Assembly: GCF_007097395.1 (NCBI RefSeq)
Contig: NZ_VKDC01000022.1
Location: 1-64,000, forward strand
Length of the DNA stretch: 64,000 nucleotides
Source of the DNA: Fulvivirga sp. M361
Lineage (GTDB): Bacteria > Bacteroidota > Bacteroidia > Cytophagales > Cyclobacteriaceae
Direction: 5' to 3'
A program made the translations under genes and the position numbers. This document shows, one piece after another, positions 1-64,000 of this stretch. Under the pieces are notes generated by a model. The model did no database searches, was not told where the DNA came from, and worked only from the letters and a program-made list of their open reading frames with translations. Positions within the stretch are counted from its first letter, which is position 1; each line of letters opens with the position of its first letter.

Positions 1-45
1 ATTTGAAGTAGTACACACAACACTAAGTTAACCCTTAGTCATCAA

Positions 46-76
46 AAAGGCCGACAGCTTCTCGCTATCGGCCTTT
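46..76. terminator. Hairpin, terminator-like
   Basis: Nine-base perfect arms (AAAGGCCGA at 46-54, TCGGCCTTT at 68-76) around a 13-base loop. The arms begin with an A run and end with a T run, so it could terminate transcription in either direction. It probably closes a gene lying to the left of the window. Confidence 0.6.
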
Positions 77-350
77 ACTTTCTTTACCATAAAAAGAAGG
101 TGACTTTTGAGACACCCTCTTTTTCTTGTTTAAAAAGGGGAGATGTTTCTACCCATGCCCTTCGGGATACATTATCCTGAATGTTTCCGAATAATAAGTT
201 GATTTTTAAGGTTATGATTATGATCCAGAAGAATCATGCTTTTCTTCTCCAATCCGTAGGAACTCATAGAGACGAGCTGCCCGGTATGAGAGGGACTGTG
301 ACCAATCGTATCAACATTGGGTCTTTGTTGGCAAATGAAAAACCCGTAGA

Positions 351-370
351 CGGAGTGGTATACCACTCCG
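351..370. repeat. 20-bp perfect palindrome
   Basis: The ten bases CGGAGTGGTA are followed directly by their reverse complement TACCACTCCG, with no spacer. It is more GC-rich than its surroundings. There is no T run after it, so it is not a typical terminator. A protein-binding site or a remnant of a mobile element end are both possible. Confidence 0.6.
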
Positions 371-1003
371 GGGAGCTTATTAGTAGGATATTTCAGTAAT
401 ACCTTCTCTTCCTGATAGAAGCACGGTTATTCACATCTTCCATAATCTCGTTAAAATGGCTACTGAGCAAAGTAAGCGAGGAATTCTTTTCTGGAAAACC
501 AAAAGCTATCTATAACCTAAATTGCTATATAGAAAATGCCTGAATAGTTCTAAAAACTACTTCAAATTGCTTTTGAAATTATTTCTTTTTTGAGTGCTTG
601 CCCTCTGATAATCAATGTGTTTTAAACTTCTGGTAAAAATATCAGGAACTTTAACTCCTTTCCCATCTATTTGTCCGGGTCAATTACGATGTATTTATTT
701 ATCCCACAAATTACGTTACTTTTTGAAATATTTATTACATGCTTTTTTGTGTAATTCACAATTCATCTCTTTGTTATAATCCATTCTGGTATTTTCGGTC
801 CTGATATTGCTGAAGTAGGTAATTTGCTGGTAAACTGTTTTTAGGGTAAAAGACAGATTGTGTGGGATATATCCATTATTTAACGCCTTTTAAGGGAGTG
901 ATATGGCTCTCTTTTGCTATTCGTTTTTAGCTGTGAGCGACTATATTATCATCTAGTTTATTGCACTTTTTTTCATTTATATTGATCGTTTTATGTAAAA
1001 TAA

Positions 1004-1027
1004 CATACATCAATTAATTGATGTATG
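1004..1027. promoter_or_regulatory. 24-bp perfect palindrome, candidate operator
   Basis: Perfect dyad with half-site CATACATCAATT, centred between bases 1015 and 1016, ending about 100 bases before the susC start codon at 1128. A perfect dyad of this length at this distance suggests an operator for a dimeric regulator, or a hairpin in the leader RNA. It is AT-rich and has no T run of terminator type. The function is inferred from position only. Confidence 0.5.
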
Positions 1028-1127
1028 CATTTTTAACTGCCCTTAAAAAATATGCCTGATCTTTTTTAGTTAATTTGAATACCTTAAATTGGGTGAGTTT
1101 TATAATTATTAACCTAACCAAAACTGT

Positions 1128-4100
1128 ATGAAAAAGTTTTTACTACTGACTTTTGCAGTATCCCTATTTTCATTTTCGGGGTATTCGCAAGATCGCACAG
1201 TGACAGGTAAAGTGAGCTCTTCGGAAGATGGGTCATCGCTTCCTGGCGTGAATGTGATTTTAAAAGGGACTACCGTTGGTTCCGTCACCGACTTTAACGG
1301 TGAATATTCATTAAGCATACCTTCTGAAGGTGGTACGCTGGTTTTTTCCTTTATAGGTCTGAATACTGAAGAAGTTGAAATAGGCGCCAGGTCTGTGATT
1401 GATGTTCAAATGGCCAGTGATGTACGACAACTGTCCGAAGTTGTTGTAACGGCACAAGGTATTGAGCGTAAGAAAGAAGCGCTGGGCTTTGCGGTAAGTT
1501 CCATTGGAAAAGACGCGGTTGCCGAAAAAACGGAAGGCGATGTAGTAAGATCGTTGCGAAGTAAAGCCTCCGGCGTCCAGATAACACAACAAAGTGGTCT
1601 TTCCGGTTCTGGTACCAGCATCGTTATTCGTGGGTTTACCTCTTTCACCGGTGATAACCAACCGTTATTTATTATAGATGGTGTTCCTTTTAATACGAAT
1701 ACCAACTCAGGCGATGGAGCTGCTTCCGGAGGAAATGACTTTATAGATGGCGCTAACAACGGTTCATCCCGTTTCCTTGACTTAGACCCTAATAACATCG
1801 AAGATATTAGTATTCTAAAGGGTCTTGCGGCTTCTACACTTTACGGAACGCAAGGTAGAAATGGTGTGGTTTTGATCACTACTAAATCGGGGGCTTCTTC
1901 AACTGGCAGTAAAAAGATGGACATTTCCGTTACCCAGTCAGTGTTTGTAAATGAAATAGCTTCTTTGCCAGATTATCAGGACAGCTTCGGAAATGGGTTT
2001 GACCAGGTATTTGGATGGTTTTTCAGTAATTGGGGTCCTAGTTTTAACGAAAACGGTCTGGCCGGATGGAGCACAGATTCTTCCATTGATGAAAACGGTA
2101 ACTTACCTCATCCATATTCCCAGTTTTCTAACCCTGCGTTGAGAGATGCTTTCCCGCAATTTCAGGAAGGGCAGCCTGGACATGATTATGCCTGGAGGCC
2201 TTATAATAACGTGGAAGACTTTTTCCGCAAGGGGACTGTTGCCAATACCTCTATTAATGCTCGTGGTGTTAGTGAAGATGGTAAGAGTTCTTATAATGTA
2301 AACTTCGGATACTTAAGTGATGAAGGATTTACGCCGGGTAACGAAGTAGAGCGACTTTCCTTTAGCATAGGAGGGAACAGTAAACTGAAAAATGGTATTT
2401 CTATTAATGGTACGATGAACCTTTCCAGAACGGACTATACTGCGCCACCCGTAGCGGCGAGTGAAGGAAATGGTGCTTTTGAGGCAAATGATGGTAACCC
2501 CGTTTCTTCTTCTGTGTTCGGTCACGTGTTCTTTACGCCAAGAAGTATTGACCTTGTGAATCTACCGTTTGAAAATCCGCTGGATGGCAGTAGTGTATAT
2601 TATAGAAATGGGAATGACATACAAAACCCGAACTGGACGGTTAAAAATGCATTTAACAGTCAGGTTACTAACCGTGTTTTCGGTACGATCGGTACAGGGT
2701 ATGAGATCAATGAAAATCTTAACGTAGCGTATCGTTTAGGGTATGACATATATAATGAGCGAAATGAATCCGGTCAGCATAAAGGTGGCGTTGAAGGCCC
2801 TCTCACCGGTCAGTATCGTACATTTGACAATGTAAGTGCTATTTGGGATCATACATTGACACTTAATGGTAACTACAATCTATCTGATTTGCTCAGATTA
2901 AATTTTAACCTTGGAGCTACCAGCAGAAGGTCCACATTAGAAAGGCAAGGTGTAACCAGTAGAAACCAATTGGTTTTTGGCACTTTCAGGCACTTTAATT
3001 TCACTGATCAGTCGCCCATACAGTTCACTACAGAACAAAATATCGTAGGTCTTTTCGGCCAGGCGGAATTAGATTATAATGGGTTTCTGTTTGTCACGTT
3101 AGCCGGTAGAAATGATGCCGTATCTAACTTCTCTGAAAATAACCGATCTTTATTTTACCCAAGTATCAGTACGGCTTTAATTTTATCTGAGATATTCCCT
3201 CAAATGACCAGCCCTGCAGCCTTAAACTTATTAAAGTTAAGAGCTGGTTTTGGTACTTCTGCAGGTTTCCGTTCCGGTTTCCCTACGGTGTCTACATTAA
3301 ATGTTTCCTCTCGTGAATTTATCGACAGAAACGGCAATGTAGTATCTACCAACACTACAGGGGATCTATTGGGAAATCCCGATTTGAAACCCGAAAGACA
3401 AGAGGAGTTTGAATTAGGGTTAGAGGCAAAAGGTTGGAATAACCGTGTTAGCCTGGAATTCTCATGGTACAGAAGAGCTTCTACCGATTTGATCGTGGAG
3501 CGACCGTTGGATCCGGCCACTGGATTTTTGAGAACTTTCTCAAACATTGGCGAGGTCATCAATAAAGGGTTTGAAGTTGATTTGGGGGTAGATATTGTTA
3601 AAAATTCTAACATTTCATGGAATGTTAGAGGAAACTTTACAAGGGCCAGAAGTGAAGTAACGGATTTGGGTGATGATACCGATCAGATCCTGGTGGCAGG
3701 ACAAACCAGCTTAGGGAACTTTGCCGTAGAAGGGGAGCCGCTTGGCGTGATGCTCGGTAACAGAATTCTTAGAAATGATAATGGAGACTTTGTGGTAAAC
3801 AGTATTGGAAGATACGAGATAGAGCAGGGAACTTTTAAGATAGGAGATCCTCTTCCTGATTTCACACTGAATATCAGTAGTGCGGTAAACTATAAAAATT
3901 TCACCCTATCAGCTGTAGTAAACTATGTACAGGGTGGTGATATTTACTCACGTACAGTATCTACCTTGTTAGGCAGAGGACTTACAACAGATACAGAAGA
4001 TAGGTTACAGACATTTATTCTTCCCGGTGTAAAAAATATAGGGACTTCTGATGAGCCTCAGTACGTTGAAAATGACTTACAGATCAATAACTCAAGTTTC

Positions 4101-4403
4101 TATTTTTCAAATATACTCTTCGGGCCGGATGAGCTTGGTATTTATGACGCCACCACTGTAAGGTTACAAGAGCTTTCTTTGAGCTATGCGTTGCCAAAAG
4201 CAATCGTAGAAAAAACACCTTTCGGTTCAGTGACTTTTACTGCTTCTGGTTTCAACCTATGGTTCAGAGCAGTCAATATTCCTGAAGGAACCAACTTCGA
4301 TCCTAACGTAGCAGGCTTGGGTGTCGGTAACGGTCAAGGGTTCGATTATCTCAATGGGCCTAGTTCCAGAAGATATGGTGGAACATTGAAGTTAACATTC
4401 TAA
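1128..4403 (+). CDS. SusC/RagA-family TonB-dependent outer-membrane transporter
   Basis: Outer-membrane transporter that pulls a nutrient bound by its SusD partner across the outer membrane with TonB energy. The 1091-residue protein has a signal peptide (residues 1-20, ending near SGYSQ), a carboxypeptidase-regulatory-like domain (about 22-95, with VTGKVSSSEDG and the GEYSL motif), a TonB plug (about 105-255, LFIIDGVPF and NGVVLITTK), and a beta-barrel ending in Phe, as expected for outer-membrane insertion. SusD follows after 28 bases, so the two are co-transcribed. The substrate cannot be read from sequence, and no glycan-degrading enzyme is adjacent. Start chosen at the ATG that gives the signal peptide. 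Confidence 0.95.
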   Translation: MKKFLLLTFAVSLFSFSGYSQDRTVTGKVSSSEDGSSLPGVNVILKGTTVGSVTDFNGEYSLSIPSEGGTLVFSFIGLNTEEVEIGARSVIDVQMASDVRQLSEVVVTAQGIERKKEALGFAVSSIGKDAVAEKTEGDVVRSLRSKASGVQITQQSGLSGSGTSIVIRGFTSFTGDNQPLFIIDGVPFNTNTNSGDGAASGGNDFIDGANNGSSRFLDLDPNNIEDISILKGLAASTLYGTQGRNGVVLITTKSGASSTGSKKMDISVTQSVFVNEIASLPDYQDSFGNGFDQVFGWFFSNWGPSFNENGLAGWSTDSSIDENGNLPHPYSQFSNPALRDAFPQFQEGQPGHDYAWRPYNNVEDFFRKGTVANTSINARGVSEDGKSSYNVNFGYLSDEGFTPGNEVERLSFSIGGNSKLKNGISINGTMNLSRTDYTAPPVAASEGNGAFEANDGNPVSSSVFGHVFFTPRSIDLVNLPFENPLDGSSVYYRNGNDIQNPNWTVKNAFNSQVTNRVFGTIGTGYEINENLNVAYRLGYDIYNERNESGQHKGGVEGPLTGQYRTFDNVSAIWDHTLTLNGNYNLSDLLRLNFNLGATSRRSTLERQGVTSRNQLVFGTFRHFNFTDQSPIQFTTEQNIVGLFGQAELDYNGFLFVTLAGRNDAVSNFSENNRSLFYPSISTALILSEIFPQMTSPAALNLLKLRAGFGTSAGFRSGFPTVSTLNVSSREFIDRNGNVVSTNTTGDLLGNPDLKPERQEEFELGLEAKGWNNRVSLEFSWYRRASTDLIVERPLDPATGFLRTFSNIGEVINKGFEVDLGVDIVKNSNISWNVRGNFTRARSEVTDLGDDTDQILVAGQTSLGNFAVEGEPLGVMLGNRILRNDNGDFVVNSIGRYEIEQGTFKIGDPLPDFTLNISSAVNYKNFTLSAVVNYVQGGDIYSRTVSTLLGRGLTTDTEDRLQTFILPGVKNIGTSDEPQYVENDLQINNSSFYFSNILFGPDELGIYDATTVRLQELSLSYALPKAIVEKTPFGSVTFTASGFNLWFRAVNIPEGTNFDPNVAGLGVGNGQGFDYLNGPSSRRYGGTLKLTF

Positions 4404-4431
4404 AGTTTTTAATCCTTTAAGAGTATTAGTA

Positions 4432-6108
4432 ATGAGAAAAATCAAAAATTATATAAAAATATTTTCGTTGTTGTCACTGCTTATGGTAGGTGCCTGCGAA
4501 AGTACAGAACTGGATTTAACGCAAGATCCAAATGCGTTGAAGCCTGATGAAGCCAGTACAGACTTTTTCATCAATGCAATCCAGGAAGAGTTTGGAAGAT
4601 TGATCGCTTCTTTAGAAGTAGAAGCTTCTGAAACGGTCAGAATTCTGAATATGGATGGCAGAAACTATCGTAACGCATTTGCACCAACACGGTTTGATGA
4701 AGAATGGGAGCAGGCATATCAAATGATCCTGAACGACATCAGAACGATGACGCCATTGTCAGAAGAAGCGGGTGAGGTGTATCATATTGGTATGGCACAG
4801 GTGATTGAAGCCTATACTTTAATGACCTTAGTCGATTTATTCGGTGATGTACCTTATTCTGAAGCATTGCAGGGTAGAGATAACTTAAACCCTACTGTAG
4901 ATCCCGGGGCTAATGTATATGCCGCTGCTGAAACATTATTGACTGACGCCATTACCAATTTTAAGGTGGATGAAGATGATGTTCTGACGGTTCCTTCTCA
5001 GGACCTGTTCTACCAGGGAGATTGGGAGAATTGGATCAAGGCAGCTAATTCACTACTATTGAAAGTTTATATAACCACCAGGTTAGTAGATGATGCTGCT
5101 GATACAAAATTCAATGAGATTATTGCTGCGGGAGATTACATCACCTCAAATGATGAGGACTTTGAATTCCCATGGGCTACTTCGTTTAACAATCCGGATG
5201 CCCGACATCCTGAATATGTAGATGCTTATACACCGGGAGGTACAAATACCTATATGTCTAACTGGTTGATGGACTATATGCAAAATGGCAAAGTAGGTAA
5301 TGCATCAGGCACATTTGAGGCAGCTGACCCTCGTATGAAGTATTACTTCTACCGTCAGTCAAGCACAGTTCCTCAGGACAATCCTAACCTGATCAATTGT
5401 GTCGCGGAAACGGCTCCACCACATTATACAACAGCCGGCACGGTATTTTGTAGTCTGGCTGAAGGATATTGGGGTAGAGACCATGGGGATGATGACGGTA
5501 TTCCTCCGGATGGACAGTTGCGGACTGCTTACGGTGTTTATCCGGTAGGCGGAAAATTTGATGACAACTCTTTCGATGTAATAGCAAGTATTACATTGGG
5601 AGCTGGTGGTGGTGGTATTACACCTATCATGCTGGCATCGTGGGTAGATATTATGCGGGCGGAAATGGCGCTTTTAGACAATCAAAATACGGTGGCCAGA
5701 AACCTTTTACAAAGTGGCGTTAGCAAGTCTTTTGAAAAAGTGAGAAATTTCGGATCGCGAGATGCAACTGCTGATATGACTACAGCTCCTGATGACGCCT
5801 TAGATGCAGCATATGTAACAGAGCTTGGAGAATTATTTGATGCGGCTTCTGATGGTGAGAAAATGGACTTGCTTGGTTCTGAATATTTTGTAGCACTATT
5901 TGGAAATGGTATTGATGCTTTCAATTTCTACAGAAGAACAGGAAGACCATCTACGTTACAACCGAACCTTGAGCCTGTACCAGGTGATTTTTTCCGATCT
6001 TTCTTTTATCCTCCTGTATTTGTAGAGCGTAACAACTCACAGGGTCAAAAGGACGGCATAACCACCCAGGTGTTCTGGGATACAGGTGTAGAATTACTTG
6101 CTAACTAA
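4432..6108 (+). CDS. SusD/RagB-family outer-membrane lipoprotein
   Basis: Surface lipoprotein that binds substrate and hands it to the SusC barrel encoded just upstream. The signal peptide ends in a lipobox (LMVGAC, Cys22). The 558-residue length and the early DLTQDPNAL segment, followed by helix-rich TPR-like sequence, are typical of SusD-like proteins in Cytophagales and Flavobacteria. It sits between the SusC gene and a lipoprotein gene with very short gaps (28 and about 18 bases), which indicates one operon ending at the terminator near 7408. The substrate is unknown. Confidence 0.92.
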   Translation: MRKIKNYIKIFSLLSLLMVGACESTELDLTQDPNALKPDEASTDFFINAIQEEFGRLIASLEVEASETVRILNMDGRNYRNAFAPTRFDEEWEQAYQMILNDIRTMTPLSEEAGEVYHIGMAQVIEAYTLMTLVDLFGDVPYSEALQGRDNLNPTVDPGANVYAAAETLLTDAITNFKVDEDDVLTVPSQDLFYQGDWENWIKAANSLLLKVYITTRLVDDAADTKFNEIIAAGDYITSNDEDFEFPWATSFNNPDARHPEYVDAYTPGGTNTYMSNWLMDYMQNGKVGNASGTFEAADPRMKYYFYRQSSTVPQDNPNLINCVAETAPPHYTTAGTVFCSLAEGYWGRDHGDDDGIPPDGQLRTAYGVYPVGGKFDDNSFDVIASITLGAGGGGITPIMLASWVDIMRAEMALLDNQNTVARNLLQSGVSKSFEKVRNFGSRDATADMTTAPDDALDAAYVTELGELFDAASDGEKMDLLGSEYFVALFGNGIDAFNFYRRTGRPSTLQPNLEPVPGDFFRSFFYPPVFVERNNSQGQKDGITTQVFWDTGVELLAN

Positions 6109-6126
6109 ATATCAAATTTGAATAGT

Positions 6127-7383
6127 ATGAAGACATTATTTAATATATTTTGTGGCACAGTAGTGATACTTTTAGCTGTGTCTTGTGAAGAAGAACTATT
6201 GGTGGATGAGACGCTGGACGGAGTGGTCAGTGGTGGCATACTCAGAGTCCTTGAAGTCAATAACAATCTGGATAGCTCTGATTTGAGTTCTACGTACAGT
6301 ATTTTATTGGAAGCTCAGGATAATCAAGCGGGAAGATTACTTTCGGAAGTAAGGGTCAACGTAGGTTTTAACGATGTGGATGATACGGGTACAGACACTG
6401 TGGCTTTAAGCTCATTCAGTACTATTTCGGCGTCTGCGTTTACTGAAACAAGCCCGACGACCAATGGCTTGCCTGTAGGTAGATTTTCTGTTTCTCTTGA
6501 AGAGTTGGAAAATCATGTAAACACTACACGTGGTCAATATAGTCTTAGCAATGCAGGTGACAAAGCGGATAATTTTGTTATCGATTTTGAAATGGTACTA
6601 ACCGATGGTCGTGTTTTCAACTCATCGAATGCTACTCTTGATGTGACAAGGACGGGCCGTTTTTCTTATTTCAACGCACAATTCCGTTATCCGATCGCGG
6701 TTGGTGATCCTAAAAGGCTGACCGTTGATAACCTGGCCATCTCCGGAGAAAGTGATGTCCTGTTGAAGGAGGATACCAGGGATACCGTGTTTGTTACTTT
6801 TGATCGTGGTCGTAGTGATATCACAACACTTCCGACCGTCGAGATCATTACTTCCGAAGGTAGCACGGATGGTGCGGTAAGTGCTCTTACGTTTTGGGAA
6901 GATGAAGAAGATAATGAGGATGAAGAGATCTATTTCTTCCTGTTTACAGCAGGGGCGGCACCTACGGATACCATTTCTTTTAAGCTGTCAGGAGGGGTGG
7001 CTAATGATAATACTAGTTTCCCATCTTACGCTAAAACATTAAAAAAGGCATTTATTGTTGATAATGATATAAGTCCTGATGTAACAAGTGTCGCAGTCAT
7101 TGAAAATAATACGTTTGATGAATTGCAATTGACGTTTGATTTTGGTGAAAGTTTAGTCGCTGATTCTATCACATACGCTGTCGAGGGGTTGGGTCAATTT
7201 GATGACTTTACCGTTAAACAGGCCGTTGCTAAAGGTGACAAAAGTACTAAGCTTGTTTTTACTCCAATGTCAGGAGGAGCTGTCATAAATGCTCAGGATA
7301 TTGATTTTGATGTAACACTTACAGGAGCTAAAGACGTTGCCGGTAATGTGGTAGATGAGACAGTAAATGTACTGATACTATAA
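6127..7383 (+). CDS. Hypothetical lipoprotein of the SusC/SusD operon
   Basis: Probable surface or periplasmic lipoprotein encoded third in the SusC/SusD operon, a position often held by an accessory substrate-binding protein (SusE/F-like in role). The lipobox is LLAVSC near residue 20. The rest is rich in Asp, Thr, Ser and Val with beta-strand pattern, and a segment around residues 255-270 is very acidic. I chose ATG at 6127; an in-frame TTG lies three codons earlier. I do not recognise a named domain, so the binding role is inferred from position only. Confidence 0.75.
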   Translation: MKTLFNIFCGTVVILLAVSCEEELLVDETLDGVVSGGILRVLEVNNNLDSSDLSSTYSILLEAQDNQAGRLLSEVRVNVGFNDVDDTGTDTVALSSFSTISASAFTETSPTTNGLPVGRFSVSLEELENHVNTTRGQYSLSNAGDKADNFVIDFEMVLTDGRVFNSSNATLDVTRTGRFSYFNAQFRYPIAVGDPKRLTVDNLAISGESDVLLKEDTRDTVFVTFDRGRSDITTLPTVEIITSEGSTDGAVSALTFWEDEEDNEDEEIYFFLFTAGAAPTDTISFKLSGGVANDNTSFPSYAKTLKKAFIVDNDISPDVTSVAVIENNTFDELQLTFDFGESLVADSITYAVEGLGQFDDFTVKQAVAKGDKSTKLVFTPMSGGAVINAQDIDFDVTLTGAKDVAGNVVDETVNVLIL

Positions 7384-7407
7384 TTACTATTATTTTGTAT
7401 TAAAAGG

Positions 7408-7437
7408 CCGTCCGGGATTTTCCCGGACGGTTTTTTT
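7408..7437 (+). terminator. Strong rho-independent terminator
   Basis: Perfect ten-base stem (CCGTCCGGGA at 7408-7417, TCCCGGACGG at 7421-7430) with a three-base loop, then seven T residues. It lies 24 bases after the last gene of the SusC/SusD operon and separates that operon from the FG-GAP gene. Confidence 0.93.
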
Positions 7438-7521
7438 GTACACTTTACATTCTCATGATTAGGTAAGTGTTCTTGTGTATTCATTTGATTTATAGTTAAT
7501 TGCAAAGTGATTTTGAAGTTG

Positions 7522-10500
7522 ATGGAGTTTTGTGTCACCCCTTTGCTTAAAAGTATAGTCTTACTGCTTCTATGTATTTTAATGGGGTGTTCTTCTGAAC
7601 ATAAAGAGCAGGCTGAAGATCAAAATAAGATACAACCGGTTTTTGAAAAATTAGAAAGCAATCAAACGAATGTTACTTTTTCTAATACCATAACAGAAAA
7701 TGTAAGTACCAAAGAAAACATCTTCGATTTCGATTATTTCTATAATGGTGCAGGTGTAGGGATAGCAGATATCAATAATGATGGACTCAAGGACGTCTTT
7801 TTCTGCGGTAATCAAGTGCCCAATCGCTTATATCTGAACAAAGGTGATCTCACTTTCGAAGACATTACAGAGAGGTCTTTGATAAATGCTAAAAAGGGTT
7901 GGTCCAATGGAGTAACCTTTGTAGATATCAACAACGACAACTGGCTGGATATCTATATAAGCCAGGGTGGTCCTTATTCTGGAGGGGCGCGGGAAAATCT
8001 ATTATATATCAATCAACATAACCTGACTTTTGTAGAAAGTGGAGAGACTTATGGTCTGAATGACCCATCCATTAGCATGCAGACTGTCTTTTTTGATTAT
8101 GATAAGGACAATGACATGGATTGTGTTGTGATGAATGAAAACCCATTGTATGGATTTGATCCGGTGTCTTTTAACGAGAAGCTAGCGAATGACGAAACCT
8201 TGCTTCATGAAAGTAGCAGTCATTTTTACGAAAATATAGATGGCCGGTACGAAGACGTCACCCGGGAAGTAGGGCTTTTAAAGCCGACATTTGGCTTGGG
8301 GCTGGTAGTGAGTGATATCAATGATGATCAGTGGCTGGACGTTTATATGACTAACGATTATTATATCCCTGATCTGATATTTATTAATCAAAAGGATAAA
8401 ACATTTCGGGATCAATCTAAAGTGCTTACCAGTCAACTATCTTTTTTTGGTATGGGGGCAGATATTGCAGACATCAACAATGATCATTTTAAGGATATTT
8501 TTGTGCTGGATATGGCATCAGCAGATCATTACAGGGCTAAAACACTGATGGCTTCTATGGATACACAAGGATTTGACCTATTGGTGAACCAACTGGGGTA
8601 TCAATACCAATACATGTTTAATTCACTTCAATTGAATACGGGTAATAATACCTTTAAAAATATTGCTCAACTTGCCGGGTTGGCCAAGACAGATTGGAGC
8701 TGGGCGGTTTTGATGACTGACTTTAATAATGATCCGAAGAAGGATATTTTTATTACCAATGGATACCGAAGATATGCACTGAATAATGATACACGTATGA
8801 ATATAATTCAGGCCAGGCGGGCATACCAAAATGTACCTGAAGCGGTGAAAAAACAGATTTATTACTCCATGCCTACAGAAAAATTGCCCAACCTGATGTT
8901 CCAAAATGATGGTGATCTTTCTTTCACTGATCAAACCAAAAGCTGGGGACTATCTGATCCCTCCTATTCCAACGGTGCTGCTTATGCTGACCTGGATAAT
9001 GACGGCGACCTGGAACTGGTAGTTAACAATATTGATGAACAGGCTTTTATTTATAAAAATATGTCTGTTGAGACTGGTTTAGGTAATTTTCTCAACATTG
9101 AAACAACAGGTGAGCTCAGTGAGTCATTTCCTAAAGTGATAATAAGTCACAATGGAACCACTCAAATATTTGAAAATAAGCGTGTCAGGGGGTATTTGTC
9201 TTCTGTAGATCTTACGGCACATTTTGGTTTGGGAGATGTAGCCATGGTAGATACCGTAAGAGTAGAATGGCCGTCAGGTAAGTGGGAAGAAAGATATGAT
9301 GTGAGGGCTAATAATGTGATATACTTTAATGAACGTGAAGCATTATCAGGAGTAATACAAAATGAAACGTTACCGCTTGCTGCTTTAAGTTCAGTAGATC
9401 CGATGACACAAGGTTTGAGTTTTAGTCATGATGAAAATGATTATGACGACTTTGTTAAAGAGGTATTATTACCCTATAAACAGTCTACACTAGGTCCATA
9501 TATTGCCAGTGCGGATGTGAATGGAGATAGGCGCAAAGACATATACATTGGTGGCGCTTCAGGGCAGGCCGGACGTCTTTTTCTGGCAAAGGAAGTTGGG
9601 TTTGAAGAACAGCGGTTGGACGATTTTGAAAAAGACAGGCATTTCGAAGATATGGAATCAGTCTTTTTTGATTATGATGGTGACAAGGATCTTGATCTTT
9701 ATGTGGTAAGTGGCGGTAACGAGCAAGAGGGTAAGAACATGTATACCGATCGTTTATATCTTAATGATGGTAACGGAAGATTTAGCAAGGCAACGAATAT
9801 TCTCTTTAACGGGTTTGCGGAAGTTGGTAAAACCGTCTGTAGTTTAGACTATGATAATGATGGTGACGCTGATCTTGTGGTGGGCAATCGTATTACAGCA
9901 CAACATTATCCTGTAGCGGCTCCTTCCTACATTTTTGAAAACAGGGAAAATACATTTGTAAATGTTACCGATGAAGTGCTGCCGGAGTTAAACTCATTTG
10001 GTGTTATTAATAAGGTTATAGCCAGTGATTTTGATAACGACGGATGGATGGACCTGGTCATAGCAGGGGAGTGGACGGCCATCGGCTTGTTTAAAAATGT
10101 TAATGGTAAGTTCAGGAATTTGGCAAAGGAGAATGATTTGCTACTCAAGAAAGGCTGGTGGTTTTCTATCCAGGAGACCGATGTTAATGACGACGGCCTT
10201 CCTGACTTTGTTATTGGAAATGTTGGATTGAATACGAAGTACAAAGCGTCTATGGATAAACCGCTAAAAGTGTTTGCCAGCGATTTTGACAATAACGGGA
10301 CGTTTGATCTGGTATTAAGTTCGAAATACAAAGATAAGTATGTTCCCTTGAGAGGTCGCGAGTGTTCTTCGCAACAGATGCCCTTTATTGCTAAAAAATA
10401 TCCTACGTTTGACGGTTTTGCAAAAGCGTCTTTAATCGATGTTTATGGTGATCAGTTGAATAGATCTTACCAAAAAGAGGCCACTTTCTTTGAGTCAGTT

Positions 10501-10842
10501 TTATTGATTAATGGCGGAAATGGCCACTTTAAGGTGAAGCCACTTCCGGTAGAAGCACAGTTTTTTCCAATATTGGACATGGAGACCTATGACTTTAACA
10601 AAGACGGTTATCAAGACCTGCTACTGGTAGGTGGTATATACGATACGGAAGTTGAGACACCACGATTTGATGCCGGTACGGGTTTGATGATGTTTTCCAA
10701 CCAAAAAGACAACTATCATCCCGTGCCTATCAGTAAAAGCGGCTTTTATTTTAGAGGCGCCTCAAAGTCCGTAAGTATTGTTGATGACTTAGTAGTAGTA
10801 GGGATTAATAATGCCCCTTTGTCTACTTTTAAGATCAACTGA
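7522..10842 (+). CDS. FG-GAP/VCBS-repeat lipoprotein with ASPIC/UnbV domain
   Basis: Large exported lipoprotein of the CRTAC1-like type. Lipobox ILMGC follows a hydrophobic signal. Many calcium-binding FG-GAP/VCBS repeats are visible, each with a D-x-N/D-x-D-G-x-x-D loop, such as DINNDGLKD, DINNDNWLD, DLDNDGDLE and DYDNDGDAD, arranged as two propeller-like blocks (about 50-510 and 640-1100). An ASPIC/UnbV segment lies between them (about 540-610, with HFGLGD and VRVEWPSG). Such proteins are commonly found beside SusC/SusD genes; the role is unknown, with adhesion or polymer binding as guesses. ATG at 7522 gives the best signal peptide; a GTG lies five codons earlier. Its end overlaps the convergent epimerase gene by 8 bases. 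Confidence 0.9.
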   Translation: MEFCVTPLLKSIVLLLLCILMGCSSEHKEQAEDQNKIQPVFEKLESNQTNVTFSNTITENVSTKENIFDFDYFYNGAGVGIADINNDGLKDVFFCGNQVPNRLYLNKGDLTFEDITERSLINAKKGWSNGVTFVDINNDNWLDIYISQGGPYSGGARENLLYINQHNLTFVESGETYGLNDPSISMQTVFFDYDKDNDMDCVVMNENPLYGFDPVSFNEKLANDETLLHESSSHFYENIDGRYEDVTREVGLLKPTFGLGLVVSDINDDQWLDVYMTNDYYIPDLIFINQKDKTFRDQSKVLTSQLSFFGMGADIADINNDHFKDIFVLDMASADHYRAKTLMASMDTQGFDLLVNQLGYQYQYMFNSLQLNTGNNTFKNIAQLAGLAKTDWSWAVLMTDFNNDPKKDIFITNGYRRYALNNDTRMNIIQARRAYQNVPEAVKKQIYYSMPTEKLPNLMFQNDGDLSFTDQTKSWGLSDPSYSNGAAYADLDNDGDLELVVNNIDEQAFIYKNMSVETGLGNFLNIETTGELSESFPKVIISHNGTTQIFENKRVRGYLSSVDLTAHFGLGDVAMVDTVRVEWPSGKWEERYDVRANNVIYFNEREALSGVIQNETLPLAALSSVDPMTQGLSFSHDENDYDDFVKEVLLPYKQSTLGPYIASADVNGDRRKDIYIGGASGQAGRLFLAKEVGFEEQRLDDFEKDRHFEDMESVFFDYDGDKDLDLYVVSGGNEQEGKNMYTDRLYLNDGNGRFSKATNILFNGFAEVGKTVCSLDYDNDGDADLVVGNRITAQHYPVAAPSYIFENRENTFVNVTDEVLPELNSFGVINKVIASDFDNDGWMDLVIAGEWTAIGLFKNVNGKFRNLAKENDLLLKKGWWFSIQETDVNDDGLPDFVIGNVGLNTKYKASMDKPLKVFASDFDNNGTFDLVLSSKYKDKYVPLRGRECSSQQMPFIAKKYPTFDGFAKASLIDVYGDQLNRSYQKEATFFESVLLINGGNGHFKVKPLPVEAQFFPILDMETYDFNKDGYQDLLLVGGIYDTEVETPRFDAGTGLMMFSNQKDNYHPVPISKSGFYFRGASKSVSIVDDLVVVGINNAPLSTFKIN

Positions 10843-11905
10843 TTTTAGAAACACCCAGGCCACTGGCCGAGGTTATACTCATCCACCCATCTTTTATATC
10901 AAAGCCACCCTTCACCACATCTTCCACCAGGTCCAGGCTGCCGTCAAGGTCTAAATATTTTGTGTTGGAAAATCCTAAGGCAGCATGTAAAGCCGCGCTG
11001 ATACTGATGGCGCTTTCATCATTGCAACCCCACATCAACTCTGTTCCGGACGACTGTGCGATAACGGCAATTTGACGCCCGGGATGAATGCCTCCTGACT
11101 TCATAAGCTTGATATTAAAAATACGGCTTGCGGCCGGGGGCGAGGCCAGTGTGAATGCATCCATGGGGGAGATCAGGCTTTCATCTGCGGCAACTAGTCG
11201 TTTTATTTCTTCCGGAAGAGCTTTTAACTCATTTACAGCCTTAGCCGGTATTGGTTGTTCTATCAGTTCTATTTTTTCACTTTCCGTTTCTTTATAGAAC
11301 TTCGTTAGCAATGCTACGTCATAACCCTGGTTGGCATCTACCCGTATGGTGAGGTCATTGCCATAGTTTTCTCTCAGCTTCTTCATACGTTCAATGTCTT
11401 CGTCCACATCTTTACCTGTTTTTACTTTGAGTACTCTGAAACCCATTTCATAGTATTCTTTAGCTTCTTCCAATGTATCTTGTACATTTTTTATTCCGAT
11501 GGTAACGGATGTGGGTAATGACTTGATCTTTTGGCCTAAAAATACGGCAAGTGGTACATCTATATATTTTGTAAAAGCATCATGAACAGCTATGTCCAAA
11601 GCAGCCCGGGCAGCTGGGTTTTCAGGGAGCTGAAGCTGTATTTCATCCAGCAGAGAATAAAGGTCGCGAATATCACGATGGATGAGAAAGTCCAGTTTGC
11701 CGTTGTTAAGTACGGAAAGTGTAGAGGTTAACGATTCACCTACTACATATTCACTGGGGTTACCTGAGCCCAACCCTACTATGCCATTTTCAAGTTCTAT
11801 TTCGGCAAAGGCGTTATATACTTCATCTACTGTTTTAAATGCGATAGTGTATGGACGAGTGTTTCCAAGGTCTTTTTTATAAATTCTTACCTCTTTTATT
11901 TTCAT
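10835..11905 (-). CDS. Enolase-superfamily dipeptide epimerase (L-Ala-D/L-Glu epimerase type)
   Basis: Cytoplasmic enzyme predicted to epimerise L-Ala-D-Glu, the first dipeptide of peptidoglycan stems, to L-Ala-L-Glu. Seen: the KxK acid/base motif (K160, K162), metal ligands in RVDANQ (D190), E216 and D241, the opposite-face lysine in NIKLMKSGG (K266), and a C-terminal LDLDGSLDL segment. In the dipeptide-epimerase group the DxD there holds the substrate's free amino group, which favours a dipeptide over an N-acylated amino acid. It is the last gene of the long minus-strand cluster, 117 bases or so after the DUF1611 gene. Length (356) is normal for the family. Confidence 0.88.
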   Translation of the reverse strand: MKIKEVRIYKKDLGNTRPYTIAFKTVDEVYNAFAEIELENGIVGLGSGNPSEYVVGESLTSTLSVLNNGKLDFLIHRDIRDLYSLLDEIQLQLPENPAARAALDIAVHDAFTKYIDVPLAVFLGQKIKSLPTSVTIGIKNVQDTLEEAKEYYEMGFRVLKVKTGKDVDEDIERMKKLRENYGNDLTIRVDANQGYDVALLTKFYKETESEKIELIEQPIPAKAVNELKALPEEIKRLVAADESLISPMDAFTLASPPAASRIFNIKLMKSGGIHPGRQIAVIAQSSGTELMWGCNDESAISISAALHAALGFSNTKYLDLDGSLDLVEDVVKGGFDIKDGWMSITSASGLGVSKIS

Positions 11906-12022
11906 AATTGTACCTTTTATAGGTCTTCTTTTGGCTTGTTATTAGGAGAAATATCTTTTGTCAAAGCGATCTGGTTATATTCTGCCGGATTAAGGTGTTT
12001 TAAATGATATCCTGATAATCAA

Positions 12023-13138
12023 TCAGGGTCTTGTTACCGGTACCACATCTTTTTTCTTATGCATCATTTGTTTTATGGTAGCGGCGCATCGGTTCATGCC
12101 TTCTTCCAGGGGAAGGACTGTGGGAATGCCCAGTTCCTGCTCTATCTTATTTTTAATGTTTTGTGCCTCTTTAGGTGTAAGGCCTTCCGAATTTAGTGTG
12201 ATGCAGATGGTATCCGTCCCGAGCATTTTTATCAGCGCTATTTCTTCTTCAATGGTTGGAATAGGTTTGCCATATTTTTCCAACCCGTTAAAATAGGTTC
12301 TTCCCGGGGCATGCTGTAATATAACACCGTCCAACTCACAAGAGATAATATACTCGGAGCCACAAGGGCCGCTTGGGTTGCGTAAAGATGACTGTCCTTC
12401 CAACAGGATCACATCGGGATCCTCTTTTTCCCAACATTGGCATACTGAGTGCTCCAACTCTCCGGATATAAAGTCATTAGGTGTAGCGTCGAATACAAAT
12501 CCGTATTGTCCCCCCTGTAACCATCCCGTTTGACCGGTATAGACCATATGAGCGTCACAACCATGTTCTTTTAATTCGTTCACCAAAAATTTGGTGGTGG
12601 TTCGTTTCCCAAGAGCACAGTCAGTGCCTAGGACGGCCAGTTTTAATGCTTTTACCTCTTTAATTTTTCCTGTCCAAAAGTGCAGATCTTTAAAACCTTT
12701 GGGCTTTCTGATATCCAAAATACGTGACTGACCTTGTTTAGCCACGGCAGAAAATTCTTCGATATCACCAATGGTTTCATGCAAACCATTCACCAGGCTT
12801 ATTCCCATTTCAAGGGTTTGCTTCACCAGGGGGTAAAGCTCTTCCGGTAGCACGCCACCTTTAGTAGCCATTCCTATGATGGCGTAATCCGGTTTTTGGC
12901 CACAGTGCCCGATCAGTTGTTCTATAGTGTGAAAGACCGGGATATTTCTATGTTTACCGTCCAGTAACATTCCGGCATCCTCCCCGGCTGAGATGTGATC
13001 AAGAACTCCTAAAATTTGAAATCGATCAGATTGCCTGATGAGTCCATGGGCCGTTTTGGCATGAACGTCATTCAGCAGGCCTCCCGTGATGATACACGCA
13101 GTACCGGTCACAGCGTTTTGGTTTAATTTATCGGTCAT
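12023..13138 (-). CDS. DUF1611 family protein (DgcN-like, possible D-glutamate N-acetyltransferase)
   Basis: Two-part protein: an N-terminal Rossmann-like part and a C-terminal P-loop part. The P-loop GTDCALGKRTT lies near residues 170-180, and LLEGQSSLRNPSG downstream is typical of DUF1611. Some members (DgcN) are reported to make N-acetyl-D-glutamate from D-Glu, working with an enolase-superfamily racemase, and the gene just downstream is of that superfamily. Here the neighbours point to cell-wall peptides as the source of D-Glu. ATG at 13138 is chosen over a TTG at 13150; it overlaps the upstream serine hydrolase gene by 11 bases, which suggests coupled translation. Family call is firm; the reaction is inferred. 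Confidence 0.78.
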   Translation of the reverse strand: MTDKLNQNAVTGTACIITGGLLNDVHAKTAHGLIRQSDRFQILGVLDHISAGEDAGMLLDGKHRNIPVFHTIEQLIGHCGQKPDYAIIGMATKGGVLPEELYPLVKQTLEMGISLVNGLHETIGDIEEFSAVAKQGQSRILDIRKPKGFKDLHFWTGKIKEVKALKLAVLGTDCALGKRTTTKFLVNELKEHGCDAHMVYTGQTGWLQGGQYGFVFDATPNDFISGELEHSVCQCWEKEDPDVILLEGQSSLRNPSGPCGSEYIISCELDGVILQHAPGRTYFNGLEKYGKPIPTIEEEIALIKMLGTDTICITLNSEGLTPKEAQNIKNKIEQELGIPTVLPLEEGMNRCAATIKQMMHKKKDVVPVTRP

Positions 13139-14366
13139 AACTAAGCTCAAATTTTGAAAGGTCAGGTTGATGTGACCTTTTTCTTGTTAATTCATAGGTA
13201 TAGACGGCTTGGCCCAGGGCTTTCATAAAAGGCAAGCCAATGGTTTCATACTCATAATTACCATCATTATACGTTTCATTATCATTTACATGGATCACCG
13301 CCGATAGCAGAAACTCTACCTTTTTATCCAGGTCAACGATGTAGGCATTGTCAATCAGGTAGCCATAGGCCTGTCCGATTTTATTGAATATGCGAATGTG
13401 CTCAGGTATATGTTTGTCATCTCCGTACATTAAAAATTTACAGTAAGCATCATAATATTCGTTGCTGCTATAGTCAGGGTAGGTAGTTTCTCTCGGTAAC
13501 TGGGACATGTATTGATAAAGAAAAGAATAATCTGCTTCCGTTAACTTGAATTTATCTGAAACCCCGGGAAATAATACGGCCTTCAGCATGTCTTGTAATT
13601 CACCAAGCGGGATGAAGTTTTTATAAGAAAAGTCAAAAGGAGCTTGTATCAGGCTATCGTTGTTATCCATATGTGCTTTGCCTTTTAGAATTTGCCTGGA
13701 TAACGAATGGTCCGCAGAGCTTTTGACCAATTCCTGTGAATAGATAAGAGAATCGCTTTGATAAAACCTTACCGGGTTAGTGTGTTGATTTTGCTCTTGC
13801 GATAGTGGTATAGATAAACGGTGGAGCAGCCGGGTGTTTATAAAGCCTTTTTGGTGAAGGGACTTATTGATGGCTTCCTGACCCAGGAATTCATACAGTC
13901 GATTATAAGCGTCATTGTCACTTACTACGAATATTTTTTTGATATAATGTGCTACACTTGGGAGCCTATTGGCAGATGTGGTGTCTTCTGTGACAGAACT
14001 TTGCCCCGAATAAGCGCTATCTGTTAAAAAAGTAGTGTGCTTATTGAGTCCTTCCACATGCAGCACATTAAGCTTTTCAAGTGCAAGGAACGCTGCCGGC
14101 ATTTTAACGGTACTAGCCGAGTAGAAATACCTTTCGGGATCAACATTAAATGAAAAAGACTTGAAATAAGGTTCATTTTGTTCGTTTCTGTTGATCTGTG
14201 TGTAAATAACCTGTAGCTCAAACTTATCTTTTGCATTCAACACTTTTTCTAACAGCCCTCCGCTACGTTTCATAAGATTTTCTACCAGGAACTCATCTTC
14301 GTTCAACGGCTTTTCGCATCCGCTAATTACCAGCATAGAACAGATCAGGATCATGAGGTTTTTCAT
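13128..14366 (-). CDS. Class A beta-lactamase-like serine hydrolase, lipoprotein
   Basis: Exported serine hydrolase of the penicillin-binding/beta-lactamase fold. Lipobox MLVISGC (Cys17) shows membrane anchoring. The active-site SxxK is S85-T-V-K88, the SDN motif is at 149-151, and the third motif (normally KTG) reads KIG at 329-331, followed by QAYG. At 412 residues it is longer than class A beta-lactamases (about 290), with extra sequence between the second and third motifs. Its place between an amidase and a DUF1611 gene suggests action on peptidoglycan peptides, for example as a peptidase, more than drug resistance. It lies 5 bases after the amidase gene in the same operon. Confidence 0.8.
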   Translation of the reverse strand: MKNLMILICSMLVISGCEKPLNEDEFLVENLMKRSGGLLEKVLNAKDKFELQVIYTQINRNEQNEPYFKSFSFNVDPERYFYSASTVKMPAAFLALEKLNVLHVEGLNKHTTFLTDSAYSGQSSVTEDTTSANRLPSVAHYIKKIFVVSDNDAYNRLYEFLGQEAINKSLHQKGFINTRLLHRLSIPLSQEQNQHTNPVRFYQSDSLIYSQELVKSSADHSLSRQILKGKAHMDNNDSLIQAPFDFSYKNFIPLGELQDMLKAVLFPGVSDKFKLTEADYSFLYQYMSQLPRETTYPDYSSNEYYDAYCKFLMYGDDKHIPEHIRIFNKIGQAYGYLIDNAYIVDLDKKVEFLLSAVIHVNDNETYNDGNYEYETIGLPFMKALGQAVYTYELTRKRSHQPDLSKFELSYDR

Positions 14367-14371
14367 GTCTA

Positions 14372-15034
14372 TTAAAGGCCCGGGGCCGGTTTAAGCTTTT
14401 TATCAATAGAATAATGTAGTTTTTGAATGAATTCAGGCCCCACATCAGTCTTTTCTGTCAAATAGTTAGCATCTTTTTCTTTCCACAGAGGATGGCCGAT
14501 GAATTGTTTATACTGATCGTGGCCAATCAAATACTCAAGCGGATACTTTTCAGCCAGATGGTTGATCAATTTAACATTAGCTTCGAACTGCTTTTCTGTT
14601 AAAGGCAGTTCTTTTCCATCGGCTACGTTTTCAATACCTATAGCACAATGGTTAAGTCCTATCACATGCCTGGCAAAAGTGGTTTCAGGCAATAATTGGT
14701 AAACCGTTCCATCACGGTCCACCAGGAAATGCGCAGAAACATTTAAATTACCGGCATTTTTTATGGCGGTACGGTGTCCTGGTAACTCAGAAGGATTAAA
14801 AGCAGCAAATGACCTTTCCAAAGTAGGTATGACCGTCCAGTGCACTACAACCATCTTTGGGTCTATTTCAGCTTTGGCTTTTTCTATACCGTAATGTTCT
14901 CGCATGTATTCAAGAGAAAGCTGTTCACGGGTAGTGTCAAAGGTGATGGGTCTGTCTATGATCCGACCTGTACTGCTACAGCTGCTAACAGCAAGAACAA
15001 AAGTAAACAAAAGTATTTTTGGAAGACTATTCAT
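14372..15034 (-). CDS. N-acetylmuramoyl-L-alanine amidase (Amidase_2/PGRP fold)
   Basis: Zinc amidase that cuts the bond between N-acetylmuramic acid and L-alanine, freeing stem peptides. An N-terminal lipoprotein signal is visible (AVSSC, Cys19), so it should act in the periplasm or outer membrane. Family marks: VVHWT (His65, probable zinc ligand), a SAHFLVDRDGTVYQL strand at 100-114, NHCAIGIE at 128-135 and IGHDQYK (His172, second ligand). The third ligand may be H181 or D188. Length of 220 residues fits a single catalytic domain. Its start overlaps the end of the LD-carboxypeptidase gene by 8 bases, indicating co-translation. Confidence 0.87.
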   Translation of the reverse strand: MNSLPKILLFTFVLAVSSCSSTGRIIDRPITFDTTREQLSLEYMREHYGIEKAKAEIDPKMVVVHWTVIPTLERSFAAFNPSELPGHRTAIKNAGNLNVSAHFLVDRDGTVYQLLPETTFARHVIGLNHCAIGIENVADGKELPLTEKQFEANVKLINHLAEKYPLEYLIGHDQYKQFIGHPLWKEKDANYLTEKTDVGPEFIQKLHYSIDKKLKPAPGL

Positions 15035-16076
15035 TCAATGCAGACGTTACAAGTTGGAACATACCTTTGTTTGCGTTTAATTCCGCTTCCACACCGATCG
15101 GCACAGTAAATTTCGATTGGATATGACCGATCATCGATCCGCTGAAAGCTGGAATTTTTAATGGTTTGATGTAGTGATCAATGATTTCATCAAATGTCAA
15201 TGAGCCATAACCTCTGTCAGGATCACATCGTGTACATTTTCCGAATATAAAGCCTTTAATATCTTTCAAAATGCCAGATAAGTATAGTTGGGACATCAAA
15301 CGGTCCACACGATATAACGCTTCATTCACTTCCTCTAAAAACAGGATACTACCTTTAAAACCGGGCACGTAGTCTGAGCCTAATAGCCCGCATAATACGG
15401 ACAGGTTACCCCCTATTAGCCTTCCCCGGACGGTCCCCGGATGGATCACACGGATCCGGTTTTCCGTCTGCACCCATTGATGCTCCGGTTTTTCCGGGTT
15501 TTTAAATTCCATCAGCTCATTATCGAACAGCAGTTGTGTAAAATAGGAGCGAGAGAACTCATCCCATGAAGACAACCCTACCGGCCCGTGGAAAGTTACT
15601 AATCCGGTCTTTTTATAAATTGCTAATTGTAGCGCTGTAATGTCACTGTAACCAATGAAAACCTTCGGGTTCTTTCGGATGGTATTGTAATCCAATTTGT
15701 CAAGTATACGCGCTGCTCCAGAACCTCCTCGTAAGCAGATAATACCATGGATGGCCGTATTGTCAAACATTTCATTTACTTCAGCTGCCCGTTCTTCATC
15801 CGTACCGGCCAGGTGACCGTACCGGCTTTTCAGAAACTTACTGACCTGAACTTTGAGTCCGAATTTTTCCAGCGCTTCAATGGCAATGTTGATAGGTTCA
15901 TGATTAAAAACAGCGCCTGAGGGGCTTATGAGGGCTATGGTATTGCCATGAGTTAGTTTTTTTGGTTTTTGATTTTTAGCTGAATGGGTGTTATTAAAAG
16001 CATTGTATTTCAAAACTGGCAGTACGGCCAGACTTTGACCTGATTGAGTCAAGAATTTTCTTCTATTGAGCGTCAT
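15027..16076 (-). CDS. LD-carboxypeptidase (peptidase S66, LdcA-like) with Tat-like signal
   Basis: Serine peptidase predicted to remove the terminal D-Ala from murein tetrapeptides. Catalytic set of family S66 is visible: Ser144 in GYSD, Glu in FLEE (248-249) and His318 in GHIQ. The start carries RRKFL (5-9) followed by a hydrophobic stretch, a twin-arginine-like signal, so the enzyme is probably exported folded, unlike cytoplasmic E. coli LdcA. It is 115 bases after the lipoprotein gene and overlaps the amidase gene, giving a carboxypeptidase-amidase pair. Length 349 is normal once the signal is counted. Confidence 0.88.
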   Translation of the reverse strand: MTLNRRKFLTQSGQSLAVLPVLKYNAFNNTHSAKNQKPKKLTHGNTIALISPSGAVFNHEPINIAIEALEKFGLKVQVSKFLKSRYGHLAGTDEERAAEVNEMFDNTAIHGIICLRGGSGAARILDKLDYNTIRKNPKVFIGYSDITALQLAIYKKTGLVTFHGPVGLSSWDEFSRSYFTQLLFDNELMEFKNPEKPEHQWVQTENRIRVIHPGTVRGRLIGGNLSVLCGLLGSDYVPGFKGSILFLEEVNEALYRVDRLMSQLYLSGILKDIKGFIFGKCTRCDPDRGYGSLTFDEIIDHYIKPLKIPAFSGSMIGHIQSKFTVPIGVEAELNANKGMFQLVTSALNE

Positions 16077-16191
16077 GTATTAAGTAGGAGATTGCAGATA
16101 CATCAGCTTTGTAAATCATGATGTATCTGCAATTAGTGATTATAATTCAATTAATGGTGAAATCCAATGACCTGGAATTGGTTAATCTATT

Positions 16192-17004
16192 TTATTGTTT
16201 AACGAGTATGGTTGTGCCTGAGTCACCTGAGTCGTTGGAAAAGTTAATAGTAATTGAGCCAATACCGTCTATAACACCCGTTGCGTCCAGAAAATTATCG
16301 CCAAAAGATCCTTGAAAGCCTGGATCTTCTGGGACATCGTCTGCGGATACTTCACATGAATTTCTATCAAGCACGGCTGGAAGTGATACTACACCCAAAT
16401 TTGAATAGATGTCAGCATAAAATTCACCATAAAGACCTCCTGTAATATCTGTGATGCCAAATGTGCCATTATCATTATCCGTTATTACTACTTCAAAAGG
16501 ACTTCCGGTATTGTCATAAGGACCATCAAATGGGGTTTGAGCCGTGGTTACAGCTAAATATGTACCTTCTAGGGAGGCAGAGGGACAATCTGAGACTACT
16601 GCTGAAAATGCTGGATTCCTGATTAATCCATTGGCAGCAATAGCTCTTACTTCTATAATGATTTCATCACCTGGTTCTGCGGACATTGGAGGAGTATAGG
16701 CGAATGACCGAACTTGTGAGCCAAATCTATTGAAATTGCTGAAAAGTTCAGCTTCCAGAATTGTTTCAGCCCCATCTCCAATGGTTTCGACAAGTTCCAA
16801 AGAGGTTATATCGATACTTGGAGAATAAAAAAGGACATCAATGTTATATGTTGCTCCCAGGTCCAATGCGGTAGGTGTGTCACTGGTTATAATCACCGTT
16901 GGTAAGGCACCAATAACTCTGTATTCCAAATCCTCCTGGTCTTCTTCACAGGCAGTCTGAACTATAACAGCCAATGCTAATAATACATATATAAATTTTC
17001 TCAT
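16192..17004 (-). CDS. Hypothetical lipoprotein after SusC/SusD
   Basis: A 270-residue lipoprotein (lipobox IVQTAC, Cys19) of beta-strand pattern. Position 34 bases after the SusD gene matches the small surface lipoproteins often encoded third in SusC/SusD operons. Residues about 35-125 (PTVIITSDTPTALDLG onward) look like an immunoglobulin-like domain, and the rest contains a GTYLAVTT segment and an aspartate-rich region of the kind found in lipocalin-like or beta-sandwich binding domains. I do not recognise a named family. A ligand-binding role in uptake of the same substrate is inferred. Confidence 0.72.
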   Translation of the reverse strand: MRKFIYVLLALAVIVQTACEEDQEDLEYRVIGALPTVIITSDTPTALDLGATYNIDVLFYSPSIDITSLELVETIGDGAETILEAELFSNFNRFGSQVRSFAYTPPMSAEPGDEIIIEVRAIAANGLIRNPAFSAVVSDCPSASLEGTYLAVTTAQTPFDGPYDNTGSPFEVVITDNDNGTFGITDITGGLYGEFYADIYSNLGVVSLPAVLDRNSCEVSADDVPEDPGFQGSFGDNFLDATGVIDGIGSITINFSNDSGDSGTTILVKQ

Positions 17005-17038
17005 GGTTCAATTATTAATAACTTCTTTGACTAAAAAT

Positions 17039-18493
17039 TTATTCCTCATCAGTGCTAAACCAAATCGGTTTTGTATGATAATCTAATTCAAGACCCCCTA
17101 TTTTCTCTAAGGCGTCGCTGTTCCAGTCGTATTCGGAGAAGCGTCTTAAAAGCCACCTTTGGGCCGGTTTACCATTATTGTCTGCGGCAAATTCACTCGG
17201 AAGTGTAAAACCGAGATACACGGTATTATCATATTGATACCTTCTCAGGTCTGACCATGTTTCATTGTTCGAGTAGAGAGAGATATACTTTTGCATCATA
17301 ATATGATTTAGTTCAAGATCACTTGCGTCTTGAGGAATGGCTGTAGACAAATATTGAGTTGCTTCTGCCGGGGATACACCTGTAAAGTCCATATGTGCTT
17401 GAATAGCTTTGAGAAAAGCATCATAAGCCAGGGGTAAATTATTTTGTATAAAAGCAGCTTCCGACTTTATGAACTGAAGTTCCGAATAGGTGATCAATGG
17501 ATAGGGGGCAGCATCTGTGAAGATGTACTTTCCATATAATCTAGGCACACGAATGTTTGTAGTGGTATCTCCCAAAGTAGGAACTACTCCTATGTAGTTC
17601 TGTGTGGAGTCCGTATCAGAATTGAGCATTAAAGATAATCTTGGATCAGTCACACCATTGAAATATGTGCCATCGAGATAGCTTACAATCAATTGGGTTC
17701 TTAAACGGCTATTAAAGTTACCTCTGGAGGGTCCCATAAAACTACTTGTGGCGGAACTCTCAGCATCAAAGGGCACCTCTGCATTATCCTCGTTGCTTTC
17801 GAAAGAGTTATCCACAAAGTTGATTACTGCTGCAGGATCATATGAGCTTTTATTTGAAATATGATGTGCATTTCGGGCCTTTATAGCATAAGCGAACTTA
17901 ATCCATTTACTTACGTCTCCATTGTAAAGCTTCTCCATGTCTGCCAATTTTGGATCAGTTTGACCTGTTGGATTATTTAATAATTCAATACCCTGGTTAC
18001 ATAATTCATGGATGCCTGCATAAATATCCTTTTGAGGATCATAATCGAAGCTAGTACGTGTATTGTCCCAGGCCTGACGGAATGGGAGTTCGCCATGGTG
18101 ATCCGTAACTATTTGCCAACTCCAGGCGCGTATAATATTGACAATACCTGAGTAATCAGCCAGCCCAAGCTCTTCTGCCTGTTCGGCTACTTCATTTAGA
18201 TTTGAACCTATTGACCAATAATGATCTCTAAATTTTTGTGTTCCACTGCTATTACTTGAAGCATGACGATCAAAACCATTATTGGCATTTACCCATGCCC
18301 AGTTCTGTGTAATTGCTCCTACGTAGCGGCTATCAAACATTTCACCTTCAGCCATAGAATAGACGATCTGCGGCAAGTATAGGTCTGGTGTAGCTGTTTG
18401 AGGAAGAAATGGATCGTCATTAATATCCAGGTAATCTTCACAAGACATTATAACAAGTGCCAGGGTTATGTATAAAAGTTTTATTTTTTTCAT
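17039..18493 (-). CDS. SusD/RagB-family lipoprotein (SusD-like_2 type)
   Basis: Substrate-binding surface lipoprotein paired with the SusC gene 28 bases upstream. Lipobox VIMSCEDYLD near residue 18 and the following NDDPFLPQ segment are typical of the SusD-like_2 subgroup, which often pairs with peptide or protein-linked substrates as well as glycans. Length 484 is usual. C-terminal part has the LRRYQYDN and QRWLLRRFSEYDWN segments common to this subgroup. As the first soluble component of the muropeptide cluster it could bind peptidoglycan fragments; that is inferred from the downstream genes. Confidence 0.9.
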   Translation of the reverse strand: MKKIKLLYITLALVIMSCEDYLDINDDPFLPQTATPDLYLPQIVYSMAEGEMFDSRYVGAITQNWAWVNANNGFDRHASSNSSGTQKFRDHYWSIGSNLNEVAEQAEELGLADYSGIVNIIRAWSWQIVTDHHGELPFRQAWDNTRTSFDYDPQKDIYAGIHELCNQGIELLNNPTGQTDPKLADMEKLYNGDVSKWIKFAYAIKARNAHHISNKSSYDPAAVINFVDNSFESNEDNAEVPFDAESSATSSFMGPSRGNFNSRLRTQLIVSYLDGTYFNGVTDPRLSLMLNSDTDSTQNYIGVVPTLGDTTTNIRVPRLYGKYIFTDAAPYPLITYSELQFIKSEAAFIQNNLPLAYDAFLKAIQAHMDFTGVSPAEATQYLSTAIPQDASDLELNHIMMQKYISLYSNNETWSDLRRYQYDNTVYLGFTLPSEFAADNNGKPAQRWLLRRFSEYDWNSDALEKIGGLELDYHTKPIWFSTDEE

Positions 18494-18521
18494 AATTACT
18501 AAGTTTTAAATGATCAAAAAC

Positions 18522-21500
18522 TTAAAAGCCAACACGAAGCCCAATGGCTAATGTGCTGGGATTGGGTACAGAGAAATGGTCAAAACCAACAGCATTACTG
18601 CCACCGGCTGAAGCGTTTAATCCATTAAGGCTTGGATCAGCACCATCATAGTTTGACCATAGGATCAGGTTCGTACCTGTAACGTTGACCTGAAGACTAT
18701 TAATAAATACATTACTTAATAAGGAAGAAGGTAGCTGGTAACTTAATGTGATATCCATTAATCGAAACCAATTAATATCTTTTTCCACAAATAAGGACTC
18801 CGTTCTACCACGGCTTGAAGTATAGAAATCCTCATCCAGTAATACTTCCTGGGTGTTTCTTTCCCCGCTTTCAAGCACACCATCAAATACCACTCTTGTT
18901 TGACGATTGGCTGTACGTTGGCTCAAACCTGAAAATGTAAGTGATCGTTCTGTTGAGTTATATATATCTCCTCCTTTTCGCATATCCATGAGAAAAGAAA
19001 GTGTAAAACCTTTATAAGTCAGCGTATTAGTAAGTCCTATACTAAAATCTGATTCACGATTACCAATCTCTGTAAAAGTAGCATCTACTATTGGGTATCC
19101 GTCCGTTCCAATCAGGAGTTCTCCGTTGTCATTTCTTTCATAAGAATAACCAGTAATGGTCATAAAGGATTTACCAGGAACGTATCCGGCTCTGGCATTA
19201 CCTGCCAACCAGGTATCAGACAGATAGAATTCTTCTTGATCACCAGGAAGCGATATCACTTTGTTTCGATTAAGAGAAAAATTGGCATTAACGCTCCAGT
19301 TGAATGCACTATTTGCTATCACCTGACCGTTGATCATTATCTCAAGCCCTTGATTTTCTATCTCACCTGCATTGACCAATTGGAGAATATACCCAGTTGC
19401 ATAACTTAATCTTGGGTCTACTATCTGATCCCTGCTTCGGACATTGTAGTAAGTGAAGTCCAGGCCTATTCTGTTCTGTAAGAAACGAATATCAAGCCCT
19501 GCTTCATAGGATACTGTTGTCTCTGGCTTTATATTGTCATTAGGACCAAAAAAACCAACGTTAAATCCGCCTCCGGATCGTGTGAATTCCTGAAGAGCTG
19601 GTTGAATACGATGAGGCGGGGCATCTTTACCTACTTGTGCAAAAGATGCTCTGATTTTCCCAAATGATATGGGTGAGTTCGTATCTAGATTGAAAGCTTC
19701 AGAAAAAACAAAACTTGTACTCACAGAAGGATAAAAGAAACTGTTGTTTTGATCGGGTAAGGTGGAAGACCAGTCATTTCTACCAGTTATACTTAGAAAC
19801 AACATGTTTTTATAGTCGATCTTTGCTTCTCCAAATACTCCGATTAATCTTCTTCGCGAGCCACGTACTCCTACCTCACGTGAATCTGGATCAGTGTTGA
19901 TAATACTATATAGACCAGGCACCAATATGTTTTCACCATACCTGGAATCTACGCGATAATCCCTGTCTTCAATATTGTTGCCTAATGTGACTCCAATATT
20001 AAAGTCACCGAATGATTTGTTGGCGTTAATCAATATAAAAGAGTTTAATAATTGACTGTAAGCTTCATATTCCGCCATCAAACCATTGACCTCTTGAGCG
20101 ATACTTCTGCCAGGATATCTTTGTATTGATTCGGGGCTGTAGGTGGTCAGTCCTCTTGTGGTGTAAACGTCGGTACCAATTCGTCCGGTTACACTTAACC
20201 AATCGAAAATATCGTAAGTCAAACTTCCGTTTAATAAAATTCTATCTGTTTCATCAGTTATACTATTATTTTTAACCGTGAAAAGTGGATTTTCAATTTC
20301 ATCATCACTTAAATTCCCTTGTGCTCTGATGTCATTAGTAATAGGCCACCTTAATATATTTGCGTATATACTTCCGGTACCTTTTGAGATACGCTCTGAT
20401 TCGGTACGTATATAGCTGGTTGAGGTGGTCAGCTTTAGCTTAGGATTCAGCTTTGCCGTTAGGTTGACCCTGTAGGTGTTTTTGTCGTACCCTGTACTTG
20501 GGACTGATCCATCCTGTCTTGTAAAATTGGCGGAAGCCATGTAGGTAAGGTTTTCCGAACCACCACTTACATTGACCCCATGAAGTTGTGTAAAACCAGT
20601 TTCAAAAAAGTTTTCAACATTGTCAAATACCTGATTGTCAGGACCTATTGGTTCTCCCCAGTGAACAAAAGCTTCAGGATCATTGACTCCTTCTGTTCCG
20701 GTATTATATTGCTTTAGCAAATCAGGAAATCGATTTACCTTTTCCCACCTAAAGTTATTGGTGTAACTGATTTTGGCTTTACCTGCTTCACCACTTTTAG
20801 TGGTAATAATAATAGCCCCATTGGCAGCGTCAATGCCATACAACGCGGCAGCGGCAGGGCCTTTTAATACAGTAATACTTTCAACGTCATTAGGATCAAT
20901 GTCCGTCGCCCGGCTTGAATAGTCGGATTGACGATTAGGGGCTGAATTGAGAAGGTCGCCCTCATCGAGGGTGGTGTTATCGATAGGAATTCCATCAACA
21001 ATAAAAAGAGGTTGATTACTTCCACCTAAAGAGGATCCTCCTCTTATCACAATAGAAGAAGATGATCCGGGTAAGCCACTCGTGGTTCCTACTGAAACTC
21101 CCGCAATTCGTCCTTGTAATGCATTGATCAGGTTTGGGCGCGTAGTTTTTGATATATCTTCTCCTCCCACTTCCTGAATGGCATAACCAAGTGCTTTCTT
21201 TTCTTTTTTTATTCCAAATGATGTTACGACTACTTCAGTGAGTTGAGTTACGTCTGTTTTCATTTGAACATTAATGACATTACGACCTCCAATGGAGACT
21301 TCAACACTTTCATAACCGATAAAAGAAAAGATAATAGTCTGTGCAGAAGAAGGTGCAGCTAATGTATAGTTGCCGTCAATGTCAGTCACAGTACCTATAG
21401 TAGTACCTTTCATCAAAACGGAAACACCGGGTAGAGTCTCATCAGACTCTGATGTTACTGTACCCCTGATAGTTTGCTGGGCAAGACCATCCATTGACAT

Positions 21501-21545
21501 CAAGGAAGCACATATTAGGATTAAACATGTAAAAATTTTCTTCAT
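18522..21545 (-). CDS. SusC/RagA-family TonB-dependent outer-membrane transporter
   Basis: First gene of the minus-strand cluster. The 1007-residue protein has a signal peptide ending near GLAQQ, a carboxypeptidase-regulatory-like domain (about 24-100, IRGTVTSESDETLPGVSVL), a plug domain (about 110-250, LFIVDGIPID and NGAIIITTKSGE) and a barrel ending in RVGF. It would import the substrate bound by the SusD protein that follows. The genes downstream (LD-carboxypeptidase, amidase, serine hydrolase, DUF1611, epimerase) suggest peptidoglycan fragments or D-amino-acid peptides as cargo. That assignment is inference. Confidence 0.95.
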   Translation of the reverse strand: MKKIFTCLILICASLMSMDGLAQQTIRGTVTSESDETLPGVSVLMKGTTIGTVTDIDGNYTLAAPSSAQTIIFSFIGYESVEVSIGGRNVINVQMKTDVTQLTEVVVTSFGIKKEKKALGYAIQEVGGEDISKTTRPNLINALQGRIAGVSVGTTSGLPGSSSSIVIRGGSSLGGSNQPLFIVDGIPIDNTTLDEGDLLNSAPNRQSDYSSRATDIDPNDVESITVLKGPAAAALYGIDAANGAIIITTKSGEAGKAKISYTNNFRWEKVNRFPDLLKQYNTGTEGVNDPEAFVHWGEPIGPDNQVFDNVENFFETGFTQLHGVNVSGGSENLTYMASANFTRQDGSVPSTGYDKNTYRVNLTAKLNPKLKLTTSTSYIRTESERISKGTGSIYANILRWPITNDIRAQGNLSDDEIENPLFTVKNNSITDETDRILLNGSLTYDIFDWLSVTGRIGTDVYTTRGLTTYSPESIQRYPGRSIAQEVNGLMAEYEAYSQLLNSFILINANKSFGDFNIGVTLGNNIEDRDYRVDSRYGENILVPGLYSIINTDPDSREVGVRGSRRRLIGVFGEAKIDYKNMLFLSITGRNDWSSTLPDQNNSFFYPSVSTSFVFSEAFNLDTNSPISFGKIRASFAQVGKDAPPHRIQPALQEFTRSGGGFNVGFFGPNDNIKPETTVSYEAGLDIRFLQNRIGLDFTYYNVRSRDQIVDPRLSYATGYILQLVNAGEIENQGLEIMINGQVIANSAFNWSVNANFSLNRNKVISLPGDQEEFYLSDTWLAGNARAGYVPGKSFMTITGYSYERNDNGELLIGTDGYPIVDATFTEIGNRESDFSIGLTNTLTYKGFTLSFLMDMRKGGDIYNSTERSLTFSGLSQRTANRQTRVVFDGVLESGERNTQEVLLDEDFYTSSRGRTESLFVEKDINWFRLMDITLSYQLPSSLLSNVFINSLQVNVTGTNLILWSNYDGADPSLNGLNASAGGSNAVGFDHFSVPNPSTLAIGLRVGF

Positions 21546-21603
21546 AAGCTTAATAAGGTTTTTTGAGCGTATCTATATTAGATAAGTCAGAAGGAAACTA
21601 AAA

Positions 21604-21684
21604 TGTGTCAGATTTTTTTTGATGAAATCGTAATTAACTCATTTGCAGTAGTTTGAGTTTTTATGTAGTATTGAATCTGTCACA
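21604..21684. promoter_or_regulatory. Inverted repeat between divergent genes
   Basis: Arms TGTGTCAGAT (21604-21613) and ATCTGTCACA (21675-21684) match as inverted repeats with one mismatch, 61 bases apart. They lie in the 200-base space between the minus-strand SusC gene (start 21545) and the plus-strand gene at 21747. A second small dyad, TATCTA-TAT-TAGATA, occurs at 21570-21584 next to the SusC start. These may be regulator sites; no promoter motif was convincing here. Confidence 0.35.
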
Positions 21685-21746
21685 TCTAAGTCAAAACTTT
21701 GTAACCCTGCGGTTCGAAGCTTTATTAAATATGATTTTAGCGTTGA

Positions 21747-22736
21747 ATGATACCTGATAAAATAAAGTATGCTATAGAAAACTCTAATCTTTCCGGCGTT
21801 GTAGACCGGCGAAAGTATGGATTGGATTGGACTAAATATACCCGCACGGTGTTTGACCAATTTGCCAGGAGAATAAACTTTAAAGTGACTCAGGAAGTGA
21901 TAGATCACCCTTATTTGGTGAGCGGTTTACTACTTGTCGGTAAAGAAGAATTAGAGAATGTCCTATTCAAATATAGATTAAATAGTATTGACGATTTCAT
22001 TACTCACTTGAAAGGGCTTAATGATTACAATCCGCATCACTGGATCAGTGGTAAAACACTGTATTTGTATTGGCAGAATGGAAATGCCAAGGACAAGAAA
22101 CTAAACGTGTTGCTTACTTTTCTTGAAATTGACATGGGCCGTTGGGACGACTGGAAGAAGTCAGATGCACCGGATCAAACATCACTAAAGTCTAAGCTTA
22201 AAGGGAAAGAAGGTCTTTTGAAAAACCACTATCAAGGGTGTTACTTCCGATACTATCAAAAGACGGATGGAAGTCGTGTGTTGGTAAAGGCTCCTTTCCA
22301 GATCAAAGAGGACCCAAATCAAGGAATAATAGGTATAACTAAGACCGTGGGTCATTATTATAAAAGCTCAAGTGTGGCCATTCGGGATGGAGCGCTATAT
22401 ATAGAATGTGAAAATATTAACTGGAATGAAAAGGAAAGCCATGTTTTCAATGTAGGTTTTGAAACTAATCCACAACTGTTAATAGGTGTTTCCACTACGT
22501 TAAGCAGGAGAGGACATGCGTTGGGGATCAAAAATGTATTGGTCAGACAGGCAAAGCCTTATGACTACGATAAAACCGATGCGGAAGAAATACCTTTTGA
22601 TACTGTATTTGATGAACCCTGTGAAGAGTCACAAATGGTAGATTTTTTCAAACGAAGTGCACATAATCTCATTACCACTTCATTAGTACACAGCTTTCAT
22701 GAATTGCCGGGTTTTCCCGAAAAAGCATTAAAATAA
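21747..22736 (+). CDS. Unrecognised cytoplasmic protein
   Basis: A 329-residue protein with no signal peptide or membrane segment, so probably cytoplasmic. I do not recognise it. Residues 1-70 look helical and charged; residues about 80-135 hold GLNDYNPHHWISGKTLYLYW; residues about 160-290 look like a beta-rich domain with GCYFRYYQKTDG, GHYYKSSSVAIRDGALYIECEN and TTLSRRGHALGIKNVLVRQ. The C-terminus is helical. It is divergent from the muropeptide operon across a 200-base space containing an inverted repeat, so a sensor or regulator of that operon is one possibility, though no DNA-binding motif is seen. Confidence 0.75.
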   Translation: MIPDKIKYAIENSNLSGVVDRRKYGLDWTKYTRTVFDQFARRINFKVTQEVIDHPYLVSGLLLVGKEELENVLFKYRLNSIDDFITHLKGLNDYNPHHWISGKTLYLYWQNGNAKDKKLNVLLTFLEIDMGRWDDWKKSDAPDQTSLKSKLKGKEGLLKNHYQGCYFRYYQKTDGSRVLVKAPFQIKEDPNQGIIGITKTVGHYYKSSSVAIRDGALYIECENINWNEKESHVFNVGFETNPQLLIGVSTTLSRRGHALGIKNVLVRQAKPYDYDKTDAEEIPFDTVFDEPCEESQMVDFFKRSAHNLITTSLVHSFHELPGFPEKALK

Positions 22737-22769
22737 GCTGGTGAAAGATGATATGACAGTAGGGTAAAG

Positions 22770-24005
22770 TTACTTTCCATATTTTTCGAGTAGTAACTCC
22801 ATAATGATCTGTGCAGATACTTTTCCTTTTTCCTCTACAAAGGCCCGGGGAGTATCATCACCTACTTCATACGTCACGGATTCTGCTTTGAATTCATTTA
22901 AAAACCAGTTTTTGGAAACGGGCGATTCAGCGCCACCGTCTTCTTCCGTAATCGTTTCCCGCGGAAAAGCTTGTCTTAACCTGCTGATCCAGTTTTTTAC
23001 GATGCCCTTACTTTCAGGAAAAGTCTCGTTGTTAAACGTATAAAGCAAATCTTCATGGGTGGAATGAAAATCCAGCCCCAGGGCTACGCTGTGGTCCCCG
23101 TTTTTTACTTGTTGATGGACATACTTTTGAAACTGATCAATTTCAGGTTGGTTAAAATATTGCCAGTCGCGGTTAAGATCTACCCCACCTGCATTGTGCC
23201 TCCAGTGACCGTTGTCTACTCCATCCGGATTCATCATAGGTACTAACACAGTGCCGAATTGCGCTCTGAATTTTTTAGAGAGTTCCGTATCAGCTGTGAT
23301 TTCCTTCATAAACGCTTTCATGGCAATATAACCTGTCAGCTCCGGCGGATGCTGACGGCTTATGACCACTAATAAAGGTTGTTTTTTATCCACTGCTATT
23401 TTAAGAGCGCTGATCGTGATACCATTTCTACTGGTGCCAATGGATTGTTTCGTTACAAAACCCAATGCTGACACTTCATTTACCCAGCTTTCATTGTGTT
23501 TTGAGGTCATGAGCTCTTGCGCTGAGATCCATTGATACTGCGTTGATAGATCAAGTTTCAATATAACGCTGTCATTTTCCTGCAGCATATACCTTGTGCT
23601 ATCAAAGGGTTGCCAGTCCATACCATTCCGGCTGATGTCCGGATAGTAGCGGTGCTTACCATCCTTATAGCTGAGATGAAGATAGACCTCTTTGTCTACC
23701 TCAGCTTTAATTTTGAAAGAATACCAGGGACTCATATTAATGGGGGCGTTTTCAGGATGGATGCTTATCTGGTATAGCGTATCGTTGATCTTTGTAAATC
23801 CATTCATCCTTGCACCATCGAATTCATTGCTTACGGTAATCCCATCTATAGAGAAAGCACCTTTTTTCTGGGTTTCAATGGGTTTGGTTTTTGTGTTGGT
23901 TGATCCTGGAGGGTCATAAGACAAAGGAGCGGCTGTTTTTTTGGTAGAGGAGCAGGCGGCTGCGAGATATAGGAAAAAAAGGAATACGATAGTATGGAAG
24001 TGCAT
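22770..24005 (-). CDS. M14-family zinc carboxypeptidase, lipoprotein
   Basis: Exported metallocarboxypeptidase with a lipobox (YLAAAC). Residues about 45-190 form an N-terminal beta-sandwich of the kind preceding cytosolic-type M14 domains; the catalytic part follows. Zinc motif HPPE (about 219-222), substrate-binding NPDG and NAGGVDLNRDW (about 259-281), third zinc ligand in LDFHSTHED (about 314) and the catalytic Glu in VTYEVGDD (about 380) are all present. It may trim peptides from proteins or cell-wall stems. ATG at 24005 is used; a GTG start lies two codons earlier. It converges on the unknown gene ending at 22736. Confidence 0.88.
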   Translation of the reverse strand: MHFHTIVFLFFLYLAAACSSTKKTAAPLSYDPPGSTNTKTKPIETQKKGAFSIDGITVSNEFDGARMNGFTKINDTLYQISIHPENAPINMSPWYSFKIKAEVDKEVYLHLSYKDGKHRYYPDISRNGMDWQPFDSTRYMLQENDSVILKLDLSTQYQWISAQELMTSKHNESWVNEVSALGFVTKQSIGTSRNGITISALKIAVDKKQPLLVVISRQHPPELTGYIAMKAFMKEITADTELSKKFRAQFGTVLVPMMNPDGVDNGHWRHNAGGVDLNRDWQYFNQPEIDQFQKYVHQQVKNGDHSVALGLDFHSTHEDLLYTFNNETFPESKGIVKNWISRLRQAFPRETITEEDGGAESPVSKNWFLNEFKAESVTYEVGDDTPRAFVEEKGKVSAQIIMELLLEKYGK

Positions 24006-24407
24006 GGGCACGTGAGGTTTGTTTCGAGGGATTAAAAATAGGAAATAATTATATTGTTCATTGCCAGGTTGGTGCGATATAACTTTTGAATAGCTGATGT
24101 TAAGCCCAGATTCTCTACTTCTGACCGTGTCTATTAAGGGGAGGAGGTCATTAGCAGCTATACTTAAATCTTTGTACGCCCTGCGATTCAGGTCGATAAC
24201 TTGAATTGTTTAGCACTTCATATGTCCTTCCTTAGGTATGCTATGCGATTAGACCTCGTGTGAACTCAACCTGGAAAACCAAGGGTAATACAAATCTTCG
24301 TTACATTGAGTCAGTACTTTTCACTCAGCTTGACTAAGAACGCACATCAATGTCTCCGATCCATACTTTTAGTATTGAGAGGGTCTGATGGTTTTTATAT
24401 TGACAGG
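24006..24407. other. Intergenic stretch, nothing recognised
   Basis: About 400 bases between the M14 peptidase start and the toxin gene end. I see no open frame, tRNA or strong hairpin. It may contain the peptidase promoter. Confidence 0.4.
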
Positions 24408-24698
24408 TTATAATTCCGTAGAGTCTTTAGGGTTTGCCCAAAGTCTCAATAAATTGATTTTATCGTTATCATAGGAATAGAAAATAGTTGTTTGAGGAGA
24501 ATGTTGGTATTCCTTAGTACCTGGCTTACGTAATGAATCTTTTGATCTGTGCGGGGCTTTTTGAATATGAGCTAAACATTTTTCAAGGCGATTAAAAAAT
24601 TTACTTATCTCTCTATCGGTCCACCGACTTTCTAAGTATTCAATAATATTATCTAAATCTTTTTTGGCTTCATCGGTCCAGAAAATTTCTAAAGCCAT
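24408..24698 (-). CDS. ParE/RelE-family toxin
   Basis: A 96-residue basic protein of the RelE/ParE fold. Family marks are FWTDEAKKDLDNIIEYLESRW at the start (helical hairpin), a PHRSKDSLRK segment, and the closing strand pattern TIFYSYDNDKINLLRLW with NPKDS at the end. Such toxins inhibit gyrase or cut mRNA; which applies cannot be told from this sequence. The start overlaps the end of the antitoxin gene by 10 bases, the usual arrangement with antitoxin first. Confidence 0.85.
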   Translation of the reverse strand: MALEIFWTDEAKKDLDNIIEYLESRWTDREISKFFNRLEKCLAHIQKAPHRSKDSLRKPGTKEYQHSPQTTIFYSYDNDKINLLRLWANPKDSTEL

Positions 24699-24886
24699 CT
24701 TTCATATTTTTTCCTCACTTCACTATGAGGTGTCACTTTTCCTTCTTGTACTTGTTGCAACGCTTGATCCAATGAAGATGACAATTTTGATTCTTCCTCT
24801 AAAAATGCCTCTATTTTCCTCAATTCATTTTCATTGAATTGCATTACACGTTCAATTAAATGATATTTTCTCTTTTCAATATTCAT
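24689..24886 (-). CDS. Antitoxin partner of the ParE/RelE toxin
   Basis: A 65-residue, highly charged helical protein that precedes and overlaps the toxin gene by 10 bases. The C-terminal part contains GKVTPHSEVRKKYERWL, like the toxin-binding tail seen in antitoxins of this group, and the N-terminal part (NIEKRKYHLIERVMQFNENELRKIEAFL) is common in Bacteroidota addiction-module antitoxins. No clear ribbon-helix-helix motif is visible. The call rests on the gene order and on size. Confidence 0.75.
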   Translation of the reverse strand: MNIEKRKYHLIERVMQFNENELRKIEAFLEEESKLSSSLDQALQQVQEGKVTPHSEVRKKYERWL

Positions 24887-25221
24887 AAGCAGTAAACTTA
24901 ATTACCTAATAGTAAATATAACGTTTTCGTTGGTTATTTAGGTTGCATAAGGCAAATGTGAGAACACAGGCAATTCAGTCTTTATTAAATACACGGTTAA
25001 AAATATAACAATTACTGAAACCATATTGGAAACAAGTAACCTTAATAAAAAGTGTATAGCCTTAAAACATGTACTTTACCGCACGCTTAAAAACGGGACT
25101 TCTACCAGCCTTTCCATTAATCTTTTGTAGTCATGACCCATCTCGGCTTGAGGCTTATTTGATAATCGTCATTCAGAGGCCCGGGTGGCTCGGATAAATA
25201 TTCTTCTGGTAATGCAAAAAG
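24887..25221. other. Intergenic stretch, nothing recognised
   Basis: About 335 AT-rich bases between the antitoxin start and the phosphodiester glycosidase end. No gene, RNA or strong hairpin is visible. The antitoxin promoter should lie at the left side of this stretch. Confidence 0.4.
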
Positions 25222-26082
25222 TCACCGTCGAATAACCAAAGCATTGGCGACTTCCCGCTCGCCTTCATGATCAAAACTTTTGTTGTCAGAAGGGAAATTT
25301 ACCACTCCTTTACTTTTAGTCCATAGGGTGGTAGAGCCTCCACCGTCCAGGTTTAAGGCATCCATGCAACCCAGCGCTTTCATGAATTCTGCTAACTCTT
25401 TGGTAGACAAGCCTGCAGCTTCGGCATTTCTTCCGTCTGCTGTCAAAAGCACCAGGTGATTGTCGTCCGTTATGCCCACCGCTGTTCTGGGATGTCTGTT
25501 CAAATTGAATTTATCCTGGACCAGTTCCATGAATGCTCCATTTTGTAATAAGAGTGGGCCGGAAGACATGACTTCCTGAAAACTTTTTAGACTTTCAGTA
25601 CCTCCTTCTGGCGTAGCAATGACAGATACCTTTTTGTTGCTATCCATGGCTATGATCCCATTCCCATGTTGCGGGTTTAAAGCTGGGTCGTTGACATTGA
25701 TAATCTTGGAGTTAGCCATCAAAAGACAGACGGAGCCTCCCTCTTTTATGTTAAAAAAAGTACCATTTATGGCGGCTAACGCGTCGTTTTGTTCCCCAAA
25801 AACACTCGTTTTTTGAAGCCCTGAGTCCAGGTAGACTACTTTCATTTCAAGTGAATGTGCCAGGTCAATTTCCAGGATGTTAATGCTTTGCTTAGACTGA
25901 AACAGACTATCAAAGTGCTTGTATTTCCAGGTCAGGCCAGGTGTCAGCTGCTCGGTCAGCCATGAGTCTGTGTCTATGAGTGCCGGATTGATCTCTTCCT
26001 GGGCAAGTCCTGTCCTGAACGGTAGGATGAATAGCAGCAGTATATTTAGAAAATACAAACGTTGGAACTGGAATAGTTTCAT
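25222..26082 (-). CDS. Phosphodiester glycosidase family protein (NAGPA domain)
   Basis: Exported enzyme of the family that includes mammalian N-acetylglucosamine-1-phosphodiester glycosidase. Seen: a signal peptide (MKLF to GLAQE), the AINGTFFNIKEGG segment, HPRTAVGITDDNHLVLLTADGR and the hallmark NLDGGGSTTLW. Bacterial members often act on exopolysaccharide or cell-wall phosphodiesters. I chose ATG at 26082 because it begins directly with the signal peptide; an in-frame ATG at 26121 would add 13 residues. It follows the GH3 fusion gene by about 40 bases, so the two are likely co-transcribed and may act on the same cell-wall material. Confidence 0.85.
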   Translation of the reverse strand: MKLFQFQRLYFLNILLLFILPFRTGLAQEEINPALIDTDSWLTEQLTPGLTWKYKHFDSLFQSKQSINILEIDLAHSLEMKVVYLDSGLQKTSVFGEQNDALAAINGTFFNIKEGGSVCLLMANSKIINVNDPALNPQHGNGIIAMDSNKKVSVIATPEGGTESLKSFQEVMSSGPLLLQNGAFMELVQDKFNLNRHPRTAVGITDDNHLVLLTADGRNAEAAGLSTKELAEFMKALGCMDALNLDGGGSTTLWTKSKGVVNFPSDNKSFDHEGEREVANALVIRR

Positions 26083-26124
26083 TTGGGTGTAGTGGTGATT
26101 TTTGAAGTTGTGAAAACGCATTGA

Positions 26125-29094
26125 TCATTCCTCGCTGTTGACATTCATAAGGTCATATATGGTCTGGTGTAGCCTTGGCCTGATATTCATGTTATACAGC
26201 TTTCGGTTTTCCCGTGTGGGGTAGACCCTGTTCGAAAGAAAAATAAAAAGCAAATTGTACTCGGGATCAGCCCAAACCATGGTGCCTGTATATCCGGAAT
26301 GTCCGAAACTCCTGGGGCTGGCAGAAGGCGCAACATAACCTTTTTCAGGGTTTTTTAGCAAGGGTTTGTCAAAACCGAGCCCTCTTCTATTGCCTTGCTC
26401 GCAATACTGACAGGAAGTAAACTTATTGAACGTGGAGTTCGTAATGTATTCATCCCCGCCATAGCTGCCCAGGTTCAGGTACATTTGCATCAGTTTTGCC
26501 AGGTCGTTGGCATTGCCGAACAGGCCTGCATTTCCGGATATACCCCCCATCATAATAGCGCCTTCATCGTGTACCGTGCCGTGGATCTGCTCTTTTCTGA
26601 AGAAAGTGTCTAATTCCGTGGGTACGATCTTATGTTTCGGATAAAACCATAATGGGTTATACGTCAGTGAATGGGCGCCAAGAGGTAAGAAAAAGTTTTC
26701 CTTTGTATAAGATTCATAATGCTCGCCGGTCATATCTTCTATCATTTTCGGATACAGGTAAAAGGACAGACCCGAATATAAATAGCCGGCATTTTTATTG
26801 AGTTTGGTTTTTTTGATGGCCTTGTAGATCTTGTCCTTATAATTCTTGTGTTCGTATAATGTTGAGGTGATTTTTATCGGATAGCTCTCTGAAGAATCAG
26901 ACTGTAACGTATTCGATTTAAATCGGCCATTTTTTCTTATCGTGGTACGCCAATACGGGATCCAGGCTTTGAGTCTGGCATTATGTGCCAGTACATTGCG
27001 CCAGGTGATGTTTGCTTTGTTTGATCTCTTGAATGCAGGCCAGTACAGCTTTAATGGAGCATCGAGGTCAAATTTCGTTTCGTCATGCAGTTTCATGAGC
27101 GGAGGAAGAGGCCCGGTTACTTTTGTCACCGATGCGAGGTCATACAGGTCGTCTTTACGCACTTGTTTGGTGCTATCATATGTGTGAAATCCGAAAGCCT
27201 CATAGAAGATCACGTTCTGGTCCTTAGCAATGAGGAGTTGACAACCGGGGAAGGCGCCTGCGCCAATGGCTTCAGTTATGATGGAGTCTATTCTTGAATG
27301 AAGTGAATGAGTATTGATGCCCGTTTCCTCCGGTAAAGTGTATTTTAACCTTAACCCTCCTTTAGTCACTATCCCATCACGTAAAGCAAAGTGTTGATTT
27401 ATGGTAATAGGTAATTTTCCCTGTGCTCCGATGGCACCAAAAATCAAATGAGCTGCTGTTCTCTCCGTTATTTCAGAATCCTGATAAGTTATTAAAAGAG
27501 CTGATGACCGGTGGAGTCCGGAGAAATGATCCAGTGTATAAGGGTTAAGAAATGATGTTACTACAACATTATTCTTTTGTGTTAGCTCATTGACGAAGGA
27601 AGCTACTTCACCCGTATAACCATGGTTTATATTAGGTCTTTTAAACACCTCATGGAGGCTGACTATTATAAGGTTGTGTTCGCTGATGTGGTTCCTGGCT
27701 ACCTGGATCTGAGTAGGTGTGGCATCTTTAGGCAAGTTTACCTGATTTATTTTGGTGTAGTTAGATAGCATTTTTTGGAAAGTACTCAGACTGTCAGCCC
27801 CAATAGAAACACTCACTACATTCAATGTATCTAATCTACGGAGTGGTAGTAGGTCATTTTCATTTCTTAATAATGTGATAGAAGCTTCGGCCAGTTGTTG
27901 ATTCAATAGCCTGGCTTCCGGGGAGTTAAGTGTTTTAACCAGGTGATCCGTGTCTATTTTTTGTGGCTTTGACAGCCCCATGAAATATTTGTACATCAGT
28001 ATCTTCCTGCATTTCTGATCAATTAGTGCCGGGGTGATGATCTTACGGTTAACAGCTTCTTTCACTTCATCGATGGCCTGAGGTGCACCTTCTGGAACGA
28101 GTAGAATGTCGTTACCTGCTAAAATGGCCTGAATAGCTGCCTTGCCTACCGAATAGTGTTGTGTGACGCCCTGCATCGTCATAGCATCGGTAAAAACGAG
28201 GCCTTCAAAACCAAGTTTTTCCTGTAACAGCCCGGTTATGATAGGTTTGGAAAGGGTAGAGGGAATATTCTCTTCCGGGTCCAGCGCTGGAATATGCAAG
28301 TGACCCACCATCACACCACCCACGCCATTTTTGAGCAATGATTTGAATGGATGAAGCTCCAAACTATCGAGGCCTTCTTTACTCTTTGTAATGGAAGGTA
28401 AGGCTTTATGTGAATCAGTGTTAGTATCACCATGTCCTGGAAAATGCTTTGCAACAGCTAGTACACCATTATCCTGAAGCCCTCTCATATAGGCTGTACC
28501 TTTGTGTGTCACATTCCGTTTTTCTTCTCCAAAAGACCGATACCCTATCACGGGATTATCCGGGTTATTATTGATATCGACTACAGGTGCGAAATTAATC
28601 TGCACACCCACCCGGCTAAGGTGCTCCGCAATTTGACGCCCCATTTGGTAAATGAGTTGGTCATCATCAATTGCTCCTAATGTCATTTGATAAGGGAAAT
28701 TCATTGTACTGTCCAGCCGCATGCCCAAGCCCCATTCTGCATCTGTAGCAATTAACATGGGAGTTTTGGCTAAGCCCTGGTATTTATTTAATAATCGGGC
28801 GTGTCTAATAGGACCTCCCTGGGCTGTGACCAACCCTCCAATATGATAGGAGCGGATGATCCTGTCCATTTCATCCTCGTATCGCTTGTCACGGTTAGAA
28901 TATAACCTTGTCATAAATAATTGTCCGACCTTTTGGTCTGGGGAGAGCGTATTGAAGACAGAGTCTACCCAGTGGGCCATATGACTATGAGATAGATCAG
29001 TCATTAGGTTTGAATTCTGACCAAAACCTGCGAGTGAGGTAAGTAGCATGAGTGATAATAAAATCGCTGATCCGGAAACTGTTTTTTGCAACAT
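26125..29094 (-). CDS. NagZ-like GH3 glycosidase fused to a beta-lactamase-type serine hydrolase
   Basis: Two enzymes in one exported chain of about 989 residues. The N-terminal GH3 part (about 25-580) carries the NagZ-type KHFPGHGDTNTDSH signature (about 214-228) and the nucleophile Asp in VFTDAMTMQG (about 300), predicting release of beta-linked N-acetylglucosamine from murein fragments. The C-terminal part (about 600-985) is a class C-like serine hydrolase with SVTK (about 654), YSGLSFY in place of the YxN motif, and GHSGYTG (about 930). ATG at 29094 is chosen since it starts a signal peptide ending near GFGQN; an upstream ATG at 29202 would add 36 residues without signal character. The fusion is known in Bacteroidota. 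Confidence 0.88.
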   Translation of the reverse strand: MLQKTVSGSAILLSLMLLTSLAGFGQNSNLMTDLSHSHMAHWVDSVFNTLSPDQKVGQLFMTRLYSNRDKRYEDEMDRIIRSYHIGGLVTAQGGPIRHARLLNKYQGLAKTPMLIATDAEWGLGMRLDSTMNFPYQMTLGAIDDDQLIYQMGRQIAEHLSRVGVQINFAPVVDINNNPDNPVIGYRSFGEEKRNVTHKGTAYMRGLQDNGVLAVAKHFPGHGDTNTDSHKALPSITKSKEGLDSLELHPFKSLLKNGVGGVMVGHLHIPALDPEENIPSTLSKPIITGLLQEKLGFEGLVFTDAMTMQGVTQHYSVGKAAIQAILAGNDILLVPEGAPQAIDEVKEAVNRKIITPALIDQKCRKILMYKYFMGLSKPQKIDTDHLVKTLNSPEARLLNQQLAEASITLLRNENDLLPLRRLDTLNVVSVSIGADSLSTFQKMLSNYTKINQVNLPKDATPTQIQVARNHISEHNLIIVSLHEVFKRPNINHGYTGEVASFVNELTQKNNVVVTSFLNPYTLDHFSGLHRSSALLITYQDSEITERTAAHLIFGAIGAQGKLPITINQHFALRDGIVTKGGLRLKYTLPEETGINTHSLHSRIDSIITEAIGAGAFPGCQLLIAKDQNVIFYEAFGFHTYDSTKQVRKDDLYDLASVTKVTGPLPPLMKLHDETKFDLDAPLKLYWPAFKRSNKANITWRNVLAHNARLKAWIPYWRTTIRKNGRFKSNTLQSDSSESYPIKITSTLYEHKNYKDKIYKAIKKTKLNKNAGYLYSGLSFYLYPKMIEDMTGEHYESYTKENFFLPLGAHSLTYNPLWFYPKHKIVPTELDTFFRKEQIHGTVHDEGAIMMGGISGNAGLFGNANDLAKLMQMYLNLGSYGGDEYITNSTFNKFTSCQYCEQGNRRGLGFDKPLLKNPEKGYVAPSASPRSFGHSGYTGTMVWADPEYNLLFIFLSNRVYPTRENRKLYNMNIRPRLHQTIYDLMNVNSEE

Positions 29095-29473
29095 AACGAC
29101 GTGTTGAATTGGGCCTTTGAACTTAACAAAAAATTGAATGGTAACTGTTATAGGTGCATGAATAGTAGGCGATCGATAGCATAGGATGCACAATTTCCTC
29201 ACACTAAAGTCATTAATTGGTGATTTGGAAAGCCAACTTGACTATTTTTGCCGCAATTTTGATGAATTGCCCTGCAGTTTTTCTATGAAGCAATTGATCT
29301 AATAACTATATTAACCAGTTGTTTACATATTAATCTGTAACCAGGTATAAATATTGGCCAATAGAACGTTTAGTACTAACTAATGAGTCACAAACCACAT
29401 CGAAAAGCAGGCGGAGGAAATTGAAAAGTGAATTCTGAAATTGATAGCATAACATACATTAAGAAAGCAAAAA
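29095..29473. other. Divergent promoter region
   Basis: About 380 AT-rich bases between the GH3 fusion gene and the hydroxylase gene, which diverge. It should contain both promoters. TATTTTTG at 29243-29250 fits the TAnnTTTG element of Bacteroidota on the plus strand, but its upstream TTTG is spaced by only 15 bases, so I do not call it. No gene is seen, apart from a possible longer N-terminus of the fusion protein. Confidence 0.4.
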
Positions 29474-30418
29474 ATGAACCTTGAATTTGTTAACCCCCTG
29501 GTATGGGGAACACCATGTTTTATAGCATTGGTACTGTTAGAACTTACCTACAGCAAAACTCATGATAATCAAAAGCTATATAAGTGGAAAGACCTGTTAG
29601 CCAGTAGTACTATGGGACTTGGAGCGGTATTGATCACTCCCTTGATAAAAATAATTTCCGCAGCTACCATTTTTTATGTTGTGTACGAAGTGTTTAATCC
29701 TGAGGTGAACGGTGTTCGTATGAATATCATGGGCTATGAATCCTTTGGGTGGGCATGGTATGTATGGCTGATCTGTCAGTTTCTCGATGATTTTAGCTAC
29801 TACTGGTTGCATCGCTTTAACCATACCGTACGATTCATGTGGGCGGCACATATTGTTCACCATTCATCCAATCACTATAATTTAGGTACCGGATTGAGAA
29901 ATGGTTGGTTCACCATTTTGTATAAGCCTCTTTTCTATATGTGGTTACCGGCTATAGGCTTTCATCCGGAAATGGTACTGGTATGCCTGGGAATTGAGGC
30001 GCTTTGGCAATTTCAATTACACACTCAATATGTGCCCAAGCTTGGGTTCCTGGATAAGTTTTTAAATACTCATACGCAACACCAAGTCCATCATGCCAAA
30101 AATGTGGAATACCTGGATAAAAACCATGGTGGTTACCTGAACATCTTCGATAAGATCTTTGGAACATGGAAGGAACTTGATGAAAAAATTGATATCGAAT
30201 ATGGTGTAGTCCATGATCCTAAGTCGCACAATCCACTGGTTATCGTGACACATGAATACAAGAACATCTGGAAGGATGTGAAAGGTGCCAAGAATTTATA
30301 TGAGGCTTTCATGTATATCTTTGGTGAACCAGGCTGGAGTCCTAACGGTGATTCCCTTACGGTGAAACAACTGCAAAGGCAGCTAAAAGAAGAACAGCAA
30401 TTGGCAACTGCGAGCTGA
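29474..30418 (+). CDS. Sterol desaturase/fatty acid hydroxylase family membrane protein
   Basis: Integral-membrane di-iron oxygenase, 314 residues with several hydrophobic segments. The histidine clusters that bind iron are visible: HRFNH (about 114-118), HIVHHSS (about 127-133) and HTQHQVHH (about 196-203), plus NHGG after it. This arrangement resembles alkylglycerol monooxygenase-like proteins as well as sterol desaturases. It would hydroxylate a lipid; the substrate is unknown. It converges with the rhomboid gene across about 125 bases. Confidence 0.87.
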   Translation: MNLEFVNPLVWGTPCFIALVLLELTYSKTHDNQKLYKWKDLLASSTMGLGAVLITPLIKIISAATIFYVVYEVFNPEVNGVRMNIMGYESFGWAWYVWLICQFLDDFSYYWLHRFNHTVRFMWAAHIVHHSSNHYNLGTGLRNGWFTILYKPLFYMWLPAIGFHPEMVLVCLGIEALWQFQLHTQYVPKLGFLDKFLNTHTQHQVHHAKNVEYLDKNHGGYLNIFDKIFGTWKELDEKIDIEYGVVHDPKSHNPLVIVTHEYKNIWKDVKGAKNLYEAFMYIFGEPGWSPNGDSLTVKQLQRQLKEEQQLATAS

Positions 30419-30544
30419 TAACGTTTTAACTGGGTGAAATGGCAGGTAAGGAGTTATGACGTCATCCAAGTAACAATAAATATCCGGACACAGGAATTTA
30501 GGTTTCGATAGTTGATCAGAAAAGGCAATGCCACTATGATCTGA

Positions 30545-31165
30545 CTAAAAAAAGCTCAAGTATTTCAATTGTTCCAGAAAGTGAAGGATTACGCCCGGAA
30601 TGGTGAGTAATGTAAATATTACACCAAACAACCCGCCATACAAGTGTGCGTCATGGTTTACATTATCCACTTGACGTTTACTCATATAATAAGAGTATAT
30701 CATGTAGAGCAGTGCCCATACTATTCCTGGCAGACCAATAATGCCATACAAATACAGTTTATTGGAAGGGTCAAACAGAATGTAGCTGAACAGGATGGAG
30801 GACACCCCTCCTGAGGCGCCAAGTGCATTATAATGTGGTGTGTCCTTGTGTTTGGCGAATGTAGGGATGTCGGATACGATTATGCCCAACAGGTATAAAG
30901 CACTGAAAACGACCTTGCCAAAGTCACCATAAATACTTTTGAACACTTCTTCCACCTGTTCACCAAACATGTACAATACCAGCATGTTGAACAAGAGGTG
31001 AACAATTCCTCCATGCAAAAAACCTGACGTAATAAAGCGATAATACTGTCGGCGGTGCTTTACTGCGTACGGGTTAAAGATCCATTTTTGGGTAATTGAT
31101 TCATTATTCCACGCATAGATGCTGATGAGTACGGTGACAATGACAAATATGAGTGTGATAGACAT
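30545..31165 (-). CDS. Rhomboid-family intramembrane serine protease
   Basis: Membrane protease of about six helices, 206 residues. The catalytic Ser118 lies in GASGG, and His174 in HLYGGLFG forms the dyad. The loop-1/helix-2 motif HGGIVHLLFN (51-60) with its conserved His and Asn is present. It cleaves membrane proteins within or near the bilayer; the targets are not known. It is a single gene, separated from lpdA by a hairpin at 31199-31218. Confidence 0.92.
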   Translation of the reverse strand: MSITLIFVIVTVLISIYAWNNESITQKWIFNPYAVKHRRQYYRFITSGFLHGGIVHLLFNMLVLYMFGEQVEEVFKSIYGDFGKVVFSALYLLGIIVSDIPTFAKHKDTPHYNALGASGGVSSILFSYILFDPSNKLYLYGIIGLPGIVWALLYMIYSYYMSKRQVDNVNHDAHLYGGLFGVIFTLLTIPGVILHFLEQLKYLSFF

Positions 31166-31198
31166 AATTGATTATTTGTGGAACTCAAAGATATGTGA

Positions 31199-31218
31199 CA
31201 GGCATGCCATAATGCCTG
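31199..31218. terminator. Hairpin after lpdA
   Basis: Seven-base perfect arms CAGGCAT and ATGCCTG with a six-base loop, 20 bases downstream of the lpdA stop codon. No T run follows on the minus strand, so it is a weak terminator or an mRNA-end hairpin. Confidence 0.4.
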
Positions 31219-31237
31219 CCTGGGCCTTAATTTGAGA

Positions 31238-32638
31238 TCACATATGTATTGGTCTGTTTTCCGTAGCTGCCAGGCACGCTTCTTTCATAGCTTCCATATA
31301 GGTGGGATGCGCATGTGACATACGAGAAACGTCTTCTGCCGAGGCGCGGTATTCCATGGCAGTAACTGCTGATGCAATCATATCTGCGGCTCTCGCTCCC
31401 ACAATATGTACACCCAATATTTCATCCGTTTCCTTATCGGCCAATACTTTCACCTGTCCGTCCAGGTCCATGCTGGCTCGGGCGCGGCCTAGTGCCTTGA
31501 AAGGAAATGATCCTGTTTTATAGCTTTTTCCGGCTTCTTTAAGTTCTTCTTCCGTATAGCCTACACTGGCAACTTCGGGCCAGGTATAAACCACACCTGG
31601 TATAAGTTTGTAGTTAATGTGTGGCTTTTGACCTGCCATCTGCTCAGCTACCAGGGCTCCTTCTTCTTCTGCCTTGTGGGCCAGCATAGCTCCTTTCACC
31701 ACATCACCAATAGCATATATGGTGTCTACAGATGTTTTGAGATGTTCATCCACTTCTATTCTACCACGATCATCTGTTTTAATGCCTACGTTGTCAAGAC
31801 CTAAACCGTCCGTATAGGCTTTTCTTCCAATGGCTATGAGGCAATAGTCAGCTTTAAGTTCTACTTCATTGCCCTTCTTATCTTCCGCTTTTACCACCAC
31901 CTCTTTGCCAGTATTCTCGACAGCAGTTACCTTATGGCTTAGCTTGAAATCTATTCCTATTTTCTTGGTAGAACGCATGAGTTCTTTACCCATTGTGCTG
32001 TCCATGGTAGGAATGATCCTGTCCATATATTCTACTACGGTCACTTTTGAGCCGATACGAGCATATACGGAGCCTAACTCCATACCAATTACGCCACCAC
32101 CTATCACAATCAGGTGTTTTGGCAACTCTTTGAGTTCTAAGGATTCCGTACTGCTGATCACCCTCTTTTTATCGATCCTGGCAAAAGGCAGATCGGCCGG
32201 CTTGGAACCTGTCGCGATAATAACTTTATCCGTTTTGACCTCAGTGGCTTCTCCTTTTTCCGGAGTTACTTTAATCGTGTTTTTGTCAATAAAGGAGCCT
32301 ACACCCTGGTGTACGTCGATTTTATTTTTCTTCATCAGAAAAGCTATGCCATCCACATTTTGCTTGACCACATCGGCCTTACGGGCTATCATCTGCTTGA
32401 AGTTGACTTTCGGTTTGTTGATGTCAATACCATGCTCCTTGAAATGTGTTAAGGCATTATGATAGTGTTCTGAAGAATCCAGCAGAGCTTTGGATGGAAT
32501 ACACCCTACATTAAGGCAAGTGCCGCCTAGTGTACTATACTTTTCAATAATGGCGGTTTTAAACCCCAGTTGTGCACAGCGAATGGCTGCTACATAACCC
32601 CCTGGTCCTGATCCTATGACTGTTACATCGTATTGCAT
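31238..32638 (-). CDS. lpdA: Dihydrolipoyl dehydrogenase (E3)
   Basis: Flavoprotein that reoxidises dihydrolipoyl groups of the 2-oxoglutarate (and other) dehydrogenase complexes with NAD. Seen: FAD-binding GSGPGGYVAAIRCAQLG at the start, the redox disulfide in GGTCLNVGCIPSK (about 39-51), an NAD-binding GGGVIGMELGSVYARIG, a second FAD motif TIYAIGDVV and the C-terminal HAHPTYMEA with the catalytic His. Length 466 is normal. It is last in the sucA-sucB cluster, following the small outer-membrane gene by 3 bases, which fits supply of E3 to that complex. Confidence 0.97.
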   Translation of the reverse strand: MQYDVTVIGSGPGGYVAAIRCAQLGFKTAIIEKYSTLGGTCLNVGCIPSKALLDSSEHYHNALTHFKEHGIDINKPKVNFKQMIARKADVVKQNVDGIAFLMKKNKIDVHQGVGSFIDKNTIKVTPEKGEATEVKTDKVIIATGSKPADLPFARIDKKRVISSTESLELKELPKHLIVIGGGVIGMELGSVYARIGSKVTVVEYMDRIIPTMDSTMGKELMRSTKKIGIDFKLSHKVTAVENTGKEVVVKAEDKKGNEVELKADYCLIAIGRKAYTDGLGLDNVGIKTDDRGRIEVDEHLKTSVDTIYAIGDVVKGAMLAHKAEEEGALVAEQMAGQKPHINYKLIPGVVYTWPEVASVGYTEEELKEAGKSYKTGSFPFKALGRARASMDLDGQVKVLADKETDEILGVHIVGARAADMIASAVTAMEYRASAEDVSRMSHAHPTYMEAMKEACLAATENRPIHM

Positions 32639-32641
32639 AAT

Positions 32642-33292
32642 TTAAAATTTATATCCCATTTTTAAACTCCAACCAATTGTGGTCCGATGGTTTCTTTCGC
32701 GGTCACCCAGAAAATTCGTGAGTCCTGCTCCCGGCACACGAAATACTGGGAATTCCGGCTGATCGAAATCACCAAGTATATGCGCCAGGCGCCAGGAAGC
32801 ATCCATCACAAAATGCTCGCCTATCAAAGTTTTGTAACTGAATAGCCAGGCAACACTGGTTGAAATATTTTCCTGTGTTAATCTGGCCTGGTTATCACCA
32901 AAATAACTGCCGGGAAATTCCAGTTTGCCAGTCTCTTCGTAATCGGAAACATTCACATGAAATCCCATAAAAAAACCTCGAAGATGCTCGTCTCCTCCTT
33001 CAGTGACCCGAAATTGCACACCCCCTTGTAAATAGGTGCCTTTATTTGTATAATCAAGCTCCCTGTAAATCTCATTATTGACCCTGGAGAGGCCAATGGT
33101 TAAATTATAGGCGACCCTGTTCCGATGATAGGAAAACTGTGGTTCGAACACATATCCCAGATTAGATACTGCTCCAAGCAGTTTTAACATTTCCAATTTG
33201 GCAACGAAAGACTTTTGAGGTTCCGTTTTTTCCTGTCCATTCACATAAAAACTTGTAATGAAGAGTATAGTTAGGAGTAATACTTTTTTCAT
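32642..33292 (-). CDS. Small predicted outer-membrane beta-barrel protein
   Basis: A 216-residue exported protein (signal peptide ending near YVNGQE). The rest alternates polar and hydrophobic residues, with many aromatic strand ends, and the chain closes with LKMGYKF, a terminal Phe as in outer-membrane proteins. It resembles the DUF6048-type proteins of Bacteroidota, which I recall sitting beside a small lipoprotein gene as here; this is a weak recollection. Its start overlaps the stop of the lipoprotein gene by 4 bases (ATGA), indicating translational coupling inside the sucA-lpdA operon. Confidence 0.72.
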   Translation of the reverse strand: MKKVLLLTILFITSFYVNGQEKTEPQKSFVAKLEMLKLLGAVSNLGYVFEPQFSYHRNRVAYNLTIGLSRVNNEIYRELDYTNKGTYLQGGVQFRVTEGGDEHLRGFFMGFHVNVSDYEETGKLEFPGSYFGDNQARLTQENISTSVAWLFSYKTLIGEHFVMDASWRLAHILGDFDQPEFPVFRVPGAGLTNFLGDRERNHRTTIGWSLKMGYKF

Positions 33293-33711
33293 TGTATTAC
33301 GATATTATTTTGGTCATTAATTTGTGCTGAACGGAATGTTGTATTAGCGCCCAATTCGAGTTTCTCCAGTTTCTGAGTAAATCCACACCTTTTTGATTCA
33401 AAACTCACGTCAATCTCATATAATACTTCCAGTGTGTCTGTTTTATCAGCACTCTCAAAAATGTAAGTAGTCTTGCTGTTACTTGCGTCTACAGGTAATA
33501 TATAAGAGTCATTGCTGTCTGGTGAAATAGGTTCGATAGTAGATTTCAGACCATATACACGGGTGAACTGCGTATTTTCAAAAAACTCTACGATCAGCTC
33601 CGGTTCCGTTTTAAGTCCGTCACAATCCAGACAGCCGGACAGGGTAAGGCTAAAAGTGAGAATAAGTACCGAGACAAGTAGTAGGCTGAGTTTTTGAAAT
33701 TTCTTCGTCAT
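33289..33711 (-). CDS. Small lipoprotein within the suc operon
   Basis: A 140-residue lipoprotein (lipobox LTLSGC). Three further cysteines (two in CLDCDG, one in KRCGF) could form disulfides. It resembles DUF6452-type proteins of Bacteroidota, though I am not certain. It overlaps by 4 bases both with sucB upstream and with the beta-barrel gene downstream, so it is translated from the same mRNA as the 2-oxoglutarate dehydrogenase genes. No metabolic reason for this is obvious; the function is unknown. Confidence 0.72.
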
Positions 33712-35249
33712 ACACCCAGCATTAACCGTGCAGGATCTTCCAAAAGTTCCTTCACCCGGTATAAAAAGCTTACTGATTCTTTTCCATCGATGATGCGATG
33801 ATCGTAAGACAAAGCAACATACATAATGGGCCGTACTACGATTTCTCCATTTTCTGCCACAGGCCTTTCTACAATGTTATGCATACCTAAAATGGCTGAT
33901 TGCGGGGCATTAATGATGGGAGTGGAGAGCATAGAACCAAATATACCACCATTAGTGATGGTAAAGGTGCCTCCCGTCATTTCCTCTATGGAGAGTTTGC
34001 CATCTCTTGCTTTAATGGCCAGTCGCACCACTTCACTTTCAATGCCCTGAAAATCCAATGCTTCGGCATTTCTTATAACCGGTACCACTAAGCCACGAGG
34101 AGAAGAAACGGCGATTGAAACATCACAATAGTCGTGGTAGACCAATTCGTTTCCGTCAATCCCGGCGTTTACGGCGGGCCATTCCTGAAGCGCCTGGCAG
34201 CATGCTTTGGTAAAGAAGGACATGAAGCCAAGTCCAACACCATGTTTTTCTTTAAACTGCTCTTTGTATTTTTTCCTGAGGTCCATGATAGGTTTCATGT
34301 TCACCTCATTAAATGTGGTGAGCATAGCCGTTTCATTCTTCACAGACACCAGCCTCCTGGAAATTGTTTTCCTCAGGCTTGTCATTTTTTCTCTTCTTTC
34401 ACCACGGATTTGTCCGTTTGAAGAGGCTGCAGGAATCTCTTCTGATGCCTGGCTGGCAGCTTTTTCGGCAGGCCTGGAACTGGCTTTGACAGCGTCTTCT
34501 TTTGTGATACGCCCATCTACTCCTGTTCCGTTTACGTCTGAAGGTGGTATGCCTTTTTCATCAAGGATTTTAGCTGCCGCAGGTGACGCATGACCGGTGG
34601 CATAGGTTTTTTGCGCACTCGCATCAGAAGAGGTCATTGTTGCAGGTGGTGTTTTAGCACTTGGGGCTGGAGTGCTGGCAGGAGCTCCGCCTTCCATTAT
34701 TTCTATCTTGCAGATAAGTGCTCCAATTTCAAGGGTATCGTCTTCCTTTGCTACGATAGATAAGATGCCATTAGCTTCTGCGGGTAATTCAAAAGTGGCT
34801 TTATCGGATTCAACTTCAGCAATGATCTCATCCAGTTCTACGTAATCACCTTCTTCTTTCAGCCAGCTTGAAATGGTCACTTCCGTAATGGATTCACCAA
34901 CAGTAGGTACGATCATTTCTTTTACTTCCCCGGTTTTCTTTGGTCCATCCGCTTTGGTAGCTTCAGGAGTAGCAGGTGCCGCGGGGGCTTCCTCAGAGGA
35001 TGCCGGACCTTTAGCGTCCGTATCAATTTCGCAGATCACCACACCCACGTCAACCGTTTCACCTTCTTCCGTTTTTATTTTTAGTACGCCGGCAGCTTCA
35101 GCAGGTAACTCGAAAGTAGCTTTATCGGATTCTAATTCTGCAATGATTTCGTCTTGTTCCACATAGTCACCATCCTGTTTTGTCCAGGCGGATATCGTCA
35201 CTTCGGTGATGGATTCACCTACTTCAGGAACTTTTATTTCTAAACTCAT
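33708..35249 (-). CDS. sucB: 2-oxoglutarate dehydrogenase E2 (dihydrolipoyl succinyltransferase), two lipoyl domains
   Basis: Core enzyme of the 2-oxoglutarate dehydrogenase complex; transfers succinyl groups to CoA. Domain order: lipoyl domain 1 (1-77, lipoylated K43 in SDKATF), Ala/Pro-rich linker, lipoyl domain 2 (about 108-185, K150 in SDKATF), linker, E3-binding domain (about 225-262, [13 protein letters not shown]) and catalytic domain with YDHRIIDG (about 482-489). E. coli SucB has one lipoyl domain, so this 513-residue protein is longer. It follows sucA by 13 bases and overlaps the next lipoprotein gene by 4 bases. Confidence 0.95.
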
Positions 35250-35262
35250 TCTATGCTGGTTT

Positions 35263-37986
35263 TTATAATGTTAATGCTTGACTTACAATACTGGCCTGTT
35301 CTTCCTTATGGACTTTTGCATATCCTGTGGCAGGGGAAGCGCTCGCTTTTCGTGCGATTACTTTTACATCAGAGGTGGGCATTATACGTTGTATGAAAGA
35401 CCAATAACCCATATTAGAAGGCTCTTCCTGTACCCAAATGAGTTCAGGCGAACTGTATTTTTTCAACAGTGCCGTTAACTGTTTTTCAGGGAAAGGATAA
35501 AGCTGTTCTATTCTTACCAGGGCTACATTCTTGATCTTTTTTGCTTGTTGTTCTTCCAAAAGGTCATAATAGACTTTGCCCGAACATAATACAACACGTT
35601 TAGTGCTTTTCTTGGTGACATAGCTGTCATCAATGATCTCCTGGAACTTTCCTTTCGTGAAGTCGGAGGTTGGCGATACCACTTTCGGGTGTCTCAAAAG
35701 TGATTTAGGAGAAAACACAATAGCAGGTTTTCTGAACGGCCAGGTTACCTGTCTTCTTAATAAATGAAAAATATTGGCAGGAGTGGTTAAGTTGGCTGCA
35801 ATCAAGTTATCTTCTGCAGCCAGTTGCAAGAACCGCTCAGGCCTGGCGTTAGAGTGTTCCGGCCCCTGACCTTCGTATCCATGAGGTAGTAGCATCACTA
35901 ATCCATTCATACGCTGCCACTTTGATTCTGCACTTGCGATGAATTGATCAATCATGACCTGGGCTCCGTTAACAAAGTCCCCGAACTGGGCTTCCCATAC
36001 TACTAACGCATTGGGAGTTGCCATTGCGTAACCATATTCAAATCCCAAAACACCGAATTCCGATAACAATGAGTTGTATATTCTTAATTCTTTTTGCCCT
36101 TCCTGAATATGGTCCAGGTTACAATAGGGGGCATTGGTATTGGCGTCAAAAATATAAGCATGACGGTGTGAGAACGTCCCTCTTTTCACGTCCTGACCTG
36201 ACATCCTTACGATGATATTTTCCGTCAATAAAGATCCATAAGCTAATAACTCAGCATCCGCCCAATTCAATGATTTCTTCTCGTAAAAGTTGGTATTACG
36301 ATCTTTTAAAAGTTTTTCAATCTGCTTAATGGGCTTAAAACCCTCCGGAATGGTAGTAAGAGCCTTGGCTACTTTATCCAGCGATTGTTGTGTGATACTG
36401 GTGTCCGGAGACTTTTCAAAATCTTTGAATTCAGAGCGACGCAATGCTTTCCACTCTTCCTCCAGTTTTTGTGGTTTGTAAGGAAGGGGTTTTTGTTTTA
36501 CCTCGTTTAACCTGTCCTGGAGTGTACTTCTGAATTCTTTATCCAGCAAAGTGGCTCTTTTTTCATCTATATCTCCTCGGGTGACCAATTGTTTAACGTA
36601 GATCTCCCTGGGATTTGGGTGCTTCGCGATCAGACTATAAAGTTTGGGCTGAGTGAACTTTGGTTCGTCACTCTCATTATGTCCATGTCTGCGGTAACAT
36701 AACAGGTCAATAAAAATGTCCTTACCAAAAGTTTGATTATATTCTACGGCCAGATTAGACGCAAAAACAACGGCTTCAGGATCATCTCCGTTTACATGTA
36801 GTACCGGAGCATCGATTATTTTTGCCACATCCGTACAATAAATGCTTGATCGTGCATCATCATAGTCAGTAGTGAACCCAACCTGGTTATTGATCACGAA
36901 ATGAATGGTCCCCCCTGTTCGATAACCAGGGAGCTGAGACATTTGAACCACTTCATAAACAATACCCTGACCGGCAAGCGCCGCATCTCCATGTATAAGT
37001 ACTGAAATAGCTTTTTTCAGTTTACCATCATACTCGTCATCAATTTGGCCACGGGTATAACCGAGTACCAGCGGGTCTACCGCTTCCAGATGCGAGGGAT
37101 TTGGAGTGAGTTTGACATAGATGTTTTTGTCGGTAGTGGTTTTAATCCTACTCGAATATCCCAGGTGGTATTTCACATCACCATCTCCCATGGTCAGGTC
37201 AGGGTCAGTGGTGCCTTCAAATTCACTGAAAATTTCCTCATAGGTTTTACCCATTATGTTAGCTAAAACATTGAGACGCCCTCTATGGGCCATGCCAATT
37301 ATGACTTCCTTGACATCAAATTCCGTGGCTTTGTTGATAATAGCATCCAGAGCAGGAATGGTATTCTCTCCTCCTTCAAGTGAAAAGCGTTTTTGTCCGA
37401 GAAATTTTGTGTGAAGAAAATTCTCAAATACTACCGCCTCATTGAGTTTTTGTAATATTCGTTTTTTGGTATCAATATCCAAATTGATATTTGATCCTTC
37501 TTTTTCACATTTCCGTTTAAACCAATCTAATACATCTACGTCGCGTATGTGCATATACTCATACCCAATGGTGCCGAGGTAAGTCTTTTCAAGGACAGCA
37601 ACAATGTCTTTGAGTTTGGCCTTACCTAAACCAATTTCATTGCCTACTACAAATTCAGTTTCGAAGTCCTCCTTTTGCAGTCCAAATTCGCCGGCGGTAA
37701 GTCTCACATTATGATCTCGTCGCTGACGCACAGGATTGGTAACGGATTTTAAATGACCTCGTGACCGGTAGGCATGTATCAGGTTTCGGACCTGTGTATC
37801 TTTGGTAGACACAGCGTCACTTTCGTCGGCGTGGCCGTTTTCCCCGTATTTTTGCAGGGAAAATTCAAATCCCTCAAAAAACTTTTGCCAGGAATCGTCT
37901 ACTGAAGATGGGTCTTTTTTGTAACTAGCATAAAGCTCATCAAGGTAGCTGCCATGAGCATTTGCTATGTAGGAGTATTTATCCAT
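35263..37986 (-). CDS. sucA: 2-oxoglutarate dehydrogenase E1 (thiamine diphosphate-dependent)
   Basis: Decarboxylates 2-oxoglutarate in the TCA cycle. The 907-residue length matches the family. Seen: the N-terminal helix [26 protein letters not shown] split by family pattern, the [13 protein letters not shown] motif, [13 protein letters not shown] and the NNQVGFTT thiamine-site segment, and [22 protein letters not shown] in the transketolase-like half. It is first in an operon with sucB, two small envelope genes and lpdA. A promoter of TTTA-N19-TACTTTTG form precedes it. Confidence 0.97.
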
Positions 37987-38012
37987 GATCTAAGGTTGAA
38001 TCATATTTGAAT

Positions 38013-38043
38013 CAAAAGTAGTTAAGTTGAAGAAGATAATAAA
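38013..38043 (-). promoter_or_regulatory. Bacteroidota-type promoter of sucA
   Basis: On the minus strand, TTTA (38040-38043) and TACTTTTG (38013-38020) are 19 bases apart, close to the TTTG-N19-TAnnTTTG consensus for the housekeeping sigma factor of the phylum. It lies about 26 bases ahead of the sucA start codon. Confidence 0.55.
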
Positions 38044-38139
38044 ATTGTATATTCGTTTATTAGGTTATAATGTTTTTAAGTCTGATAATGAAGTCTTTGG
38101 AAAAGTTTAGGTTTCGTTCTTTTTTTTGACAAAAACAAC

Positions 38140-38147
38140 TAACTTTG
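38140..38147 (+). promoter_or_regulatory. Promoter -7 element of rpsP
   Basis: TAACTTTG matches TAnnTTTG and lies 58 bases before rpsP. The upstream element at the right distance (TTCT, 38117-38120) is poor, so only the -7 part is called. Confidence 0.45.
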
Positions 38148-38205
38148 CGCCTCCAAAAAAATGAAAACGTGGACGAGTTCCACAAAAGCTATTAACTAAT
38201 ATAAA

Positions 38206-39030
38206 ATGTCAGTTAAAATCAGATTAGCCCGAAGAGGTAGAAAAAGAAGAGCAATTTACGACGTGGTCGTAGCAGATGCTCGTGCGCCACGAGATGGCCG
38301 GTTTATTGAAAAAATTGGTAAGTATAATCCCAATACAGATCCAGCTACTATTGAGTTGGATGACACCAAAGCATTTGACTGGATAATGAAAGGCGCTCAG
38401 CCTACAGATACGGTTAGGGCGATGTTGTCTTACAGGGGTATCATGCTCAAAAAACACTTACAAATAGGTGTGAATAAAGGAGCTATTACACAGGAGGATG
38501 CCGACAAGAAATTTGAAGCATGGCTTGCTGATAAAGAAACCAAGATCCAGGCTAAGAGAGAGCAGATAGCCAGTAAGGTAGCTACCAGTGCAAAAGCCAG
38601 AAAAGAGGCAGAGGCTAAAGTGAAAGAAGCAAGAGCGGAAAGCCTGAGAAAAAAAGCAGAAGTAGATGCTCCCCAGCAAGAAGTAACTGAAACAGCAGAA
38701 GCTCCTGCTGAAGAGGTAAAAACAGAAGAAGCATCAGCTCCGGTTGAAGAAACAAAGGCTACTGAGGAAGTTGTGGCGGAAGCACCTGCTGAGGAAAAAG
38801 CAGCTAAAGCAGAAGAGAAAGCTCCTGAAGCTAAAGCTCCTGCGGAAGCGCCGGCACCTGTTGAAGAAGCGCCGGCTACTGAGGAAGTTGCAAAAGAAGC
38901 ACCTACAGAGGAAAAAGCTCCTGAGGCGGAGGTAAAAGAAGAAAAACCTGCGGCTGTAGAAGAGCCTGAAGCGGAAGCTCCGGTAGCAGAAGCTCCTGCT
39001 GAAGAGGAAAAGGATAAAAAAGCAGAATAG
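38206..39030 (+). CDS. rpsP: 30S ribosomal protein S16 with a long Ala/Glu/Lys-rich tail
   Basis: Small-subunit protein needed for assembly of the 5' domain of 16S rRNA. The first 80 or so residues are a standard S16 (VKIRLARRGRKRRAIYDVVVADARAPRDGRFIEKIGKYNP). Residues about 85-155 form a charged helical extension seen in Bacteroidota, and residues about 157-274 are a low-complexity acidic tail of repeated EAPAEE, APVEE and EEKA units. Total 274 residues against about 80-90 in E. coli. It leads the rpsP-rimM-trmD operon, 3 bases before rimM. Confidence 0.96.
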   Translation: MSVKIRLARRGRKRRAIYDVVVADARAPRDGRFIEKIGKYNPNTDPATIELDDTKAFDWIMKGAQPTDTVRAMLSYRGIMLKKHLQIGVNKGAITQEDADKKFEAWLADKETKIQAKREQIASKVATSAKARKEAEAKVKEARAESLRKKAEVDAPQQEVTETAEAPAEEVKTEEASAPVEETKATEEVVAEAPAEEKAAKAEEKAPEAKAPAEAPAPVEEAPATEEVAKEAPTEEKAPEAEVKEEKPAAVEEPEAEAPVAEAPAEEEKDKKAE

Positions 39031-39033
39031 TCG

Positions 39034-39558
39034 ATGAAAATTGATGAGTGTTACCAGCTAGGTTACGTCATCAAAAAGCATGGACTGAAAGGAGAAGTCA
39101 ATGTTCTTTTAGACGTTGATCACCCTTTGGAATATTCAAATTTGGAATCAGTTTTTGTAGAGATCAATCAAAAACTGGTTCCTTTTTTTGTGGAATACAT
39201 CCAGATCAAGCAGAACAAGGCACTGATCAAATTTGAGGATATTAATTCTATAGAGCAGGCGGAAGACTTGCGTTCATGCGCTTTGTATCTGCCGTTAACC
39301 TTCCTGCCCGAACTCGACAGCAATCAGTTTTATTACCATGAGATCATTGGCTATGCGATAAATGATGATCAACATGGTTCTATTGGCAGGATAAAAGATG
39401 TTTACACTTCCGGAAAGCAAGATTTATTAGCGATCGAGTTTAAGGCTAAAGAGATACTTGTTCCTATAACGGATGAGGTGATCAGGAAAGTGGATCACGA
39501 GCGGAATGTACTGGAAGTAGCATTACCTGACGGCTTATTGGAAATTTACCTGGATTGA
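39034..39558 (+). CDS. rimM: Ribosome maturation factor RimM
   Basis: Assembly factor that binds S19 and helps 16S rRNA maturation in the 30S head. N-terminal RimM domain (about 1-90, [21 protein letters not shown]) and C-terminal PRC-barrel (about 97-170, [11 protein letters not shown] and [15 protein letters not shown]) are both present; length 174 is normal. It stands between rpsP and trmD with gaps of 3 and 4 bases, the conserved order in most bacteria. Confidence 0.94.
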
Positions 39559-39562
39559 TACT

Positions 39563-40240
39563 ATGCGTATTGATATTATCACTTGCCTACCGCGTCTCAT
39601 AGAATCTCCTTTTTCAGATTCTATACTCAAGCGTGCACAACAAAAAGGATTGGTAGAGGTGCATCTTAATGATTTGAGAAAGTACGCCATAGACAAACAC
39701 CAGCGTGTAGACGACTACGCCTATGGCGGCGGCGCGGGTATGGTGATGATGATAGAGCCCATTGTCAGATGTATCAGGGCTTTGCAAAAGGAAAGGCCCT
39801 ATGATGATATCATTTACACCAGTCCGGATGGCGTGACCTTTGATCAGTCTACGGCCAACGAATTGTCGCTAAAACAAAATATAATCATTCTTTGTGGGCA
39901 CTATAAAGGTATTGATGAAAGGGTCAGACAACATTTTATCACACGTGAAATAAGCATTGGTGATTTTGTGCTTTCCGGTGGTGAGTTAGCTGCTGCTGTT
40001 ATCTCCGATGCGGTGATCAGATTAATACCGGGTGTTCTTTCCGATGAGACATCGGCATTAACAGACTCTTTTCAGGATGGATTGGTGGCACCACCGGTCT
40101 ACACCCGCCCTTCCGATTTTGAAGGGCTTAAGGTGCCGGAAATCCTGACTTCAGGTCATGAAAAGAATATTGAGAAGTGGAGGTTTGAACAATCTGTTGA
40201 ACGAACCAGGAAGAGAAGGCCAGGATTGTTGGACCAATGA
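39563..40240 (+). CDS. trmD: tRNA (guanine-N1)-methyltransferase TrmD
   Basis: SPOUT methyltransferase that makes m1G37 in tRNAs, preventing frameshifts. Seen: [12 protein letters not shown] start, [13 protein letters not shown], the AdoMet-binding knot [10 protein letters not shown] and [27 protein letters not shown] in order, and the closing [10 protein letters not shown]. Length of 225 is usual. Third in the rpsP operon, 4 bases after rimM. Confidence 0.96.
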
Positions 40241-40362
40241 TGTAATCGGGGGTGTGAGGGTGCTTGGCTCAGCTTTATTGATAATTACAACGCATTAGAG
40301 GATGGACCGTGGAAGTTGCTAAAATCCATTTAGACAATCAATAACTTAATTCTCAAAGGTAC

Positions 40363-40393
40363 TTCGACTATTAGGAAAATATTTTTATATTTG
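40363..40393 (+). promoter_or_regulatory. Bacteroidota-type promoter of rplS
   Basis: TTCG (40363-40366), 19 bases, then TATATTTG (40386-40393), 39 bases ahead of the rplS start. The -7 element matches TAnnTTTG fully, the -33 element three of four. The 190-base gap after trmD therefore seems to separate rplS from the rpsP operon. Confidence 0.6.
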
Positions 40394-40432
40394 CAGTCCG
40401 TTTTTTAGAAAGCGATTTATATCTATAGAATC

Positions 40433-40786
40433 ATGAATGAGATCATAAAAGAGTTAGAGGCCGAAAATAATGAGCGGAGAGCATCTTTCCCTGCCTTCAA
40501 AGCCGGAGATACTGTTAACGTACATGTTAAGATCAAAGAAGGTAATAAAGAAAGGATTCAGCAATATCAGGGTACGGTGATACAACGCAAGAACCCGGGT
40601 ACTAATGGTGAAACGTTTACTGTAAGAAAAGTAACCAATGGGATTGGAGTAGAAAGAATTTTCCCGCTTCTGTCACCTAATATTGAAAAAATAGAACTTA
40701 TTAGAAGAGGAAAGGTAAGAAGAGCGCGGTTGTACTATCTACGTGGTAGACAAGGTAAAGCTGCAAGGATCAAAGAAAAACTCTGA
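40433..40786 (+). CDS. rplS: 50S ribosomal protein L19
   Basis: Large-subunit protein at the 30S-50S interface. Family pattern is clear: [22 protein letters not shown], the [21 protein letters not shown] strand region and [22 protein letters not shown] at the end. Length 117 is normal. It lies in the usual order after trmD but with its own promoter, and is closed by a terminator at 40813. Confidence 0.97.
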
Positions 40787-40812
40787 TCTCTTTCACCTGG
40801 AGAGTTATTACT

Positions 40813-40840
40813 AAGGGCGGTTATTCAACGGCCCTTTTTT
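40813..40840 (+). terminator. Terminator of rplS
   Basis: Stem AAGGGC (40813-40818) and GCCCTT (40831-40836) with a 12-base loop, leading into a run of six T residues at 40835-40840. It lies 27 bases after the rplS stop. Confidence 0.8.
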
Positions 40841-40856
40841 AATGCGCAATATCCAA

Positions 40857-40883
40857 TAAAAAAAGCCCTGGTCATGCCAGGGC
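40857..40883 (-). terminator. Terminator of the aldolase gene
   Basis: Perfect arms GCCCTGG (40865-40871) and CCAGGGC (40877-40883) with a five-base loop; on the minus strand the stem is followed by a run of seven or more T residues. It lies 40 bases past the aldolase stop codon. Confidence 0.88.
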
Positions 40884-40922
40884 CCTTTTATAGTAGAATA
40901 CAGGCGTATGATTTACGCCATA

Positions 40923-41996
40923 TTAAGCCAGTGTACCTATGTTGTTAAGATCTTCACAAGCTTTTATCAAACGGACTTTGAAAGACTCCTCTGCTTTACG
41001 AAGCCAGGTACGAGGATCGTAATACTTTTTGTTTGGAGAGTCATCTCCTTCAGGATTGCCTATCTGACCTTGCAGATACCCCTCTTTACTTTTGTAATAA
41101 TCCAAAATGCCATCCCAGAACGCCCATTGCAGGTCCGTATCTATATTCATTTTTATTACCCCGTATGAGATAGCTTCGCGTATTTCCTCCACGGTGGAGC
41201 CTGAACCTCCGTGAAATACAAAATCAACAGGTTGTGCACCCGTATTATAATTCTCTATGATATAATCCTGACTGTTTTTGAGGATTTTTGGTGTCAGCTT
41301 TACATTACCTGGTTTATAAACACCATGTACGTTACCAAATGCAGCTGCAATAGTGAATCTGTCACTTACTTTTTTTAGTTCTTCATAAGCATAAGCTACT
41401 TCTTCCGGCTGGGTGTAAAGCTTTGAACTGTCAATGTCGGTATTATCCACCCCGTCTTCTTCTCCACCTGTGACGCCCAGCTCTATTTCCAGCGTCATGT
41501 CCATTTTACTCATGCGTTCCAGATACCTCTTGCATGTTTCTATGTTTTCTTCCAGCGGCTCCTCTGACAGGTCGATCATATGAGAGCTGAAAAGTGACTT
41601 GCCGTGCACTTTGTAAAAGTCTTCACCGGCTGTAAGCATACCATCTATCCATGGCAGTAGCTTTTTTGCAGCGTGATCTGTATGTAATACTACGGTAGCT
41701 CCATATTTTTCAGCAAGACTGTGGACGTGATGCGCACCGGACACAGCTCCTGCTGTAGCTCCGGCCTGCCCTTCATTGGAAAGACTCTTGCCTGCAAAGA
41801 AAACCGCGCCACCATTAGAAAACTGTATCATGATGGGTGATTTGATCTCCGCAGCGGTCTCCAATACGGCATTTACACTGTTAGTACCAATTGTGTTGAC
41901 GGCGGGCATAGCAAAACCTTTTTCTTTTGCATATGCGAAAAGTTTTTGTACTTCTGAACCGGTGACAACTCCCGGTTTAAACTCTGAACCTGACAT
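40923..41996 (-). CDS. fbaA: Class II fructose-bisphosphate aldolase
   Basis: Zinc-dependent aldolase of glycolysis and gluconeogenesis. Seen: KEKGFAMPAVNTIGTNSVNAV near the start, the zinc motif VVLHTDHAAKKLLPW (with His and the catalytic Asp), EIELGVTGGEEDGVDN, FAAAFGNVHGVYKPGN and FVFHGGSGSTVEEI, and the NIDTDLQWAFWDG motif that marks class IIA. Length 357 matches E. coli FbaA. It is a single gene with its own terminator. Confidence 0.95.
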   Translation of the reverse strand: MSGSEFKPGVVTGSEVQKLFAYAKEKGFAMPAVNTIGTNSVNAVLETAAEIKSPIMIQFSNGGAVFFAGKSLSNEGQAGATAGAVSGAHHVHSLAEKYGATVVLHTDHAAKKLLPWIDGMLTAGEDFYKVHGKSLFSSHMIDLSEEPLEENIETCKRYLERMSKMDMTLEIELGVTGGEEDGVDNTDIDSSKLYTQPEEVAYAYEELKKVSDRFTIAAAFGNVHGVYKPGNVKLTPKILKNSQDYIIENYNTGAQPVDFVFHGGSGSTVEEIREAISYGVIKMNIDTDLQWAFWDGILDYYKSKEGYLQGQIGNPEGDDSPNKKYYDPRTWLRKAEESFKVRLIKACEDLNNIGTLA

Positions 41997-42089
41997 ATTT
42001 ATGGCGTTATTGATATAATAATAAAAAGAACTCTGTTACATTGTAGGGATGCAAAGAAAGCAAATTTTCCACCCCTTCACATTCTTTTT

Positions 42090-42120
42090 TTTGAAAGATG
42101 AATGATACTATAGATATTTG
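42090..42120 (+). promoter_or_regulatory. Bacteroidota-type promoter of accD
   Basis: TTTG (42090-42093), 19 bases, then GATATTTG (42113-42120). It differs from TTTG-N19-TAnnTTTG at one position and lies 27 bases ahead of the accD start. Confidence 0.55.
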
Positions 42121-42147
42121 TAGCCCTCATTAACAAACTTATTCTTT

Positions 42148-42987
42148 ATGAGCTGGTTCCACCGCAAGGACAAAGGCATACAAACCCCTACTGAAGCAAA
42201 AAAGGAAGCCCCTGACGGACTTTGGTTTAAGACACCTTCGGGTAAAATTATCCACACCCGAGAGCTAAAATCCAATAGTTATGTGAGCCCTGAAGATGGG
42301 TATCATGTTCGTATAGGCTCGCAGGAATATTTCGAGATCTTATTTGATGACAATGAGTTCACAGAGCTGGATGCTCAAATGCAATCGGCTGACCCGTTGC
42401 AATTCAACGATTCTAAACCATATCCTTCGCGTATTGCTGCTTCTCAAAAGAAATCTGGTTTGAAGGATGCTGTGAGAACCGGCTACGGTAAAATAAATGG
42501 TATCAATATTACCATAGCCTGCATGGACTTTAGCTTTATTGGTGGGTCTATGGGTTCCGTCGTGGGAGAGAAGATTGCACGCGCTATAGATCACAGCATC
42601 AAAAAGAAATGCCCTTTTCTGATGATATCAAAGTCGGGAGGAGCACGTATGATGGAAGCAGGACTTTCACTTATGCAAATGGCTAAGACCTCGGCAAAGC
42701 TGGCGCTTCTTAGCGAGGCAAAACTTCCATATATCAGTCTTTTAACAGACCCAACTACAGGTGGAGTTACTGCTTCCTATGCTATGCTCGGTGATTTTAA
42801 CATTGCAGAGCCGGGCGCGTTGATCGGTTTCGCAGGGCCACGTGTTATTCGTGAGACAATTGGAAAAGACCTTCCTAAAGGGTTTCAAAGTGCGGAGTTT
42901 GTCTTAGATCACGGTTTTCTGGATTTTATAGTAGATAGGCGTAACCTGAAAGCTAAGCTTACCACGCTGCTTAAAATGTTGAAGTAG
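42148..42987 (+). CDS. accD: Acetyl-CoA carboxylase carboxyltransferase subunit beta, lacking zinc-ribbon cysteines
   Basis: Part of the carboxyltransferase that moves CO2 from biotin to acetyl-CoA in fatty acid synthesis. The crotonase-like core is intact ([64 protein letters not shown]). The N-terminal zinc ribbon keeps its outline ([20 protein letters not shown]), but all four metal-binding cysteines are gone: positions 29-32 read TPSG and the second pair is replaced in VSPEDG (46-51). I believe this loss is shared by other Bacteroidota. Length 279 is normal. Single gene with a promoter at 42090. Confidence 0.94.
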
Positions 42988-43079
42988 TAAGTCATACGCA
43001 ACCGGTTGTTTGTCCTGCTGTAAGTAACCTTATTAGGTGAGTTTAGGTATAACTTTAGATAATCCTAAATGTTGAACCT

Positions 43080-45515
43080 ATGTTACACAACTACCTGCGA
43101 ATTGGTTTCAGAAGCCTTTTAAAGAATAAAGTTTATACCCTGATCAACATCATTGGGCTGGCTACAGGCATTGCCAGTTGTTTACTTATCCTCATTTATG
43201 TGGAAAATGAGCTGTCATATGACAAGTTTCACACTAAATCGTCGGACCTGTACAAAATGGTGCTGGAGCGTATTTACCCGGACCATGTCACTAATTATGC
43301 ATTTGTTCCACACTCTTTTTCAAGCATCATGGTCCAGGATTTTCCAGAGGTCAAAAATGCTACACGCGTGTTTGGCACAGGTAATAATCCGGTCATAGCA
43401 CGTTACGTAGATGAAAGGGAAGAAGAAAAAGTATTTGAAGAAACACGGTTTTTTGCAGCTGATTCCAATTTCTTTGACCTATTCAGTTTTGAGATCATTA
43501 AAGGTGATAAGACCAGTCCGCTATCAGGGATACAGGACGTAGTGATCACAGAAGCTACTGCCAGCAAATATTTTGGAGATGATGATCCTATAAATAAGAC
43601 CATTAAGACAGATTTTGGAGATTTTACCGTAAAAGCGGTATGCCGAAATGTACCTGAAAACTCACATTTTCAGTTTGATTTTATGGCGTCAATCCGGAGC
43701 ATCCCGTTTATTCAACAGGAAAATTTTATAGCTTTTTCTGTTCATATATATATCGAAAAAGATCCGGAGGCTTCTTTAGAATCATTAAAGGCCAAATTTC
43801 CTGAAATGGTAGATACTTATGCCGCTCCTCAGATAGAACAGACACTTAATATCTCTTACACAGATTATACCGCATCAGGAAACGGTTATAACTATACATT
43901 TATACCTCTTGAAGATCTTTATTTATATCCCACGAAATACCAGGGTAGTTTCAAAGCAGGGGGTGATATAAATGACATTTATATTTTCATTTCCATAGCA
44001 TTTCTCATCGTTATCATTGCTTGCATTAATTTTATGAACCTGGCCACGGCAAGGTCTACCGAGCGGGCAAGAGAGGTTGGAGTGCGTAAAACCTTAGGTT
44101 CTCCCAAAAAGCAACTGATAGGCCAATTTTTAACCGAATCGGTTATTTTAAGCTGTGTTGCTACGGTAGTAGCAGTGGCAATGGTCTATTTGGCTTTACC
44201 ATACTTTAACTCACTTACCGATAAAAACCTGACCTTTGGTGCGCCTGGGTCTATGGCCGTACCTATGACAATAGCACTCGCACTTTTAGTAGGTCTTTTG
44301 GCAGGTATTTATCCGGCGTTTTTTCTTTCCGCTTTTAGCCCCGTAAGTGTACTTAAAGGAAACATGCAAACGAAGAAAAGCAGCCAACTTTTAAGAAATG
44401 GTTTGGTCATTTGTCAATTTGCAATTTCTATTATCCTTATAGCTAGTACCTTAACCGTAAGAGATCAGATATCTTATATCCAAAATAAGGGTATGGGATA
44501 TGAGAAAAATAAAATGCTGGTGATTGAGCGTGCGGATGTGCTTAATGATCAACGGGAAAGTTTTATGAAAGAGCTTCGCAAAATGCCGCAAATGGCAGGA
44601 GTGGGTGGCTCAGGAAGCATTCCGGTGAGCCAATACTTTGGCAGGCAATTCATGCCACCTGGCAGTAGCGAAGTATTGACGGTAAATGCTATGACTATGG
44701 ATGATCATTATATGGAGGCGATGAATTTTGAACTACTGGAGGGCCGCACTTTTTCAGAAGACTTTAATGACTCACTTGCCATCATCATAAATCAAAAAAC
44801 GGCCGAACTTCTGGATACGGATAATCCTATTGGATTGAAACTGTCACACACCGACCAGGCAGACCCTGGTTTGACACGTGAATTCGAAATTATAGGTATC
44901 GTCAAAGATTTCCATTACATGTCACTTCGGGAAGAAATAAGTCCTTTTGTTTTAATGAGTACAGAAGGGCCTATGCCTAATACACCATTTATTACAGCCA
45001 GGATCAGTGGTGATATTGCTACTACCATTGCGCAGGTCGAAGACCTATGGCAAACGCTCGCTCCTCAGGAACCTTTCAAATATAAATTTCTGGATGAAGA
45101 GCTTCAGGAGCAATACAACGCTGAACAAAACTCTGGAGGTATATTTACCTTATTTGCCTTTCTGGCCATTATCATTGCCTGTGTTGGCCTTTTCGGTCTG
45201 GCAGCCTACATGGCTGGCTTACGTACCAAGGAGATAGGAGTAAGGAAAGTAATGGGTGCTTCAGTGGTGAGTGTCGTGCTGTTATTGTCTTATGATTTTA
45301 CAAAACTCATATTTATAGCATTAGTATTGGCCGTTCCTGTTTCCTGGTATTTTATGGATCAATGGTTGAACAGTTTCGCTTATAAAACGAATATTTCGGC
45401 TTCTACTTTCATCGTGTCAGGTGCCATAGCACTAGGTATTGCTATACTTACGGTAAGCTATCAATCCGTAAAAGCAGCTGTAGTGAACCCTGTAAAATCG
45501 TTAAAAGATCAATAG
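43080..45515 (+). CDS. FtsX/MacB-type ABC transporter permease
   Basis: Membrane permease of 811 residues with two copies of the MacB-periplasmic-core plus FtsX unit. The first opens LRIGFRSLLKNKVYTLINIIGLATGIASCLLILIYV split by family pattern, followed by a large extracytoplasmic part, then three helices (about 300-430, ATARSTERAREVGVRKTLGSPKKQLIGQF). The second unit spans about 435-811 and ends with AYMAGLRTKEIGVRKVMGAS. Such permeases occur widely in Bacteroidota and move lipids, peptides or act mechanically; no ATPase gene is adjacent, so the partner is encoded elsewhere. The stop lies right against the next convergent gene. Confidence 0.9.
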   Translation: MLHNYLRIGFRSLLKNKVYTLINIIGLATGIASCLLILIYVENELSYDKFHTKSSDLYKMVLERIYPDHVTNYAFVPHSFSSIMVQDFPEVKNATRVFGTGNNPVIARYVDEREEEKVFEETRFFAADSNFFDLFSFEIIKGDKTSPLSGIQDVVITEATASKYFGDDDPINKTIKTDFGDFTVKAVCRNVPENSHFQFDFMASIRSIPFIQQENFIAFSVHIYIEKDPEASLESLKAKFPEMVDTYAAPQIEQTLNISYTDYTASGNGYNYTFIPLEDLYLYPTKYQGSFKAGGDINDIYIFISIAFLIVIIACINFMNLATARSTERAREVGVRKTLGSPKKQLIGQFLTESVILSCVATVVAVAMVYLALPYFNSLTDKNLTFGAPGSMAVPMTIALALLVGLLAGIYPAFFLSAFSPVSVLKGNMQTKKSSQLLRNGLVICQFAISIILIASTLTVRDQISYIQNKGMGYEKNKMLVIERADVLNDQRESFMKELRKMPQMAGVGGSGSIPVSQYFGRQFMPPGSSEVLTVNAMTMDDHYMEAMNFELLEGRTFSEDFNDSLAIIINQKTAELLDTDNPIGLKLSHTDQADPGLTREFEIIGIVKDFHYMSLREEISPFVLMSTEGPMPNTPFITARISGDIATTIAQVEDLWQTLAPQEPFKYKFLDEELQEQYNAEQNSGGIFTLFAFLAIIIACVGLFGLAAYMAGLRTKEIGVRKVMGASVVSVVLLLSYDFTKLIFIALVLAVPVSWYFMDQWLNSFAYKTNISASTFIVSGAIALGIAILTVSYQSVKAAVVNPVKSLKDQ

Positions 45516-46015
45516 TTAGGGCAATTGGCTCATGTCCATGGCTTTCAAGATATCAAGAACCGCTTGTTTGTTGCTGACACCTGTGAGATCAATCTCTATC
45601 AGGTAACGGCTTTTATATCCACCTACCAACCTGGTTTGCGATTTTTTTTATGTATTTCTATGATACCACTGAAGTCACCCTCGCTGAAGCCTTCTACTTT
45701 TGAGTCATCATCTTCAAACTGCATGTTCATACTCCAGGCCATGGCAGCTGAATTGTATAGTGTAGCAGCACCGTGGTAATCAACCATGGTAATATTGAGT
45801 TTGTGACTGCCTTTTTTATAAGTACGTTCGGCAGTGGAAAAGGACATGCCATTCATAGACATGGTCTTGCCATCCGGCGCGCCATCCCCTGTGAACCCTG
45901 CAAGATTGGCAGGGATAACTTTTTGCAATTCTTTGTAATGTATTACCTCTGCATCTTGTGCGGATACATGCAATAACAAGAAAAATGTCAATAACGTCAG
46001 TAAGAATTCTTTCAT
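45516..46015 (-). CDS. Small secreted protein, reading frame broken at an A8 tract
   Basis: Exported protein with signal peptide (MKEFLLTLLTFFLLLHVSAQ) and no known domain. Read straight, it stops at 45623 after 130 residues. If the ribosome or polymerase slips by one base at the eight-A run (T8 at 45642-45649 on the plus strand), translation continues as KKKSQTRLVGGYKSRYLIEI and ends at 45516 after 166 residues, directly abutting the ABC permease gene. The extension has coding character (LTGVSNKQAVLDILKAMDMSQLP). Explanations: sequence error in a homopolymer, true mutation, or programmed slippage. The frame choice is my inference. Confidence 0.65.
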
Positions 46016-46051
46016 TGTAAAGTGTTTACAATCAGAAATATACTGAAATAT

Positions 46052-47083
46052 TTATCTTATTTCCAAGCTGTATTCTTTTACTACGTTAACAAAATGCTTT
46101 ACTTTTTCCGGTGATATATCAGGGTAAACACCGTGTCCCAGGTTGGCAATGTGATGGCGTGTACCAAAAGCTTTGAGCATTTGCTGTGTTCGTCGCGTTA
46201 TCTGCTTATTTTCTGAATATAAAATACATGGATCCAGGTTTCCCTGAAGCACTTTTCCTTCCATTAAACTACGTGATTCGCTAATGTCCATGCACCAGTC
46301 CAATCCTACCGTTTGACAGTCTACTTTATTCATCCACTGCCGTGCAAAATAGGCATCTTTTGCAAATACGGTTTTTGGCACTTCCTGGATAGCATCGCAT
46401 ATCTGAGAGATATAAGGCAGGCTAAATTCTTCATATTGAAAAGGAGGTAAAATACCTGCCCATGAATCGAATACCTGTACAAGGTCTGCCCCGGCTTCTA
46501 TTTGACCTTTTAGGTAGTTAATGGTACTCTCTGTTATCATCTGAAGCAGTTCATGGGCCAATGCAGGTTGTGTGTAAAGGAGTCCTCTGGCCCTGGAAAA
46601 AGTTTTACTTCCACCCCCCTCTACCATATAAGCTAAAATGGTCCATGGGGCACCGGCAAAACCGATCAATGGTACCCTGTCGTTCAATTCTTTTTTTGTG
46701 ATCTTAATGGCATCAATAGTATATTGGACCTCTTCTGCCTGTGCTACGTGAAGATTGGCCAGGTCAGACGCTTGACGGATGGTTTCAGGGAAAAAGGGGC
46801 CTTTTTTTTCTACCATTTCATACTTCAGGCCCATAGCTTCCGGGATCACCAATATATCAGAGAAAATAATAGCGGCATCTACCTCCAGAATATCTACCGG
46901 CTGGATCGTTACCTCGGCAGCTAACTCCGGTGTTTCTACCAATTCTTTAAAACCACTTACGGAACTTCTTACTTTTCTATACTCAGGCAGTATTCGACCA
47001 GCCTGACGCATTAGCCATACAGGTGTTCTCTCGGTTTTCTCTTTGCGGATAGTCCGCAGGATCAGATCATTTTTCAAAGGCAT
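46052..47083 (-). CDS. hemE: Uroporphyrinogen decarboxylase
   Basis: Converts uroporphyrinogen III to coproporphyrinogen III in heme synthesis, cytoplasmic. Marks: [17 protein letters not shown] near the start (substrate-binding Arg residues), the [14 protein letters not shown] segment with its catalytic Asp, [20 protein letters not shown] and the [13 protein letters not shown] motif, and [14 protein letters not shown] at the C-terminus. Length of about 343 is normal. I chose ATG at 47083; TTG at 47089 would add two residues. Single gene, no other heme gene is beside it. Confidence 0.95.
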
Positions 47084-47193
47084 GCGCAAAGATAATAGGC
47101 AAATGCAAATTATGACTGTGTCTTCTAAAGGTTTTGTCCGGTACCTGCTTTATGGGGTTATTATGTTTGAGTTGATAAAGCTAACTTAGACTT

Positions 47194-48090
47194 ATGAAAT
47201 TCATACCACTTATATTTCTGTTACTGATGCTCACCAACCTGACACATATTAAATGTACGGGAGTGTCTGTAACAGAGATAGATAGTGCACTTATGGACTA
47301 TGACCATGTTCAAGTGCCTCATCGGTTTTATGACCCTTTAACCGTACATAAGCTTCATTATGATCTGGAAGAAATATCAGGACTCACTTATTTTAAAGAT
47401 GACCTATTAGGAGCTGTTCAGGATGAAAGTGGATGGCTTTTTCTATTGGATACCAAATCAGGCGCTATCACCAGGAAAATAAAATTTGCGAAATCCGGAG
47501 ATTACGAATGTATTGAAAGCCTGGGGGATAAGGTATACATTATGCAAAGTGACGGAGACCTTTATTCCTTTACTGTACCGGAACCTGAAACTGATAGGGT
47601 GGAAGCAAAAAAGACATCGACCAACTTCACGATTAAAAATGACGTTGAAGGGATGACCATGTATGATGGGCAACTTTTGATCATGACAAAATCATCGGGC
47701 GACGTCAAAGAAAATAAGCTTAAAGGTAAAGGAGCGTACCTCTATGATCTGGTCAAGGATGAACTGGCTAAGAAGGAGCTGATACAGTTAAAAAAAGGAG
47801 ATATTCAGGATTTCCTTACTGGTAAAAGGCATTTTTCAAAACTCAAAGATTTTGACCCTTCAGGGCTGGCAGTACATCCTGTATTGAATGATATCTATAT
47901 TATTTCCGCGGACAGGGCAATTGTAATTCTCAATAGGGAATTTGAGATAAAAGAGATAGTCAAGTTGGACCCAGGGATATATATTCAGCCCGAAGGAATA
48001 TGTTTTTCACCGGACGGTACCTTGTACATAGCCAGTGAAGGTGCTGGTGGCAGGGGTAGACTGATTGAATTACCCCATCAAATACATTGA
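47194..48090 (+). CDS. SdiA-regulated-type exported protein (beta-propeller)
   Basis: A 298-residue exported protein with a hydrophobic N-terminus (a lipobox-like LTHIKC at about residue 21). The body fits the SdiA-regulated/phytase-esterase-like propeller: DLEEISGLTYFKDDLLGAVQDESG, YECIESLGDKVYIMQSDG, FDPSGLAVHPVLNDIYIISADRAIVIL and PEGICFSPDGTLYIASEG. The family name reflects regulation in enterics and tells nothing about quorum sensing here. It is 18 bases upstream of the phosphoesterase-barrel gene, so the two likely form an operon and may both handle phosphate compounds at the surface. Confidence 0.75.
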   Translation: MKFIPLIFLLLMLTNLTHIKCTGVSVTEIDSALMDYDHVQVPHRFYDPLTVHKLHYDLEEISGLTYFKDDLLGAVQDESGWLFLLDTKSGAITRKIKFAKSGDYECIESLGDKVYIMQSDGDLYSFTVPEPETDRVEAKKTSTNFTIKNDVEGMTMYDGQLLIMTKSSGDVKENKLKGKGAYLYDLVKDELAKKELIQLKKGDIQDFLTGKRHFSKLKDFDPSGLAVHPVLNDIYIISADRAIVILNREFEIKEIVKLDPGIYIQPEGICFSPDGTLYIASEGAGGRGRLIELPHQIH

Positions 48091-48108
48091 TTTTATTTAA
48101 CTTGTATT

Positions 48109-51100
48109 ATGATTTTGAATAAGACATTCTATATACTAACACTGGTTTTTGTCTTTTTTTTCCTCTCCCCATTATTCCTGACAGCTCAGAATGGCCCTAC
48201 TTATACACTCTACCTTATCGGGGATGCCGGTGCACGGACAGAGGGTCAGACAGCTACTTTTCAAGTGGCAAGGCGGCAGATGGAAAGTACCGCCGGGGAC
48301 ATGGGACTCATATTCCTTGGAGATAACATTTACCAGAAGGGCATGCCACTTCGAGGACATTTGGAACGGGAGGAGTCTGAAAAGGTCATTGAAGAGCACA
48401 TAAAAGTTGCGGCGGGATTAAAAGGTGATTTTTACTTTATCCCGGGGAATCACGATTGGGCACAAGGCAGGACCTATGGATGGGAACAGGTGAAACGGCA
48501 AGAAGCTTTTGTTGAAAATTACTTTGATTCAACAGATGTTTTTCTGCCAAGCGCCGGCTGCCCGGGTCCGGTTGAAGTTTCACTTAATGAAGAGATTACC
48601 CTGATCATTTTGGATACCCAGTGGTTCTTACATGGGTGGGACAAACCAAATAAAGAGCAAGGGAGCTGTGATCCAGCTCATCCTTTGGAAGTGCTTCAGG
48701 CATTGGATAATATAATGTCTCGTAATGCCCATAAAAAAATGGTGGTAGCCACCCATCATCCTATGTATACTTATGGCAGCCATGGGGGAAGGACAAAGGC
48801 TTCCATACATGTATCACCCCCTGTACTGGGTACTGTCTATGCCCTATACCGTAAAGCCATAGGTAGTGTTCAGGACACTTCTCACCCAAAGTATAAAGCC
48901 ATGCGCAATGCGCTGGTCAGCATATTCGAAAAATATGATAACGTAATTCATGTGGCAGGTCACGAGCATTCTCTTCAATATTCTTTTAAAGAAGATACAC
49001 ATTACATTGTGAGTGGGTCCGGTGCAAAAAAAACATTTGTTAAGAAAAAGGGATTTGCGGAATATGCAGAATCCACCAACGGGCTAGCCAAAATTCTTTT
49101 TTATGCGGATGGAAAGGTAGATGTGGAATTCTGGAAGTCAGATGGTACCCGGTCTTTTCATAAAGAACTGATGCATAAGCCTTATGATCCTCCTTTGAGT
49201 AAAAAGGAATTCGTAAAAGAGGTGGACCTGTCTGATAGTATGGTTGTTGCTTCTGCCAGTGCTCAATATAAGGCAGGAAAACTAAAGAAAAAACTTCTGG
49301 GGACTAACTATCGTGACGTTTGGTTGCAAGAGAACAAAGTACCTGTCTTTGATATAGGCAATGAGCACGGTGGTCTTGAGATTGTGCAGCGCGGTGGAGG
49401 TATGCAGACCAAATCGTTACGACTGGAGGCAGAAAATGGAAAGCAATATGTATTGCGATCCATAGAAAAGTATGCGGCAGGTGCTGTACCGGCCATGTTT
49501 CAGAACACATTTGCCGTAGACCTGGTCCAGGACCAGATATCAGCCTCACACCCATATGGAGCGTTTGTGGTGCCTTATCTGGCAAAAGAGGCAGGCATAT
49601 ACCATACCAACCCCAAGTTGGTATTTATTCCTGATGATCCCCGGTTTGGAGAACATCAGAAAGATTTTGCGAATACATTGGCCTTATATGAAGAACGCCC
49701 GGCGAAAGATTGGTCTGATGCAGACCACTTTGGCAATTCGGAAAAGATCGTGAATACAGCAAAGGTCCTTGAAAAACTGGCAGATGATAATGACAACTTT
49801 GTGGATCAGGAATGGGTGGTAAAGTCCCGGTTGTTTGACCTGGTGATCGGCGACTGGGACCGCCATGATGATCAATGGCGTTGGGCTTCTTTTAAAGAGA
49901 GTAAAAAGAAAATTTATCGTCCTATACCGAGGGACCGCGATCAGGCTTTTTTCGTAAATACAGGTCTTTTTCCGGCCATATGGAGTCGGAAGTGGGGGTT
50001 GCCTAAATTTGAAGGCTTTGATCACGAGGTGCGTTGGCCCAGTGGGCTCATGTTTAATGCGCGCTATTTCGATCGGTCGTTCCTCACCGGCCTGTCCAGG
50101 GAAGATTGGATAAAGGCCGTAGAAGATTTGCAGACCCGTTTAACCGATGACGTCATTGAAGCAGCAATAAAAAAGTGGCCTGAGGCTATTTATAAATTAC
50201 ATGGCGATGAAATCACAAAAAAAATCAAATCCCGTAGAGATGGCCTGAAGCAGTATGCTCTGGAACATTACGAATTTTTAGCCAAAGAAGTAGATGTGAT
50301 CGGGAGTAATAAACATGAGCATTTTAAAGCCACTCGTTTGCCGGGGGGAGATGTGCACGTAGTGGTGAAAAAGGTGGCAAAGGACGGCGATAAGAAAGGG
50401 GTTATTTACGACCGGCTATTTAAGCATGGAGAAACCAAAGAAATACGACTTTATGGATTGGACGGGAAGGATGAGTTCGAAATAGAAGGTGAATCTAATA
50501 AAAGTATACGTATCAGGGTGATCGGAGGAGATGATGAGGATGAACTCGATGACGACTCAAGGGTAGCGGGCTTAGGTAAGAAAACGATTTTTTATGATAC
50601 AAAGGAAGGCAACAAGTTAAAACTGAATAAAGAAAGCAGAAACAGACTCTCGACAGCTCCAACAGTCAATGCGTATGATCGAAAGGCTTTTAAATACAAT
50701 ATATTGATGCCCTTAGTTACAGCAGCGTTCAATCCTGACGATGGTATATTTATTGGGGGTGGGTTTCAATATACACATCATGGTTTTAGGAAAAAGCCCT
50801 TTCAGTCGCAACATAAATTAATGGCCAGTTATGCCGCTAATACATCATCCTATAACTTCGAATACCAGGGTGCATTTACCGATGTTTTAGGTCCCTGGGA
50901 CCTTGAAACTTTCACCGATGTACGCTTTCCTGATTTTACTAATTTCTTCTTTGGGTTGGGGAATGAATCCGAATTCAATCAGAATATTGATCAGATCAGG
51001 AATGTCGATAAGGCCATCCGGTTTTATAGGTTACGCTTTGAGCAACTGTCTTATGAATTAGGGTTATTCAGGCCGCTTGGTGCATTTGCGAAGGTTGGGA

Positions 51101-51783
51101 TCACCCATGACTTTTTTCAATGGGAACTGGAAAGCTTTTCTGATGGTGATCGTTTCGTGCAGGAGTTTGTTGCACAAAACAACCTGGACATTGAAGAAAA
51201 GTCTTTTACCTATCTAGGGGGCGGCATACACCTGGATGTAGATACACGTAAGAATAAGGCCATGCCAACAAATGGTATCCTATGGGAAAATAAGATCAGC
51301 ACTTTATGGGGAATAAATAACGATTCGGATGATTTTCATCAATTGAACACCAGTTTCTCTTTTTATCATAGTTTTCGTCTTCCCGCACGCCTTACTTTCG
51401 CATCAAGAATAGGGTATGGTAAGAATTTTGGAACGGTAGGAGAGGATTATCCTTTCTTCCTTTCGCAAACGCTAGGCGGACGCGCCAATCTTCGGGGGTA
51501 TCGGATCACCCGTTTTTATGGGGAACAAGCGTTTTACAACAATTTTGAACTGCGCCTTAAGCTGTTTACATTCAGAACCTACCTTTTACCTGCGGCGTTT
51601 GGTATTATGGCATTTCATGATACAGGCAGGGTATGGTTGGACGGAGAAGATTCGGATAAATGGCATCGGGGAGTAGGTGGAGGGCTTTGGTTTGCTCCTT
51701 TTAACGCCGCTGTGATCTCAACAGAAATCGGTGCTTCAGAAGAAGATACTTTGTTTTATTTCCGATTTGGTTTTTTGTTCTAG
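48109..51783 (+). CDS. Metallophosphoesterase - kinase-like - Omp85-type barrel fusion protein
   Basis: A 1224-residue exported protein in three parts. Residues about 30-335: calcineurin-like phosphoesterase with all metal motifs (GDAG, GDNIY, GNHDW at about 114, ATHHP at about 212, GHEH at about 286). Residues about 390-720: a region with VIGDWDRHDDQWRW (about 577) and RPIPRDRDQAFF (about 604), which resemble the metal- and catalysis-linked Asp motifs of CotH/Fam20/HipA-like kinases. Residues about 860-1224: a beta-barrel with LRGYRITRF (about 1125), like the RGF/RGY motif of Omp85/BamA, ending in Phe. Signal peptide ends near FLTAQ. The middle assignment is inferred. Confidence 0.8.
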   Translation: MILNKTFYILTLVFVFFFLSPLFLTAQNGPTYTLYLIGDAGARTEGQTATFQVARRQMESTAGDMGLIFLGDNIYQKGMPLRGHLEREESEKVIEEHIKVAAGLKGDFYFIPGNHDWAQGRTYGWEQVKRQEAFVENYFDSTDVFLPSAGCPGPVEVSLNEEITLIILDTQWFLHGWDKPNKEQGSCDPAHPLEVLQALDNIMSRNAHKKMVVATHHPMYTYGSHGGRTKASIHVSPPVLGTVYALYRKAIGSVQDTSHPKYKAMRNALVSIFEKYDNVIHVAGHEHSLQYSFKEDTHYIVSGSGAKKTFVKKKGFAEYAESTNGLAKILFYADGKVDVEFWKSDGTRSFHKELMHKPYDPPLSKKEFVKEVDLSDSMVVASASAQYKAGKLKKKLLGTNYRDVWLQENKVPVFDIGNEHGGLEIVQRGGGMQTKSLRLEAENGKQYVLRSIEKYAAGAVPAMFQNTFAVDLVQDQISASHPYGAFVVPYLAKEAGIYHTNPKLVFIPDDPRFGEHQKDFANTLALYEERPAKDWSDADHFGNSEKIVNTAKVLEKLADDNDNFVDQEWVVKSRLFDLVIGDWDRHDDQWRWASFKESKKKIYRPIPRDRDQAFFVNTGLFPAIWSRKWGLPKFEGFDHEVRWPSGLMFNARYFDRSFLTGLSREDWIKAVEDLQTRLTDDVIEAAIKKWPEAIYKLHGDEITKKIKSRRDGLKQYALEHYEFLAKEVDVIGSNKHEHFKATRLPGGDVHVVVKKVAKDGDKKGVIYDRLFKHGETKEIRLYGLDGKDEFEIEGESNKSIRIRVIGGDDEDELDDDSRVAGLGKKTIFYDTKEGNKLKLNKESRNRLSTAPTVNAYDRKAFKYNILMPLVTAAFNPDDGIFIGGGFQYTHHGFRKKPFQSQHKLMASYAANTSSYNFEYQGAFTDVLGPWDLETFTDVRFPDFTNFFFGLGNESEFNQNIDQIRNVDKAIRFYRLRFEQLSYELGLFRPLGAFAKVGITHDFFQWELESFSDGDRFVQEFVAQNNLDIEEKSFTYLGGGIHLDVDTRKNKAMPTNGILWENKISTLWGINNDSDDFHQLNTSFSFYHSFRLPARLTFASRIGYGKNFGTVGEDYPFFLSQTLGGRANLRGYRITRFYGEQAFYNNFELRLKLFTFRTYLLPAAFGIMAFHDTGRVWLDGEDSDKWHRGVGGGLWFAPFNAAVISTEIGASEEDTLFYFRFGFLF

Positions 51784-51908
51784 TCTACTCTACTCATTCG
51801 GTTTCTCTATCTACGATGAAAATGTATGCTGTTGGTAATTGGCTCCTTCATATCCCAGGTTCCTCACAAATTTTACTACTAACAATAACAATGAAAGAGC
51901 CAATGTTT

Positions 51909-52679
51909 CTACAAAAACATCCCACCGGAAGCCTCTATTCGTTGGGCATTGATCCAGCGAGCGTGCTCCGTACATAAGAAGGCTACAATGCCACCCACAT
52001 CATCCGGCATCCCTACTCTACCTAAGGCAGTCTGTGCGGCCAATGTATCTTTTAGCTGTGGATTGGCATGGAAGGCGGGTGCATTAAAATCGGTTTCTAT
52101 AGCCCCTGGTGCTATTACATTTGCCGTGATACTTCGATGGCCTAATTCCTTTGCGAGGTAACGTGTAAAAACTTCAATAGCACCTTTCATAGCCGCGTAT
52201 GCACTGTAACCAGGTATCGTAAATCGTGCTAACCCAGTGCTGGTATTAATGATACGTCCACCGTCATTCATAAAAGCAAGTGCCTTCTGAGTGAAAAAAA
52301 AGGTTCCTTTTAAATGAACATTATATAAGTCATCAAAAGCTTTTTCTGTAAACTGGCTGAATAGAGAAGAGTTGTCAATCCCGGCATTATTTACCAGGAA
52401 GTCAAATTTATCTTTACCCCATTTTTCTTTTAGTTGGGTGATAAGATCCTCAAAAAAATGGTCGAAACTATCCGTTTGTGAAACATCAAGCTGTAATGCC
52501 AGCGCTTTTCTTCCTTGTGATTCGATTTCATTTACTACTTGTTGGGCTTCCTCCTTTTGACTTCTGAAGGTGATGATAACGTCACTTCCAAGTTCCGCTA
52601 GCTTCAGGGCTTCATTTTTACCCAGACCCCGGCTGCCACCTGTTACTAACGCTATTTTGTTGCTTAATAGATCTTTCAT
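51909..52679 (-). CDS. Short-chain dehydrogenase/reductase
   Basis: NAD(P)-dependent oxidoreductase, 256 residues, of the classical SDR type. Cofactor motif TGGSRGLG (about 14-21), NNAG (about 94-97), and the catalytic Tyr-Lys in YAAMK (about 160-164) are visible. The substrate is unknown. It follows the AraC regulator gene by about 110 bases on the same strand, with a 10-bp inverted repeat just ahead of its start, so it is a probable target of regulation. Confidence 0.92.
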   Translation of the reverse strand: MKDLLSNKIALVTGGSRGLGKNEALKLAELGSDVIITFRSQKEEAQQVVNEIESQGRKALALQLDVSQTDSFDHFFEDLITQLKEKWGKDKFDFLVNNAGIDNSSLFSQFTEKAFDDLYNVHLKGTFFFTQKALAFMNDGGRIINTSTGLARFTIPGYSAYAAMKGAIEVFTRYLAKELGHRSITANVIAPGAIETDFNAPAFHANPQLKDTLAAQTALGRVGMPDDVGGIVAFLCTEHARWINAQRIEASGGMFL

Positions 52680-52680
52680 T

Positions 52681-52722
52681 TTTGTAATGTTTAAAATGCT
52701 TATGTTTTATTTACATTACAAA
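52681..52722. promoter_or_regulatory. Inverted repeat ahead of the SDR gene
   Basis: Perfect ten-base arms TTTGTAATGT (52681-52690) and ACATTACAAA (52713-52722), 22 bases apart, ending one base before the SDR start codon. It overlaps where the promoter and leader of that gene should be, so a repressor site or leader hairpin is plausible. Confidence 0.5.
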
Positions 52723-52790
52723 GTAAGAGGAGTACGAAGGGTGAATAACGACGTATTTCTAAGGGGAAATGACAAATTCCTAAGATACGA

Positions 52791-53699
52791 CTACAAAAGT
52801 CTTTTTCGATAAGCGTTAGGCGTCGCGTCAGTATGTTTTTTAAAGTAACTGCTGAAGTGTGTAGGTTCGGAAAAGCCAAGAATGTAACTTATTTCTTTAA
52901 CCGTTTTGTTTGTGTTTTTAAGCAGTGATTGTGCTTCGCCAATGGTCTTTTCGGTAACCCAGGTAGTGACAGATTTGCCTGTTTTACTCTTAATAACGTT
53001 GCTGAGGTAATTAGGATGTAGATGTTGAAGGTGTGCGTAATCCTGTACCTGGTATAAGGCTTTTTCTTTCCCTGCAGCAAGCTCGCGGTAATGTCTCTCA
53101 AGTGCCTGCTTGAAAGATTTGACAATTTGAGAGCTTCTGTCTCCTTCCTGCAATGGATTATAGGTTTTCCAAAAAGTGGCTTTGATTTTTAAAAGTAAGA
53201 CCACAAACAAGTTTCCGATGATCTTGTATTTATAGGGGCCTGTCTTTTGGTATTCGTCGTACAGCTGCAGGTACAATTTCTCAAAGGGTTCAAAATCTTC
53301 CGGAGCTAAAGTACTTGGAGGCACGGTTTCAGCCAATAGAAATGGGAACTCTTCAAAAATATTCCGGTGAACCTGCTCTTTTAAAAATGATTCTGTTAGT
53401 GTGATGATGTACGCATCCCTTAGCACGTCCAGTTTAAAAGCTTTAACATGCCCGGGGTTTGTAAAATAAATGGTGTAGGGCTTGGTTTCAAATACCTGTT
53501 CGTCTGTAGTGTAGGTGCCAAAACCATCTTTAACAAAAACAAAAGAATAATAATTGGCCCTGAAAGTAGGTGAGGTGAAGGGAACCTTAGGATGAATATC
53601 CGGCAAAAAATGAATGGTAAAATCCATCTCTTGTTCCATTGGAAGGTTCAGTGAGGTGTACAGGTCAGAAATACTATGGTGAATAACAAGTTCTTTCAT
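52791..53699 (-). CDS. AraC-family transcriptional regulator
   Basis: A 302-residue regulator. The N-terminal part (about 1-170) is a cupin-like sensing domain (FVKDGFGTYTTDEQVFETKPYTIYFTNPGH), and the C-terminal part (about 200-302) holds the two helix-turn-helix units of the AraC family (HPNYLSNVIKSKTGKSVTTWV and KTVKEISYILGFSEPTHFSSYFKKHTDATPNAYRK). It probably controls the SDR gene downstream and, given repeated sites in its own promoter region, itself and perhaps the divergent VWA gene. The effector is unknown. Confidence 0.92.
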   Translation of the reverse strand: MKELVIHHSISDLYTSLNLPMEQEMDFTIHFLPDIHPKVPFTSPTFRANYYSFVFVKDGFGTYTTDEQVFETKPYTIYFTNPGHVKAFKLDVLRDAYIITLTESFLKEQVHRNIFEEFPFLLAETVPPSTLAPEDFEPFEKLYLQLYDEYQKTGPYKYKIIGNLFVVLLLKIKATFWKTYNPLQEGDRSSQIVKSFKQALERHYRELAAGKEKALYQVQDYAHLQHLHPNYLSNVIKSKTGKSVTTWVTEKTIGEAQSLLKNTNKTVKEISYILGFSEPTHFSSYFKKHTDATPNAYRKRLL

Positions 53700-53708
53700 C
53701 CCAACAAA

Positions 53709-53761
53709 AATACTTTTTTGAAATCAAAGTATTCAGCCACGTATGCTCACAAAAGTATTCA
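53709..53761. promoter_or_regulatory. Repeated AAAGTATTCA sites upstream of the AraC gene
   Basis: AAAGTATTCA occurs as direct repeats at 53726-53735 and 53752-53761, exactly 26 bases apart, and AAAGTAT occurs inverted at about 53711-53717. The set lies between the AraC gene start (53699) and a -7-like TATCTTTG at 53767-53774 for the divergent VWA gene. AraC proteins usually bind direct repeats of this spacing class, so autoregulation is likely. Confidence 0.5.
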
Positions 53762-53811
53762 ACGAATATCTTTGCCTATCTTTATGAGGTCGTAATCGTT
53801 AAACAGATTTA

Positions 53812-55911
53812 ATGCAGCAACCATCATTGATATTTGAACACTCTCCGCTTTTCTTGCTACTCGCCATTCTTGCCGGTTTAGGGTATGCCTTATTGCTCTA
53901 TAAAAAAACAGGCCCCTGGGGAGTTAGCTGGAACAAAGTGCTTTTTGCATTGCGATGGCTGACAGTATCATGTATAGCAATTCTCCTAATATCTCCAATT
54001 TTGAAACAGATACAAAACGAGATTGAACCGGCTACTTTCATTATCGCAGTGGACAATTCCAGTTCTATGACAGAGGCCATGGATAGCGCCAAATGGGAGC
54101 AGCTATCGGATGAGTTGAGGGCCCGGGCTGACCAATTGCGTGAGCGTGATTTTGCTGTAGAATATCGTTCTATTTCCAATAAAAGGATACCAGACCCGGC
54201 TGAGATAACTTTTCAAGAGCAGAGTACGGATCTGAACCAGCTAATGAGAGGGATCCAGATGGATTATGAAGGTCGTAATCTTGGGGGTGTTTTGCTACTT
54301 TCTGATGGAATACATAACAATGGCCGATTGCCTACCTACGCTGATTTTGGTCAAAAGATCTACTCTCTTGGCATCGGAGATACCGTGCCCAAGTCGGACA
54401 TCATTTTAAAATCACTGAAATACAATAAAATATCTTATCAGGGTAATAAGTTCCCATTGGTAGTTCAAGTTCTCCAAAAAGGTTTCACGGGTCAGCAAGT
54501 AACAGTATCAGTTCAAAAAGGAGCTAAGGTAATGGCATCTAAATCCGTCAAGCTTACCGGCGAGGATCAACTGAATGAAATCAGCTTTTATGTAGAAGCA
54601 GCACAAAAGGGTTATCAATCATTTACAGTTGTGGTGAGTTCTAAATCTAATGAGTTCAACTTTGAGAACAATGAGAAAAAAGCTTACGTCGAGGTGATTG
54701 AAGGCAGAGAAAAGATAGCTCTGGTAGCCGCAGCACCGCACCCGGATGTGAAAGCGATCCGCTCCGCTATTGAGAGCAATGAAAACTACTCTTTTGAGCA
54801 ATATATCCTTTCCATACCCGGTGATGTAGAGAAGTTGTCTGCTAATAAGGCCAGGTTTGATCTGGTTATTTTACATCAGATCCCTGGAAGGAACAGGAGA
54901 GCATCGGCATTTGTACAGCGGTTTAAAGAGACCAAAACGCCGTTGCTGTGGACCTATGGTGGTTTGACCGATATGAGTCAGTTCAACAGGTCCAATGGCC
55001 TGCTTAATATTAAGGTGATCCCCAGTGAGTACGATGAAGTCACTGCTGCATTCAACCCTGCGTTTGGAAGCTTTTCACTGACTCAGGATCTACAGGAAGC
55101 TTTTGATGACTTCCCTCCGCTTGTCGTACCCTTTGGCAGGATATCTTTGGATCAGGAAGTTAATGTTATGCTTTACCAACGGGTAGGTACTTTAACCACA
55201 AACAAACCTCTCGTGGCCATATCGGACCGTAATGGTGAGCGGTCCGGTGTAGTGCTGGGTAGTGGGCTCTGGCGGTGGAAGCTTACAGACTATGCTCGAC
55301 AAGGGAATAATAAATATTTTAATGAGTTGATAAGCAAGTTGGTTCAGTTCTTGTCTTCCAAAGAGGATAAGCGCAAATTCAAGGCTTACCCTGTGAAAAA
55401 TGAGTTTCGTACCAGTGAACCGGTCATTTTTGAATCCGAAACCTACAACGATCTTTACGAACGGATATATGGAAACAGGATTGACCTTATTTTGACGGAT
55501 GAGCAGGGCAAGTCAACTAATTACACCTACGTACCTGCGGAAGGCAACACACAATATGCTATAAACGGACTTGGTGAAGGCGTTTATAGTTATTCAGCTA
55601 CTACTTCCAGCAATGGTGAGAAAACCACGGTAAAGGGGGAGTTTCTTGTGGAAGAAGTACAGTTAGAGGACCTTAATCTCACGGCAGATTATAATTTACT
55701 AAGAAAGCTGTCAAAAAAGTCAGGAGGTGATTTTTTTAGCGTAGATGAAATGGACCGGTTAACCGTCCGTATGGCCGAAGAAAAAGGCCAGGGAGTGATT
55801 CATAGCGATGAAAAATACCTTCCTTTTATCAACCTTAAATGGATATTTTTCCTTTTGCTGGCATTGATCTCTTCAGAATGGTTCATCCGAAAATATAATG
55901 GTTCATATTAA
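53812..55911 (+). CDS. VWA-domain membrane protein
   Basis: A 699-residue membrane protein. Two helices near the N-terminus (about 13-30 and 42-62) precede a von Willebrand A-like domain with the metal-site motif DNSSSMTEAMD (about 77) and LLLSDGIHNNG (about 160). The middle (about 190-300) looks like a beta-sandwich, followed by a glutamine-amidotransferase-like stretch, and one helix closes the chain (about 672-690). Bacteroidota commonly encode such proteins of unknown role, related in layout to Bat/aerotolerance-type proteins. It is divergent from the AraC gene and 77 bases ahead of the TPR lipoprotein gene. Confidence 0.8.
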   Translation: MQQPSLIFEHSPLFLLLAILAGLGYALLLYKKTGPWGVSWNKVLFALRWLTVSCIAILLISPILKQIQNEIEPATFIIAVDNSSSMTEAMDSAKWEQLSDELRARADQLRERDFAVEYRSISNKRIPDPAEITFQEQSTDLNQLMRGIQMDYEGRNLGGVLLLSDGIHNNGRLPTYADFGQKIYSLGIGDTVPKSDIILKSLKYNKISYQGNKFPLVVQVLQKGFTGQQVTVSVQKGAKVMASKSVKLTGEDQLNEISFYVEAAQKGYQSFTVVVSSKSNEFNFENNEKKAYVEVIEGREKIALVAAAPHPDVKAIRSAIESNENYSFEQYILSIPGDVEKLSANKARFDLVILHQIPGRNRRASAFVQRFKETKTPLLWTYGGLTDMSQFNRSNGLLNIKVIPSEYDEVTAAFNPAFGSFSLTQDLQEAFDDFPPLVVPFGRISLDQEVNVMLYQRVGTLTTNKPLVAISDRNGERSGVVLGSGLWRWKLTDYARQGNNKYFNELISKLVQFLSSKEDKRKFKAYPVKNEFRTSEPVIFESETYNDLYERIYGNRIDLILTDEQGKSTNYTYVPAEGNTQYAINGLGEGVYSYSATTSSNGEKTTVKGEFLVEEVQLEDLNLTADYNLLRKLSKKSGGDFFSVDEMDRLTVRMAEEKGQGVIHSDEKYLPFINLKWIFFLLLALISSEWFIRKYNGSY

Positions 55912-55988
55912 TTAAACGGTAATTGCTGTCCTATCCAAATAACTGGGAACCTTTTGGGTGAGCAATCGTTATAACTAATTTTATAGTT

Positions 55989-56786
55989 ATGATGGATCGC
56001 CTATTAATCTTAACATTTTTTCTATTGATGTTTTGTTCTTGCTCCACCCACTTAGGGCAAGGGGAGACCTATTTTGAAGAAGGTGATTATGAAAAGGCAG
56101 AATACCATTTTACAGAGGCGCTAAAAATGGACGCCAATAACTGGAAGATCATTTATAATCTGGCGAGGTGTAAGGAAGAGTTAGGAAAATACGAAGAGGC
56201 TGTTGCCTTATATACCCGTAGTATGGATTGGAAAGTAACGGTAGCTTCACATATAGGGCGGGCCAGGTGCTTTGAGAAACAAGATTATACGGAGGGCGCC
56301 ATTATGGATTATAACAGCGCATTAAAGATCAACCGGACAGATAACTTCGAGGCCTATTATGGAAGAGGGAGGTGTTATATTAAAGAGTTTAAATACCACA
56401 AAGCTTACATTGACATGGATCGGGCCATAAAAATAAGACCTGATTATGTTAATGCCTACTATCACCGCTCCATAGCAAGGTCTCAACTAAGAAATAACTA
56501 TGGTGCGTTAAAGGATATGGATTATGTATTGAAACATAAAAAAGACTTTGGCCAGGCATATTTTAACCGTGGTATTATCCTTCAGCGTATGGGTAAATAC
56601 CAAAAAGCTAAAGCTGATTTCAATAAAGCAATTGATCTGAAACTCAGGTCGAGCGATGTTTTTATAAGAAGGGGACTCTGTTATTATGAACTGGGAGACC
56701 GGGTTAAAGCCTGTAAAGATTTTTCTTATGCCACCAGGTATAATGAAGATCATGCCAAGAGAGTGATCCGTAAATACTGCGATTAG
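55989..56786 (+). CDS. TPR-repeat lipoprotein
   Basis: A 265-residue exported lipoprotein (lipobox LMFC near residue 16). Six or seven tetratricopeptide repeats fill the rest, such as GETYFEEGDYEKAEYHFTEAL, AYYHRSIARSQLRNNYGALKD and AYFNRGIILQRMGKYQKAKADF. TPRs mediate protein-protein contact, so a scaffold role at the envelope is likely. Two ATG codons stand at the start; either gives a lipoprotein signal. It follows the VWA gene in the same direction and may be co-transcribed. Confidence 0.88.
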   Translation: MMDRLLILTFFLLMFCSCSTHLGQGETYFEEGDYEKAEYHFTEALKMDANNWKIIYNLARCKEELGKYEEAVALYTRSMDWKVTVASHIGRARCFEKQDYTEGAIMDYNSALKINRTDNFEAYYGRGRCYIKEFKYHKAYIDMDRAIKIRPDYVNAYYHRSIARSQLRNNYGALKDMDYVLKHKKDFGQAYFNRGIILQRMGKYQKAKADFNKAIDLKLRSSDVFIRRGLCYYELGDRVKACKDFSYATRYNEDHAKRVIRKYCD

Positions 56787-56808
56787 TACCTGCTAACCGG
56801 CCATAAAA

Positions 56809-56830
56809 AAAGCGGCCCATGGGCCGCTTT
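56809..56830. terminator. Bidirectional terminator between TPR and clpC genes
   Basis: Perfect 22-base palindrome with half AAAGCGGCCCA, between two convergent genes. Seven T residues follow on the minus strand (A run at 56805-56811), making it a good clpC terminator; on the plus strand the T run is only three bases. Confidence 0.85.
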
Positions 56831-56860
56831 CTCCTTTATATTGCTATTTCATTTCAGGGG

Positions 56861-59416
56861 TTATTCTCCTCTCTCTTTACTTTCCTTTTTTGTTTGTTTC
56901 CCCTGGGCTTTGGTCTTAATCTTAAGGTGCTCACTCTTACCATCATAATCAGCCAGAATGGTAGTCCCTTCTGCCATTTCACCCTTGAGGATCTCTTCCG
57001 CTACAGGATCTTCCAGGTATTTCTGGATAGCTCTGTTCAGCGGCCTCGCTCCGTATTGTGGATCATAGCCCTTTTCTGATAAGAAGTCTTTGGCCTTTTC
57101 TGTAAGTTCTACATTAAAGCCTAAGGCATTAATTCTTTCAAACAGTTTGCCAAGGGTAATATCAATGATCTTATGTATGTCTTCTCTTTGTAGCGAATTA
57201 AAGACAATAACATCATCCAGTCTGTTTAGGAATTCAGGGCTGAAAGCTTTTTTCAAAGCGCTCTGAATGGTAGACTTCATTATTTCGTCCTCATTATTTT
57301 GCTTGGATTGTGTGGAGAACCCTATACCTGCTCCAAAGTCTTTCAGATCCCTGACCCCGATGTTAGAAGTCATAATAATGATTGTATTCCTGAAATCTAC
57401 TCTTCTTCCCAGACCATCAGTAAGAATACCATCGTCGAGAACCTGGAGTAATAGATTAAATACATCCGGATGTGCTTTTTCTATTTCGTCCAATAGCACG
57501 ACGCTGTAAGGCTTACGCCTGACTTTTTCTGTTAGCTGGCCACCTTCTTCATATCCCACATAGCCCGGAGGCGCTCCCACCAAACGTGATACGGAGAATT
57601 TCTCCATGTATTCACTCATGTCAATCCTGACAAGCGAATCTTCCTTATCAAAAAGGTAAGCAGAAAGCATTTTAGCCATCTCTGTTTTACCCACACCCGT
57701 AGGTCCAAGGAAGATGAATGAACCAATCGGCTTTTTAGGGTCTTTAAGCCCAACTCTTGTTCGCTGGATTGCCTTTGTCAATTTTACAATAGCTTCATCC
57801 TGCCCTATAACCTTGGTGCTCAGCTCTTCTTTCATACCGAGCAATTTATTACTTTCTTTTTGTGCTATACGCTTGGTAGGTATGCCAGTCATCATAGCGA
57901 TAACATCTGCTACGTTGTCTTCTTCTACCGCATATCGCTTACTTTTTGTTTCTTCTTCCCAGTTTACTTTGGCTGCTTCAAGTTGTTCAAGTAGCTTCTT
58001 TTCCTTGTCTCTTAACTGGGCAGCTTCTTCGTATTTCTGACTTTTTACTACCAGATTTTTTTCTTCCTTAATATCTTCAATAGCAGCCTCTAGCTTCACA
58101 ATCTCATCCGGGACATGGATATTATTAATATGTACCCGAGCCCCAGCCTCATCCAGTACGTCTATGGCCTTATCTGGTAAGAATCGATCGCTGATATACC
58201 TGTCGGAAAGCTTTACACAAGCTTCAATGGCTTCTTTCGTATAATTTACATGGTGATGCTCCTCGTATTTCTCTTTGATGTTATCGAGTATCTGTATGGT
58301 TTCTTCAGGTGTGGTAGCATCTACCATTACCATTTGGAACCTTCTGGCGAGTGCTCCGTCCTTTTCGATGTATTGACGGTATTCATCTAAGGTAGTAGCA
58401 CCGATGCATTGTATTTCACCTCGCGCTAAGGCGGGTTTGAACATATTCGAAGCATCAAGAGAACCTGATGCCCCTCCTGCGCCTACTATAGTATGTAATT
58501 CGTCGATAAACAGAATCACTTCCGGTGATTTTTCAAGCTCATTCATGACCGCTTTCATGCGCTCTTCAAACTGGCCGCGGTATTTGGTACCAGCTACAAG
58601 AGAAGCCAGATCCAACGTTACTACTCGCTTACCAAAAAGTACACGCGACACTTTTTTCTGAACGATCCGAAGTGCGAGACCTTCAGCTATGGCCGTTTTA
58701 CCTACACCGGGTTCTCCTATCAAAATAGGATTATTCTTCTTTCTTCTACTCAATATTTGAGCTACGCGCTCTATTTCTTTTTCTCTTCCAACAATAGGGT
58801 CAAGACGATTGTCTTCTGCCATTTTAGTCAGATCTCTTCCAAAATTGTCCAGAACAGGCGTCCTTGACTTTTCAGATCCCTTCTTTTCCTTTCCACCTCC
58901 GGAGCCTGAACCACCACTACCAAAGATCTTGGAGGAATCTTCATCCGGGTCATCCGTATCTGATGATGACATTGGATGCTCTGTTTGATATTCCAACAAT
59001 TCCTTTACCACATCATAATTAACGTCAAATTTTTCCAATATCTGAGTGGCTATATTGTCTTCATCTCTCAGTATGGAAAGTAGCAGATGTTCGGTACCTA
59101 TTAGTTGGCTTTTGAATATTTTGGCTTCTAAGTAAGTTATTTTCAGCACTTTCTCTGATTGCCGGGTGAGTGGTATATTCGCCAGGTTTTTCACATCATG
59201 AGAGGCTGTTCCTTTCGAAACTTTCTCTACAGCGCCTCTGAGCTCTTCCAGGGCAATGCCCAGTTTTTTTAATAAACTCACGGCTACTCCTTCCCCCTCT
59301 CTGATCATACCGAGTAACAGATGTTCTGTACCTATATAATCATGCCCCAATCTTAGCGCTTCTTCTCTACTCAGGGAAATTACTTCTTTTACTCTATTTG
59401 AAAATTTTGCTTCCAT
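56861..59416 (-). CDS. clpC: Clp protease ATP-binding subunit ClpC
   Basis: AAA+ unfoldase that feeds proteins to ClpP. Domain order in 851 residues: two N-terminal Clp repeats (about 1-150, [29 protein letters not shown]), a glycine/serine-rich linker, AAA1 with [13 protein letters not shown] (about 219), a middle coiled region holding a UVR motif ([14 protein letters not shown]), AAA2 with [12 protein letters not shown] (about 565), and a C-terminal D2-small domain. The UVR motif identifies ClpC over ClpB/ClpA. No ctsR or mcsAB genes are adjacent, as usual outside Firmicutes. Confidence 0.95.
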
Positions 59417-59529
59417 ATTTAAGCAATTGTACGTGACTATTGTAAATCTAATGATTTCTTAAAAAGAATTACCATGATTGATGACGGTAATTGCCATTCT
59501 TTACAAAACGAAAAAACCTCTTCAAATGT

Positions 59530-60174
59530 TCATAATGCCAACGTCGAATTGCTGACAATAGTGTTAGAATTAGGTCCTTCACACAGTAATAAATCCAAGA
59601 TGCTTAAAGCCGGTACAAAGTCTTTGCCAAAAAGTTGTGGGTAGGGTGAAGGTTGATAAAAAGTCCTGTTGGCAAAAGCTGTTTTTGGATGGATTAAAGA
59701 TCGAAAGTCACTCCAGGAGCTGTCTGGGCACTTTTCATATTTTTCTGTGAACACTACTTTTTTTTTCAGACCAAGGAGATCAAGACATAATGTCAGTAGC
59801 TTGAAATTAAGATCTACCAGGTACTTTTCTCTTGTATGAAAAGCTTTTTCGAAATAATCTATATAAAATTCATAAAAAGGGGCTTTCCCATAAGCGGATT
59901 GAATGGCACGCCAGTGGTTGTTTAACCATTTTTGATCATGATCTATCTGTAAGTCCTTCATAATCACCTTGCGGCGTCCTCCCAGTACAGGTACGTACAG
60001 TGGTAAAATACCGTTTGCTCCAAGTATGTAACAACGGTTGCGGAAAGTTTGCTTGACGAAGTACTCATTCACTTCCAGGATGATGCAGTCAAACTGACGT
60101 ATATTTACGATGTATTCGATTCCTGGCAGATAATGCAGGTCGATCAGAAGCGTATCCGATTCAGATGACTTCAT
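59530..60174 (-). CDS. WbqC-family protein
   Basis: A 214-residue cytoplasmic protein of the WbqC family, named from O-antigen loci. Seen: LPGIEYIVNIRQFDCIILE, the QTFRNRCYILGANGILPLYVPV segment, and SAYGKAPFYEFYIDYFE, all typical. The biochemical role is not settled; a link to sugar or lipid modification of the envelope is assumed by context in other species. Its start overlaps the end of the YrdC-type gene by 14 bases, so the two form an operon. Confidence 0.82.
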   Translation of the reverse strand: MKSSESDTLLIDLHYLPGIEYIVNIRQFDCIILEVNEYFVKQTFRNRCYILGANGILPLYVPVLGGRRKVIMKDLQIDHDQKWLNNHWRAIQSAYGKAPFYEFYIDYFEKAFHTREKYLVDLNFKLLTLCLDLLGLKKKVVFTEKYEKCPDSSWSDFRSLIHPKTAFANRTFYQPSPYPQLFGKDFVPALSILDLLLCEGPNSNTIVSNSTLAL

Positions 60175-60790
60175 GAATATTGCCGAGTCCTTCCCTGATT
60201 AGGTTAAATTCTGTGTCAGTATATTCTACCACCGTGGAAGGTATGTTGCCACCATAACCACCATCTATTACCGCATCCACCAGGTTTTTATATTCATCGT
60301 AAATAACTTCAGGATCGGTGGTATATTCAAGTATTTCATCTTCTGCCTTGATGGAAGTGGTCACAATGGGGTGGCCCAGCACTTCCACGATCATTTTTGG
60401 AATGTTATTGTCCGGTATCCTGACCCCAACGGTTTTTTTATTGGTATCCAACAATTTTGATACTTTGCTGCTGGACTCGAGAATAAAAGTGAATGGTCCG
60501 GGAAATGCTTTTTTCATTACTCTGAAGGTGGCGTTGTCAATACGTCTGACGTATTCGGCTATTTGGCTGATGTCTTCACAGAGAAAGGATAAATTGAAAT
60601 TCTTGGGTTTGATCCCTTTGATCCTGCATACTTTGTCTATTGCTTTTTTATTAAAAAGATCGCAACCTAAGCCATAGATCGTATCCGTCGGGTAGATGAT
60701 CACTCCACCGCGGCTTAATAACTGAACAATATGCTCGATTTTGATTTTTTGTGGGTTTTCTTCGTAAAGCTTGATGAATTCTGCAGGCAT
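60161..60790 (-). CDS. YrdC/Sua5-type L-threonylcarbamoyladenylate synthase
   Basis: Predicted to make threonylcarbamoyl-AMP for t6A37 tRNA modification, or to be a YciO-type relative. The YrdC core is present: GGVIIYPTDTIYGLGCD, KKAIDKVCRIKGIKPKNFNLSFLCED, the VGVRIPDN segment and HPIVTTSI. The C-terminal Sua5 domain is absent, giving about 210 residues, like TsaC/YciO. I start at ATG 60790, since the sequence from there (PAEFIKLYEENP) matches the family; ATG at 60817 would add nine residues. Separating TsaC from YciO by eye is not safe. Confidence 0.82.
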   Translation of the reverse strand: MPAEFIKLYEENPQKIKIEHIVQLLSRGGVIIYPTDTIYGLGCDLFNKKAIDKVCRIKGIKPKNFNLSFLCEDISQIAEYVRRIDNATFRVMKKAFPGPFTFILESSSKVSKLLDTNKKTVGVRIPDNNIPKMIVEVLGHPIVTTSIKAEDEILEYTTDPEVIYDEYKNLVDAVIDGGYGGNIPSTVVEYTDTEFNLIREGLGNIHEVI

Positions 60791-60915
60791 TGCTGCAAAG
60801 CTATTTAAAAAAGCCATTGCCTTAGCCTATTCAGCTTTAATTATGTTATGGACTAAGTCAGATACCCGCTTTTATTGGTTAATGTTTAACTTTGCTATTT
60901 ATATTGAATGAAGGG

Positions 60916-61965
60916 ATGAGAAATCGAAAACTGCTGATTATTTTTTTGCTGGTTTCTACCATGCTAATGTCTTCTTTTGCTTTCTATGGCTATCAAATGT
61001 TGTATTCTCCTAATTTACAGGTGGAAAAAGAAGATCGACTATTGAAAATCGATAAAAATGAAACTTTTAAATCACTCCAGGATAAGCTCTATGACGGATA
61101 TTACGTCCAGGATTTAGTGGCTTTTAGCTTTCTGGCCAGGTTGATGGAGTATGACAAAGCCGTTAAACCTGGCAAATACGTGATCAAAAAAGACATGACT
61201 AATCTGGAAGCGATACGTCTGCTTAGATTAGGACAGCAACGCACTGTCAATGTCACATTTACACATGTCAGGCTAAAACAAGACCTGGCGGAGAAGGTGA
61301 CGGCTAACCTCGATATGACCAAAGCTGAATTTGACAGTGCCTTAGTAGAATTCATTGTTAACAATGACTATGGATTTAATGATTACAATATCATCAGCAT
61401 GTTCATACCTAATACCTATGAGGTTTATGCAGATATATCCGCTCCGGGGTTACTTGACAGATTATATTCAGAGTATAAGAAGTTTTGGAATGATGACCGC
61501 CAAGCCAAAGCAGAGAGCATCGGACTTTCTCTGTTAGAGGTTTCCGTTTTGGCCTCCATTGTCCAGGCAGAGAGTGTCAAAGCAGATGAGAGTAAACGTA
61601 TAGCCGGGTTGTATATGAACCGTTTGAAGAAAGGTATCGCACTACAGGCTGATCCTACGTTAGTATTTGCCTCCGGGGATTTCGCTTTGAAACGTGTGTT
61701 GAATAAACATAAAGAGATCAGGTCACCTTATAACACTTATATGAACAGAGGGCTGCCTCCCGGGCCAATTAATATGCCTGCCATTCGATCTATTGATGCC
61801 GTTTTGAACTACGAGGACCATAAGTATTTATACATGTGTGCAAAAGAAGATTTTTCCGGCTACCATAACTTCGCTGAAAATCTCAGGGACCATACCAATA
61901 ATGCCAGACGATATCAACGGCAACTGTCCATTGAACAACGAAAGGCAAGAGCGAATAGCAAATAA
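60916..61965 (+). CDS. mltG: Endolytic murein transglycosylase MltG
   Basis: Inner-membrane lytic transglycosylase that cuts nascent peptidoglycan strands. One N-terminal helix (about 6-28), a LysM-like region (about 40-110), and the YceG domain with LASIVQAES (catalytic Glu about 218) and ADPTLVFASGDF. About 349 residues, as in the family. I start at ATG 60916; TTG at 60892 would add eight unconvincing residues. The stop shares a base with the thioesterase start (TAATG), so the genes are coupled. Confidence 0.93.
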   Translation: MRNRKLLIIFLLVSTMLMSSFAFYGYQMLYSPNLQVEKEDRLLKIDKNETFKSLQDKLYDGYYVQDLVAFSFLARLMEYDKAVKPGKYVIKKDMTNLEAIRLLRLGQQRTVNVTFTHVRLKQDLAEKVTANLDMTKAEFDSALVEFIVNNDYGFNDYNIISMFIPNTYEVYADISAPGLLDRLYSEYKKFWNDDRQAKAESIGLSLLEVSVLASIVQAESVKADESKRIAGLYMNRLKKGIALQADPTLVFASGDFALKRVLNKHKEIRSPYNTYMNRGLPPGPINMPAIRSIDAVLNYEDHKYLYMCAKEDFSGYHNFAENLRDHTNNARRYQRQLSIEQRKARANSK

Positions 61966-62375
61966 TGTATCAGCACGAAGTTAAAATACGAGTAAGGTAT
62001 GCCGATACAGACCAGATGGGATATGTCTATTATGGGAATTATGCTACCTACTATGAGGTGGCCCGTGTGGAGAGCCTGAGGTCCTTAGGACTTACTTATA
62101 AGCAACTGGAAGAAGGTGGGGTGATGATGCCCGTATTGGAGAATACATCCAAATTCATAGCCCCGGGGCGATATGATGAACTGTTAACTGTCAGGGTCAC
62201 TATCAAAGAAATGCCAGGAGTCCGTATTACTTTTCACTATGAAATATATGATGAATCCGATAAGCTGATACACGAAGGGCATACGTTATTGGTGTTTGTA
62301 AAAATGGATACCGGACGCCCCTGCAGAATGCCGGAAAAGATGACCCAGCTTTTAGAACCCTTTTTTGAGAAATGA
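61965..62375 (+). CDS. Acyl-CoA thioesterase (4HBT, YbgC-like)
   Basis: Hot-dog fold thioesterase of 136 residues. The 4-hydroxybenzoyl-CoA thioesterase motif YADTDQMGYVYYGNYATYYEVAR (split here by family pattern) carries the catalytic Asp (about 17). VRYADTDQMG and the closing KMTQLLEPFF fit YbgC-type proteins, which hydrolyse acyl-CoAs. Flanked by mltG and a YihY gene with 1- and 4-base overlaps, so all three are one operon, suggesting an envelope-lipid role; that is inferred. Confidence 0.9.
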   Translation: MYQHEVKIRVRYADTDQMGYVYYGNYATYYEVARVESLRSLGLTYKQLEEGGVMMPVLENTSKFIAPGRYDELLTVRVTIKEMPGVRITFHYEIYDESDKLIHEGHTLLVFVKMDTGRPCRMPEKMTQLLEPFFEK

Positions 62376-63310
62376 AGAAGCGGATACAGAACTATATTCT
62401 CAAAACAGAGGTGTACAAGAGCCTTGTGGTAGTGTTGAAAAGCATAAAGTTTACCAGGTACGAAGGACTGAGCCTTTATGAGATCATAGGTGTATTTATA
62501 GAGAAGATCACCCGTGACTCCATTATTGAAAGAGCGGAGGCAGTAGCCTACAATTTCACCCTGGCTATATTCCCGGCTATTATTTTCCTTTTTACCCTTA
62601 CGCCGTACATCCATGAATTTATTCCCGATGTAAGCCGAACCACCATCCTGGAATTTATAGGAGAGTTTATGCCGGAAAACATGTACGAGGTAACGAGTAC
62701 TACTATTGAAGATATTGTAGGTAATCAACGCGGAGGACTCCTGACATTTGGCGCTGTTTTTTCCCTTTTTTTAGCCACTAACGGCATGCTCTCACTTATG
62801 AAAGCTTTCAATGCCTGTTACAAGACCATGGACAAACGGGGCTTTATAAAAACCAGGCTGGTGGCCACGGGGCTGACTTTTATGTTAGCGCTGGTCTTGA
62901 TCCTGGCTATTATCCTGCTGGTGATCGGTAACTTTCTTATCGACTTCATTAACCAGATCGAATGGTTGGATATAGAGGATTTTCTTATTTACCTTTTTTT
63001 GGTACTACGTTTTCTGGTCATTTTTATCGTTTTCTTTCTGGCCATATCCTTTATCTATTATTTCGGTCCGGCGGTACATTATAACTGGCGCTTTTTCTCC
63101 ATAGGTTCGTTGATCTCTACGATCCTATGCCTGGCGGTTTCCTATGGTTTTTCTTACTATGTGGCCAATTTTGCCACCTACAATAAGCTTTATGGATCTA
63201 TCGGGGTATTGATCGCACTCATGATCTGGCAATTCATCCTTACCATTGTACTTTTGGTAGGCTATGAAATTAATGCCAGTATTCACCAGGCCTACCGTAT
63301 CAAAGCCTGA
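62372..63310 (+). CDS. YihY/BrkB-family inner-membrane protein
   Basis: Multi-pass membrane protein of 312 residues with about six helices. Family signature: [28 protein letters not shown] (split by pattern), [30 protein letters not shown] and [24 protein letters not shown] at the end. The name RNase BN was assigned to this family by mistake; its activity is not known, though an envelope or lipid-transport role has been discussed. It overlaps the thioesterase gene by 4 bases (ATGA). Confidence 0.93.
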
Positions 63311-63337
63311 GATGACAGCAAAAAAATCAACATTGCA

Positions 63338-63368
63338 CTTGCTGAAATTAAATTATACTTTAGATTTG
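63338..63368 (+). promoter_or_regulatory. Bacteroidota-type promoter of the tRNA gene
   Basis: CTTG (63338-63341), 19 bases, then TAGATTTG (63361-63368), 23 bases ahead of the tRNA 5' end. The -7 element matches TAnnTTTG exactly, and the spacing equals that of the rplS and accD promoters. Confidence 0.7.
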
Positions 63369-63391
63369 CAGACCAATTAGTGATCTGACCC

Positions 63392-63476
63392 AGAGGAGTG
63401 GCAGAGTGGTCGAATGCACTGGTCTTGAAAACCAGCGTACCGCGAGGTACCGGGGGTTCGAATCCCTCCTCCTCTG
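63392..63476 (+). tRNA. tRNA-Ser (anticodon UGA)
   Basis: An 85-base class II tRNA, without encoded CCA. Acceptor arms AGAGGAG (63392-63398) and CTCCTCT (63469-63475) pair fully, with discriminator G at 63476. Anticodon stem CTGGT/ACCAG encloses CTTGAAA, giving anticodon TGA (63426-63428), read UGA, for UCA codons. A long variable arm (GTACC-GCGA-GGTAC) and T arm GGGGGTTCGAATCCC are present, as expected for serine tRNA. Confidence 0.97.
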
Positions 63477-63492
63477 CTTGATTAAATTAAAG

Positions 63493-63524
63493 AGCCTGTA
63501 AACAATGATTTGCAGGCTTTTTTT
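63493..63524 (+). terminator. Terminator after tRNA-Ser
   Basis: Stem AGCCTGTAAA (63493-63502) and TTTGCAGGCT (63509-63518) with one T-G wobble, a six-base loop, then a run of seven T residues. Confidence 0.85.
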
Positions 63525-63745
63525 ACTTTTGGGAGTTTCCAAAGTGGCACACATTCAAAGAATATAGGGAATCCGATCAACCTTATGACTATTTCGTAGA
63601 GGCATGGGTGCTTCAATAAGAAAATTGATCTTTTCAATAAGCTCTATCTCTTCTTTTATCAGGCTGATTTTAAACCAGGTTGGCTACTTTTTGATCATAA
63701 TAAATATTCGGAAAAAATTCAGGACCTGAAGTAATGGTCAGGTCT
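63525..63745 (+). other. Possible gene remnant before the intron-like element
   Basis: About 220 bases without a start codon-led gene. One plus-strand frame at about 63627-63735 reads NKKIDLFNKLYLFFYQADFKPGW and ends IQDLK-stop (split here by family-neutral pattern). This looks like the C-terminal end of a protein gene whose start is lost. I do not recognise the family. Confidence 0.3.
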
Positions 63746-64000
63746 GTGCGAATTAAATAAAGCAATATGATTTAGGTTCCTATCCGAGTAAGTAAAGGCA
63801 GGGAGGCATAGTGCAAAATTGTTAAGGCAAACCACCCGGTGAAAATCCCTTATTGGGAAGTACATGGTAGATTGACTCATTAGTCCAGCATCACAAGCTT
63901 TTAATGACGGTCTTTAAGTGTTACAGTGCATATTTCCAAAGCTGGGAGTAGAGTATCATAAAACGGTAGTCTCAAAAGACTAATGAAACAAGCCAATAAC
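63746..64000 (+). mobile_element. Probable 5' part of a group II intron, cut by the window end
   Basis: Starts with GTGCG (63746-63750), the group II 5' end consensus. The next 250 bases have no long open frame but many paired segments and group II domain I-like phrases: ACCACCCGGTGAAAATCCC, CATTAGTCC, GACGGTCTTTAAGTG and a hairpin TAGTCT-CAAA-AGACTA. ACCA/TGGT and CCC/GGG pairs close the first of these. A reverse transcriptase/maturase gene should lie beyond the window. Called on resemblance only. Confidence 0.5.

Follow-up and report, generated by a model that had tools for sequence, protein, structure and literature searches.

A conserved SusC/SusD-led locus in a marine Fulvivirga bacterium likely serves the uptake and breakdown of murein peptides

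SusC/SusD systems are mainly known for glycans, and the eight minus-strand open reading frames at positions 10835-21545 of the window (the whole stretch of 64,000 nucleotides analysed, from a marine Fulvivirga bacterium) raise the question of what such an importer carries when the genes behind it encode murein-peptide enzymes. Open reading frame calls and Pfam/NCBIfam matches bear out the eight genes that the first-pass annotation had proposed, in place and in order. In the direction of transcription they are:

18522-21545, minus strand: SusC/RagA TonB-linked outer-membrane transporter (1007 aa; TIGR04056, 716.5 bits; SusC clade I in our trees)
17039-18493, minus strand: SusD-like surface lipoprotein (484 aa; PF12771, SusD-like_2, 154 bits; EDYLD after the lipid cysteine)
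16192-17004, minus strand: lipoprotein without a Pfam/NCBIfam match (270 aa; acidic after the cysteine)
15027-16076, minus strand: exported LD-carboxypeptidase, family S66 (PF02016/PF17676, Peptidase_S66 N and C domains; Tat-like RRxF motif)
14372-15034, minus strand: lipoprotein N-acetylmuramoyl-L-alanine amidase (Amidase_2; PF01510, 77.9 bits)
13128-14366, minus strand: lipoprotein SxxK serine hydrolase, class A beta-lactamase / PBP-A fold (PF13354, Beta-lactamase2)
12023-13150, minus strand: DUF1611 protein, distantly related to the D-Glu N-acetyltransferase DgcN (PF07755/PF17396, N and C domains)
10835-11905, minus strand: dipeptide epimerase, enolase superfamily (MR_MLE; PF13378/PF02746)

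SusD directly follows SusC with 28 bases between them, as in SusC/SusD import pairs, and the remaining distances, in transcription order, are 34, 115, -8, 5, -23 and 117 bases. The largest of these agrees with the earlier limit of about 120 bases; of the three overlaps originally counted, two lie within the eight-gene set (8 and 23 bases), whereas the third, of 8 bases, arises from the epimerase gene running into a convergent FG-GAP gene and is thus no operon overlap. The DUF1611 frame starts with TTG in the list of open reading frames, and an in-frame ATG at 13138 would shrink its overlap to 11 bases. Sigma-70-type promoter matches, the one promoter type covered by that scan, stood at the shuffled level (44 versus 45.0), and scanning the upstream region for promoters, terminators and repeats returned nothing useful. 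Because the order is conserved in relatives, the arrangement is not a product of chance. A glycan locus of the polysaccharide utilisation kind is ruled out, as 0 of the 8 genes match a glycoside hydrolase or other carbohydrate enzyme in Pfam.

As in ykf/ycjG-type murein-peptide loci, an S66 LD-carboxypeptidase is present; its sole NCBIfam match, the muramoyltetrapeptide carboxypeptidase PRK11253, lies below the equivalog cut-off (203 bits, cut-off 378), and the top-ranking PDB hit is likewise a muramoyltetrapeptide carboxypeptidase, with MccF proteins also among the matches. S144, E248 and H318 of this enzyme, which we take to be catalytic, are invariant together with the RRxF motif (5/5), as are H65, E135, H172, K195 and D197 of the amidase (5/5) and the SxxK, SDN and KxG motifs of the serine hydrolase (19/19). 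The hydrolase reaches 24.8 bits against NF033103 (cut-off 200), and in two relatives it forms one protein with an M14 domain; a fold search with its predicted structure (pLDDT 90) matches the class A beta-lactamase fold and returns PBP-A, a peptidase, at rank 41. The active-site residues of the epimerase are present, and its DxD pair, which binds the free amino end of the dipeptide, is kept in 16/16 rows. Its fold matches 3rit (TM 0.97; closest solved structure, 50% identical, crystallised with L-Arg-D-Lys), and a literature search found no paper on the Methylococcus epimerase.

Beyond SusC, three more genes need to be considered:

21747-22736, plus strand: conserved gene without a Pfam/NCBIfam match, divergent from SusC
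22770-24011, minus strand: M14 zinc carboxypeptidase lipoprotein, a probable ninth member (PF00246, 56.9 bits; one divergent gene between it and SusC)
26125-29202, minus strand: GH3-type enzyme fused to a beta-lactamase-type serine hydrolase (PF00933, 267.7 bits; PF00144, 140 bits)

The M14 peptidase, overlooked in the first-pass annotation, probably belongs to the locus. An M14 gene stands directly upstream of the amidase, hydrolase, DUF1611 and epimerase genes in L152, a locus without SusC/SusD, and occupies the same place as in the window in L150, the label M14 covering two kinds that are 21-24% alike. Within the eight genes, Pfam detected no D-Glu-diamino acid endopeptidase of the NlpC/P60 or MpaA-type M14 kind. 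The divergent gene adjoins SusC in seven loci (the window, L149 in part, L150, L153, L154, L057 and L196). The GH3 fusion is counted here as a neighbour of the locus; about 4.6 kb and several intervening genes separate it from SusC.

The search of Bacteroidota genomes for the same gene order, suggested at the outset, recovered it in three further Fulvivirga genomes (L149, L150, L153) and, in shortened form, in two more genomes of the genus and in Agaribacillus (L057, L154, L196). Counterparts of the 270-aa lipoprotein in relatives range from 138 to 388 aa, some of them weakly alike. The DUF1611-epimerase pair is itself common in Bacteroidota, usually with no SusC/SusD: a SusC of more than 800 aa occurs in 7/79 order-level stretches (one of the 7 from this genus) and in 1/33 phylum-level DUF1611 stretches, which indicates that the enzyme pair normally works without the importer. 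SusC/SusD as a fixed partner of the two enzymes is ruled out, most of the relatives fetched having none. Similarly, SusC lies within 9 kb of 19/72 S66 relatives, most carboxypeptidase relatives having none nearby. Other SusC/SusD pairs adjoin S66, amidase, M14, PBP4, epimerase or NlpC/P60 genes in Flavobacteriaceae and Sphingobacteriaceae; a GH3BLA label on Sphingobacterium loci proved spurious and was set aside, since the sequence looks amidohydrolase-like by eye and the two loci with listed scores reach 33.6 and 37.6 bits.

The relatives of the importer itself also lead to murein genes. Among the ten genomes searched, the closest SusC outside the window genome are found in Gillisia and Zunongwangia (45% identity), with matching SusD proteins at 44% in Zunongwangia and, split into two pieces of 39% and 50%, in Gillisia. 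These loci hold a GHL10 glycosidase, an epimerase and an NlpC/P60 peptidase, and MurQ beside the Gillisia pair scores above its NCBIfam cut-off (330.7 bits, cut-off 302). We take GHL10 to have a murein role (DigH). The best SusC match adjoins GHL10 and an epimerase in G784 and G786 and GHL10 alone in G788, while in G783 and G789 it is not in a murein locus; the closest paralogue within the window genome adjoins GHL10 alone. Overall, the best non-self match stands in a murein-type locus in 8/10 genomes, a tally whose denominators were chosen by hand. In the trees, 10 of the 11 rows of SusC clade I (support 100/99) come from murein-type loci, three of those by GHL10 alone, as do 11 of the 13 rows of clade II (100/100); the other three rows showed no murein marker in their short stretches. 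A single murein SusC family is ruled out because several lineages fall outside both clades, namely the SusC of L150 and L083, those of six Sphingobacterium-type loci, and those of 5/8 of the flavobacterial S66 loci included in the tree. For the seven SusC that occupy the window-type slot, a single clade is rejected (p-AU 6.65e-41), whereas the epimerases of the same seven loci, together with those of L151 and L152, form one clade (99/99) and a single clade of the DUF1611 proteins is not rejected (p 0.374). Thus, the importers changed while the enzymes stayed, and each exchanged SusC lineage of the slot (at least two) recurs beside murein genes elsewhere.

Could the pair instead be a general RagAB-type importer of oligopeptides, set beside ordinary genes that recycle the cell's own periplasmic murein, with the shared operon reflecting joint regulation or chance? 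RagAB, a SusC/SusD-type complex, has been implicated in protein uptake, and the several SusC lineages in the slot, the enzymes kept without an importer in L152 and the usual absence of SusC/SusD beside the DUF1611-epimerase pair would all suit such a reading. We nevertheless consider it unlikely, given that the exchanged lineages each return to murein genes, including the MurQ/GHL10/NlpC locus, and given the tally of best SusC matches.

More improbable still is a locus for D-glutamate or D-amino-acid utilisation, in which the importer would take up D-amino-acid peptides of various origin and the DUF1611 protein and epimerase would take the roles of DgcN and DgcA through N-acetylation and racemisation. 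Conversion of D-Glu to L-Glu by a DgcN-DgcA pathway has been described (PMC10845958), and the genome carries a second DUF1611 gene with ornithine-racemase-like and D-Ala-D-Ala dipeptidase-like genes. The similarity to DgcN (NF041892, 138.6 bits) and DgcA (128.1 bits) falls so far below the equivalog cut-offs of 480 and 400, however, that membership is ruled out at that level; the epimerase scores higher as an L-Ala-D/L-Glu epimerase (NF041118, 211.7 bits, itself below the cut-off of 500), its DxD pair is conserved, and the use of free D-Glu has no place for an amidase or an LD-carboxypeptidase. A defence in which compounds of the beta-lactam or microcin kind enter through SusC/SusD and are destroyed by the SxxK hydrolase and the S66 enzyme would accord with the predicted beta-lactamase fold and the MccF matches, yet the S66 enzyme sides with muramoyltetrapeptide carboxypeptidases, the hydrolase search also returns PBP-A, and the amidase, epimerase and DUF1611 protein do not fit; we regard self-protection as very improbable.

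With the importer-enzyme combination kept in relatives, the cell probably salvages or eats peptidoglycan, and we judge from sequence comparison that the locus is likely a murein-peptide salvage or nutrition unit. The proposal that this SusC/SusD pair is dedicated to murein fragments gains support from the kept gene order, from other pairs beside murein genes and from the surroundings of its closest relatives. We propose that SusC/SusD, helped by the surface lipoprotein, would pull muropeptides or stem peptides across the outer membrane. The amidase and LD-carboxypeptidase had been placed before this import step, but the signals suggest import first and periplasmic trimming second: acidic surface-type residues follow the lipid cysteine in SusD and the 270-aa lipoprotein and are absent at that position in the amidase, serine hydrolase and M14 lipoproteins, and the S66 enzyme bears its Tat-like RRxF. 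Once in the periplasm, stem peptides would be released from MurNAc by the amidase, and their terminal D-Ala residues trimmed by the SxxK hydrolase (DD) and the S66 enzyme (LD); cleavage between D-Glu and diaminopimelate probably falls to the M14 enzyme encoded upstream. The di- or tripeptide would then cross the inner membrane through a transporter whose gene lies outside the locus; Pfam/NCBIfam matched no inner-membrane peptide transporter among the ten proteins at 10835-24011, and AmpG-like genes at two other places in the genome score 161.7 and 137.8 bits, below the cut-off of 350. In the cytoplasm, the epimerase would convert L-Ala-D-Glu or a similar dipeptide to the LL form on which ordinary dipeptidases act, and the DUF1611 protein may handle leftover D-Glu or a related product.

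On a broader view, which we put forward as having an even chance of being right, Bacteroidota carry dedicated peptidoglycan utilisation loci that parallel those for polysaccharides. Import of murein fragments would have been taken up by at least two lineages of SusC, serving a peptide-side form, as in the window (S66, amidase, SxxK hydrolase, DUF1611, epimerase), and a whole-murein form (GHL10, MurQ, symporter, epimerase, NlpC/P60), with the importer exchanged, the enzymes staying and DUF1611 acting as a murein-derived D-amino-acid enzyme. If true, such loci would let Bacteroidota feed on cell-wall detritus, and SusC/SusD import of murein fragments would explain how they take in cell wall that is external or has been shed. 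Long-lived organic matter in the sea includes bacterial peptidoglycan with its D-amino acids (PMC10845958), so these loci would mark who breaks it down; a 2024 review describes as undetermined whether gut bacteria secrete such carboxypeptidases to attack external peptidoglycan (PMC11382707). The locus also makes DUF1611 and the unnamed surface lipoprotein directly testable.

The locus would be a variation on known murein-peptide catabolism. It resembles the Bacillus ykfABCD-type and E. coli ycjG-type systems in placing an S66 LD-carboxypeptidase together with a putative L-Ala-D/L-Glu-type epimerase, genes that stand side by side in Bacillus L260 and L261; by eye, ABC-transporter-like frames flank the two genes in L260. 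ycjG/ykfB have been linked to D-Glu-DAP endopeptidases (PMC5808125). In contrast to those systems, the window has SusC/SusD and exported lipoprotein enzymes first, an added DUF1611 gene and no inner-membrane transporter found in the locus. The DUF1611 family is paired with an enolase-type racemase/epimerase as in DgcN-DgcA, unlike which both window proteins stay well below the equivalog level. Tannerella forsythia, with its ampG-containing operon and MurTKQ, is an example of a Bacteroidota species that lives on murein products from outside (PMC7670621), and MurQ likewise stands beside the related SusC/SusD in Gillisia; that system has AmpG at the inner membrane, with no SusC/SusD step in the part of the account cited (PMC7670621), whereas the window locus would handle peptides, not MurNAc. 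RagAB of Porphyromonas gingivalis is a transporter of the same type. We know of no murein enzymes linked to RagAB, and the substrates in the window would by contrast be murein peptides. Finally, polysaccharide utilisation loci share with the window an operon-like arrangement in which SusC and SusD come first and degradative enzymes and a surface lipoprotein follow, but here the eight genes do without a glycoside hydrolase and their enzymes would act on peptides and the peptide-sugar amide.

The proposal of the first-pass annotation, that a SusC/SusD pair of this genome (8.13 Mb in total) takes up murein fragments or D-Glu peptides, is supported by independent comparative evidence. Its eight-gene minus-strand array is borne out, with gene names that match the Pfam and NCBIfam assignments: SusC (TIGR04056, 716.5 bits), SusD-like_2, S66 LD-carboxypeptidase, Amidase_2, Beta-lactamase2 (the SxxK hydrolase), DUF1611 and an enolase-type epimerase, the same searches assigning no family to the lipoprotein. 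The intergenic gaps, in transcription order, are 28, 34, 115, -8, 5, -23 and 117 bases; of the three overlaps claimed, two lie inside the set, and the third is the convergent one between the epimerase and an FG-GAP gene. The window features concerned are:

1128-10842, plus strand: further SusC-SusD-lipoprotein set, then a gene for a 1111-aa FG-GAP/UnbV lipoprotein, converging on the epimerase
10835-21545, minus strand: the eight-gene array
21747-22736, plus strand: conserved gene without known family, divergent from SusC
25222-29202, minus strand: NAGPA phosphodiester glycosidase and GH3-serine hydrolase fusion, close upstream of the array

SusD/SusC genes likewise adjoin the locus in the fetched stretches L150/L195, and an FG-GAP gene does so in L149. 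The GH3-serine hydrolase fusion resembles NagZ-AmiE-type murein enzymes. The gene at 21747-22736, possibly a regulator, is kept in all seven SusCD loci of this type (window; L149, partial; L150, L153 and L154 of the same genus; L057; and L196 of Agaribacillus), and no counterpart was found in L152, a same-genus locus without SusCD.

The same gene order, sought in other genomes, recurs as SusC-SusD-lipoprotein-S66-amidase-hydrolase-DUF1611-epimerase in L149, L150 and L153, the L153 lipoprotein being weakly like that of the window (32.6 bits) and its hydrolase bearing an M14 fusion. Shortened sets stand in L154 (SusC-SusD-small protein-DUF1611-epimerase), L057 (without amidase or hydrolase) and, outside the genus, L196 (without amidase). 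L152 has M14-amidase-hydrolase-DUF1611-epimerase, and on the short contig of L151 just hydrolase-DUF1611-epimerase is visible, without SusCD. The DUF1611 protein occurs in 8 of 15 genus genomes, the window genome counted, and the core beyond the genus is the DUF1611-epimerase pair. We took DUF1611 neighbourhoods at 81 of 86 order-level and 34 of 72 phylum-level places, as stretches of at most 20 kb (some contigs are shorter), leaving L040, L053 and L170 out of the counts as they yielded no DUF1611 frame. The epimerase is the next gene after DUF1611 in 54/79 order-level, 6/6 genus and 23/33 phylum-level stretches, and a SusC of more than 800 aa is present in 7/79, 4/6 and 1/33, respectively. 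SusCD is therefore an addition to the widespread DUF1611-epimerase pair.

Trees of SusC, a quick one of 54 rows and a careful one of 31 of those 54 (L210, with its SusC in two frames, was not long enough to enter), place the window copy in a clade I of 11 rows (support 100/99) with the nearer L149 copy, eight GHL10/MurQ loci and one row in which no marker was seen. Clade II (13 rows, 100/100) holds L153, L154, L057, L196 and the farther L149 copy, together with three flavobacterial S66 loci, the DUF1611-epimerase loci L061, L063 and L081, and two rows with no marker seen; the L150 SusC falls outside both, with weak placement. Forcing the seven SusC at the head of this locus type into one clade, a test chosen post hoc once the quick tree had been seen, cost 786 log units and was rejected (p-AU 6.65e-41). 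With those of L151 and L152 added, the epimerases of the seven loci are monophyletic (99/99; 31 rows), and a single clade for DUF1611 of those loci is not rejected (p-AU 0.374). Taken together, the split SusC clades, the single epimerase clade and the compatible DUF1611 tree indicate that the importer was replaced while the enzymes stayed, both SusC versions recurring beside murein genes elsewhere. The tandem SusCD of L149, one per clade (L149:5323-19501, two SusC-SusD-lipoprotein sets ahead of one murein-enzyme set), looks like an importer exchange caught mid-course. Some SusC outside both clades count against a simple story of the importer: five from flavobacterial S66 loci, six of Sphingobacterium type and that of L083.

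Among the matches listed, SusC lies within 9 kb of S66 in 19 of 72 loci (L231 has no S66 frame); tallied by hand, these are Cytophagales 4/6, Flavobacteriaceae 9/25, Sphingobacteriaceae-type 6/22 and others, mostly outside Bacteroidota, 0/19. The Flavobacteriaceae loci show SusC-SusD-(amidase)-M14 divergent from a two-gene unit with S66 last; the first gene of that unit is PBP4-type in L206, the sole one tested (113.1 bits, cut-off 107.8). An epimerase-SusC group adjoins S66-M14 in Sphingobacterium and Rhinopithecimicrobium, reading NlpC/P60-epimerase-SusC-SusD in L217, the sole one tested of that type. L083 has SusC-SusD-nitrilase-like-DUF1611-epimerase, and L061, L063 and L081 have DUF1611-epimerase and, a few genes further, a SusC-SusD pair in convergent orientation, M14 preceding the pair in L061, the sole one tested of the three.

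Residues S144, E248 and H318 of S66 and H65, E135, H172, K195 and D197 of the amidase are kept in 5/5 aligned, and in the epimerase K160, K162, D190, E216, D241, K266 and the DxD pair D319/D321 are kept in 16/16 rows and K24 in 13/16; their catalytic roles we take from LdcA, AmpD and YkfB. The closest solved epimerase structure is 3rit (50% identical, TM 0.97), a dipeptide epimerase from Methylococcus capsulatus that holds L-Arg-D-Lys; identity to 1jpm, an L-Ala-D/L-Glu epimerase, is 30%. The SxxK hydrolase, with motifs S85xxK88, S149DN151 and K329xG331 in 19/19, has no PDB sequence match (E up to 1), and its model (pLDDT 90) matches class A beta-lactamases, with PBP-A at rank 41. The Fulvivirga imtechensis and Agaribacillus versions carry an M14 peptidase domain as a fusion:

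L196:11234-13717: SxxK hydrolase-M14 fusion
L153:5318-7984: SxxK hydrolase-M14 fusion

In Bacteroidota, acidic residues after the lipid cysteine are a surface-export signal. From position +1 to +5, D/E number 2-3 in the SusD proteins of these loci (row L150 177 is a different SusD), 3-4 in the locus lipoproteins except that of L150, scored from a cysteine further forward (LDEQE follows the later one), and 0-1 in the amidase, SxxK hydrolase and M14, the L149 and L150 amidases also being scored from an earlier cysteine. RRxF lies near the S66 start in 5/5, and the window genome encodes TatC. Because of these counts, the RRxF motif and TatC, we infer that import would come first, followed by trimming in the periplasm.

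The DUF1611 protein is a distant relative of DgcN (138.6 bits, cut-off 480), with PDB matches 2g0t, 2obn and 7xrj, and it likely takes part in D-amino-acid salvage. A second DUF1611 gene on contig C109 of the same genome (L004:8541-11364) is followed by ornithine/alanine-racemase-like (ornithine-racemase-like, 395.2/480 bits) and M15 D-Ala-D-Ala dipeptidase-like genes (51.2/176 bits, Pfam M15 over cut-off). Other Bacteroidota have PLP enzyme-DUF1611-(unknown) creatininase-like-epimerase sets (L176:1567-7082, L182:9650-15312).

The window SusC and SusD were also used as queries against ten genomes, giving 13 to 98 SusC matches per genome, fragments counted. The best non-self SusC match lies in a murein-type locus in 8/10. 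For G781 and G782 this is the S66 locus; the match has GHL10 and an epimerase as neighbours in G784, G785, G786 and G787, GHL10 in G788, and two GHL10 genes in the window genome (contig C91). In G783 and G789 the best match is not in such a locus, and the third and second matches, respectively, are. A rough Poisson-binomial estimate that takes SusD counts for its denominators comes to 2.9e-4 (0.036 with all chances doubled, 1.1e-3 for four lineages), in a test biased because nine of the ten genomes were picked for SusC inside their S66 locus and with a GHL10 marker chosen post hoc, after G785 and G787. Within the window genome, the paralogue that scores highest against the window SusC is that of L328 (C91:70000-83341), a SusC-SusD-lipoprotein-PKD-GHL10 set near which lies another GHL10 gene. 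In L326 (Zunongwangia) and L327 (Gillisia) the order is SusC-SusD-DUF4397 lipoprotein-GHL10-(symporter, L327)-epimerase-NlpC/P60, and MurQ is directly upstream of SusC in L327 and close to a neighbouring SusC in L277. By gene content, these are apparent whole-peptidoglycan utilisation loci:

L327:1-12001, L326:1-12001 and L277: Gillisia and Zunongwangia, with MurQ, SusC, SusD, DUF4397, GHL10, (symporter), epimerase and NlpC/P60

Among the open-licence papers listed, none dealt with SusCD uptake of murein fragments, a weak absence, subscription papers being mostly uncovered. For the window locus, the order of steps, the substrate of the epimerase and transcription as one unit are putative. A GHL10 search gives a match in E. 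coli, whose GHL10 protein we take to be DigH. DigH hydrolyses murein glycans, specifically denuded ones (PMC12288456), the name GHL10 being absent from that text. An M14 peptidase and the related whole-murein loci extend the proposal of the first-pass annotation.
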